A stretch of DNA of 43,083 bases from a virus: the IMG/VR virus record IMGVR_UViG_3300025853_000189, positions 1 through 43,083 of that record; one strand, given 5' to 3'. The notes beneath the pieces were generated by a model. The model made no database searches. It was not told where the DNA came from and worked only from the letters and a program-made list of their open reading frames with translations. Position 1 is the first letter of the stretch. Every line of letters starts with the position of its first letter. The translations under genes were made by a program, and so were the position numbers. Shown here piece after piece: positions 1-43,083 of the stretch.

Positions 1-263
1 CATGGTTAACACCTGATCACGATGTAATAGCAACTTGCAGTAGCACCTCAAGCGGATGGTGTTGGGCTGGTGAATCATCAAATTTTGAGCTTAAATTTAT
101 GAATAGTGATGATGTTGAGGCTGGTTATGTACAATTCCACGAAGCTTATGCCACACATTTTGAAGTCCACTCTATTAAATCATATAACGGATATCTGATA
201 ACTGTTAAAACAGAAGTGGTCAATAGAGCATCTACGTTTGAAATTAAAGTTACAGTGCAGTAA
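1..263 (+). CDS. 3' end of a probable virion fibre/adhesin gene (partial)
   Basis: The frame starting at base 3 is open from the window edge to a TAA at 261-263, giving about 86 residues; the 5' end lies outside the window. The visible part alternates hydrophobic and polar residues, is rich in Ser, Thr, Val and Tyr, and ends in strand-like segments (YLITVKTEVV, FEIKVTVQ), which suggests the last strands of a beta-sandwich such as an Ig-like or carbohydrate-binding domain. It sits directly before two small membrane proteins and the small virion genes, so a tail or head fibre is plausible. The fold and role are inference; the open frame is direct observation. Confidence 0.55.
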   Translation, partial: WLTPDHDVIATCSSTSSGWCWAGESSNFELKFMNSDDVEAGYVQFHEAYATHFEVHSIKSYNGYLITVKTEVVNRASTFEIKVTVQ

Positions 264-285
264 GTATTTAGATAAACTTGATATT

Positions 286-579
286 GTGAAAGAATTTTTA
301 GAAGAGATAGGCGTTAATATCGCCTTTGTGTTAGCAGGACTTGCAGGTTCCCTTGTTACAGTTAGTAACGATGCCACGAAGAATCTAAAGTCTTCTATTG
401 CTGGTATCATCGCAGGTACATTTTCAGCAAACTATATGACTCAAGTAGTAGTTGAACTTACAGGTCTTAGCGGTAAAACTGAGTACGGTCTTGCTTTTAT
501 TCTTGGTTATATCGGACTCAAAGGAGTAGAGAAGGTATCACAGAAAATATTCAACGAAGATGGTAGCAGTAATAGTTAA
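286..579 (+). CDS. Holin-like small membrane protein
   Basis: A protein of about 97 residues when read from the GTG at 286; a TTG at 238 would add 16 residues but would overlap the previous gene. I prefer GTG because it gives a short N-terminus (MKEFLEEIGVNIAF) that resembles holin-like proteins of Bacteroidota phages and leaves a 22-base gap after the upstream stop. The chain has hydrophobic segments at about residues 8-22, 36-50 and 66-80 separated by short polar turns, and a charged C-terminus (KVSQKIFNEDG). Holins time lysis by making holes in the inner membrane. The function is inferred from size, topology and general resemblance; no endolysin gene is adjacent in the window, so another membrane role is possible. 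Confidence 0.55.
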   Translation: MKEFLEEIGVNIAFVLAGLAGSLVTVSNDATKNLKSSIAGIIAGTFSANYMTQVVVELTGLSGKTEYGLAFILGYIGLKGVEKVSQKIFNEDGSSNS

Positions 580-850
580 TGAAATATCAAACTTTGTTAT
601 GTGTATTAGCGTAATAATGATGTACGTGTATCTATACGGTGACAAGACAAAGGTTGTACACAAGTGGTCATTCGTAGGTCACTGGACTCTTAGATTAGGA
701 TTGATAGGTATCATATGCGGAAGTGCGTTGAATGTACTTACATTATCAGATCCTCCGCTAACTGAGGTTGTACTTAATGTAGGATTAGCTTTGACGTTTG
801 TATGGGCTTATTTATTTCATAAAAAGATGTTTGATAAAAAGTTAAAATAA
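560..850 (+). CDS. Small three-helix membrane protein, possibly a second lysis protein
   Basis: A 96-residue protein starting at ATG 560, overlapping the end of the holin-like gene by 20 bases, which suggests translational coupling. It has three hydrophobic stretches (about residues 10-26, 44-62 and 67-84) with short charged loops (GDKTKVVHKW) and a Lys-rich C-terminus (HKKMFDKKLK). The size and layout fit a second holin, an antiholin or a membrane-anchored modulator of lysis. I do not recognise a specific family; the pairing with the preceding holin-like protein is the main argument. Confidence 0.5.
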   Translation: MVAVIVNEISNFVMCISVIMMYVYLYGDKTKVVHKWSFVGHWTLRLGLIGIICGSALNVLTLSDPPLTEVVLNVGLALTFVWAYLFHKKMFDKKLK

Positions 851-853
851 GTC

Positions 854-881
854 TATAGCTAAAGTAAAAAAGAAAGCTATA
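854..881 (+). repeat. Inverted repeat in the gap before the small virion genes
   Basis: TATAGCT at 854-860 is followed 14 bases later by its reverse complement AGCTATA at 875-881. It lies just after the stop of the small membrane protein and before the promoter candidate at 903. The stem is AT-rich and short and no T-run follows, so it is a weak terminator candidate at best; an operator-like site is equally possible. Confidence 0.25.
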
Positions 882-902
882 CTAAATTATTTATATAATT
901 CC

Positions 903-910
903 TAATTTTG
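903..910 (+). promoter_or_regulatory. Candidate Bacteroidota-type -7 promoter element
   Basis: TAATTTTG at 903-910 fits the Bacteroidota -7 consensus TAnnTTTG and lies 18 bases before the ATG at 929, at the head of the long plus-strand virion gene run. The surrounding 851-928 gap is the longest non-coding stretch on this strand. No convincing -33 TTG element is seen at the expected distance, so this is a candidate only. Phage late transcription could also use a different, phage-specific promoter. Confidence 0.35.
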
Positions 911-928
911 TAATTAAATATTGTCAAA

Positions 929-1291
929 ATGGCTACTTTAAACGTCACTCTTAATATAAAAAGTACAGATGCTACATCTGAAAATTTAGAGTTAAATCAT
1001 ACTGATAATCTTACTATTGGTAATCCTGTAATTAATACAGCTCAGATATCAGTAGCTACAGGAGCAGCTACAGTGCTTATTGCAAGTAGTATATCAGATG
1101 TTAACTTTTTATATCTAAGAAACACAGACTCTACAAACTTTGTAGATGTTAAAACAGACGGAGGAACTTCTTTTGCTAAACTAAGTCCTGGAGAGTTTTT
1201 ATATATGCCTCTAGCAGAAAGTACAGGAGTTGAAGTGCAAGCAGATACAGCGCCTTGTGTTGTAGAATATGGTTATTGGACAAGATCTTAA
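929..1291 (+). CDS. Small beta-rich virion protein, paralogous family member 1
   Basis: A 120-residue protein rich in Thr, Ser, Asn and Val with no signal peptide or membrane segment. It shares a pattern with the proteins at 3511, 3994 and 6645: an N-terminal strand followed by a Ser/Thr-Asp turn, then Y-x-[KRQ]-N-T (here YLRNT, residues 62-66), and 20-35 residues later P-G-E-F (residues 87-90) followed by hydrophobic residues. This looks like one beta-sandwich fold used repeatedly. Its place at the start of the virion gene run suggests a capsid decoration or small tail component. The ATG follows an A-rich leader without a Shine-Dalgarno sequence. Paralogy is read directly from the sequences; the virion role is inferred. 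Confidence 0.6.
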   Translation: MATLNVTLNIKSTDATSENLELNHTDNLTIGNPVINTAQISVATGAATVLIASSISDVNFLYLRNTDSTNFVDVKTDGGTSFAKLSPGEFLYMPLAESTGVEVQADTAPCVVEYGYWTRS

Positions 1292-1302
1292 AATAAAAGA
1301 AA

Positions 1303-1626
1303 ATGGCGGATACTAGAACAAGTTCAGCAGGAAAAGATAATCGTGTAGAAAAAGCGATTAATAAAATGAGCGCCTCTATGTTAGGGTGCTGTGGAGCAGA
1401 TTATATTGATGATACAGTAGCACATACAGGGCCTTACTCCGCAGTTCAGGTTGTTGGTACAGCAGATGCTGTATTAGATCAATCTGTAATGGCTCCTTGT
1501 GCAGGAGATCTTGCATATGGAGATTTTGATGTAGACATCACAATACCAAAAGGAGCAATTGTTTACGGACGTTTTAATTGCATTGCCTTAGTAAGTGGGG
1601 CAGTAATCGCTTACAAATCATCTTAA
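1303..1626 (+). CDS. Small decoration-like virion protein
   Basis: A 107-residue protein whose C-terminal half (IPKGAIVYGRF, then ALVSGAVIAYKSS) follows a pattern common in small phage virion proteins: a proline-glycine turn, I-Y-G-R-F, and a final strand ending in I-A-Y. A GCCGADY segment near residue 28 gives it a vicinal cysteine pair, as in several neighbours. It lacks the N-T / P-G-E-F signature of the flanking paralogues. The start at 1303 follows an A-rich leader 11 bases after the previous stop, indicating one transcript. It probably decorates the capsid or tail; this is inferred from composition and context. Confidence 0.55.
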   Translation: MADTRTSSAGKDNRVEKAINKMSASMLGCCGADYIDDTVAHTGPYSAVQVVGTADAVLDQSVMAPCAGDLAYGDFDVDITIPKGAIVYGRFNCIALVSGAVIAYKSS

Positions 1627-1637
1627 AAATAAACACA

Positions 1638-2192
1638 ATGTCACAGTATAGATTACCCTACAAAGGAAATAGCCACAAAAAGAAAGGTGGTTTTTACAGC
1701 TCTGGAATTAATCAATTGTTAAACAGACTTGATAAACTTGAACATCAAGTATTCTGTTGCTCAGATGATACAGATGAAGTTATTGCAGTAACAGATGCTA
1801 CGTATAACTTAAAGAAAAACCAAGATGGTGCATTTTTGTCCCTTGACAGAGCTGCAGGTATTGAAGTAGTTCTTCCACAAGCCACAGCAGATAATATTGG
1901 TTGGAATTGTAAGATTGCCGTAAAGACAACTTTTACAGGAACAATGACAATTTCTGCAGGTAGTACTAGCGATTTATTAATCGGTGGTTTGCAACTTGTA
2001 GATCCCGCTACAGCAGGAGATACTCTTTTTGTACAACCAGATGTATCAGATGATGACCAAATTGTAGCAGATGCTGACACAAAAGGTCGTCTTGCTGGAG
2101 GTATTATTGAAGTAAAAATTGTTGCTGCTAATAGAGTATTTGTTTCAGGAACACTTGTTGGAGACGGAGCTCTTGCATCACCATTTGTATAA
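1638..2192 (+). CDS. Head-fibre/decoration-like virion protein
   Basis: A 184-residue protein. I chose ATG 1638, 11 bases after the previous stop with an A-rich leader (AAATAAACACA), over an upstream TTG at 1578 that would run into the preceding gene. The N-terminus is basic (YKGNSHKKKGG), then comes a short coiled-coil segment (LLNRLDKLEHQVF) and a Cys-Cys pair. The rest reads as a beta domain with a pattern often seen in small phage fibre or decoration proteins: a T-Y-N-L-K opening, a V-V-L-P strand, a T-I-S-A-G turn, L-I-G-G and a terminal R-V-F-V-S-G-T strand. A trimeric head fibre held by the short coiled coil would fit. No family was confirmed. Confidence 0.55.
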   Translation: MSQYRLPYKGNSHKKKGGFYSSGINQLLNRLDKLEHQVFCCSDDTDEVIAVTDATYNLKKNQDGAFLSLDRAAGIEVVLPQATADNIGWNCKIAVKTTFTGTMTISAGSTSDLLIGGLQLVDPATAGDTLFVQPDVSDDDQIVADADTKGRLAGGIIEVKIVAANRVFVSGTLVGDGALASPFV

Positions 2193-2233
2193 TAGCAGAT
2201 TATTTTCTGTAATTTGCAGCCAAACATTATAGT

Positions 2234-3499
2234 ATGGCAAATAACATTGATAAATTAAAGAAGCATCTTACAGAAAAAGGTAGGGATAGATCCTATAACG
2301 AACTTGCAATAGAATATGATATACGTGATAAACACGGTATCATATCAGGAGAAAAAGTGAGAGGAATATGGAGACGTTTAAAAACGTCCCGTATTCCATC
2401 TCAATCAGTTCCTAAAGTAGTTAAAGAGAATGGTAAAACATATCTTGATTATTCTGGAGCAAGTATAACAAGTCTTGAAGATCTAATTGATGCGGCAGGT
2501 ATCAATATGGATTTCTGGGATGTAGAAAATTTTAGAGTTTCAACCTGGCAAGACTTTAAAGATGAGACCAAATATGCTGTAAGAGCAGTATTTGATAGGT
2601 CAAAAGAGGCGAGAGATGGTATTAGGGAGGAGTTTATAAAAGCGGCTAAACAACACGCTCCTAGTTATAGACCAATAAAATACCCAAAAGCCAATGAGGA
2701 TCAAGAAAGTGTAATGTATGAATTATGCCTACCTGATCTGCATATAGGAAAAATATCAATGGCCGATGAAGTAGGTCATACATATAATTCTGAAGTTGCA
2801 GTGTCGTTATTTGAAAAAGCTATTGAGCGTTTGTTAAAGTATAGCAAACTATTCCACATAGATAGGATTGTATTTCCAATAGGAAATGATATGCTGAATA
2901 GTGATGGATTTTCAATGACAACGACAAATGGAACGCCACAACATGATGATGTTAATTGGCAACGTTCTTTTACATATTGTAGAGAGGTAATCGTAAAGAT
3001 TGTTGATAGACTTAGAAAGATTGCTCCAGTAGATGTAATAGTTGTACCAGGCAATCATGATTTTGAACGAATGTTTTATATCGGAGATGCAATATACTGC
3101 TGGTATAATAACTGCGAAGAGGTACAAGTATTCAACGATATGAGTCCTAGAAAATATTATAGATATGGTAAAACATTGCTAGGATTTACGCATGGCAACA
3201 ATGAAAAACATGCTGATCTTCCTCTGATAATGGCAAAAGAAATGCCACAGGAATGGGCTGAAGTAGATTTTACAGAATGGCATACAGGCCATCTGCATAA
3301 AAGTAAATCATTAAATTGGGTAGACATAGATGAAAGATTTGGTACAGTTGTACGTATTCTTCCCTCATTATCAGGGTCAGACTCATGGCACCATAGAAAC
3401 GGATATGTTAAAAATATCCGATCTGCTCAAGGATATGTTTGGGGTTTTGAAAGTGGCTACAAAGGGCACTTTCAAGTTAATATTAATGAACTTGTTTAA
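2234..3499 (+). CDS. Metallophosphoesterase (calcineurin-like) with N-terminal HTH-like region
   Basis: A 421-residue protein with the complete calcineurin-like metallophosphoesterase signature: D168-L-H170 in PDLHIGK, G217-N-D219, G273-N-H-D276, T-H320-G-N, and H350-T-G-H353-L-H355. These residues normally bind two metal ions and cleave phosphodiesters, and phage relatives act on DNA, RNA or nucleotides. The first 50 residues contain a helix-turn-helix-like stretch (SYNELAIEYDI, then VRGIWRRLK), so the protein may bind nucleic acid. It lies between decoration-type genes with short spacing, an unusual position for an enzyme, and may be packaged or expressed late. The enzyme class is firm from the motifs; the substrate is unknown. 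No signal peptide is seen. Confidence 0.85.
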   Translation: MANNIDKLKKHLTEKGRDRSYNELAIEYDIRDKHGIISGEKVRGIWRRLKTSRIPSQSVPKVVKENGKTYLDYSGASITSLEDLIDAAGINMDFWDVENFRVSTWQDFKDETKYAVRAVFDRSKEARDGIREEFIKAAKQHAPSYRPIKYPKANEDQESVMYELCLPDLHIGKISMADEVGHTYNSEVAVSLFEKAIERLLKYSKLFHIDRIVFPIGNDMLNSDGFSMTTTNGTPQHDDVNWQRSFTYCREVIVKIVDRLRKIAPVDVIVVPGNHDFERMFYIGDAIYCWYNNCEEVQVFNDMSPRKYYRYGKTLLGFTHGNNEKHADLPLIMAKEMPQEWAEVDFTEWHTGHLHKSKSLNWVDIDERFGTVVRILPSLSGSDSWHHRNGYVKNIRSAQGYVWGFESGYKGHFQVNINELV

Positions 3500-3510
3500 A
3501 TAAAAATAAA

Positions 3511-3975
3511 ATGGCTAAAGGAGACAATACTTTAAAATGCACTATCTCTTTCTCTAGCAGTGATCTATTACCTGCCCCATTGTCTATGAGTAAGACAATG
3601 AGTCTTACGGTACCAGGCACAGCATCAGGAGATGTTGCTCAATTACAATCTTATACTGTACCGCAGGCTGCTGCAGGAAGTGGTGTTTTTGTACCACCTA
3701 ACTTAGAAGCAAATGACCTAGTAGGTAGAGTATTCTATTATATTCAAAATACAGGATCAACTTATAATCTTATTGTGCGTGTCGTATCAGAACACTCAGG
3801 TGTAACTCCAGATCAAATGGGAGTTCTTAAACCAGGAGAATTTGCATTATACAACTTTGATGATGGCGTAATGGACAGCGATGCAACTAGAGATCACTTA
3901 AGAGTTGAACTTAGCTGTGCAACTGCAGCTCAAACTACTACCGCAACAGTAATGTTCTGGTTAATGGATTCATAA
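3511..3975 (+). CDS. Small beta-rich virion protein, paralogous family member 2
   Basis: A 154-residue protein with the family pattern: an N-terminal strand ending in S-S-S-D-L-L, then Q79-N80-T81-G82 within YYIQNTG, and P108-G-E-F111 followed by ALYNF, with a final hydrophobic strand (TVMFWLMDS). It is longer than the 929 member, with an insertion at about residues 35-70 rich in Ala, Gly and Pro. It follows the metallophosphoesterase by 11 bases behind the leader AAATAAAAATAAA. A virion decoration or tail-surface role is inferred from size, composition and neighbours. Confidence 0.6.
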   Translation: MAKGDNTLKCTISFSSSDLLPAPLSMSKTMSLTVPGTASGDVAQLQSYTVPQAAAGSGVFVPPNLEANDLVGRVFYYIQNTGSTYNLIVRVVSEHSGVTPDQMGVLKPGEFALYNFDDGVMDSDATRDHLRVELSCATAAQTTTATVMFWLMDS

Positions 3976-3993
3976 TTATAAAAACTAATTAAA

Positions 3994-4404
3994 ATGGCAA
4001 GTATTAAACTAGGCGTTACAATTGATAGTAATGATGTTCTTCCATACGTTGTAAAAATCAGTGAAACAAAAACTGTATCTACAGCAGGAGATAGCAATGC
4101 TAACGCTACTAATATGGGACAATTGACAGTAAGCACTACTGCTATTGCAATCAATACTGAAATTGATGGAGGTATTGATGATCGTGCTCTTGTTTATATC
4201 AAGAACACTGGTCAAACAGCAGCAGAAAAAGGAGTTTCTGCAGATCCTAATATTATTGTAGACAGCGAAGGGTCAGCTATACTAGATCTTGCTCCAGGAG
4301 AGTTTGCATTGTTTTCGTACAGTGCAGGTGCTAATTCTACACTTACAGTAGAGACAGCTTCTGGAACAGGTTACTGTGATTTCTTTATTGCTGAATTGAA
4401 CTAA
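3994..4404 (+). CDS. Small beta-rich virion protein, paralogous family member 3
   Basis: A 136-residue protein and the clearest family partner of the gene just upstream: an N-terminal strand with S-N-D-V-L-P, then Y68-I-K-N-T-G73, and L-A-P101-G-E-F104-A-L-F. The side-by-side position with the 3511 gene suggests tandem duplication followed by divergence. The sequence is rich in Thr, Ala and Asp, with no membrane segment and one Cys near the end (GYCDFF). The 18-base gap to the previous stop and the A-rich leader put it in the same transcript. The role is probably structural. Confidence 0.6.
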   Translation: MASIKLGVTIDSNDVLPYVVKISETKTVSTAGDSNANATNMGQLTVSTTAIAINTEIDGGIDDRALVYIKNTGQTAAEKGVSADPNIIVDSEGSAILDLAPGEFALFSYSAGANSTLTVETASGTGYCDFFIAELN

Positions 4405-4405
4405 T

Positions 4406-4672
4406 ATGAGTATGTGCGAACATGGGCATGAGCCGCATTATTTATGTGGATTATGCAACATAGAAAGAACCAATGAGCAATATGGTTTTTGGGAAGGAGA
4501 AGTTGCTACTGAATTAAAAGGTAGAAAATCTTCAGATATAAACTATGACCCAGAAGACGATTGCTCAGAGTGCGATGAGGCTTTTAACGAAGAAATGATG
4601 CAAAAGTTTATCTTGTCTAGTTTTGGGCCTGTTGCACAAAAAGAAGAAGACTTAGAAAAAGATGGTGAATAA
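4406..4672 (+). CDS. Small Cys/His-rich putative zinc-binding protein
   Basis: An 88-residue acidic protein. The N-terminus has C-x-H-x-H and C-x-x-C (MCEHGHEPHYLCGLCN), followed later by C-S-E-C near residue 50, a likely zinc-binding set. The C-terminal half is strongly acidic with no hydrophobic core, ending in KEEDLEKDGE. It starts one base after the previous stop and overlaps the next gene by 11 bases, so the three are probably translated together. It may be a small adaptor or a chaperone for neck assembly; I do not recognise the family. Confidence 0.5.
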   Translation: MSMCEHGHEPHYLCGLCNIERTNEQYGFWEGEVATELKGRKSSDINYDPEDDCSECDEAFNEEMMQKFILSSFGPVAQKEEDLEKDGE

Positions 4673-5513
4673 TAAGTTCATACGATTTGAAAACGCAAAA
4701 ACTAAACTAACAGGCACTTCTTTTGAAGTTACTTCAGTAGATAGCGCCAAGTATGATAGTTCAGGCGTTGCAAATGCTACTTATGGAGACATCACAATTA
4801 CTGGTGTCTCCACTCTTTTTTCTAGTGAGTTAACTGTAGGTAATGTCATTCAATTATGTTCTGATTCTACTTTTTACCAAGCATACACATCAAGTACAAT
4901 TACAGCATATGCACAACCTGATATAAAATATTCTATGCAGTTTGAAACTGTATTAGAAGAATATAAAGTTACAGCTATTGCATCTGATACATCAATGACA
5001 GTAGAGGTTTATACAGACTACGAAGACGAGTTTGATAGACTTACACAAAAAGCTGCTGATATTTATGTAAATACAATTAGAAAAGCTGTAGGTAGCTATG
5101 ATGCTATTAAATTTTATACTGCTTATATAAAACCTCTAGTAAATAACAAAACTAGTGATGAAGTAGCCTGTATAGATCAAATATCACATTTTCATATAAA
5201 CACTAGTAATCCTCAAAATATGGATGTGCATTTTACGGATACTGGTAATGGAGCTACACGTACTTTAACAGTGCATAATTGTTTTGATTATTTAAACTAT
5301 GTTTTGCAGCCATTTACTCTTATTGAAAAAGATAGGGTATTCTTTAATTATTCTGAACCTGATCTTACAATGAATCAACCAGAATTGTATGACGGATATG
5401 TATATGCGGAAGATAGACCTAGAGTTAAACGCAGAGCACAAAAAGAACTAGATAAAGCAAAAAAGAATCTAGACAGAGAAGATAAGATACGAGAATATAA
5501 ACATCACGGATAA
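4662..5513 (+). CDS. Virion structural protein, probable neck/tail component
   Basis: A 283-residue protein. The first ~110 residues are rich in Thr, Ser and Val with strand-turn patterning; the middle includes a Tyr-rich helix (KFYTAYIKPLV) and more strands; the last 45 residues are highly charged and probably helical (RPRVKRRAQKELDKAKKNLD), as expected for a tail that docks to another virion part. It lies between the Cys-rich protein and the probable ring protein at 5513, whose ATG overlaps this stop codon. In crAss-like phages this zone encodes neck and ring proteins; the specific identity is not established. Confidence 0.5.
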   Translation: MVNNKFIRFENAKTKLTGTSFEVTSVDSAKYDSSGVANATYGDITITGVSTLFSSELTVGNVIQLCSDSTFYQAYTSSTITAYAQPDIKYSMQFETVLEEYKVTAIASDTSMTVEVYTDYEDEFDRLTQKAADIYVNTIRKAVGSYDAIKFYTAYIKPLVNNKTSDEVACIDQISHFHINTSNPQNMDVHFTDTGNGATRTLTVHNCFDYLNYVLQPFTLIEKDRVFFNYSEPDLTMNQPELYDGYVYAEDRPRVKRRAQKELDKAKKNLDREDKIREYKHHG

Positions 5514-6211
5514 TGACAATAGGAGAAGCCATAGCACGAGTAAGGGCAATTTACAGCAAAGGCCCATCTTCTGATGATATTAGCCTATCAGATAGATTGA
5601 TATATTCTAAACTTGTATCTGCTAGAACGTTATTAATTAAACGTGAAATAGATAAAAGACGGCAAGTATCAGATTGGATAGTTCAAACTATTAAATGTGC
5701 TGAACTTGAAGTAGTTAAACAAAATGAATGCCCTTGTGCTATACCTCCAGGATGTAAAGCACTAAGAACTAAGTATAAAATACCAAAACCTGTGCAATCT
5801 GCTATAGGCCCAGAGCTAGAGTCTGTAACAACTATGGATGGGGGAGTAGTGTATTCTAAAACAGATTGGGTACGAAAAAGGTATAAATCTGGTAATAAGT
5901 TTACATCACACCAACCAGACTATATGATAAAAGATAATTATCTATATCTTATACACAAAGGTAATCTACTTAAGTATATTACAATAGGTGGAGTATTTGA
6001 AGATCCTTATCAAGCTGCATTAGTTGAAGGATGTGGAGGAGGAGAATGTATTCAGCCGTATGACGTAGAATTTGCAATTGATCTACATCTTGTAGATGCT
6101 GTAATGCAAATGGCAGTACAAGAGTTAGTTCAAATATTTAAATCAATCCCAGAAGATGCGAATAATGACGCAAGTGAGGATAAAATAAGAATGCAACAAC
6201 CTAGTAAATGA
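5513..6211 (+). CDS. crAss-like ring/head-tail connector protein
   Basis: A 232-residue protein opening with MTIGEAIARVRAIYSKG, then a Ser/Asp-rich turn (DDISLSDRLIYSK) and a helix with LLIKREIDKRR. This opening matches my recollection of crAss-like ring/connector structural proteins. A Cys-rich stretch follows (C62, C73, C75, C81, with C-P-C and P-P-G-C), then a region with YLYLIHKGNLLKYITIGGVF, and a second cluster (EGCGGGEC) near residue 175 before two C-terminal helices. It would form a ring between portal and tail. Its ATG overlaps the upstream stop and its end overlaps the next ATG. Family assignment is from memory; which ring it forms is unknown. Confidence 0.6.
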   Translation: MTIGEAIARVRAIYSKGPSSDDISLSDRLIYSKLVSARTLLIKREIDKRRQVSDWIVQTIKCAELEVVKQNECPCAIPPGCKALRTKYKIPKPVQSAIGPELESVTTMDGGVVYSKTDWVRKRYKSGNKFTSHQPDYMIKDNYLYLIHKGNLLKYITIGGVFEDPYQAALVEGCGGGECIQPYDVEFAIDLHLVDAVMQMAVQELVQIFKSIPEDANNDASEDKIRMQQPSK

Positions 6212-6639
6212 ATAAGAAAAGCAGAACTATAAAAGACGCATATGTCGATTACGACAAAAAGAACGGAAAAGATAAAGACTTTTCTGTAGATTATAAAACA
6301 TATAAAGAAGTATGTTTAGAGTTTAACAAAAGAATATCTGAAGCTATTATAACAAATACAGATGAATTTAAACTGTTTGGTGGCTTAGGTATAATAAGAA
6401 TAAAAAGACTTAAATCTTCTAAGACACAAAGAAGAGTAGACTGGGAAAAAACAAAAGAGCATAATGTAAAGGTCTATCACTTGAATTTCCATACCGATGA
6501 ATATTATTACAAATGGTATTGGAATAGAAAGCAAGCAAGATTTAAGAATAGAAGCGCTTATTCATTTATACCTATCAGAAAGAATAAAAGAACTCTAGCT
6601 AAATTATTGAAAGAAAACGCAGTAGAATACTTTAATTAA
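6208..6639 (+). CDS. HU/IHF-like small basic protein
   Basis: A 143-residue very basic protein. Residues about 30-68 read like the start of an HU/IHF fold: a helix (YKEVCLEFNKRISEAIITN), a short linker, then a strand with G58-G-L-G61-I-I-R-I-K-R, which parallels the G-x-G-x-F-x-V-R-x-R strand of HU proteins. The C-terminal half is rich in Lys, Arg, Tyr and Trp (YYYKWYWNRKQARF) and does not look like the usual HU arm. IHF-type genes occur next to tail genes in crAss-like phages, which supports the call. It overlaps the previous stop by four bases. It may bind DNA at the neck or organise packaged DNA; a purely structural role is the alternative. Confidence 0.5.
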   Translation: MNKKSRTIKDAYVDYDKKNGKDKDFSVDYKTYKEVCLEFNKRISEAIITNTDEFKLFGGLGIIRIKRLKSSKTQRRVDWEKTKEHNVKVYHLNFHTDEYYYKWYWNRKQARFKNRSAYSFIPIRKNKRTLAKLLKENAVEYFN

Positions 6640-6644
6640 CGACA

Positions 6645-7046
6645 ATGGCTACTACAACCGCACGACTTAATCTATCTAGCTCTGATCTTGTATCAGATAA
6701 TCTCTCACTTGTAGTAAGTGCAGAGTTTAATGCTGCTGGAACTACAACAGGTTTGACTGAAACGACAGGTCTGAGAAGACAAACTATGGCAAGTACAGCC
6801 GAAACAAAGCTTATTGAAGAAGGTGATTATACTGACGATACATCAAACTGGTTGTATTTTAAGAATACTTCAAGTACAGCCACTCGTTACGTAGACATCA
6901 CAATAGGCTCAATTGGATCGTCTATTAAACTTGCTAGAGTTTACAATGGAGAATGGGCATTGATCCCTTATGCAGGCAATGCTGATGTTAATGTTCAGGT
7001 AAATAATACTGATATTATACTTGAATGGATGTTAATTCACGAATAA
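6645..7046 (+). CDS. Small beta-rich virion protein, paralogous family member 4
   Basis: A 133-residue protein with the family pattern in a diverged form: an N-terminal strand with S-S-S-D-L-V, then Y71-F-K-N-T75, and N101-G-E-W104-A-L-I-P-Y where other members have P-G-E-F. It lies between the HU/IHF-like gene and the 38-residue Cys-rich peptide, so this family is spread through the module instead of forming one tandem block. No cysteine, signal peptide or membrane segment is seen. A structural role at the virion surface or neck is inferred. Confidence 0.6.
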   Translation: MATTTARLNLSSSDLVSDNLSLVVSAEFNAAGTTTGLTETTGLRRQTMASTAETKLIEEGDYTDDTSNWLYFKNTSSTATRYVDITIGSIGSSIKLARVYNGEWALIPYAGNADVNVQVNNTDIILEWMLIHE

Positions 7047-7056
7047 ATAAATAGTT

Positions 7057-7173
7057 ATGAACGGAGAAAAAATCAAAGCATTGTTTTGTGAGCTTGTTAA
7101 AGAGCTTACAATGGGACGTGTTTGTCTAGGAGAATGCAAAAAAGAGTGTAAAAAAGAATGCTGTAAAAAGTAA
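7057..7173 (+). CDS. 38-residue Cys/Lys-rich microprotein
   Basis: A complete short reading frame (ATG 7057, TAA 7171-7173) fills the otherwise empty gap between two virion genes, with 10 bases before it and 4 after it. The N-terminal half is a plausible amphipathic helix (KIKALFCELVKELTMG) and the C-terminus is dense in cysteine and lysine: residues 27-38 carry C-K-K-E-C-K-K-E-C-C-K-K. Six of 38 residues are Cys. The pattern suggests metal binding, for example zinc, or disulfide linkage. It directly precedes a probable ring protein that itself has six Cys within 25 residues, so the two may work together. Translation is not proven, but the tight packing argues for a real gene. Confidence 0.5.
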   Translation: MNGEKIKALFCELVKELTMGRVCLGECKKECKKECCKK

Positions 7174-7177
7174 GGTT

Positions 7178-8110
7178 ATGAGTCAAGTAAAACTTACGAG
7201 TATAGAACGTGTAATATCTGGTGTTTACAGGGATCTAAACCCTTCCGTTGAGATAAATGAATCTGATATGATTGAATGGGCGGGGGAAGCTCTTGAGCAT
7301 ATTGGCGCATACTCTCAATTAGAAGAACGTGTAGAGTATCTTAAAGTAAATGACCATAGAGTTCTTATACCATGTGGATTACACAAAATAGTCCAGGTAG
7401 CTTATAAGTTTACTGACGATGAACCTACTCAAGCAGCAATGTTGACTACATGTGACGGAACAGAAGAATGCAGTAAAGCTAATTGCGCTAATTGTAATCC
7501 AGACTCTTGTGAAGAAGATCTTTGTGCCAAATCAGGGCAATTGATTGCAAATGCAGAATTGTGGCTAGAATACTACAAGCCTAATAGATTTAAGCATACA
7601 GGGTATTATTTTAATAACTACAAACCTATGCGTTTAGCTACAGGGTCATTTGGTAGAGGTGAAAGTGTTCATTGCAAAGACTGTATTAATATATCTTCTA
7701 CATGCGAGCACGAGTATTCTATAGACCATCCATACTTACGTACCGATTTTAAGAAAGGAAATATATGCATATCGTATGTAGCTCAAGCTGTAGATGAGCG
7801 TGGATTCCCTATGATACCAGATGAGGTAAGTTATATAGAAGCTATTAAACGATACATTGTATATAAGCTTAAATACTCTGAGTTTATACAAGGTATTATC
7901 AATCCGCAGGTATTTGCAAAGATTGAAGATGACTGGCATTGGTACTGTAAACAAGCTAGAGGGAAAGCTAATATGCCTGATACTGTAGATAAGCTTGAGA
8001 ATATTAAGCAGCAATGGTCTAGGCTTATACCTAAAGTTAATAGATACTACGGTTACTTTGGTAATCTAGCAGCAAGAGAACATCTTAATCTGACCAATAC
8101 TATAGGATAA
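7178..8110 (+). CDS. crAss-like ring/neck structural protein with Cys-rich insert
   Basis: A 310-residue protein opening with TSIERVISGVYRDLNP and then MIEWAGEALEHIGAYSQLE, followed by strands ending in RVLIPCGLHKIVQVAY. This layout matches crAss-like ring-type proteins as I recall them. An insert at about residues 92-116 has six cysteines (C92, C98, C103, C106, C111, C116), and a second cluster (CKDCINISSTC) follows at about 165-177. The C-terminal part has helices rich in aromatic residues and a Trp pair (DDWHWYCKQ). Its stop codon overlaps the ATG of the 2323-residue protein. The clusters could hold metal ions or covalent links in the neck ring. The ring role is inferred; the clusters are direct observation. 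Confidence 0.6.
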   Translation: MSQVKLTSIERVISGVYRDLNPSVEINESDMIEWAGEALEHIGAYSQLEERVEYLKVNDHRVLIPCGLHKIVQVAYKFTDDEPTQAAMLTTCDGTEECSKANCANCNPDSCEEDLCAKSGQLIANAELWLEYYKPNRFKHTGYYFNNYKPMRLATGSFGRGESVHCKDCINISSTCEHEYSIDHPYLRTDFKKGNICISYVAQAVDERGFPMIPDEVSYIEAIKRYIVYKLKYSEFIQGIINPQVFAKIEDDWHWYCKQARGKANMPDTVDKLENIKQQWSRLIPKVNRYYGYFGNLAAREHLNLTNTIG

Positions 8111-11100
8111 TGGCAGCAGAAGACAAGAATAATCAATCATCCCAGGGATCTCAAACTGGGAATATGTCTCAGGTAACATTCAATAAAGGCTTATTTAAAG
8201 ACTCTACTGAATCAGCTCAACCTCAAGGTACTTACAGATGGGCATTGAATGCTATCAATGAAAGTCTTGAAGGTGATTCAGGTACGCTTATTAATGAAAT
8301 AGGTAACTACGAATGTGCTAATCTGGGAGACGAGCCCTATGCTATTATAGGAAGTGTCTATATAAAAGAACACGATTTCGTTATATTTCTTGCTCCTACT
8401 GATCCTACTCTACGTGGTTATGGTAAAATTGTGAGAGTTACAAATTGTAAAACAGAAACTCTTGTATACTCAGATTGTCTTGATTTTCGTATAGATAAAC
8501 AAATACAAGCTGTTCAAAGAACAAGAAATGGATGTGAAGTAAATATCTATTTTACAGATAATTATAATGATGTAAGGAATATTAATATAAACTCTTTACG
8601 CGATTATCTGAAAGAAGGCATACCAGAAGATGCGATTGAAAGAGCTTCTGATCCTACAATATGGGATTGTGAGACCATGAAGATATGGCCTAATTACTCT
8701 ATGCCGTGCATTCATTTTGATAGTATAAACGAAGGAGGTAATCTACTAGCAGGTAGTTATCAATTTGCTGTTCAGTATCTTGATAAAGATCTTAACTCTA
8801 CAAATTGGACTGCTATTACTCAGCCTGTTCCAGTATATGAAGATCAAACGTCTAATCCAGAACTGCGGATAAAAGGTTCTGAAGCTAGAGATAAAACAGG
8901 TAAATCTATTAGACTACGGATAAGTAATATAGATAACTCTTTCGCTTTTCTTAGAGTAGCTGTAATACCTAATATAGATGGAGTAGGAACAAATACAGGA
9001 TCGGCTTATCTATTAGATCCATTGCCTTTATTCAATAGCGATGATAAGTTCATAGAAGTAACTACTGTACGAACAGAAGATGAGGTTACAGTTCCTATAG
9101 CAGAGATTCGCATACCAAGAAAAACCTATCAGAAAGCTAAGACAATAGCTCAAATAAAGAATAGGCTGGTATTAGGTAACGTTTCAGAGAATGAAGTAGA
9201 TTATGCTAAGTTCCAAAGAGCTGCTCAGAGTGTACAATTAAAGTATACTACAAGAACAACTTCTGCAGAAGATGCTCAAAAAGATTCAGTCCAGTCGGGT
9301 AAGTACTACTTCGACTATCGTACCTATATGCGGGATGAAATATATGCATTTGCAATAGTATGGATATTCAATGATGGAACAGAATCACCTGCTTTCCATG
9401 TACCAGGTAGGAAAAAAGACCAAAGAACTGACGGTACTCAATTTATACAAACAGGAGAGTATCATAATCCAAACTCTTCTGAATATACAAACGTAGGCTT
9501 TGCAGAACATAATAGAGAGTGGGCTACAAATGGATGGGATAGTTCCGTAATAGTAGGGTCTAGTCAATATGCAGATACTAGAAACATTAATACTCATCAT
9601 TATCTAAATAATACTATTGACGGTAATGGTAATATAGAACGATGGGAAGTATATAATACTGCGGTTAGAGAACAGGCATATACTGATGCCGAAGGTGAGT
9701 ATATCACTAAAGGCCAAATGGGATATTATGAATGTAGAACGGATAGATATCCTGATTCTACAGATTGTAATGGCGTTCCTATCTATCCTTATTCAAAAAA
9801 AGTATTATCTACTAAACTTATTGTGCCACCAGAGATCGCAGCCGAGCAAGCTTTGATTGATCTTGCTTTTCAAGAGCTAGAAGATGGTGTGGGAAATGGA
9901 TACTATGAAGATCCTAATACAGGAAAGCTTACTCCTTCTTATGTTATGGATAAGGTCAGACATCATAGAATGCCTGATACTACTCTTGAGCCCCATCAAT
10001 ATGGAGATAAAGGAATTACCAACGGTAAGATACATGAGTTTGGTAATGGGCCTTTTCAAGCAGGAGAACCTAAGATCATATCATTAGGAGTAGAAGCTAT
10101 AGGAGTACAACCTCCGCAAGAGTACGCACACCTTGTACAAGGGTTTAGAATAGTACGTGCCCAACAAGAAATAAAAGACAAGACCGTAATTGATAAAGGT
10201 CTGATATACTATAACCATATTGCATATAAACAATACCACGGTAAAGAGTTAGCAGCAGGGCCATACTTCTCTGCTTGTAACTGGATGCAACAGGGCAATT
10301 ATTTTAACAAGCATATTACTTCTTTTGCTTGTGTAAGAGGAGGATGGACAAATCCTAAGATAGCTGAATTTGGTAGAAGTCCTGATGGAGGATTACCTCT
10401 TTTAGGAAGTGATAATGGTCAAGTATCTATTGCTGCTGATAATGTTTATAATATAGAATATGATACTAATCAAACAGTTTCTTCTGGATTTGTAGCTTCT
10501 TACGGTATTGGAGGAGGAGTAGGCGATACAGAAGATGAAACTGATTTTTGTTTAAACTGCTCTCAAGGATTAACAGTACCTGTAAATGCTCCTACTCAAT
10601 TTCCATCTAAATTCAATGCATTTACAAATATGCTTGTACAAAATAACAGATGGGCAGAATGGGTAAATGTATATCAAGTATACGCACCTGGTTTAGGGTT
10701 TAATCGTCCTAAAGTAGTATCTGATTATCCTGAGTTTGGAAATGGATATCCTAGTGCTGCATGGGGATGGAGTAGACCTGCTAACTTAGAAGACTGTCCT
10801 GCTGTAACTTCAGATGAGGGAATTAACATTGGTTATGATACTGATATAGAAGTGTATCCAAACTCTAATGTTTCCTATCATGGCCCTCTTAGTAAATTTG
10901 GTAAGATAGATGGAGCAGAGTATATGAAAGTAGAACGTGTGTTAATAGGATATACATGGAATATACTTTGTAACAATGCTTGCTGTCATGATGATGGATT
11001 AGAAGGAACCCATAAACAATCTGGAGATACTCATGCTTCAACACTTACTGGAGGGGTAAGTCCATTAAATCCAGAACCAGAACCTATTACAGATCATAAT

Positions 11101-14100
11101 AATTTCAATCAAGGACAAAGTGGTATCGGTTCTAGAATAGAAGGAAGAGATGATAATGGTACTACTTATATATACTCTAGAGCATCGTATCAACACTCGG
11201 TAGTGCCTTATCATCATATAGGATCAGGAGTAAAATCTATGTATGATCTGAATGGTATTGTAGAGCCTTTTGGAGACGCTTGTATAAATGCTGGCGGTAA
11301 CAGTAATAGACCAGAAGATGCTTGGAGTGCCACTACATATCCTATATATGGATATCCATTATCAAATATTCGTATAGATGATTATGTAAAAATAGAGGCA
11401 TTTGAAAAAGTATTTATGGAATCATTTGGCGATACACCATTTGATAACAATACCGCAATGGAGTGTATGCCTATAAGTTTTAAATCAAAGCGTTACACTA
11501 CAAAAGATGAAGACGGCAACAGAGAACAGGAATGGATAAGAATACCATATCCAGGAAATAACGATGGATTCAATAGACACTTTACTGTAAGCGGATCAAG
11601 AGTTAATAATGATTGGGGGCCTGTGAATAGATTCCAATGTCCTCTTGATAGTTCTTTCTCTTTAAATAACTGCGATAGGCTTGAAGATCATGTAAGTGGG
11701 GAGTTCTGTGAAGCCAACAGCGATACAGGTAAGCGAGGTAGGATTACAGCGTATTACGTAGCTCTAAAAAAGAATGCATACAATGCTTATGGAAACATAG
11801 CTAGTCTTGTATATAATCCTACACACAATTGTATGATAGCTGTAGATAAAGGTAATCCTTATCTATCTGTAAATAGTGGGCAATTATTTGGTGGAGATTC
11901 TTTTGTGTCTAGGTTTGCATTTAAACATACACAATATAATGCTAGATGTGGTAAACATATAGTAGGAGCAGAAACTTATCCATATGGCGCAGCAGGTGGT
12001 GGAGAGGCTTTTACTAAATGTACTAAAAAAGATACTTTTTATCCTGGTATAATCCAATCAGAAGCCATATTTGATCCCTTAACTAGTATAGGAGGAGGAG
12101 CTGGTATTGGAAGTCCTTGGTCTGACACAACTAATATTATTTACGAACAAGGAAGTGAAGGAATAGATCCTAATTATGGCGGTATGCAAAAACGCCATGG
12201 CATATTCAATCACATTACTTGGTACTGGACTGAATCATATATCAATACTGAACTTAGACTAGGCACACAGGAAAGAGGGGATTGGTTCTATCCATATCAC
12301 TTTGAAGCAGGTGCCAGCTACGGTACGTTAAGTTTTGTAGACGAACCTGGATACTTTAGAACAGCTCACTCTGGGGCTCCTTACGATCCAGATGCAACAG
12401 AAGGAGAAACTGAAATGCCTCAGTCATTCAGAATGAATCCTGATTACAATAAGATAAATAGAGAGAATGTTTATTTATCTGTACCTATTCAATATGACTT
12501 CTGTAAAGATTGTCAAGAGACCCATCCATATAGAATAGCGTACTCGGAACAATCTTTTCAAGAAGAGCAGCAGGATAACTTTAAATACTTTTTGACAGAA
12601 AATTACAGAGACATTCCAGCAAACCGTGGAGTTGTTTGGAACATGTTTCAATATAGAAATAGTTTGTTTGTACACACAGAAGAATCTTTGTGGAGGGTAG
12701 AGCCGTCACGTAACTTGATGCAAACAGATACATCTAATCTATATATCGGTACAGGAGATTTCTTCAGTGAAGAGATCCAAGAAATAGTAGAAGGAGATAC
12801 AGGTTTCTTAGGATCAACATCTCAATGGGCATTGTCAATTAACTCATTAGGAGTCACTTGGGTTGATGAAAAGCAACGTAAGATATTTGTATTAGACCAG
12901 TCTCCAAAGGATATATCTGCTATGGGCATCAAAAACTGGACGCAGAATAATATGGAGATCCAGATAGCTCAACAATATGAAGATATATACGGCACTCCAT
13001 TTCCTTTGATAGATAATCCTGCTAACCCTGCAGGTGCGGGTTATCTTTCTGCTTACGATGGTCGTCATCATAGGTTGATGTTTACTAAACGTGATTATCT
13101 TCTACGAGCACCTTTCGATACAAAAGACAGGCGTGATCCTTATTATCAAGTATTAAGGCTAGGCACAGAATCTGGTTTGTGGGAATTACACGGAGCGGGA
13201 GAGGATTGTCAATGTGAGCCAGATCCAGCATTGCAAATATTATCTCCAAGTACATATAACGTAACAACTGCTGTTGACTCTGAAGGAAACGATATATGCA
13301 GACATACATATACTATCGAAGAGACTCAAATCATCGGAGATGACACAGATATATGGGTATTCTATGATATGACTTCTATGAGTCCTGATGTGGCTACGGC
13401 AGCCAATGCTGCTATGCTTCAATACTTAGAAGACCAGTCTGTTGCGGGAGGAAGTCTTGAGGCATGGAACGGTAAAGACTTCCATGTGCCAATGAAAGGT
13501 TTTGCAGAGGAATACTGGGTACGTTATATGGAACTTCCTATGGGAGGAACATTTGCGCAACCAAGTGTAGAAACTACTGCAAGCTTTACTCCAAAATTAC
13601 CTAGTGATTATGGGGAGTCTTTTGGTACATATATATCTCCTGGAGCTGTTTGTATTATTTTACAAGACGAATCAGTTTCAAGATATCATACGAATGTAAG
13701 CACACCTCACGCAGCTCCTACTGCATTGTACAGAGATGACTTCCAAGCTTTTGCAAGCTCTCATCAAATTTATACATCAGGTGGAAGAGAGTTTAAAGCA
13801 TTTGTTTATCCAGTACCAAGTAACAGTGCAACTTCAGGAATAACTCAAGGCAATAGACAATTTATTAAACATGTTTTTGCTGCAATAGAAGGGCCTAACA
13901 CAGTAGGAGCATTTTTAGATCCTACAACTGGACAACCTGACTTACCTGGTAACTCTGCTCAGATAGGAGTGCAAACAAGTGAAGTAGTAGACCTATCTCA
14001 TCTTGTTACAGCAAATAGTTATAACAGTACTAATCTGCAAGGTTATTTGGGGCCAGCATTGAGAGACTACGGAGTGTCTGCTAAGTATGACAAGCGAGAT

Positions 14101-15081
14101 GCTAGTACATTCTTAAACGGCACGTTTATAAATGACATCGCTACTTTCTTAACAGGTTCTATTGAAACAATTACAACTGATTATCAGATAGACCGTCCTT
14201 GTGTATATAATCTACTTGGGTCTGGGAATGTCTGTGCAAGTTGTGAGGAGGAGGATGAAATGGTAGAAGTGCCACTTAATGATGGGAGTGTATGGCAAGG
14301 AAAACTATCAGAGATATTTGAGTGTAAAGGATGGACAATAAGTTATTCAATGATGTCAGGGTCTTGGGTATCATGGCACTCTTATATTCCTAATTATTAT
14401 ATGTCATCTAAAGATTACTTTATGAGTGGCATAAACAGGTTACGCACTACAAGTGATAGATACATATGGAGACACAGCATTTCTAAAGACCATGATAACT
14501 ATCAAAAATATTATGGATGTATTTATCCGCATGCAATTGACATGCTTACTACCGACAGTCCTGTGTCAACTACAGTGTATGAAAACTTACATTTTATAAC
14601 TGATGTTTCACATTACAATCCTACAACAGGTCAGTACGTAGATGATAGGTATATTACATTTGATAGTGGGTACATGTACAACAGTTATCAGATAACTGAT
14701 ATGATGCAGTTTGTCGTAAAAGACATCAACGTATCTAACATGTCAAGAGAGTCTGTAATTGAAAATTATAACTCTTGTTTATTAGACAGAAAAGAAAGAG
14801 TATGGGGACTAAATGGCTTTAGAGATTTAGCTGTAGATAGGACAATACCTAACCCTCCATCATTGTTTACTAGCTCGTGGAATGAGTTAGCTCAAGATTA
14901 CTATATAGATAAAAAGATAAATCCTATAGCAGTTGATCAAACTAAACCATGGTTTGAACAAGCTAGAATGAGGGATAGATATTTGGGAGTAAGATTGTTT
15001 TTCAGTAATTTAGCAAATCCTGGAAAGCACAAGCTTGTGACCAACTTCCTTTACGGAGTCACCAACATAAGTCCAAGATGA
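8110..15081 (+). CDS. Giant crAss-like stabilisation/muzzle-type tail protein
   Basis: A 2323-residue protein. Near the N-terminus (residues 19-52) it has NKGLFKDSTESAQPQGTYRW, then ALNAI and a G-T-L-I-N-E-I-G-N strand, a start I associate with the crAss-like stabilisation or muzzle protein that closes the tail. Beta-strand patterning, Tyr, Asn and Gly richness and many Cys and His residues run through the whole chain (for example CNNACCHDDG near residue 955). No catalytic motif, signal peptide or membrane helix was found. It would sit at the distal end of the short tail and may keep the channel closed until adsorption. It follows the ring protein by a one-base overlap and precedes the cargo genes. 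It looks long for its class and may carry extra host-contact domains. Confidence 0.65.
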   Translation: MAAEDKNNQSSQGSQTGNMSQVTFNKGLFKDSTESAQPQGTYRWALNAINESLEGDSGTLINEIGNYECANLGDEPYAIIGSVYIKEHDFVIFLAPTDPTLRGYGKIVRVTNCKTETLVYSDCLDFRIDKQIQAVQRTRNGCEVNIYFTDNYNDVRNININSLRDYLKEGIPEDAIERASDPTIWDCETMKIWPNYSMPCIHFDSINEGGNLLAGSYQFAVQYLDKDLNSTNWTAITQPVPVYEDQTSNPELRIKGSEARDKTGKSIRLRISNIDNSFAFLRVAVIPNIDGVGTNTGSAYLLDPLPLFNSDDKFIEVTTVRTEDEVTVPIAEIRIPRKTYQKAKTIAQIKNRLVLGNVSENEVDYAKFQRAAQSVQLKYTTRTTSAEDAQKDSVQSGKYYFDYRTYMRDEIYAFAIVWIFNDGTESPAFHVPGRKKDQRTDGTQFIQTGEYHNPNSSEYTNVGFAEHNREWATNGWDSSVIVGSSQYADTRNINTHHYLNNTIDGNGNIERWEVYNTAVREQAYTDAEGEYITKGQMGYYECRTDRYPDSTDCNGVPIYPYSKKVLSTKLIVPPEIAAEQALIDLAFQELEDGVGNGYYEDPNTGKLTPSYVMDKVRHHRMPDTTLEPHQYGDKGITNGKIHEFGNGPFQAGEPKIISLGVEAIGVQPPQEYAHLVQGFRIVRAQQEIKDKTVIDKGLIYYNHIAYKQYHGKELAAGPYFSACNWMQQGNYFNKHITSFACVRGGWTNPKIAEFGRSPDGGLPLLGSDNGQVSIAADNVYNIEYDTNQTVSSGFVASYGIGGGVGDTEDETDFCLNCSQGLTVPVNAPTQFPSKFNAFTNMLVQNNRWAEWVNVYQVYAPGLGFNRPKVVSDYPEFGNGYPSAAWGWSRPANLEDCPAVTSDEGINIGYDTDIEVYPNSNVSYHGPLSKFGKIDGAEYMKVERVLIGYTWNILCNNACCHDDGLEGTHKQSGDTHASTLTGGVSPLNPEPEPITDHNNFNQGQSGIGSRIEGRDDNGTTYIYSRASYQHSVVPYHHIGSGVKSMYDLNGIVEPFGDACINAGGNSNRPEDAWSATTYPIYGYPLSNIRIDDYVKIEAFEKVFMESFGDTPFDNNTAMECMPISFKSKRYTTKDEDGNREQEWIRIPYPGNNDGFNRHFTVSGSRVNNDWGPVNRFQCPLDSSFSLNNCDRLEDHVSGEFCEANSDTGKRGRITAYYVALKKNAYNAYGNIASLVYNPTHNCMIAVDKGNPYLSVNSGQLFGGDSFVSRFAFKHTQYNARCGKHIVGAETYPYGAAGGGEAFTKCTKKDTFYPGIIQSEAIFDPLTSIGGGAGIGSPWSDTTNIIYEQGSEGIDPNYGGMQKRHGIFNHITWYWTESYINTELRLGTQERGDWFYPYHFEAGASYGTLSFVDEPGYFRTAHSGAPYDPDATEGETEMPQSFRMNPDYNKINRENVYLSVPIQYDFCKDCQETHPYRIAYSEQSFQEEQQDNFKYFLTENYRDIPANRGVVWNMFQYRNSLFVHTEESLWRVEPSRNLMQTDTSNLYIGTGDFFSEEIQEIVEGDTGFLGSTSQWALSINSLGVTWVDEKQRKIFVLDQSPKDISAMGIKNWTQNNMEIQIAQQYEDIYGTPFPLIDNPANPAGAGYLSAYDGRHHRLMFTKRDYLLRAPFDTKDRRDPYYQVLRLGTESGLWELHGAGEDCQCEPDPALQILSPSTYNVTTAVDSEGNDICRHTYTIEETQIIGDDTDIWVFYDMTSMSPDVATAANAAMLQYLEDQSVAGGSLEAWNGKDFHVPMKGFAEEYWVRYMELPMGGTFAQPSVETTASFTPKLPSDYGESFGTYISPGAVCIILQDESVSRYHTNVSTPHAAPTALYRDDFQAFASSHQIYTSGGREFKAFVYPVPSNSATSGITQGNRQFIKHVFAAIEGPNTVGAFLDPTTGQPDLPGNSAQIGVQTSEVVDLSHLVTANSYNSTNLQGYLGPALRDYGVSAKYDKRDASTFLNGTFINDIATFLTGSIETITTDYQIDRPCVYNLLGSGNVCASCEEEDEMVEVPLNDGSVWQGKLSEIFECKGWTISYSMMSGSWVSWHSYIPNYYMSSKDYFMSGINRLRTTSDRYIWRHSISKDHDNYQKYYGCIYPHAIDMLTTDSPVSTTVYENLHFITDVSHYNPTTGQYVDDRYITFDSGYMYNSYQITDMMQFVVKDINVSNMSRESVIENYNSCLLDRKERVWGLNGFRDLAVDRTIPNPPSLFTSSWNELAQDYYIDKKINPIAVDQTKPWFEQARMRDRYLGVRLFFSNLANPGKHKLVTNFLYGVTNISPR

Positions 15082-15085
15082 TATC

Positions 15086-18000
15086 ATGAAAAGATCTAAG
15101 CGCAAATATAGAAGAAATTATAACATGCTTGCAAAAAAGTATGCTGAAGGTGGTCAGGCAACAGGAAGCTTAGATCAATTAAGAATGATTGATGAGGATA
15201 AGGATACGCTCCAAGAAAAGTTATTGGACGTACAAAAAGCTATGCTTGGTCAAGAAACTGATACTCAATTCGGTGCTAACCTTGCAAGTGCTGTTGATGC
15301 TGGCAGAGCTGTAGGTAATACATTTATGAATGTGTCAAGTCTTGGTCTTATCAATCCTGAAGAGATGGGATCTTCTCTGCTAGGTAATTTTCAAATGGCT
15401 CAAATGGGTGGGCCTATTAATAAGTACACAGACGGAGAGTACGTTACATCCGATTCTTTATATGATCCGTTTAATCCAAATGATCCTATGTTTGTAGGAG
15501 TTCCTCCTACACTAGGCAATCTACCTACTTCGACTGCACCTGATGGTACACAAATTTTAACAGGCTCAGATGGACAAGAATCATCAGTTATGCCTGGAGG
15601 TACTGTAGATGATATACAAACTTTTCAAAATAAAAAACCTTTTGATTGGATGGGAATGTTATCTCAGCTATCTAAATCAGGTGCGCTAAATAACTTAGGA
15701 CAGCAATCTCCGTTATCTGGAATGATGGGAACTCTTGGTCAAGGAGTTAATCAATTCAAGCAAGCTATGGATTCTGGCAACACTGACAGAAACATAGAGG
15801 CTATGGGTAAACAAAGAGATCGTGTAGATGATCTTAAAAGAATATACGGAGGAAGATATAATAAAGAAGTTTCTAGAGGGACTGATCCTAGAATGCAAAG
15901 TTATATTCAAGACCTTGAAGGCGCTACTACTGGTGATATGTTTCAAAAATCTCCATTTCAAAAAATGATGGAGCTTACACAAGGAGCTGCACAAACTGGT
16001 AATCAAGTATTTAACCAAGCTAGTGATGGTATAGGAAACGCTATCGGAGGTATACTTGGAGGAATCTTCGGAGCAGAAGATGGTGGAATGGTGCCTGGGT
16101 ATAAAGACGGAGGAACGGTAGCAGATTATAGAAATGAAGATAAGTTAGCTGAAATGCAAATGGCTATGTCAGAGCCTACGCCTAATGCTCCTACTAGCGG
16201 TATGCAAATGGATCCTATGACTGGAGGTGTTATGATACCAGAAGATTTTGAAGGTGCAGCTAAACTTAAAGGCCCTTCACATAATGAAGGAGGAATACCT
16301 GTGTTCACACCTGCAGAAGGACAAGGAGTTGTAGAAACTGAAATGGAAGGTGATGAAGTTGTTGATGTAGAAGACGGAGAAACATTTGTATTTCCAAAAG
16401 GAAAACACACTAAGCAGAAAGAAAAGCGTGAAGCTGAAGCAATGAAGCTTAAGGAAATGCTTAACGATCCTAAAGTACAAAAAGATATGTTCAAAGTAGC
16501 TACAATAGAACGTAGACTACAAACTCTTGAAACAGAAGAGAAAGCACATAGAGAACAGATCATTCAAGAAAAAAGAGCAAAGGAACAAGCTGAAGTTCAA
16601 GAAAAAGCTGAGATGGATCAAATGCTTGCTGAGGGTAAGCACATAAGTCAAAAAGGAACTTATAGACAAGGCGGTAAAGTAAAATCACTTACTGAAGCAC
16701 AAAAAGCTAGACTGTCTGAAGTGTATGCGGATGTACCTGATTCTTATCAAGATGGAGCTGAAGTTGAAAATAAAGAGCTTCCATTAGGTGTGACTAGAGA
16801 GCAACTACGGACAATATACGATGAAGCTTGGAGTAAAATAGATAATCAGTTAGGATACAATAAAAAAGAAGTTGATAGCGGAGAAGCTGCTAACGAGTTT
16901 GCTCGTGAATTAACTAAAATCTTTAAAAGAGAAAAAATTACTGGAGTAGCTTTAAGAGATCAAAATGATCCTACTAGAATAGAAATAAACGATCCATCAG
17001 GAATATTTGCTCCTGCAGGAGGAAAAGATAAGAAAAATGAAAGCCTATTATACAGTTTTAAATTACCTGTAAATGCTCTGGGAGAAATTCCAGGACAGTT
17101 ATTTAATAAAGAGAATCTTCCTATTTTGGAAAAAGCAAAAAAAGGTTTTGTAGATAATTTATACGTAACTAGTACTATGAAGCCAGGTCTTAGAAACCTT
17201 ACAGGAAAGCTTGAAAGAATTAAATATAAACAAAAGGAACAGCAAGAAGAAAGAGATAAGCAACTTGCTTTAAGAAAAGCTCAATACGAAGCAAGAGGTT
17301 GGGCTCTTGATGATTCTTTCGAGCAGGCGCCTTACTCTCCTCCTGATTTTGCTTTTTACCCGCCAGGTTATCCAGCAGGCCATCCTACTAGAGAAAAAGA
17401 GTATGAAGAAAAAAATTGGGCACCAGATGAAACAGTATCACCAGAAGCTGCTGAACAATACGCTCGTGAACAAGAAGAACTTGCGAAAGCAAGAGAAGAA
17501 GAAGCAGCAAGAAGAGCGAGAGTTACACCAGATCCTGTAAACCCAATTACAAGATCTCCTACTGTTAGCGGAGGAAGTGGTTCTTCAGGAATGCCTCCTG
17601 CTCCAGCAACAACGCCAGTTACTAGTATTGTAGAAGAAGGGTCTCTTTCGTCAAAACCAAAAATAGATATTAATGACCCTAGTACTTGGCCTAAAACAGA
17701 TGACACAGGAAACCCAAAAATAGATATACCTCAACCTAATCAAGGATATGGAAGACGTAACTATGAGATCACTCCTGGTGATAGATTAGGTATGAGCATT
17801 TTGCAAAGTGCTCCTGAAAAAATGAGAGACATTACAGAACAGAATAGACTTGCTACTGATCCCAATATAAACTTCTATGAGAATATAGGGCAAAGAGCAG
17901 AAGATACTCTGAACGCTGGACTTGAAAGTATATACGCATCTAAAGAACAAGCTGGTTCTAGAATAGGTAGTGACTTTAAAGCAGCACTTAATACTATTCG

Positions 18001-18547
18001 TAATGCTAGTACTTCTTATGGTAATATGGCTGCTCGTGCTAATAGCTTATACGACAGCAAAGAAAATGCTAGACTTAAATCTGATCTTACTTACGATCAA
18101 ACTGCTATAGGTCAAAAGAATAAACTAGCCGAAATGCAGAAGTATACTGATCTTATGAGAGCTAGAGGAGACGAACAAAGAGATCTACGAGATAGAGAAG
18201 ATACAGATAACTACTATTCTCAACTTGGACAAAACGTAGCAAGTGAAATTGGAACTAGTTTAGAAATATCAAAGCTCTTAAATGAACAATACCAAGCGCA
18301 GGTTCAAGCTAATATAGCAAATTCTATGAATCAATACGGTTATGATGCTCAAGGTAATTTAGTATTCAAGCAGCCAGGAGGACAACAGCCTAAACAACAA
18401 TGTCCTGAAGGACTGACTCCTTGCCCTAATGGAAATGGATGTTATGACCCTAATGTACAGTATAACGTGAGTCCGTGTAGAAATATGAATACTCCTGGGG
18501 GATTTGGAGGAGATTTCAATACTTTTTTACAACAATTTTTTACTTAA
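15086..18547 (+). CDS. Cargo-type virion protein with glycine zipper and G-P-S-H repeat-like motif
   Basis: A 1153-residue protein. It has a basic start (MKRSKRKYRRNYNMLAKKY), Gly/Gln-rich regions, a glycine-zipper segment at about residues 313-330 (IGNAIGGILGGIFG), the motif GPSHNEGGIPVF at about 396-407 followed by strands containing V-V-D-V-E-D-G-E-T-F-V-F-P-K-G, a long charged coiled coil at about 445-525, a Pro-rich linker, and a Cys-rich end (C-P-E-G-L-T-P-C-P-N-G-N-G-C). The GPSH-EGGIP module recurs in crAss-like cargo proteins as I recall. It is probably packaged and ejected with the DNA, with the glycine-zipper region able to enter membranes. It starts four bases after the muzzle-type gene. 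Confidence 0.6.
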   Translation: MKRSKRKYRRNYNMLAKKYAEGGQATGSLDQLRMIDEDKDTLQEKLLDVQKAMLGQETDTQFGANLASAVDAGRAVGNTFMNVSSLGLINPEEMGSSLLGNFQMAQMGGPINKYTDGEYVTSDSLYDPFNPNDPMFVGVPPTLGNLPTSTAPDGTQILTGSDGQESSVMPGGTVDDIQTFQNKKPFDWMGMLSQLSKSGALNNLGQQSPLSGMMGTLGQGVNQFKQAMDSGNTDRNIEAMGKQRDRVDDLKRIYGGRYNKEVSRGTDPRMQSYIQDLEGATTGDMFQKSPFQKMMELTQGAAQTGNQVFNQASDGIGNAIGGILGGIFGAEDGGMVPGYKDGGTVADYRNEDKLAEMQMAMSEPTPNAPTSGMQMDPMTGGVMIPEDFEGAAKLKGPSHNEGGIPVFTPAEGQGVVETEMEGDEVVDVEDGETFVFPKGKHTKQKEKREAEAMKLKEMLNDPKVQKDMFKVATIERRLQTLETEEKAHREQIIQEKRAKEQAEVQEKAEMDQMLAEGKHISQKGTYRQGGKVKSLTEAQKARLSEVYADVPDSYQDGAEVENKELPLGVTREQLRTIYDEAWSKIDNQLGYNKKEVDSGEAANEFARELTKIFKREKITGVALRDQNDPTRIEINDPSGIFAPAGGKDKKNESLLYSFKLPVNALGEIPGQLFNKENLPILEKAKKGFVDNLYVTSTMKPGLRNLTGKLERIKYKQKEQQEERDKQLALRKAQYEARGWALDDSFEQAPYSPPDFAFYPPGYPAGHPTREKEYEEKNWAPDETVSPEAAEQYAREQEELAKAREEEAARRARVTPDPVNPITRSPTVSGGSGSSGMPPAPATTPVTSIVEEGSLSSKPKIDINDPSTWPKTDDTGNPKIDIPQPNQGYGRRNYEITPGDRLGMSILQSAPEKMRDITEQNRLATDPNINFYENIGQRAEDTLNAGLESIYASKEQAGSRIGSDFKAALNTIRNASTSYGNMAARANSLYDSKENARLKSDLTYDQTAIGQKNKLAEMQKYTDLMRARGDEQRDLRDREDTDNYYSQLGQNVASEIGTSLEISKLLNEQYQAQVQANIANSMNQYGYDAQGNLVFKQPGGQQPKQQCPEGLTPCPNGNGCYDPNVQYNVSPCRNMNTPGGFGGDFNTFLQQFFT

Positions 18548-18557
18548 GATTAAAACA

Positions 18558-19067
18558 ATGAAAAACAGATATCAAAAAGGTTCTATCGTCAGTAAAATGT
18601 ACGGCCAATCACCTATGAGGGTAGACCCTACAGAAAGAATGATGGGTGAGCCAGAACAATATTTCTGGGGAGCATTGGTTAAAGCTATTCCTGCGGTACT
18701 TGGTGCGCTAGGCGGAGGCGGTGGTGGAGCTGCTGGCGGTGGTGGAATGGGCGGAGGTCTTATTGGTAATCTACTTGGTGGTATATTAGGTGGAGGTAAG
18801 GAACAACAACCACAACAACCTATGGCTGGTGGTCAACCTATTACTATTAACGCAGAAATGGGAGGAGCTATACCTAACAACTACAAAGGTTTTTCTAAAT
18901 TACCTGAGTCAGTACAACAGAAAATTAGTCCTACTTTAGCTAACCGATATATGAACGGTGGCATGGCTAAAAATAAACCTATGAATCAACAAATGATGTA
19001 CGGGGGTGCAGCAAAACGTAAATATGTTCTTGGAAGCGTAGTAAAGAACTTACTAGGCGGAATGTAA
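18558..19067 (+). CDS. Small glycine-zipper protein, putative ejection/channel component
   Basis: A 169-residue protein starting at ATG 18558 (leader TAAGATTAAAACA), 10 bases after the previous stop; an upstream start at 18504 would overlap that gene and is less likely. It contains one hydrophobic helix (FWGALVKAIPAVLGAL), a long poly-Gly tract and a zipper G-G-L-I-G-N-L-L-G-G-I-L-G-G-G closely like the zipper in the 1153-residue protein. Gln/Met/Asn-rich segments and a basic end (GGAAKRKYVLGSVVKNLL) follow. Glycine zippers allow tight helix packing in membranes, so this may build a channel during DNA delivery. No homologue is recognised by name; the role is inferred. Confidence 0.55.
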   Translation: MKNRYQKGSIVSKMYGQSPMRVDPTERMMGEPEQYFWGALVKAIPAVLGALGGGGGGAAGGGGMGGGLIGNLLGGILGGGKEQQPQQPMAGGQPITINAEMGGAIPNNYKGFSKLPESVQQKISPTLANRYMNGGMAKNKPMNQQMMYGGAAKRKYVLGSVVKNLLGGM

Positions 19068-19077
19068 TTTAACTACA

Positions 19078-21663
19078 ATGGGAAGATTCTACAAAACTAC
19101 TTCTATTCCTACAATAGATTATTCTTATAAGTATCCTTTTGAGGAACTACTTAGAGCTTCGCAGTATAAGCAAGCTAGACAGGATAAAGCTGTTCAAGAT
19201 CTTTATACAGCAAAAGATAAATTGTTGAATATAGATTATGTACCAGATACAGAAGATGAGGTTTACTTAAAACAAAAGCAAGCCCAGTATGATGATCTTC
19301 TCAATCAAGCATCTCAAATGGATCTCAGTGGAGGTACCGCATGGTTGAACAGACAGATAGATGATTATGTAGGAGATCCTAGATTAGCAGATATTGCATC
19401 TAATGCATTAACTGCAAAAGCATTAAAAGCTCAAAAAGATCAATTAATGATGTCTGGTAAGTATGATCCTAGAAATGAAATTGATGTTGTATCTATGATA
19501 AATCAGTTTCCAGAAGGTACCACAAGACTTCCTATGGATCTTTCATACAGAGCAGTTGTAGATAGTCAAGAGCTCACAAAAGGATTCTTTGATGATCTTA
19601 AAGACAATCCTATTGCATTTGATTTAAATAAACTTTTAGCTTATGCGGGAGGAGCAGCTTCAGAAAACGCTGCGAACAATGCAGAGTTTCTTTTATATCT
19701 ACAAAATCAATATCCTGATTTAGATATTAATAATAAGCAAGAGGTTCTAGAAAAAGTAAAACCTATAATGAATAAAGCAGCTTTAGAGTTTTATGAGTTA
19801 TATGGAGGAGGCTCTGGTGCTAATGGCCCTAATGGCCCTAATGGTGATCCTACAGATAGTGCTAATTCTTTTTATATACAAGAAGTGGTTAATCCTGTTG
19901 GGCAAGGGAGAAAGGCTAACGTACCTAAGGAAATGCTTGAAAAAACGGTATTAGGAACTTATAATACAGCAGGGGATTATTATAACTACACAATGCCTAC
20001 AGATAATCCTATCTATGCAAATCCTACAATAACTAAATCAGGATCTACTTCTATGGAAGAAGATGTAGAAAATCTCCATTTAACGGCTCTTGATATGTTT
20101 TATAATAGTGAAGAGTACTTAGACTTAGAAGGGTCTTCAAATCCTGAAGAGGAAACTAAATTAATAGAAGAGCTTAAAAAGAAAGCGGAGCTTATAGACC
20201 TTGACACAGGTATAAATCCTTTTGATGCTACTGATGCTCAAACTATGCTAAAAAAACATCCTTTTTATGAGGCAAATAAACATAAAGTAGAGAAATATAG
20301 AGGAGTGCAAGATTTCTTCTTAAACCTTCAAAAAGGTAACGCAAAAGGACAAAACGTTGGATTTAGACCTAAAGTAGGAGGAGACGGTAATTATACTCTT
20401 GTAAATGGTATTCCTTATATGGAGGGTACATTGGTCTTTACACAAGAACAAGGTAATCTAATGTTTGGAGAACAATCAGTTCTTGGAATAATGGGAGATG
20501 ATTGGGTAGATCAGTTAGTAGTTGGAGAAACTAACGGGTTATACGAAGATAGTAAGAACTTAATAGTAAAAAAAGGTGAATACTATGAAATGCCTGTTAG
20601 GGTTCCTGCAGGAACTGACATTTTTAGTAGCGCTGCTATTTATGACAGAGCTGCTGATCCTTCTAATAATAGAAAGGTTAATCCTAATTTAAGAACTGGA
20701 GAGATTGCAGGTATTCTTAAAAATATAAATCAAAAACAAGCAGAGCAGCAGATTGTTTTTTCTAATAAGTATAATAAACAAGTAGTAAAAGAAAGACTTA
20801 CATTAGATCCTGGTCAAGATCCCGCTAAAATAACTAGTGTATGGAATGCTTATAAAGAAAGAACTGAAAAATTTCTTAATGCTTTAGAAATGTCTAGCGA
20901 CAAAAAAGAAAAAATCTTAGAAATTTTTAGTACTAATCAGCAGGATATAATAAATCAAAATTCTACTGCAATAGATGATTTTAGTAATTTCTGGGCAAAC
21001 TCAATTCAACCTTTAGCTCAAGCTTATAAAGTAGCTAAAAATACTGCTATTAAAAATAATGTATCAGATGACGATTTTGCGCTTACAAAAACTACATATA
21101 AAGAATTACTTGAAAGACAACTAGGATTAGTAGGCGTAGAAGGTTTTAGTTCAGGAGATCCTACATCTCCTGATACATATGGAATATCTTCAGATTATAA
21201 AAGAATAGACAATCCTACGGTTTACAATGAGTCTATGAAAAATTGGGCAGTTTCTAAAGGATTAAAAGAAGCTCCTAGTCCTAGTAGTTACAGTAATCTT
21301 AATTGGAATACTGGTGTGCAGTCTATTTCAGATATATTAGGTGATAAAATTTCTTCTCCTTATTTATCTACTAAAGGATTAGAAATTCTAGATGGTTTAA
21401 ATAACTTTGCTAAATCTAAAGGATTAAATACAACTGTTTTTGGAATGGCAAGACCTGAAATAACGCAACGGATTTTAGCAGAAAACGGAGCAGACGTAGG
21501 GGACAAGACACAAACAGTTCATAGTGCTGGTAACGCTATAGATTTAGATATTCCTGAATCTATGCAAAAAGAACTTGCTACTTATTTTAATAATTTAGGA
21601 ATACCAGTAAAAGTTATCTATCATGATAATCATATGCATGTAGCATATGATTCTCCTTCATAA
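19078..21663 (+). CDS. Cargo-type virion protein with C-terminal M15-like peptidase domain
   Basis: An 861-residue protein. The N-terminal ~230 residues are mostly helical and charged, with an opening (MGRFYKTTSIPTIDYSY) like crAss-like cargo proteins. A Gly/Asn/Pro linker lies at about 248-260. Residues about 780-861 form a D-Ala-D-Ala/LAS-type peptidase-like domain: H815-S-A-G-N-A-I-D822-L-D, then H849 and H852-M-H854-V-A-Y-D at the end. H815, D822 and H854 are the expected zinc ligands, and these enzymes cut peptide bonds in peptidoglycan. Placed among ejected proteins, it could open the cell wall at the start of infection, as internal virion lysins do. No signal peptide is seen. Confidence 0.65.
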   Translation: MGRFYKTTSIPTIDYSYKYPFEELLRASQYKQARQDKAVQDLYTAKDKLLNIDYVPDTEDEVYLKQKQAQYDDLLNQASQMDLSGGTAWLNRQIDDYVGDPRLADIASNALTAKALKAQKDQLMMSGKYDPRNEIDVVSMINQFPEGTTRLPMDLSYRAVVDSQELTKGFFDDLKDNPIAFDLNKLLAYAGGAASENAANNAEFLLYLQNQYPDLDINNKQEVLEKVKPIMNKAALEFYELYGGGSGANGPNGPNGDPTDSANSFYIQEVVNPVGQGRKANVPKEMLEKTVLGTYNTAGDYYNYTMPTDNPIYANPTITKSGSTSMEEDVENLHLTALDMFYNSEEYLDLEGSSNPEEETKLIEELKKKAELIDLDTGINPFDATDAQTMLKKHPFYEANKHKVEKYRGVQDFFLNLQKGNAKGQNVGFRPKVGGDGNYTLVNGIPYMEGTLVFTQEQGNLMFGEQSVLGIMGDDWVDQLVVGETNGLYEDSKNLIVKKGEYYEMPVRVPAGTDIFSSAAIYDRAADPSNNRKVNPNLRTGEIAGILKNINQKQAEQQIVFSNKYNKQVVKERLTLDPGQDPAKITSVWNAYKERTEKFLNALEMSSDKKEKILEIFSTNQQDIINQNSTAIDDFSNFWANSIQPLAQAYKVAKNTAIKNNVSDDDFALTKTTYKELLERQLGLVGVEGFSSGDPTSPDTYGISSDYKRIDNPTVYNESMKNWAVSKGLKEAPSPSSYSNLNWNTGVQSISDILGDKISSPYLSTKGLEILDGLNNFAKSKGLNTTVFGMARPEITQRILAENGADVGDKTQTVHSAGNAIDLDIPESMQKELATYFNNLGIPVKVIYHDNHMHVAYDSPS
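19821..19845 (+). repeat. Short in-frame 9-base tandem repeat
   Basis: TAATGGCCC occurs twice in tandem (19821-19829, 19830-19838) followed by a partial third copy TAATGGT. It encodes repeated Asn-Gly-Pro units (ANGPNGPNGDP) in the linker of the 861-residue protein. It is likely a flexible spacer whose length can change by slippage; unit size 9 keeps the frame. Confidence 0.6.
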
Positions 21664-21677
21664 TTTATTATTACATC

Positions 21678-24600
21678 ATGGCTAAACAATTCAGACCTAT
21701 AGATAAATATTTTGAACAGTTTGAAGATTCTACCATAGAAGATTCTGTATTTCAATCAACCGAAAAAAATAAAGAGTCTGGAGAAAACGGAGACGAGACA
21801 GAAAGCCTTGTAGAGTCATTAAAACAAGCTGAAGTACAAAAGCAAAAAGCAACGCCAACTACTAAGGAAGAAGCTATAGATTACTATACTAATCCTAGAA
21901 AAGCTGGGTATCGTACTATACGATATATGGATCAAATCAGGGAACAGTCTAATAAATTAAAAGTAAGTTCTGATCCTAATTTTCAACCAACTAAAGATAA
22001 TACTTATTCTATCCAAGAAGATGTTTTAAGGAATGACATATTTATGCCTGGAGCTCGTATAGTGTGGAACTCTATGCAAAAAGCTATTGATGAAATACAA
22101 ATAAGTTCTTTAGAAGGTAGGATTATAGGAGCTACTGCAGAAATAGAAGCATTAAAAGAAACAGCACAAAAAAGAGCAGATAATTTATCTAAGCCTTTAG
22201 AATATACAGAAGAAGAGCAAGAAAGACTTACTGAACTAGAGAATGATATAAAAGATTACGAACAAGACATTCTTGAAAATAAACAAGAGCTAAAAGAAGA
22301 TGTAGATGTTTTAGGAGATTATTGGATACAACAAACAGAAATAGATAAACTTAAAAACAGTACTTCTATGTTTCCTGATAGCTGGAGAGAGCTTGCAGAT
22401 GGTATGGGAGGTACTATGTCTGAGATGTCTGCTTTTGTTGCTAGTATGCTTTTACCTGCTGTAGGTACTGCTATAGGAGTTGGAATATCTACTGGTACTG
22501 TGTCAGGTCTCTACTCTGGAGCAGTAACAAGTTGGAGTGGCCCTGGTGCTGTTTTTGCTGCTGGAGCTGGCGCTACTGCGGGATTTATAACGGGTGTTAT
22601 AGGTTCTGGTTTTGCTCAATATCATGCAAGAGAACATGAGTCTTATGCTGAAATGCAAGAAGCTTATAACGCTTTTATTGAAGGTAAAAAACGAGAATAT
22701 AGGCTTCATAATAACGGTAAAGAAATGCCTGAAAATGAGCTTAGGGCGGTAGAAAAAAAGGCTAGGCGTGATGTAAAAAGTGTTTATGCACAGAATATGG
22801 CACTGTTTACTACAGATGTTTTAGAACTAGGGGCTGTTTTTATTCCTTGGTCTAAATTTGCTTCACGACTTAACAACCTGAGTAGACTTAAACGTACAGC
22901 ATATAAGACAGGGACTATAGTTGGCGGATTTGGATTAGGTAGTGCTTGGGAAGGAAGAGAAGAAGGAGACCAGTTTTTAATTAAAAACAATTTTATAAGA
23001 GGTGTTTATGACGATCAAGATATTTCTACAATGCAGTCTCTTTTTAGCAGTAATGGATTTGCTTCTATTTTTTCTGAGACTACAAAAGGAATGGGAGTCA
23101 ATGCTTATAATAATGTATTTGATGAGAACTTTATAGCAGGAAGAACTAATAGCAAAGAGTTTGATGCTGCTGTAGCATCTGGTATGATGATCGGTGGTTT
23201 TATGGGAGGTTCCAGAACAACCGTAGGATTAAGTATGCAAGGAATAAATATTGCTAATGATAAACTAAGATATGGTTCCGAAGCTCAAGAATTTGCAGAT
23301 CAGATTTATGATAAATATGTAAATGCAGAGCAAGACAAAGCTAGTATGCAATGGTTTTGGGAAAGACTTAGTAAAAAAGGTGATATAAAAAATATCAAAA
23401 AAATCGTTAAAAGGCTACAAAGAAGTTTTCCTAAGCTATACGATGAAATGGATACAAAACTTCTATCAAGAATGATAGGAGAAGCTGATATAGCATATAA
23501 GATAGCAACAGGAGATACAGTTAAAGACTTAGATATTTATGAGCAAGAAATGCTTTTTAGGTCTATTATGGCTTTGCAGAAAAAGATGTACAATAATGAG
23601 CAAAGTAATAATAAATCTAAAGAAGAGTTAGACGAAATTATTGCAGCATTACCAGCTCCTAAAAGAGAAGAAGACCAAGGACTACCTGAACTTCAGCAAA
23701 AGAAAGCAGAACTAGCAGCCGCAGAAGGAATGCTAGAAGCTTTAGAAAAGGAAAAGATAAACGGAATATCTATAGAAGAGCTTTTAAAGCAAACAGAAGA
23801 AAAAGAACCTAATGTAAGACATCACATAGCTGCAAATCGAGCTCAAATAGCATATCTAAAAAATAAGCTAGAAGGTGTTGAGACAAAAGACGGAGAACAA
23901 ATTCCAGGTCTTAGAGAAGAGTATAGTAATATGCTCAAAGAATATGAGAAAAATGACAAAGCTGTGGTTGTTTCTGATGAATTGCAAGAAAAGACTAATG
24001 CTCACTCTAATAACTTAGCTGCTACTCACGCTAACGAAGCCTCTTATTATTCTTTAATAGGTTCTGCTCTAGACACCGAAAGTGGAATAAACAATGCTAT
24101 TGCAGTAAGAAACCATCCTTTCTTTGAAAAATATAATGATCTACTTAAAAAGAAGCAAGAAGCAAAAGAAGAAGAAGAGTTTATTCCAGCATTGGATCAA
24201 CAAGTAAAGCCAGGAAATACTGTAGAAGTAAAAACTCCAGAAGGCGCTACTGTTAGAGGGACTTATGTAGAAGAAACAGAAACTGATGAAGCCTCTGGAA
24301 AAGATATTACAACTGGAAGTGTAGTAGATGATAAAGGGAATAGAATAGGTATAGCTGATAACACACCTATAAGAGTTGTACAACCTAAGTCAGAAGTAGA
24401 AAAAGAGTTAGTAGAAACATTTGCTGAAAACGCAAATGAAAAAACAGAAAAAGAAGAAGAGACAAAACCTGGCCCAGAAGTAAAAACGCCAGAAGAGCCT
24501 GTAGAAGAACCTGCAGATAATCCTGAAAAAAAAGAAGTTCCTGAAAAAGAAAAAAATTCTAGCAGCACAGCTTCAGGGCAAAAACAATCTGATGAGAATA

Positions 24601-27600
24601 ATAAGACTCAGCCTGTCGGAGAGACCAAGGAGGGGGAGGAAGTAGAAAGCGAGCTTCCTGAAGAGCCAATAGGGACAGATACGGAAAAATCTGTAAAAGG
24701 TTCTATAAATGTAGGTGGTAATCTTGCTTCAGTAGAAGCAAAAGAGGCTGGTTTTAAGTTATATAACGCTTTATTAAAAATAGCAGCAAAACTTACAGAT
24801 ACTTTTACTGTAGAATATCAAATAAATCTAGATCCACTTCGATATGCAACAACTCCAGGATTATATGAAAAAATTCAAAACAGAGAAAAGCTAACTGTTG
24901 ACGAAATTAAACAGTTAAAACTAAAGGCTAAGTTTACAAATCCTATTTTAAGCGCTGTTGCTCCTGAATTATATATACTTGATTACAGAGGCGATAATCA
25001 ACGTGATTCTAAAAATGGCGCTGCTATACGTGATAAAATATATAAAGCATATTTAGCTAATCAAGTTGCTTATGGTACGGTAAGGATAGGATTCTCTAGA
25101 GGAGATAATATGATAGGAAGAGTTGTCTATAATTCTACAAAAGGAGACGTTAATTCAATAGCTAGCTTATTTATAGCAGACCCTAATAAAAATATTACCG
25201 CTAAACAGCGTGTTGGAGTAGTTCAGTCTGATGGAAATGTAGTACAAAGTGAGGACGATTCTATTGGCAGGCTTGCAACAATGAAAAAAAATCTCGCGGG
25301 ACAAATATATGCTTTTGTATATAATCCTTTTACTAGGAAAAAAATACCAGTTAAATTAAATACAAGAGACCTTTCTTCTGCAGAAATAGATCTTATTACA
25401 TTATTACTACTTAAAATAAGATCTAAAAAAGGAAACGAACTATCAGATTTTGCTAAAAATCTAACTAACCGTCAACTTTTAAACTTGCTTGTTACAACAT
25501 ATAACATGAAAGGAATAAGCGCATACGGTGCAGATTCTATAAATACAAGACTTGTTATTGAAAAAGGAGAAGTACGGTTTGATTTTAAAGATGGAAATAC
25601 TTATAAAGTACTAACGCCTAATAATCAGGAAGAATTTAAAAAATGGGCATCTCAACAAGGAGTATTAAAACGAAAAGTTAGCCAAAAATTATTAGGAAAA
25701 AGTGTATTTGAAGCTATTGCAGATGATACTATAAATGAAATAACTGTTTTAGGTAAAACATATAAAAGAGGAGTTAATGATGATTATATAAATGATTTTC
25801 TTACTAACGATAATGATTCAGATGCAACTACTCATACTTTAAGTACTGATATTACCTTAGACGCAAATGGAAGTCCTTTAAAAGTAGGAGCAACTCAAAT
25901 CTATTATGATACTAGTGTTCAATCAAAGGCTACATCAAAAAGAGGCCAAAGAAAAAAACAAAAACCTAAAAAGAAAAAATCTAGTGGTCAATCTACTACT
26001 ACTGAAAAATCTACAATACTTGAAAGAGTAAAAGCAAAAATAGCAGAGATAAAAGAAAACAAAACATTTATAAAACTAACTCCTGATGGTAAAAACTATG
26101 TAAATACACGTACAGGTAAAATTTATACAAGAGTAACTACATTTATAGGAGGAGAAGGAATAGTTGATGGCATAGAAGAAAAAGAGTCTATGCGAGAATA
26201 CAGAAAAAGGTTAGAAGAATTAGGCTACGAAGGAAAAGAACTAGAAAATAAATTAACGGTAGCATCCTCTCTTCGTATAGGAACTGCAATAGATGAATTT
26301 GTAAGAGATTTCTTTAGTGGAAATCTAAAGCCATTATCAAAATACAAAGTCGCAGATGAAAAAGCATTAGAGCAATTTAAGATTGCTTTAGAAAATTTAA
26401 AAAAACAATTTGACGAACGTGGTGAAACTGTACTAGCAGAAGATATTATTCTATACAATGATGAAGCAGGCGTAGCTGGAACAGTTGATTTGCTCACTTA
26501 TGATGAAAAAGGTGTATTTCGTATTTATGATATGAAAACCATGAGAGGTAATCAATTTACTGCTACTCATAGAGGCGGAGCTAATAAAGGAAAGTTTAAA
26601 TATGATACTCCTTATCGTAAAGGAGAGGACTCTAATAAAGTTAAACATCAGAAACAAACATCTCTTTATAGAATACTGTTAAATAATACACACGGAGAAA
26701 AAGCAGCAGAGTTAGGTATTATTCCAATTGTTGTACAATATGCCCCAGGAGAAGAAGAAACTAGTACACTTGAATTATTACCTACATTACCTGTAATTCC
26801 TTTAGATCAAGTTGCTGAAGCTACTATAGACGATGTACAGGAATCTACAGAGCCTGAAATGCAAAATCCTGTAGAAGAAACTGGCAAGCCTAGTCAAAAT
26901 GCTGAAGGAGAAGTAAATGCTGAAATAGATAATAAAAGCGAAGTAGGAAACAATGACGATATAGACAATGTCGAGCTTACTATGGAAGTGGGGCCAGAGT
27001 ATACAGAAGATACCTCTTCAGTAAAAATAAATGAAGATCAAGCCAGGTCTAGATTAAGAAGAATTTTAGGAGATTCTATACCTGTACAATTTCAAAAAAG
27101 TCTTATTAAAATAGCAGGGAAAGGTAGATATGCTTACGGTGTATTTAGAAAAGCCATGATTGTTCTGTCTGAGCAAGCTGTTAATGGGGCAGAGTTTCAC
27201 GAAGCAGAACATGCAGTAGAATTTCTTTGGTTAAGCGATCAGCAGCTAAAAGAATTAAACGCAGAAACTGCAAAAACTTATGGAAAAGCTACTCAAGAAG
27301 AAATTGATAAAGTAAAAGAGCAGTATAAGAAGTATAATCTAAGTGATGAAATGGCTGCTCATATTCATTATGCAGAGCTAAGAGCAGAAGACTATCGAAT
27401 GTATGCTCTTGCAGGAGAAGAAATGGGTTTTACAGGTAAAACTCTAAGATGGTTTAAAAAACTGAAATACTCAGTTGAGTATTTTGCAAATCCAAATAAA
27501 GCCTTCACTACTGATTTACTATTTGCTAGAATGTCTAGCGGTTACTATGCTAAAAAAGATCCGATACCTGAAAAAATAGAAAAGTGGGCAAAAGGAGACG

Positions 27601-30600
27601 GAATGGTATCAATGATGATGTCCGCATTAAACATCTCAGACCAAGCATACGATCAAAGTATTGATACTTTATTAGCTTATATAGTAGCTCTAAAACCAGA
27701 AAACGGAGGTGTTGCTGGTGTGTCTAACGTAACAAACTTTACTAAAGAAATTAAGATTGTAAAAAAAGTTGTAATAGCTCTTTTAGAAAGATTTGCAAAC
27801 GATCAAACAAAAACAAAAGAACAAAGGGAGAATATTCAAAAACTACTAGGAACTAAAGAAAATGAATATAAGGATGGTGTTCTAGATCAGCTTACTAAAG
27901 ATATGCTTAGTAGAGTAAAGCAGTTAAATATAAGAGAAAAAGAAGAAAAAGAGCGAGCTAACAAAGACTTAGAGTCTGCAACTAAAGATGCTTTTGAATC
28001 AAGTAATAAAGAAAACGCTAACATAAACACCAAATACTTAATCAGCTTCCTAGTTAAAAAAGATAAAGAGGGTAAGATTATAGTAAATCCTGAAACTGGT
28101 TTACCTGTTATAGCAAATTCTTCTAAAATATTTAATGAGCTTGAAGCTAAGCTTTCAAATATTGTAAACTATCAAACTTTTGATAAAGAAAATGGTACCA
28201 TAAAAACTGTTTTTGCGTATGATAGAATGCTTGCCATACTAGATAATATGGCCGAGCAAGATCCAACATTTGAACGCCTTAGAGACATAGTTAAGAACGA
28301 GTTATCTGATAACGAAAGAACTCAGTTTTTTAATACTATGTCCAAATCAAACAATAACTTTTTAACTGCCTTACAATTTCAATCTCTTGTAGAAGAAGCA
28401 GGAGAAACAGTTGTAAATCACAATTTTAGATTTATAAATCCGCAGCAAAATTCTAAAAAGTATAGAATAATGGATAAGTGGCTAGGGCTTCTAGGGGATA
28501 ATCCATTGTTTAGAACAGAGTTAGGAGAAAATGATGAGGTTAATGTATATGGAGACGCAGAATTAGCTAAGAATATAGTAGCAAAGTTTGATACTGTTGT
28601 TTCTGAGATTCTAAATCTCAGTTCTGATATTACAACTTTACCTACTGAAAACGCTCAAAAGCTTAGAGATCTGTTACGTGAAGTAGGTATTCTAATGTCT
28701 ACCGAAGGAGTCCAGGCTTTTTATCAAATGTATTATAATGACTCTATAAAAAGGGGAGCGGAAGATCCTAGCATAAATAGCAGGAGTAAAATGGTTGGAG
28801 AGCTTAAATTTATTTTTGGAAACTCTACAAAGAAAGGAGCGCAAAAACCTTACACTATATATTCAATTTCAAAAGGAGATAGTAAAACACCTCTTAAAAA
28901 AGTAGATTTTGTAACAGAAAATTATCTAAAACAAGAACGTAGAGTTGTTGGTAGGCTAGCAGAAGCAGAATCTGTATTTCAAGAAGATTATGATCAGACT
29001 ACTATCCTTAAAACAGAAGGAAGAAAAGCTTGGATATATTCTTTGAATAACTATTTCAAAAAGAAGAGCCTTCAATATAATGCTTCTACTTATTATGCTA
29101 ACAATTTATTAGGAGCTGTTTACAATAAAGGCTCTATTCTTTTAAACTATCTGCAAAGAGAAGGCACTTCTATTAATTATAGAACTTTTAATATTTTCCA
29201 AAAGAAAGGAGGAATAAGTTCAGGAGTTGAGTATAAAGATATTGTTGAAGCAGACGAGTACAACTTGCGGGTTAATATGACAATGAACGATGATATTTAC
29301 TCTCCTCCTACTATGGCAGATAAAGGAGTATGGTTAGTTTATCAAGGCCCTAAATATCTATCAACAAGTCAGATTAAAAATATTAAGTATGACGCTGAGA
29401 CAGATACGTATGTAATACCTGATACTATTTTAAACGTATTTCAAGATTACGCAATATCAGAATTAAACAGAATAAGAGACGCTCAAAAACAATTATTTGG
29501 AGATGACGAAGCTCTAGCCTGGTCTGATGAGGAGCTTGTTCAGTTTTATCATTTTATGGATCTTTTAGAAGATGGTACTCCTGATAGAAATAGTGCTAAT
29601 GCTTTAAAAAGTCAACTTTTTGAAAGCATACTTACTAACGAATTTTTAGAAAATCTTGGCATCACAAAAAAAGGCAGAGTTATAAAATTTGCTGTAGATA
29701 AACTAAAACAAAATCCAGAGTTTAAAGCGGCTATGTCAAAAGTATTAAACGAAAGGATTAGAAAAGAAGTAGTAAAAGCTGTAGAATATTCTGTAGTAAA
29801 ACAATTTGACAATGGAAATCTTGCAATAGGTAGTACTGATGTTACAACCTTCAGGGAATTTCTAAAAGACAGCAATGCTGATATGGCTGCTAGACATTTA
29901 ATAAGTGGTTATACACTTAAGTCTATGATTTCTTCTATTGAAATTATGAAAGCCTTCAGTGGTGACCCTGCTTATTATAAATCAATGGTAGAGATGCAAA
30001 AGCGTCTTCCTGAGCTTATTGCGCCAGGACAAGATTTAAATATAACCTCTCCAGAACAAGAGACTTTTACTGCAGCAGTACTTCAAGATATCACAAAGAA
30101 AAGTGAATATTACAAAACTTATCTGAAAAATTTCAAGGATTTTAATGACAAGTTTAATTTAGGATTTACAGAAAAACAGATAGTAGAAATTTTAAAGCCC
30201 TACGATAAAAAGGGTATTAATCAAACAGATGCCCAAGGATATATTACTCTTACAAGATGGAAGAGTATTATGGAAATGCTAGGCAAATGGACTCAAACTG
30301 AAGCAAAAGAATTAGACGAAGCTTATGAAAGATTATTAGAAGGAAAAGGAACCCAGGAGGACATGAAATTAATAGCAGCAATGCCGTTAAAAGGAATGTA
30401 TTTTGATCTTAGAGACCATAAGGGATTAAAAGTTCCTACTTATTTTAAGTACTCTCAAGCCGTATTATTTCCTCAATTAGTGAAAGGCTCAGAAGAGCTT
30501 CAAACTCTTTATGATACAATGCTAGAAAAAGGAGTAGATGAAGTAATTTTTGAGTCTGGAGTAAAGGTAGGTGCTCAATTTCCAGAACGGTTTACTGCTG

Positions 30601-33600
30601 ATAAACAAGGATCTGTATTAGAGTTAAGAAATAGCATGGTTCTTAGAAATGAGTACTGGAAACTTCAGCAAGATCTAAGGCCTCATACATCTCCTACACA
30701 ATTAGAAGGATCTCAGATAAAACGTAATATAATAGCTAACGTAGAATTAGATAAAACGTATTCTGTTATAGTTAAGACTGGTAAAAAGAAAAACCAATAT
30801 AAAGAAGTAACAGGTAGGGAACTTGTGCAAATGGCCCATGATGCTGATATAGCATTATCTAATTTAGGAAAAGAAGAGCTTTTAGAAGAATTTGGAGTTA
30901 AAACCAGTGAAGACGGGCTTACATATAAAATTGTAGATTATACAAAGCTTGCTGCAATTCTTGAAAGAGAGTTTTTAAATGACACAAAGACTACTAATAA
31001 ATTATTAAAATCTTTAGAGCTAAATGCTGATAAAACAGGATTTAAAATACCACTAAGCGAAAATCCATTTGCAGATAAAATAGACCAAAAGATAGGCTCA
31101 TTAATTACTAAAAGGACTGTTAAATTAGAAATGCCTGGAGGTTCTTATATCCAGATGAGTAATTATGGATTTAGAAGAGTTCAAAGATTTTCTTCATTAT
31201 CAAAAGAAGAGCAAGCTAGTATTTCTAGAGTAACTAATCCTAAACCATTACGTCCTGCAACTTTTAATGACAACAAAAAACATGTCCGTGCTCAATTAAT
31301 GTTGCCTAGTTATTTTAAAGACCTTATTCCTGGAAATGAGAAAATGTCTTCTTTGGAAATTGGAAAATATATAGAAAATAAAAATCTTCTTAGAGGTATT
31401 GCATATCGTATTCCTAACCAAGGTATGAGCTCTATTGACGCTTTTGAAGTGGTAGGATTTTTACCTAAATCTATGGGAGACACCGTAGTAGCTTATGATG
31501 ACATTACTTCTAAAACAGGATCTGACTTTGACATTGATAAAATGTATATCATGTTGCCTAATTATGGGGTAAATAAAGAAACAGGGGAGATATATTATAT
31601 ACGTTCTGATAAAAAATACAAGGAGAGAAGTATGCAGAGAAAGGCTCTGCAGAACAGAAAACTTGAAATATACGATGCTATTGTTACTGACCCTAAAACT
31701 TACATTAGTCTTGTTACGCCTCTAGACTCTATCGGTACAAAATTTAGAGCTGCTAAAGTTAGATTATTTGAAAATATAAGTAAGTTTAGTCAGCAAGAAA
31801 TAACTGCACTTAAAGCTTTAGAGTCTTCTAAAGAGTATAATAATTATATCAAAGCTGTAAATAAAGTATTAAACAGACTTGAAGACCTTGAATGGTTTAG
31901 TCCTTCTTACCAACTAGAAACTAAACAGTCTTATATTGGGGGTAAATTTGGAGTAGGGCAGGTAGCACGAGCTTTGGTAGATCATGCTATTTCTCAATTT
32001 AATCCAATTGTATTAAATCAATATCTAGGTATAGGAAATAAAAGAGGCAGTGCTACAAGCCTTGCAGATATATACAACGAAAGAAAAGAGATCATATCTA
32101 ATATAATATCAGGAAGGCTAAATGCTTACGTAGATATTGCGAAAGATCCTTACATCTTTTATCTTAATAATAACTCTTTAACAGCAAATACAGTCTCTTT
32201 ACTTGACAGGGCAGGGGTTTCTCCTGAATGGACAGATTTTTTTATGCCTCAACCTATTCTGAAAAAGTTTGTAGCATATACTAGATATAATCAAGCAGAA
32301 AACACAACTAAGAAAATGCGTAATGGCAAAATGTTATCTGCTGAAGATTTAATATTTGATGAGTATAGACAAGCTTTTGCAGAAGCAAAAATGTCAGAAG
32401 GAATTGACGGGGCAACGATACAAGATTATTACAAAGAGTTTGATGGTATATTGGCAAGCTTAAAAGAAAAGTATAAAAAAGGCTTGCCAGATCTTAGAGC
32501 GCTTTTTTCAGAAGAGCAACTTATAGGTATGCTTAAAAATGGTGGTAATATGGCTAATCCAGGGCATGTTGTAAATCAAATCAAAGTATACTTAATATTT
32601 AACAAGCTAAAAGGAATAGCCTCAGCCGTAAATGATGTAGTATCTGCTTCTAAACAAGATGTAGAAGGATCAAGTGGAGGTTCTGCAAATGTTATAGCTT
32701 CTATAAATAAAAAAAACAAAGCTATCTTAAATGATACAGTTTTAGGAGTTGATGCTAGATTTAACAATACTATGTTAGATATTTATACTCAAAATTCTGT
32801 AAAATTAATGCAGGAGCTTTTTAAAGAGCAGTTTGATTTATTTACTCCAGGATATCAAGCAGCTCTAGCTAAGCTTTACTCATATATAATAGATGAATCA
32901 ATAGCTACAGATCCTTTTAAAATAAGAAAGGCGTACACTTCTTTAAAAGCTATTTATTTAGGAAGTAAGATCGAAGGATTTACACAAGATAAATTAAAAG
33001 AGTTACTTGCAGGAGATAATAATATCTTTAAAAGACTTGCGTATTATCAGTTATCAAAAGAATCCCCTATTCAAAATAATGAACTTGTAAATAGTCTTAT
33101 CCTCAACAGAGCAAGTTCTGCTGCAGAAATGAACTCTATTCAATTCCGTTCAGGATTAATGGATGGTAAAGACCAAGATAGGTTAGAAGCTGCTTGGGAA
33201 GACTTGTTAGTACACGAAGATGCAAAAGTTAGAAAATTTGCAGCAGACCTTGCATTATATGCATATGCTACAAGTGGAATGACTCAAAGAATGTTTTCGT
33301 TCCATCATTTGATTCCTTTTGATTACGAAAATATGATGCTCCAGCGTAATGTTCCTGAAGCTTATACAAAGTATAATGGAGATATAGCAGCCGAATATCA
33401 AGAAAGAACAGATAGTTTTAGTATTCTACCTTTTGTAGAGCCTATGATTAGAAATTTTTCTGATATACATGAATACGCACCTACTGTATCTGCAAGTACT
33501 ATTACCAATAAAAGAATAGATAAAAACACAAAAAAGATAATAGCGTTTGCCACAGGAGATCTTAGAGTCCGTAAAGAAATTATAGAGGATGATAGTAAAT

Positions 33601-35840
33601 ACGAAGAGTTTTCAAAGTTTGTAAAACTTGGAGATGATTTATATGAATTAGTAGGATTTTCTACAATAAATGAAGGAAAAATTAGTAATCCTGTTTATGC
33701 TAAAACTAATAAGCTTGGGTATAACGAAAAAGGTAATATTATTATAGAGCCTTTTATAACAGACACTTCGATATTTAGAGAGAATAAAGTAGAAACTTTC
33801 ACTAAAGAAGACCAGGATGGTAAAACTGTAAAAAAATATAAAGCTGTTTCTTTAGATACAATCATAGATGGAATAACTTTTAAAGAAGGAGCTAACGAGA
33901 AAAATAGATTTTTAACAAATCCTAGAGAGTTTGATACTAGTGGATATAATTATGACACTAATGAAATTGAAGGTAACGAAGAGCTTTACCATTTAGAAAA
34001 TACATTAGCAGAACAAGCACGAGAATATGCAAGACTCTCTAATAAACTATTAGGACTTTCTCTTATATATACAGGAAATAAATTATCTACCGACACAAAG
34101 AATACATTAAAGAAACTTGGACTTTCTGAAGACGAAATAGAATCTTTTGAAGGTTATTTAGAAAGTAATTTTGAAGCTTTTAGGGGTAAACGATTAGACG
34201 TACTAGCAGCGTTTAGATACGACTCTTTTATGAGAGCGAATAAAGAGTCTTTAAAAGAAATAGAGTTGCTTACACAAGCTGCAAATAAAGAATTAGATAA
34301 ATATTTAATAGAATACCTTGAAGAGTTCGGAGTTAAAATAACAGAACGGACTATAGAGGAAATGGCGCAACGATATGGCATAGGCAGACTAGGAGTAACA
34401 AATAGTTTAAAGAAAATTATTGAGGTCGCTCAAGATAGAAATGCTGCATTGATGCCTGAAGAATTTAGTCATATGCTAATTGATCTTGTGGGAGCTGATA
34501 ATGAAGTTATAAAACCGCTTATGGATAATATCACTAGTTGGGGAAAATATCCTCAAGTAGTTGAAGACTACAAAAATGATCCTGCGTATCAATTAAGTGA
34601 TGGTAGTATAAACTTTGAAAAAATAAAGAAAGAAGCTGCTGGTAAATTACTAGCTGAAGCTATTGTCTATGCTAATAGAAAAACCGAACCAAAAGGATTT
34701 TTCTTAAAAACTGCATACGATGTTTATAATGCTATACTAGACATTATACAAAGAATAAAATTTGTAATGGGTCTAAGCGAGCAGCCTTTGTTGTTAGAAG
34801 GATCCGAAAAAGAAACGGGATCTCCTATTGAAGTAATAGCTAATGATATTGCTGATAAAGTTTTAGAAGGAGAAAAAGATTGGATGGAAAATTATAGAGA
34901 AGCAAGAGAGGAGCAATTTAAAGATAGAAGCTACGAAGAATCTCTTGCTGATTATCCTAAAGCAGCTAAACTAATAGAAGAAATTATTGTAAAACTTAAA
35001 GGAAAGCTCGTAGGGTCGCTTGCTATAAGGGCACAGGGTATTTTAATGCGGCCTGATTCAGAAACTGTGCATGACCTTGATTTTGAAATTAGTAAAAAAG
35101 ATCTAGAAGTTAAAACAAGACAAGATGTATGGGATTGGGTAAATAATGTTGTTACTAAAGAAATAGAAAACTTTATTCCTATATACGTTTGGGATAAAGG
35201 CTCTAGCGGTAAATTTATAGTTAACGGAGTTGTGACAGAATATCCTTACATAGCTAAAAAGTTTAGAGCTTTACGTGGTAATTTTGTAAGCCGCATGAAA
35301 CAATTGTCTCAATTTGAAAGGGATAATGTTATTCTTATTGACTTTTTCCTTAACTCTGAGGAAAAAGCTGCTACAAAAGAAGGGTTTGCTACATGGCAAG
35401 ATATATTTGAAGCAAAAATTGGTTCTGAAAAAGGATTTAAAAGAGATAAAGATTACTACGATATACGAAGATTTATACCTTATGAAGAGTATGCAGATAC
35501 TAATATTGAAATGGATTCAGAATTTACGTATTACAATATATCTAGAGCAGAAATTGTAAAACGTGCTAAAGAAGAAATAGATAAAGCAGCTAAAGAAGGG
35601 GCTTTCAGAAAATGGGGAGGTGTTTATTACCAATGGAACAATCCTAGCAAGAAAGTTAATATGTCTTTAGAAGCAGTTCTAAATATTAATAACAAAGTTT
35701 TTAATGGAGGAAAAGTTGTTAGATTAGTGCAAACTCCAAATGGTAAAATAGGGCAGAGAAAAGTAGCAGTATTTCCAAACAATTATATAGATCCACAATT
35801 AGGACTATTTGATAATCCATATAAACCTAAATGTGATTAA
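21678..35840 (+). CDS. 4720-residue multidomain virion RNA polymerase with nuclease, zincin and nucleotidyltransferase-like domains
   Basis: One uninterrupted 14.2-kb frame. Seen in order: N-terminal coiled coils; a Gly/Ala-rich hydrophobic segment at about 247-315; an acidic linker at about 904-1004; a Lys-rich patch at about 1417-1436; a PD-(D/E)XK nuclease-like domain at about 1440-1700 (G1535-T-A-I-D, A-G-T-V-D1604, D1618-M-K1620); a second acidic linker at about 1720-1780; a zincin motif H1841-E-A-E-H1845 with E1904 as possible third ligand; a long region with D3283-F-D-I-D3287, the crAss-like RNA polymerase metal-binding motif, followed by GKFGVGQ at 3422; and near the C-terminus a nucleotidyltransferase-like G4446-S4447 and D4466-L-D4468. 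The crAss-like polymerase is packaged and transcribes early genes. The other activities are predicted from motifs only; cleavage into smaller products is possible. Confidence 0.8.
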   Translation: MAKQFRPIDKYFEQFEDSTIEDSVFQSTEKNKESGENGDETESLVESLKQAEVQKQKATPTTKEEAIDYYTNPRKAGYRTIRYMDQIREQSNKLKVSSDPNFQPTKDNTYSIQEDVLRNDIFMPGARIVWNSMQKAIDEIQISSLEGRIIGATAEIEALKETAQKRADNLSKPLEYTEEEQERLTELENDIKDYEQDILENKQELKEDVDVLGDYWIQQTEIDKLKNSTSMFPDSWRELADGMGGTMSEMSAFVASMLLPAVGTAIGVGISTGTVSGLYSGAVTSWSGPGAVFAAGAGATAGFITGVIGSGFAQYHAREHESYAEMQEAYNAFIEGKKREYRLHNNGKEMPENELRAVEKKARRDVKSVYAQNMALFTTDVLELGAVFIPWSKFASRLNNLSRLKRTAYKTGTIVGGFGLGSAWEGREEGDQFLIKNNFIRGVYDDQDISTMQSLFSSNGFASIFSETTKGMGVNAYNNVFDENFIAGRTNSKEFDAAVASGMMIGGFMGGSRTTVGLSMQGINIANDKLRYGSEAQEFADQIYDKYVNAEQDKASMQWFWERLSKKGDIKNIKKIVKRLQRSFPKLYDEMDTKLLSRMIGEADIAYKIATGDTVKDLDIYEQEMLFRSIMALQKKMYNNEQSNNKSKEELDEIIAALPAPKREEDQGLPELQQKKAELAAAEGMLEALEKEKINGISIEELLKQTEEKEPNVRHHIAANRAQIAYLKNKLEGVETKDGEQIPGLREEYSNMLKEYEKNDKAVVVSDELQEKTNAHSNNLAATHANEASYYSLIGSALDTESGINNAIAVRNHPFFEKYNDLLKKKQEAKEEEEFIPALDQQVKPGNTVEVKTPEGATVRGTYVEETETDEASGKDITTGSVVDDKGNRIGIADNTPIRVVQPKSEVEKELVETFAENANEKTEKEEETKPGPEVKTPEEPVEEPADNPEKKEVPEKEKNSSSTASGQKQSDENNKTQPVGETKEGEEVESELPEEPIGTDTEKSVKGSINVGGNLASVEAKEAGFKLYNALLKIAAKLTDTFTVEYQINLDPLRYATTPGLYEKIQNREKLTVDEIKQLKLKAKFTNPILSAVAPELYILDYRGDNQRDSKNGAAIRDKIYKAYLANQVAYGTVRIGFSRGDNMIGRVVYNSTKGDVNSIASLFIADPNKNITAKQRVGVVQSDGNVVQSEDDSIGRLATMKKNLAGQIYAFVYNPFTRKKIPVKLNTRDLSSAEIDLITLLLLKIRSKKGNELSDFAKNLTNRQLLNLLVTTYNMKGISAYGADSINTRLVIEKGEVRFDFKDGNTYKVLTPNNQEEFKKWASQQGVLKRKVSQKLLGKSVFEAIADDTINEITVLGKTYKRGVNDDYINDFLTNDNDSDATTHTLSTDITLDANGSPLKVGATQIYYDTSVQSKATSKRGQRKKQKPKKKKSSGQSTTTEKSTILERVKAKIAEIKENKTFIKLTPDGKNYVNTRTGKIYTRVTTFIGGEGIVDGIEEKESMREYRKRLEELGYEGKELENKLTVASSLRIGTAIDEFVRDFFSGNLKPLSKYKVADEKALEQFKIALENLKKQFDERGETVLAEDIILYNDEAGVAGTVDLLTYDEKGVFRIYDMKTMRGNQFTATHRGGANKGKFKYDTPYRKGEDSNKVKHQKQTSLYRILLNNTHGEKAAELGIIPIVVQYAPGEEETSTLELLPTLPVIPLDQVAEATIDDVQESTEPEMQNPVEETGKPSQNAEGEVNAEIDNKSEVGNNDDIDNVELTMEVGPEYTEDTSSVKINEDQARSRLRRILGDSIPVQFQKSLIKIAGKGRYAYGVFRKAMIVLSEQAVNGAEFHEAEHAVEFLWLSDQQLKELNAETAKTYGKATQEEIDKVKEQYKKYNLSDEMAAHIHYAELRAEDYRMYALAGEEMGFTGKTLRWFKKLKYSVEYFANPNKAFTTDLLFARMSSGYYAKKDPIPEKIEKWAKGDGMVSMMMSALNISDQAYDQSIDTLLAYIVALKPENGGVAGVSNVTNFTKEIKIVKKVVIALLERFANDQTKTKEQRENIQKLLGTKENEYKDGVLDQLTKDMLSRVKQLNIREKEEKERANKDLESATKDAFESSNKENANINTKYLISFLVKKDKEGKIIVNPETGLPVIANSSKIFNELEAKLSNIVNYQTFDKENGTIKTVFAYDRMLAILDNMAEQDPTFERLRDIVKNELSDNERTQFFNTMSKSNNNFLTALQFQSLVEEAGETVVNHNFRFINPQQNSKKYRIMDKWLGLLGDNPLFRTELGENDEVNVYGDAELAKNIVAKFDTVVSEILNLSSDITTLPTENAQKLRDLLREVGILMSTEGVQAFYQMYYNDSIKRGAEDPSINSRSKMVGELKFIFGNSTKKGAQKPYTIYSISKGDSKTPLKKVDFVTENYLKQERRVVGRLAEAESVFQEDYDQTTILKTEGRKAWIYSLNNYFKKKSLQYNASTYYANNLLGAVYNKGSILLNYLQREGTSINYRTFNIFQKKGGISSGVEYKDIVEADEYNLRVNMTMNDDIYSPPTMADKGVWLVYQGPKYLSTSQIKNIKYDAETDTYVIPDTILNVFQDYAISELNRIRDAQKQLFGDDEALAWSDEELVQFYHFMDLLEDGTPDRNSANALKSQLFESILTNEFLENLGITKKGRVIKFAVDKLKQNPEFKAAMSKVLNERIRKEVVKAVEYSVVKQFDNGNLAIGSTDVTTFREFLKDSNADMAARHLISGYTLKSMISSIEIMKAFSGDPAYYKSMVEMQKRLPELIAPGQDLNITSPEQETFTAAVLQDITKKSEYYKTYLKNFKDFNDKFNLGFTEKQIVEILKPYDKKGINQTDAQGYITLTRWKSIMEMLGKWTQTEAKELDEAYERLLEGKGTQEDMKLIAAMPLKGMYFDLRDHKGLKVPTYFKYSQAVLFPQLVKGSEELQTLYDTMLEKGVDEVIFESGVKVGAQFPERFTADKQGSVLELRNSMVLRNEYWKLQQDLRPHTSPTQLEGSQIKRNIIANVELDKTYSVIVKTGKKKNQYKEVTGRELVQMAHDADIALSNLGKEELLEEFGVKTSEDGLTYKIVDYTKLAAILEREFLNDTKTTNKLLKSLELNADKTGFKIPLSENPFADKIDQKIGSLITKRTVKLEMPGGSYIQMSNYGFRRVQRFSSLSKEEQASISRVTNPKPLRPATFNDNKKHVRAQLMLPSYFKDLIPGNEKMSSLEIGKYIENKNLLRGIAYRIPNQGMSSIDAFEVVGFLPKSMGDTVVAYDDITSKTGSDFDIDKMYIMLPNYGVNKETGEIYYIRSDKKYKERSMQRKALQNRKLEIYDAIVTDPKTYISLVTPLDSIGTKFRAAKVRLFENISKFSQQEITALKALESSKEYNNYIKAVNKVLNRLEDLEWFSPSYQLETKQSYIGGKFGVGQVARALVDHAISQFNPIVLNQYLGIGNKRGSATSLADIYNERKEIISNIISGRLNAYVDIAKDPYIFYLNNNSLTANTVSLLDRAGVSPEWTDFFMPQPILKKFVAYTRYNQAENTTKKMRNGKMLSAEDLIFDEYRQAFAEAKMSEGIDGATIQDYYKEFDGILASLKEKYKKGLPDLRALFSEEQLIGMLKNGGNMANPGHVVNQIKVYLIFNKLKGIASAVNDVVSASKQDVEGSSGGSANVIASINKKNKAILNDTVLGVDARFNNTMLDIYTQNSVKLMQELFKEQFDLFTPGYQAALAKLYSYIIDESIATDPFKIRKAYTSLKAIYLGSKIEGFTQDKLKELLAGDNNIFKRLAYYQLSKESPIQNNELVNSLILNRASSAAEMNSIQFRSGLMDGKDQDRLEAAWEDLLVHEDAKVRKFAADLALYAYATSGMTQRMFSFHHLIPFDYENMMLQRNVPEAYTKYNGDIAAEYQERTDSFSILPFVEPMIRNFSDIHEYAPTVSASTITNKRIDKNTKKIIAFATGDLRVRKEIIEDDSKYEEFSKFVKLGDDLYELVGFSTINEGKISNPVYAKTNKLGYNEKGNIIIEPFITDTSIFRENKVETFTKEDQDGKTVKKYKAVSLDTIIDGITFKEGANEKNRFLTNPREFDTSGYNYDTNEIEGNEELYHLENTLAEQAREYARLSNKLLGLSLIYTGNKLSTDTKNTLKKLGLSEDEIESFEGYLESNFEAFRGKRLDVLAAFRYDSFMRANKESLKEIELLTQAANKELDKYLIEYLEEFGVKITERTIEEMAQRYGIGRLGVTNSLKKIIEVAQDRNAALMPEEFSHMLIDLVGADNEVIKPLMDNITSWGKYPQVVEDYKNDPAYQLSDGSINFEKIKKEAAGKLLAEAIVYANRKTEPKGFFLKTAYDVYNAILDIIQRIKFVMGLSEQPLLLEGSEKETGSPIEVIANDIADKVLEGEKDWMENYREAREEQFKDRSYEESLADYPKAAKLIEEIIVKLKGKLVGSLAIRAQGILMRPDSETVHDLDFEISKKDLEVKTRQDVWDWVNNVVTKEIENFIPIYVWDKGSSGKFIVNGVVTEYPYIAKKFRALRGNFVSRMKQLSQFERDNVILIDFFLNSEEKAATKEGFATWQDIFEAKIGSEKGFKRDKDYYDIRRFIPYEEYADTNIEMDSEFTYYNISRAEIVKRAKEEIDKAAKEGAFRKWGGVYYQWNNPSKKVNMSLEAVLNINNKVFNGGKVVRLVQTPNGKIGQRKVAVFPNNYIDPQLGLFDNPYKPKCD

Positions 35841-35860
35841 AGACGTAAAAAGAAATAACA

Positions 35861-38800
35861 ATGGCTTGTAAATACACACATCCTATTACTGGTGAAGACA
35901 GTAAACTTTATGAAAAGTTAAGCAAACAATACAGCGAAGAAAGAGCAGATGCGTATTACAAATTTGCTACTGGGCCTGAATTTAAAAGTAAGTTCGGAGA
36001 TTGGGTACATTTTCCTGAAGATTATAAATTAAAAAAGTCAGATAAAACAACTCCTAGGTTATACGAATACGGAAGAACAGAGCCAGATGAGTTTGGCGAA
36101 ACTATGCCTATTTACGGAGAGCCTTTTTTAGAAGACGTAGTAAAAGAAGCTGAAAAAATAGGAATTACAAACAAGCCTTATAATGATGGTCAGTTTAAAA
36201 ATGAGACTAATATATTTAGAAATATAGTCCAGGGAACTATTTCCAGCATTGAAAAAACTCTTCAAAAATTACGAAGAAAAAGAATAGCTAATTTAAATGA
36301 GCTTACAACAAAAGAAACTTTAAAAGAAGATAAGGAAAACCTAAAAAAAATAATTGAAGAAGAAAGTACAAGAGAGACAAAGTTCAGAGCTGTACAACAA
36401 ATAGGAGAGTTTATTAAAAATGCTATAACTCAATTACAAGAAGCTACCGAGATTATAAATAGAATTGAAATTTCTATGGCTAGTGGAAATGTAGAAGAAG
36501 TGTCTCGAAACGCACAAGATCTACAAGCGCTTTACACTTATTTAGAAACATATAAAGAGCTAGATGATCAATTAGACGCTTTAGTTGCTAGTAAATATAC
36601 TATATTGCCTTATATGCGAAATGAAAAAGCTAGAAGAGAGGAGTTTCTAGAAAGACTAGAAGAGCTTATTGAGGCAATGCGTGTTTTAAAAGCTAAAAGA
36701 GAAGAAATAGAGGTTCGGTATGAGGAACTTATAATGGATACTGTAATAAATAAATTTAGTACAGGAAAAGAAATTATAGAAGAAGAAATGGTAGAGCTTT
36801 ACAGGCAGCAGTATTTAGCAGCCCGTAAAAAATTTAAAACAGAACAAGAAAGAAAAGAAAGGGGTATAGATAAACCTTTTGAAGAATTTATCGAAGAAAA
36901 ACTTCAAGAAGGTTCTGACTTTACAGAAAGAGGTAAGGCTCTTTTTAGAAACATGTTAAGGTCTAGAGAAGGGGATATTTCATGGGGGCATAGAATGTTT
37001 ATGAATATGTTAGATGTTCCTGATGATGTTTTAAGAGCCTTTCAAATTCAATTAGCAATTGTAGAAGACGAGATTCGTTTAGATTTCCATAAACAATTAT
37101 ATAACCTAGATAAGCTACGGGTTAAAATGATTGAAAGTTATAATAAGGTTTTTGGTAAACCTGAATCTATAGAAGATCAGTTTAAATTTATGGCAGAGTA
37201 TGATGAAGATGGAAATTATACTAAGTTTTTTGTTGCTAGGTATTACTCTGCTTGGGAAAGGTTACTAAAAGAAAAAAAGCTAGAATTTATTAATGACGAA
37301 GAGCTCACTAGAGAAGAAGCGTTAGCTGCTTACGAAGAGTGGATAGAAGAAAACACAGTAGAAAATTTTACATTACCTACGCTGGATACTTCAAAAATGT
37401 CTGAAGAAGAAAAAGAAGCGTATGAAAATGATTTAGCACTTATGGCAGATTTAAAATCTAAAATAACTTTAGCTAAAGCAAAAAAGAGACAAGAAGGAAA
37501 AAGTGATGAGTTTTTTGATGCCCAACACCAATTATATAATTTGCATAGTAAGTATCATTCAACTTTTATAATTCCAAAATCTAAAGAAGATCAGAAAAAA
37601 TATGAAAATCCTCAATACGACCAGCTATTAAAATATAAAGAAGGTACTGAAGACGAAAGAGTTTTATGGCAGTATTATAACGAATACATAAAGCTTCATT
37701 TAAAAAATGAGCAAAGTATGCCTTTTGAATTTCAATTACGTTTTAAGATGCCTAGCATGCGTAAAACTGCAATGGAGTCTTTTGAAAATATTGAAAAAGG
37801 ATTATTTGGACGTGTAAAATTATTTGGAAAGAATAGTTATATGTCAGAGATAATAAAACCTTGGATAGAAGAAAGTTTTCAATATGTGGTAGGAGAGATT
37901 GAAGAACAAGGAGATATTATAAGCGCTATAGATAAAGAAACAGAGACAGAAAAAGAAAGAAATGAAAGGCTTAAAAAAGAGCAGGATGAAATAGAGGAAA
38001 GGAGAAAGAAAAAGAAAAGACGTAAATTTTTTAGATTAACGCAATCTCACGATCTACGAGAACGACAATACGTTCCTATTTATTATAGAGGTGTAATGGA
38101 AACGGATAGGCAATCCAGAGACCTTCATACAATGCTTGTATTTAATACATTCAATGGCATTAACTATCAAAAAATGATTGAGTTTTTACCATTTGCTGAA
38201 ATGCTTTCTTCTATTTTAAAGAAAAGAAAAAAGCTAGCTGTTAAAGCAGGATTGCCTGTGTTTGGGCATAATTTTACAGGTAGAAATATAGATAAAAGAG
38301 CTTCAGAGTCTTATAATATGTTGAGAGATGAAATAGACAAACGTATGTTTGGTATTCGTCAAATTGATCCTGGATATAAAATAGGAAACATTCCTCTTAC
38401 CAAGATTGTACAAATGATGGCTCAATATACAAGTTTAACAATGCTGTCAGGTAATATAGATTCTTCATTTGCTAACTTATCTTTAGCCACCACATTAACT
38501 ATAACAGAAGGAGTTGCAGGAGAGTTTTATACCGCAAAACAAGTTGCAAAAGCAGAAGGATTATATGCGGCAGACTTTGTAAATCAATTGCAAGATGTTT
38601 TAGAGCCCGTTGACAAGTATTCTAAAATAAATCTATTAAACTATATATTCGATCCTGTTAACAGTTTTGATCACAGAGAATTTAACTACGCATACAATAC
38701 AAAAGGAAGACAGTTAATACACGGTTCTAGTTTTCATATTTTAAATCATACAGTAGAAAAACAAGTACAAAGTGTTACTATGATAGCAACGCTTTTAAAT

Positions 38801-39892
38801 ATAAAAGTTTTAGATGCTGATGGTAAATACATATCTAAAAAAGACGTAACAAAACGTGTAGACAAGAGAGAAGATGCTATGAGTTTGTACGATACATTTA
38901 ATGTAAAAGATGGAAGGATTACTTATACAGACGAAGTATCTCAAATTGAAATTAAACAAGGTTCCCGATATAAAAAATATGAGTATAAAAGTCTAGACCA
39001 AAGAAGAAAAGGGAATATTAGAATAACTCACATTGTACAAAGGATAAATCAGCAATTACATGGTAATTACAGTGTTAGAAATAGTATTAACTTCCAAAGA
39101 TTGTTGTTAGGTAACTTAATGGTACAACATAAAAAATATTTAGCACCTGGTCAAGAAAGAAGATGGGGAGGTATTAGAAAAGTTGTTATGGACTATACTC
39201 CTTTTATTGGGACTTATGCTAACTTAGACAAAGAAAAAGGAGAAACCTTGGAAGGAGAGTATCTAAATAAAAATCAAAGACCTCCACATTATAGATATTT
39301 GATATTTGATCCTACAAAAAGCATGGTAGTACCTAGAGGTTTATATGCAACTGTTTATAAATTTATAGGAAAATCAATAAGTGATTTAAAAGACCTTAAA
39401 TGGCAAGTGCTTTCTGAAAATTGGAATGAACTTAGAGAAACAGAAAAAGCTAACATGCACAGATTTGTGTCAGAGCTTGGTTTTATGGTTGCTGCTAATA
39501 TGATGGGACTTGCATTAGCAGGAATGGCTAACTCAGAAGATGATGAAGAAGCTGAAAAAATGTATTTTAGATTAAGCTTCTTTTCTTTTCGTCTATACAG
39601 TGAGTTACGTCAATATACATCACTTATAGAGCTTAGTCGTATCCTAAGAAATCCTGCAGCAACTGTAACAATGATTGAAAGAATTGCAAATTTACTAGGG
39701 CAAGGAATGACAGACGTTGGGGCTATTTTATCTGGAGAAAGTCCTGAAATATATAAATCAGGTCTTAGAAAAGGCCAGTATAAAATTGAAAAAAGATTTT
39801 TTGATACAGTTCCTTTCTATAAACACTTCACTAGAGGTGATTACATGAAAGATATTGTTAGTTTTTATACAGAAACTAACAAAACCAGATAA
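35861..39892 (+). CDS. 1343-residue cargo-type virion protein
   Basis: The last gene of the plus-strand run, 20 bases after the polymerase gene. The N-terminus has Y-K-F-A-T-G-P-E-F-K-S-K-F45-G-D-W48, a motif that recurs at or near the start of some large phage proteins, often linked to ADP-ribosyltransferase-like or nuclease modules. Charged coiled coils follow at about 110-330 and a run of basic residues (RRKKKKRRKFF) at about 712-722. The C-terminal third is more hydrophobic, with a likely membrane-active helix at about 1205-1222 (MVAANMMGLALAGMA) next to an acidic patch. No catalytic site is visible. It is probably ejected with the giant polymerase; this is inferred from position and composition. 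Confidence 0.55.
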   Translation: MACKYTHPITGEDSKLYEKLSKQYSEERADAYYKFATGPEFKSKFGDWVHFPEDYKLKKSDKTTPRLYEYGRTEPDEFGETMPIYGEPFLEDVVKEAEKIGITNKPYNDGQFKNETNIFRNIVQGTISSIEKTLQKLRRKRIANLNELTTKETLKEDKENLKKIIEEESTRETKFRAVQQIGEFIKNAITQLQEATEIINRIEISMASGNVEEVSRNAQDLQALYTYLETYKELDDQLDALVASKYTILPYMRNEKARREEFLERLEELIEAMRVLKAKREEIEVRYEELIMDTVINKFSTGKEIIEEEMVELYRQQYLAARKKFKTEQERKERGIDKPFEEFIEEKLQEGSDFTERGKALFRNMLRSREGDISWGHRMFMNMLDVPDDVLRAFQIQLAIVEDEIRLDFHKQLYNLDKLRVKMIESYNKVFGKPESIEDQFKFMAEYDEDGNYTKFFVARYYSAWERLLKEKKLEFINDEELTREEALAAYEEWIEENTVENFTLPTLDTSKMSEEEKEAYENDLALMADLKSKITLAKAKKRQEGKSDEFFDAQHQLYNLHSKYHSTFIIPKSKEDQKKYENPQYDQLLKYKEGTEDERVLWQYYNEYIKLHLKNEQSMPFEFQLRFKMPSMRKTAMESFENIEKGLFGRVKLFGKNSYMSEIIKPWIEESFQYVVGEIEEQGDIISAIDKETETEKERNERLKKEQDEIEERRKKKKRRKFFRLTQSHDLRERQYVPIYYRGVMETDRQSRDLHTMLVFNTFNGINYQKMIEFLPFAEMLSSILKKRKKLAVKAGLPVFGHNFTGRNIDKRASESYNMLRDEIDKRMFGIRQIDPGYKIGNIPLTKIVQMMAQYTSLTMLSGNIDSSFANLSLATTLTITEGVAGEFYTAKQVAKAEGLYAADFVNQLQDVLEPVDKYSKINLLNYIFDPVNSFDHREFNYAYNTKGRQLIHGSSFHILNHTVEKQVQSVTMIATLLNIKVLDADGKYISKKDVTKRVDKREDAMSLYDTFNVKDGRITYTDEVSQIEIKQGSRYKKYEYKSLDQRRKGNIRITHIVQRINQQLHGNYSVRNSINFQRLLLGNLMVQHKKYLAPGQERRWGGIRKVVMDYTPFIGTYANLDKEKGETLEGEYLNKNQRPPHYRYLIFDPTKSMVVPRGLYATVYKFIGKSISDLKDLKWQVLSENWNELRETEKANMHRFVSELGFMVAANMMGLALAGMANSEDDEEAEKMYFRLSFFSFRLYSELRQYTSLIELSRILRNPAATVTMIERIANLLGQGMTDVGAILSGESPEIYKSGLRKGQYKIEKRFFDTVPFYKHFTRGDYMKDIVSFYTETNKTR

Positions 39893-39912
39893 TGTACAGT
39901 TTCGGTAAAAAA

Positions 39913-39936
39913 AAGGTGGAGATCTCTCCCCACCTT
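39913..39936. terminator. Bidirectional intrinsic terminator between convergent gene sets
   Basis: AAGGTGG (39913-39919) pairs with CCACCTT (39930-39936) across a 10-base loop that can pair further (GGAGA with TCTCC). An A-run lies on the left, giving a U-run for minus-strand transcripts, and TTCTTT lies on the right for plus-strand transcripts. It stands 20 bases after the stop of the 1343-residue gene and 35 bases beyond the end of the minus-strand operon. Confidence 0.75.
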
Positions 39937-39970
39937 CTTTACTGTATAGTAAAACCAATCACCAATAAAA

Positions 39971-40261
39971 CTATACAGACTTGGGATCTTCTGTCCCAGT
40001 ATCATGATTATCTTTTAACAATTCAGAATCTTTATTTACAATTGCCCAATCGTTATATTGGTCAAGCTCAGCTTTAATAAGCCCTCTCATTTGATCTCCT
40101 ACAAGAGAAAGACTTTCTCCTGAATCTTTAGTATATGTACCTGCACTTTTGCTGGGCCATACCAGAATAGATCTGTTTTTCTTTAAACGATTTAAGAATT
40201 TGAGACGCTCTTTATAATCTTCATAGCTCTCATTTTCTCCTCTTTTGTTACTGTAATTCAT
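39971..40261 (-). CDS. Small hypothetical charged protein
   Basis: A 96-residue soluble protein, the last gene of the minus-strand operon, ending in TAG just before the terminator. The N-terminal third is basic and helical (YEDYKERLKFLNRLKKNRS); the rest is mixed, with LVGDQMRGLIKAELDQYNDW and an acidic end. It overlaps the upstream gene by 14 bases. I recognise no motif. Position and overlap support a real gene. Confidence 0.5.
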   Translation of the reverse strand: MNYSNKRGENESYEDYKERLKFLNRLKKNRSILVWPSKSAGTYTKDSGESLSLVGDQMRGLIKAELDQYNDWAIVNKDSELLKDNHDTGTEDPKSV

Positions 40262-40562
40262 TTAACAAATATAATGATTCTTTTCTGTATGCTAAAATAT
40301 TGTCCAAATACCGTTTGCGATGAGTGTTAATTGAATCGCAAATAAATATAATAGGACACTTTTCATATTCATCCCAAACAGAAATAAAAACATTTTGCAT
40401 ATCTCCTTTTTTAAGGTACAATGTGTCTTTATTTACACTAGGAACGGCATACTGGTAGCTTTGAGAATAACATCCATTAATTGTAGCTATCATAAAAAAT
40501 AAAAATACAAGAACATACATACTACCTAATCCAAGCATTTCAAGCTTTGATTGTTTTTTCAT
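40248..40562 (-). CDS. Small membrane-anchored or lipoprotein-like protein
   Basis: A 104-residue protein. A basic start (MKKQSK) is followed by a hydrophobic core (MYVLVFLFFMIATINGC); the cysteine at residue 31 preceded by I-N-G is a near-match to a lipobox, so this may be a lipoprotein exported to the periplasm. The rest looks like a compact beta/alpha domain with KDTLYLKKGDMQNVFISVW and a second Cys pair region (KCPIIFICDS). It overlaps its neighbours on both sides, by 23 and 14 bases. A lysis-related outer spanin or a surface-exclusion protein are possible roles; neither is shown. Confidence 0.5.
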   Translation of the reverse strand: MKKQSKLEMLGLGSMYVLVFLFFMIATINGCYSQSYQYAVPSVNKDTLYLKKGDMQNVFISVWDEYEKCPIIFICDSINTHRKRYLDNILAYRKESLYLLNELQ

Positions 40563-40737
40563 TTTTCAATTTTAAATAGTTATCAATTGCTTTTTCGGCA
40601 GAAGATCCTGATCCTTTAAGTATAGAATCTCTTTTGGCCCAGTAGTAATCTACGTCTCTTCTATAAAATGCATACCAAGTTTTATCATGCGTATTATAGG
40701 TAACTAAAATTCCATAGTAGCCGTCTTTTTTACTCAT
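40540..40737 (-). CDS. Small hypothetical protein
   Basis: A 65-residue protein rich in Tyr, Trp and Lys (YYGILVTYNTHDKTWYAFYRR), suggesting a small beta sheet, followed by a helix (SSAEKAIDNYLKLKN). The beta-beta-beta-alpha outline loosely resembles small phage domains that pair with DNA or RNA, but no family is recognised. It is coupled by an ATGA overlap to the upstream zinc-finger gene and overlaps the downstream gene by 23 bases. Confidence 0.5.
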   Translation of the reverse strand: MSKKDGYYGILVTYNTHDKTWYAFYRRDVDYYWAKRDSILKGSGSSAEKAIDNYLKLKNEKTIKA

Positions 40738-41003
40738 TCCTCTACGTCTTTACTTCGTTTCGCTTCTTCTTTTTCCTTACCACACACTTGACATTTCTTA
40801 CCACCGTTTAAGTAGTCCTTTCGCCATACGTGATTCTTGCATCGTCTCTGTCGCATCAGTCTTACGTTCTCGTCTGCCTTGCGGATGAACTCCTCTGCTT
40901 CGTCTCCTTCAAGTGTTGGAATGAACACCGTCACCTTCTGCGTTGGGCAGCTCAGTTTATGGAATCCTACTTGGTGACAGTAAGGGCATTTTTCTTTACT
41001 CAT
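40734..41003 (-). CDS. Small zinc-finger protein of atypical base composition
   Basis: An 89-residue protein with two metal-binding-type motifs: C-P-Y-C-H near the N-terminus with a further C-P, and C-K-N-H plus C-Q-V-C near the C-terminus, typical of a treble-clef or ribbon zinc site. The middle is helical and acidic (EGDEAEEFIRKADENVRLM) and the end is Lys/Glu-rich. The coding strand is visibly richer in G and C and uses codons (CGA, CGC, GAC, AAG) that are rare in the surrounding AT-rich genes, a sign of recent acquisition. It follows the 93-base gap at 41004-41096. Function unknown; nucleic-acid binding is plausible. Confidence 0.55.
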   Translation of the reverse strand: MSKEKCPYCHQVGFHKLSCPTQKVTVFIPTLEGDEAEEFIRKADENVRLMRQRRCKNHVWRKDYLNGGKKCQVCGKEKEEAKRSKDVEE

Positions 41004-41096
41004 TTTTGTTTTGGTTTAAGTTAAGAGCGAGTGGACATGTGTTACCACCATTATCACCGAGCTGATCCATGGAATTTACGGCTGTTTCTACTCTGA
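41004..41096 (-). other. Non-coding gap with no clear signal
   Basis: This 93-base interval separates the zinc-finger gene from the HExxH gene and is the only sizeable non-coding gap in the minus-strand operon. No TAnnTTTG element, strong hairpin or repeat was found on the minus strand. Its composition is less AT-rich than the nearby genes, like the adjacent zinc-finger gene, so it may be part of the same inserted segment. Confidence 0.4.
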
Positions 41097-41489
41097 TCAA
41101 GAGTTTCGCTCAGTTATTGCCTCTAAATGATGATGGGGCTGAAATCCTGTAAACATTTTTGAAATATAAGAAATAGGTTTCCAAACATCTTCAGATTGGG
41201 TAAGATTTTCTGCAGCTTCTGTTATCCAACGCTCATAATCTTGGAATGTCTCGTCTTGATTAGGTTCAGGGTATACTATATGTAATAGCTCATGAACAAT
41301 GCTTTCTTCATCTAGAGCAATGTCATGGTATATAATAGCTTTTTTTCTACCAAAATCCCTATGTATACCAACAAAATATTTTTCGCCATTGTATAAAATC
41401 TGTTCTGGTGCTATTTGATGAGCTATTATATCCCAATCACTTAAGTTTAATTTATGCTTCCAAAGATCAATAAGCGTATCAGTGCTCAT
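41097..41489 (-). CDS. Small zinc metallopeptidase-like protein (HExxH)
   Basis: A 130-residue protein with H66-E-L-L-H70 in the context ESIVHELLHIVYPE, a zincin-type active-site helix. Before it are strands (KYFVGIHRDFGRKKAIIYHD) in the arrangement seen in short ImmA/IrrE- or SprT-like domains, and after it a helix with several Glu residues (YERWITEAAENL) that could supply the third ligand. Such proteins cleave repressors or act in DNA-protein repair in other systems. It overlaps the MazG-like gene by 11 bases, suggesting coupling. The metal-binding motif is clear; substrate and exact family are unknown. Confidence 0.6.
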   Translation of the reverse strand: MSTDTLIDLWKHKLNLSDWDIIAHQIAPEQILYNGEKYFVGIHRDFGRKKAIIYHDIALDEESIVHELLHIVYPEPNQDETFQDYERWITEAAENLTQSEDVWKPISYISKMFTGFQPHHHLEAITERNS

Positions 41490-41784
41490 CTTTTACAAAT
41501 TGACCATTAACCATTTTACCTGTGCGTTTGCTTATAATATTATAAGCCCCTTCCAGGCAAACTTCAAGAGAAACTTTTTGCATTTTAGCCTGGATAATAA
41601 GTGTTACTAAAATGTCACCCATAGCATCTTGGATTTCATCGAAATCATTATCTACGATAGCATTTACTAGTTCTGTTACTTCTTCTTGAGTTTTAAGCGC
41701 TTGTTTTAGTGCGGTAGCTTTATCGAAAATACCGCGATCTTCTGCCCATTGTTCTACAGCAGATTCTAATTCAGAATAATTCAT
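41479..41784 (-). CDS. MazG-like nucleoside triphosphate pyrophosphohydrolase
   Basis: A 101-residue all-alpha protein with the MazG/dUTPase-type motif: E34-E35-x-x-E38 in the first core helix and E50-x-x-D53 with D57 in the next (DEIQDAMGDILVTL). These acidic residues bind magnesium and the enzyme hydrolyses NTPs or ppGpp-like nucleotides to monophosphates. The size fits single-domain phage MazG proteins. In phages it may reset the nucleotide pool or stringent response during takeover. It sits one base from the upstream membrane gene and overlaps the downstream HExxH gene, so it belongs to the operon. Confidence 0.7.
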   Translation of the reverse strand: MNYSELESAVEQWAEDRGIFDKATALKQALKTQEEVTELVNAIVDNDFDEIQDAMGDILVTLIIQAKMQKVSLEVCLEGAYNIISKRTGKMVNGQFVKDEH

Positions 41785-41785
41785 A

Positions 41786-42406
41786 TTAAAAATTTAAGAA
41801 ATACCGACCATAGGTTACTCCAACATAGTGTTGTTGAAGGTAACCATAGTCAGCAGTTAGATAATTGTTTTTTATTTTAAAGCCGATTCCAGCTCCTATC
41901 ATAGGAGTATATTGCATTTTAAAATCAGAAACTAATCCTACCTTAGCATGCATACCTATCGCGATTCGCGAATTGCGAATATTAGGTGTGTAGTCAATCC
42001 TTACATTTTCGCTGAAGTTTTGGTAATTCTGCCAACGTAACCTTATATCTGCCGTTTCAAAAGATGCTGTAGTGTCGTATTTGGTAACTTCAGTAAGCCA
42101 AGCCTCTACTATCTTTAACGTATCAATCAAAAATAACGTATCTAAGCGAACATCATGCACGGTTACTTGTACGGTATCATGTACGGTAACAACTTTCGTT
42201 TCAACGTATCTAACAGGCTTCTCTTTCCACCTGTCTACATACTCTATGACTGGTACTGGCTTTTCTATTACAGTAGTGATAGGCTTGCCACTTGTGTCAC
42301 CGCAGCCTTTCCATGCAACTATCACTCCCAATAGAAATGCTATCAGATACGGCAGGTATGTTTTTAATAGATGTTTTACTATGTCGTTGTTCAGTATCCA
42401 GCTCAT
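41786..42406 (-). CDS. Membrane-anchored protein with beta-rich C-terminal part, possible spanin-like
   Basis: A 206-residue protein. Residues about 17-32 form one transmembrane helix (TYLPYLIAFLLGVIVAW), followed by a Val/Thr/Pro-rich stalk of short repeats (VHDTVQVTVHDV), then a C-terminal half with alternating strands ending in a terminal Phe (YGRYFLNF), as in proteins that insert in or contact the outer membrane. The topology resembles small Bacteroidota phage proteins with a membrane anchor and periplasmic stalk. It overlaps the 67-residue membrane protein by 110 bases in another frame, recalling overlapping spanin gene pairs. Lysis is a possibility; the evidence is topology only. Confidence 0.55.
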   Translation of the reverse strand: MSWILNNDIVKHLLKTYLPYLIAFLLGVIVAWKGCGDTSGKPITTVIEKPVPVIEYVDRWKEKPVRYVETKVVTVHDTVQVTVHDVRLDTLFLIDTLKIVEAWLTEVTKYDTTASFETADIRLRWQNYQNFSENVRIDYTPNIRNSRIAIGMHAKVGLVSDFKMQYTPMIGAGIGFKIKNNYLTADYGYLQQHYVGVTYGRYFLNF

Positions 42407-42500
42407 CTTTCAGTGATTCTACTCTTATTCCCATCGCTACTACAAGTAGGCATAAACCTAATATTGCGATGGATAATATTTTAAATTCATAATCTTTCAT
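42297..42500 (-). CDS. 67-residue membrane protein overlapping the downstream gene
   Basis: A single-pass membrane protein: a short N-terminus (MKDYEFK), one helix (ILSIAILGLCLLVVAMGI), then a charged, probably coiled segment (RVESLKDELDTEQRHS) and a Ser-rich end. Its last 110 bases overlap the start of the 206-residue gene. A small inner-membrane protein with a coiled stalk paired with a second envelope protein fits the pattern of inner-membrane spanin subunits, but neither member is a known family to me. It begins three bases after the end of the radical SAM gene. Confidence 0.5.
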   Translation of the reverse strand: MKDYEFKILSIAILGLCLLVVAMGIRVESLKDELDTEQRHSKTSIKNIPAVSDSISIGSDSCMERLR

Positions 42501-42503
42501 AGA

Positions 42504-43083
42504 CTAAAATATATATCTAATCTTATTCCAAGGAATAATCTTATCGTGTAATTTTGTAAAATTACTTATATATTCTGACTTTAGTTTACTTTTATAACGT
42601 AAATTAAGTCCTCCATACTGAGAAATCTTAACTTCTTGTATTTTAGGCACCCATAAATACTTTTCTGCATTAGGGTTAGTTTCTAAGTTTTTAAAATGTT
42701 TAGCTTCATTATGCGTAAGGAATATAACCTCTGCTAGTACTTGATCTTTATAATCTACATAATTATCAAGCATTTGAAATAGTTCTTTGTAGTCTTCTTT
42801 CCAGTTCTGATAAAGTATCACAGGACTAAAGTTTACATGAACATCGTAACCACTCTCTATAAAAGCGTCTATGGCTTTTATTCTATCTATTATTTTACTG
42901 GTGTTCGGTTCATGTATATCAGACATGTGTTGTGGCATCAGACTGAATCTGATACGTACTTTACCTCCTGGGTCAAATTCTACAAGATTTGGATTCACAT
43001 ACTTAGTAGCAAATGAACCCATAGCAATTGGATGTTCTTTGAAAAACTGAAATATCTTCTTCCACTCATGATGTTTAGCATGT
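42504..43083 (-). CDS. Spore photoproduct lyase-type radical SAM protein (5' end outside window)
   Basis: The frame stays open through the window edge (reading HAKHHEWKKIFQFFKEHP before the ATG at 43022), so the gene is truncated and only about 192 C-terminal residues are visible. They match the C-terminal half of the spore photoproduct lyase family: V-R-I-R-F-S-L-M-P, an H-E-P-N-T turn, a helix with IDRIKAIDAFIESGYDV, and V-N-F-S-P-V-I-L-Y-Q-N-W. Known members repair thymine photodimers by radical chemistry; the [4Fe-4S] CxxxCxxC motif would lie outside the window. It heads the visible part of the minus-strand operon. The family call is fairly firm; the substrate in a phage is not. Confidence 0.7.
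   Translation of the reverse strand, partial: HAKHHEWKKIFQFFKEHPIAMGSFATKYVNPNLVEFDPGGKVRIRFSLMPQHMSDIHEPNTSKIIDRIKAIDAFIESGYDVHVNFSPVILYQNWKEDYKELFQMLDNYVDYKDQVLAEVIFLTHNEAKHFKNLETNPNAEKYLWVPKIQEVKISQYGGLNLRYKSKLKSEYISNFTKLHDKIIPWNKIRYIF

Follow-up and report, generated by a model that had tools for sequence, protein, structure and literature searches.

Gene content of the window

The window analysed here is an entire 43,083-bp IMG/VR record, classed as virus. Its genes are ordered as muzzle-like, ejection-type, giant, 1,343-aa gene and then genes on the opposite strand. The giant gene is a single open frame of 4,720 codons that runs from ATG to TAA (Table 1). An earlier note on this DNA had described the frame as unbroken, which was confirmed, as internal stops are absent. 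The muzzle-like protein (2,323 aa, 8110-15081) is related to PHROG virion structural families. The polymerase gene is preceded by the genes for muzzle and ejection proteins and followed by a gp49/g065-type gene, a placement expected of a crAss-like virion polymerase. The C-terminal half of the product of the latter gene, which we call the partner, matches phi14:2 g065 and crAss001 gp49.

Table 1. Features of the giant gene and its neighbours in the window. Residue numbers refer to the giant chain unless stated otherwise.
Feature	Position (nt)	Strand	Basis or remark
Upstream probable ejection protein, 861 aa	19078..21663	+	cysteine-free; outer boundary without couplers
Giant virion-RNAP cargo chain, 4,720 aa	21678..35840	+	single Cys
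N-terminal (gp47/g067-type) ejection half, residues 1-860	21678..24257	+	HMM A, near relatives only
Acidic low-complexity linker, residues 904-1004	24387..24689	+	composition
Conserved domain of unknown function, residues 1073-1396	24894..25865	+	HMM B
Predicted RecB-type PD-(D/E)XK nuclease, residues 1455-1692	26040..26753	+	PHROG exonuclease, E 1.4e-11
Acidic linker, residues 1720-1780	26835..27017	+	composition
Predicted zincin, residues 1795-1957 (HEAEH 1841-1845, conserved Glu 1900)	27060..27548	+	alignment and model
Two-barrel RNA polymerase, residues 2033-3893	27774..33356	+	PDB 6VR4, E 3.6e-122
Second zincin-like domain, residues 4239-4353	34392..34736	+	HMM G
Predicted MenT/AbiEii-like nucleotidyltransferase, residues 4400-4645	34875..35612	+	alignment and model
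C4719 codon (TGT), proposed C-terminal coupler	35832..35834	+	only cysteine of the giant
gp49/g065-type partner, 1,343 aa	35861..39892	+	sequence matches; single Cys (C3)
C3 codon (TGT) of the partner, proposed N-terminal coupler	35867..35869	+	only cysteine of the partner
gp49-C domain of the partner, end-of-chain marker	38057..39865	+	C-terminal Cys never follows

The muzzle-like protein contains 36 cysteines and far exceeds the 1,340-1,371 aa of its phi14:2 and crAss001 counterparts. A 1,153-aa protein encoded ahead of the cargo block (15086-18547) has four cysteines within residues 1106-1131, a possible metal site. The product of a 10.7-kb contig (L108) is 96% identical to the partner over the last 624 residues, and this contig overlaps the region.

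Catalytic modules of the giant chain

The earlier note had called four catalytic modules in the giant and proposed that their folds be checked. All four calls (RNA polymerase, RecB-like PD-(D/E)XK nuclease, HExxH zincin and MenT/AbiEii-like nucleotidyltransferase) were borne out, the zincin and the nucleotidyltransferase by structure prediction and the polymerase and the nuclease by sequence. The motifs HEAEH, DFDID and DLDF stand where they had been read, at 1841, 3283 and 4466, and the acidic and Lys-rich low-complexity linkers were recovered from the composition of the chain.

The proposed link to the crAss-like virion polymerase also held. Over the best stretches the polymerase module is 32-35% identical to phi14:2 g066, with matches that span g066 residues 170-2087, and its DFDID motif occupies residues 3283-3287 (nt 31524-31538). 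The location in the virion and the function as an RNA polymerase are predicted for this module, both being carried over from its orthologues.

The ejection half aligns weakly with phi14:2 g067 and crAss001 gp47 and has one hydrophobic segment at about residues 250-272, as judged by hydropathy. The conserved domain that follows the first linker also occurs in relatives whose N-half is a gene of its own. The nuclease region is 32% identical to the corresponding region of crAss001 gp47. Its catalytic residues D1604, D1618 and K1620 are invariant in 15/15 rows of relatives, and Q1660 is kept in 14/15. These similarities identify it, at the level of sequence, as a RecB-type PD-(D/E)XK nuclease.

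In an alignment of 30 diverse rows, H1841 and E1842 of the zincin are invariant and H1845 and E1900 are present in at least 90%. The predicted model (pLDDT 87, pTM 0.83) has a zincin fold. Foldseek alone returned no significant match for it (E above 0.5), and the fold was placed by a second aligner, whose best-ranked solved structures were mostly zinc metallopeptidases with middling Z scores of about 6, such as PPEP-3 (Z 6.3, rmsd 4.1, 127 aligned residues) and IrrE (Z 6.2, rmsd 2.9, 89 aligned residues).

The model of the nucleotidyltransferase (pLDDT 73) is closest to MenT1 (Z 8.6, rmsd 3.5, 137 aligned residues), TM1012 (Z 8.2) and JHP933 (Z 8.0), and 50/50 of the structure matches listed are nucleotidyltransferases or Pol-beta-type polymerases. 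The alignment shows the motifs expected for the modelled nucleotidyltransferase fold, GS at 4446-4447, DLD at 4466-4468 and the third Asp at D4555. When Foldseek was used alone on this module and the zincin, no match was significant (E above 0.08), and the second aligner placed both. Direct searches of Pfam and of the sequences of solved structures were also without matches for the two. Among the loci searched, the nucleotidyltransferase occurs only within the cargo block, either in the gene after the polymerase, at the polymerase C-terminus, or, in one locus (L093), on the N-terminal side of the polymerase. One protein (L008:15541-19044) contains two copies, the second with a damaged motif (NSLN...SSLD).

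The second zincin-like domain has EEFSH (4261-4265) where HExxH would be expected, so the first His is lost. Its counterparts have HEFGH in many relatives and EEFAH in crAss001 gp49. HEFGH and PEExxH forms both occur among the relatives, and the downstream Glu is kept in both.

Fusion and splitting of the cargo block

A first scan of viral contigs with a single-protein query was without matches. The comparison below is based on 80 polymerase loci (L numbers), which were fetched before the cysteine pattern was noticed.

The giant is roughly twice as long as the phi14:2 polymerase. Its residues 1-2000 match phi14:2 g067 and crAss001 gp47, and residues 3960-4720 match modules that usually open the next gene. 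The extra length therefore arises because a gp47-like gene and part of a gp49-like gene stand in frame with the polymerase. The equivalents are g067 (1,797 aa), g066 (2,180 aa) and g065 (1,421 aa) in phi14:2, and gp47 (2,341 aa, nuclease then zincin), gp50 (2,412 aa) and gp49 (1,349 aa) on two strands in crAss001. The block totals are similar: 6,063 aa in the window, 6,102 in crAss001, 6,160 in cr50_1, 6,613 in cr118_1 and 5,398 in phi14:2. This means that gene boundaries shift within one conserved block.

The earlier note had named an assembly error as a possible source of the long frame. This was ruled out by relatives and GenBank chains with a matching layout. One relative (L007) is 55% identical to the giant over the polymerase core and encodes a chain of 4,392 aa in which the order is kept and the nuclease is absent. 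In another (L008) the chain is 3,890 aa long, and the nucleotidyltransferase is encoded together with the EEYSH module by a gene of its own (1,167 aa), which stands between the polymerase and the last partner. The fused GenBank chains are 4,774 and 4,946 aa long.

Roughly half of the classifiable polymerase loci are fused, and on the polymerase tree there are at least 6-7 changes between the fused and the split state. The giant thus belongs to a type that was known before. Chains fused to a length of 3.5-5.3 kaa occur widely in crAss-like phages and have already been deposited. One deposited genome has proteins annotated as 'RNAP subunit fusion' and as 'RNAP associated protein/zincin protease fusion', and a number of large multidomain proteins from the block, of which some include the nuclease, were described by Yutin et al. 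(2021; PMC7886860). Thus, the earlier view of the giant as an undescribed system did not hold. Neither did the idea that a complete early-infection set is made as one polyprotein, as the 1,343-aa partner is a separate gene. In two giants of gut Suoliviridae (L002 and L004), a PIF1/RecD-like helicase (Pfam AAA_30) lies toward the C-terminus, in the place that the nucleotidyltransferase has in the window.

The zincin is located where the N-half meets the polymerase, so we considered, close to the polyprotein reading of the earlier note, that a fused chain might be cut by its own zincin, either inside the virion or once in the host, which would free the nuclease, the polymerase and the nucleotidyltransferase. 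HExxH and the Glu are kept across the 30 diverse rows, as such self-processing would predict. A zincin was found in 31/36 chains called fused and in 3/38 called split (one of them miscalled), and the polyvalent-protein paper proposes processing of this type (PMC5512222). However, the association of the zincin with fusion loses its support when descent is taken into account (0.7 of 6 pairs on the tree), and in crAss001 the zincin stays on the separate gp47 gene. Self-processing is possible but, in our judgement, rather doubtful. Zincin processing of fused chains would be compatible with the coupling of separate chains that is described below, although the data do not require it.

Terminal cysteines at the joints between separate chains

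The giant has one cysteine in 4,720 residues, the penultimate C4719, and the only cysteine of the next product is at residue 3 of 1,343. The three phi14:2 proteins have a similar arrangement: the only cysteine of g067 is its last residue (C1797), g066 has C3 and C2179, and g065 has C3. In crAss001, gp47 has C2339 of 2,341 residues, gp50 has C5, C2404 of 2,412 and an internal one at 1334, and gp49 has C5.

Across the true boundaries between separate cargo genes, the downstream protein has a cysteine within its first 8 residues in 98/98 cases (0.75 expected), and the upstream protein has one within its last 10 residues in 96/98 (0.71 expected). Expected counts were obtained by placing each protein's own cysteines at random. 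In the two upstream proteins without a cysteine in these last 10 residues, the only one is 17 residues from the end in one case and 31 in the other. The N-terminal cysteine is mostly at residue 3-5, and the C-terminal one mostly has 0-3 residues after it. Elsewhere in the cargo proteins cysteine is rare, with 0.04-0.31 internal cysteines per 1000 aa, whereas the remaining ORFs of these loci have 5.8. Some internal cysteines are kept in gut Suoliviridae, several in each giant, so the depletion is incomplete.

The outer ends of the block are clean. An N-terminal cysteine was found in 0/30 separate N-halves and 0/21 fused giants, and a C-terminal one in 0/68 gp49-C proteins and in 0/21 upstream ejection proteins. 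The polymerase has an N-terminal cysteine in 35/35 cases when it is split from the N-half and in 0/30 when it is fused to it. One locus first called fused (L093) is really split, with an inserted nucleotidyltransferase. Where the polymerase and gp49 are fused (L055, LMMB and crAss002), the C-terminal cysteine of the polymerase is absent, and a chain of 5,005 aa that is fused throughout (L072) has no cysteine at all. Another chain (L083; 3,998 aa), whose 5' end is cut by the contig, also has zero cysteines. In two loci (L092 and L094), a middle protein with cysteines at both ends led us to expect a third link, which was then found. Loci fetched later (L112, L116, L119 and L122) obey the rule, as does Flavobacterium phage Fpv3, which is listed outside Crassvirales. 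A locus read with the standard code (L064) is split and has both couplers.

Six apparent exceptions (L044, L050, L056, L082, L045 and L027) were set aside after the loci had been read, which is an after-the-fact judgement. Relative to its near-copy L046, L045 has an extra stop or frameshift, and in L027 the adjacent gene was not the true partner. In the other four, the polymerase core genes are interrupted by inserted sequence that looks intron- or intein-like. The breaks in L044, L050 and L082 are without cysteine couplers, and L056, in which the second half starts with MGC, is a possible exception. In crAss002 (Intestiviridae), the start of the polymerase (L102:15088) seems to be annotated 32 codons early, with MSC at residues 33-35; this phage fits the rule only if the polymerase starts 32 codons after the annotated position. 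Among independent split/fused pairs, 4-5/5 changed in the predicted direction (p 0.06), the loci being related to one another.

The pattern could also be an artefact, either of a chimeric assembly or of DNA signals that impose Cys codons where stop and start sites overlap. The record is indeed a single metagenome contig. However, the order recurs in independent assemblies and in isolates. In crAss001 and DAC15, gp47, the first link, and its partner are encoded on different strands, so the rule acts at the level of the protein and not of overlapping stop/start DNA. It also survives in L027, where three cysteine-bearing genes are inserted between the polymerase and the partner, which still starts with MSC. 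We regard the artefact as refuted by the opposite-strand loci and its probability as negligible.

Another explanation is that the terminal cysteine is a packaging or anchoring tag, by which each separate cargo protein would be attached to the portal or else to a partner common to all. This would account for the presence of at least one terminal cysteine on every separately made cargo chain. It leaves the polarity unexplained, however, as the first link has its cysteine only at the C-terminus, the middle one at both ends and the last one only at the N-terminus, and it gives no reason why the fully fused chain of L072 needs none. We therefore consider a tag very improbable.

The matching pairs at facing ends and their absence in fused chains would also fit terminal cysteines that bind Zn or an Fe-S cluster and so hold the subunits in non-covalent contact, either within the virion or as part of the active polymerase complex. 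One cysteine per end, however, gives two ligands per joint. No second cysteine is conserved near the ends, and a His is present in the last 10 residues in 9/105 proteins and in the first 8 in 11/105. Because there are only two ligands per joint and no further conserved Cys or His, a tetrahedral metal site would need two trains of proteins. A metal joint by itself also leaves the avoidance of internal cysteines unexplained. Such a joint seems improbable to us.

The terminal-cysteine pattern was not mentioned in the works retrieved by our literature searches or in one review, a set outside which the 2020 phi14:2 polymerase paper falls. While the fused giant alone is not new, the cysteine coupling rule is.

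A proposed train of coupled cargo proteins

A coupled train would bear on how crAss-like phages, which outnumber all other viruses in the human gut, pass folded enzymes of several hundred kDa, ordered and equimolar, through a channel of less than about 50 angstrom.

Peptide bonds and Cys-Cys pairs are alternatives at identical joints and at no others, and the simplest interpretation is that both serve to join neighbouring chains. From the observed pattern we infer a disulfide bond between the terminal cysteines of neighbouring chains. We think it likely that the cargo forms a train joined end to end, in which the giant comes first and is the longest member, each joint being a peptide bond or a disulfide. 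With slightly less confidence we favour the broader model, in which the cargo of these phages is a linear train made by fusion or Cys-Cys disulfides, threaded through the tail and reduced in the host, and in which fusion and coupling are interchangeable in evolution.

The cargo block, about 6,063 aa here, would be packed in the head of a crAss-like phage and ejected into a Bacteroidota host, the group suggested by the relatives. Neighbours encoded by one gene would be linked through the peptide bond. Neighbours encoded by two genes would be linked by an inter-chain disulfide between the C-terminal cysteine of the upstream protein and the N-terminal cysteine of the downstream one. The train, partly unfolded, would thread the narrow tail, which would give a fixed order and an equal dose. 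The reducing cytoplasm of the host would then cleave the links, and the proteins would refold and act. The giant would bring the membrane/ejection half, the nuclease, the zincin, the RNA polymerase for early genes and the nucleotidyltransferase. Joints at the ends only, with no other thiols, would fit single-file passage, as internal bridges would form loops.

A point against the train is that each set has two to four terminal thiols, so mis-pairing could occur unless docking guides the pairing. Split polymerases and partners, including the partner of the window (E 2.8e-13), are homologous over their first 70-80 residues, and this shared N-terminal module behind the cysteine may serve for docking.

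Several published observations bear on the model. According to the crAss001 virion paper (PMC10172136), crAss001 virions contain gp47, gp49 and gp50 as detected by MS, and disulfides between other proteins are present in them. The paper has also proposed that cargo is partly unfolded when it is ejected. Cysteine couplers are not mentioned in the passages found. The phi14:2 g065-g067 records carry MS/MS notes.

The earlier note had suggested that fusion in one chain could ensure fixed delivery ratios. The terminal cysteines strengthen this idea, as they suggest that the separate chains would be physically joined too. If the coupled train is true, it would account for order, dose and release together, and it would explain both the mobile gene boundaries and the avoidance of cysteine. 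It would also suggest a redox-released delivery of a protein series.

Comparison with known systems

The phi14:2 polymerase gp66 (PDB 6VR4) is homologous to that of the giant and is flanked by g067 and g065, so the gene order is shared. As in the two chains of the window, all three phi14:2 proteins have terminal cysteines. Phi14:2 uses three genes, whereas the window has the polymerase, the g067-type half, the nuclease, the zincin and the nucleotidyltransferase in one chain. A nuclease or zincin like those of the giant was not found beside g066. In crAss001, the nuclease precedes the zincin in gp47 as it does in the giant, the polymerase is gp50 and the partner gp49, but unlike in the window these are three genes on two strands.

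The Suoliviridae chains of cr118_1 (4,946 aa) and cr50_1 (4,774 aa) are similar in size to the giant and contain a zincin and DFDID. They end in a helicase and not in a nucleotidyltransferase, and they lack the nuclease. In Intestiviridae LMMB, the 'RNAP subunit fusion protein' combines the polymerase and the gp49-type partner in one chain.

Disulfide-joined chains are known from two-chain toxins, in which the bond is reduced in the cytosol. These toxins are analogous, with a covalent joint outside and reduction inside, and are not relatives of the phage cargo. They are also a single joined pair, whereas the phage cargo is proposed to be a head-to-tail series of enzymes.

The polyvalent proteins described by Iyer et al. 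(2017) carry disparate enzymes, including a metallopeptidase, on one injected chain (PMC5512222). The text of that paper does not name crAss-like or Cellulophaga phages, and the passages found do not mention cysteine coupling. The giant has a domain set of the polyvalent type, and its delivery at infection is predicted from its orthologues.

N4 gp50 (Schitoviridae) is, like the giant, a very large RNAP chain of the ejected kind and includes an HExxH region, but its polymerase is unrelated, being single-subunit and T7-like. N4 gp50 (3,500 aa), gp51 and gp52 (L099) are cysteine-free and hence have no terminal couplers. Since these proteins lack cysteine and are uncoupled, cysteine avoidance may be general, and coupling an addition of the crAss type.
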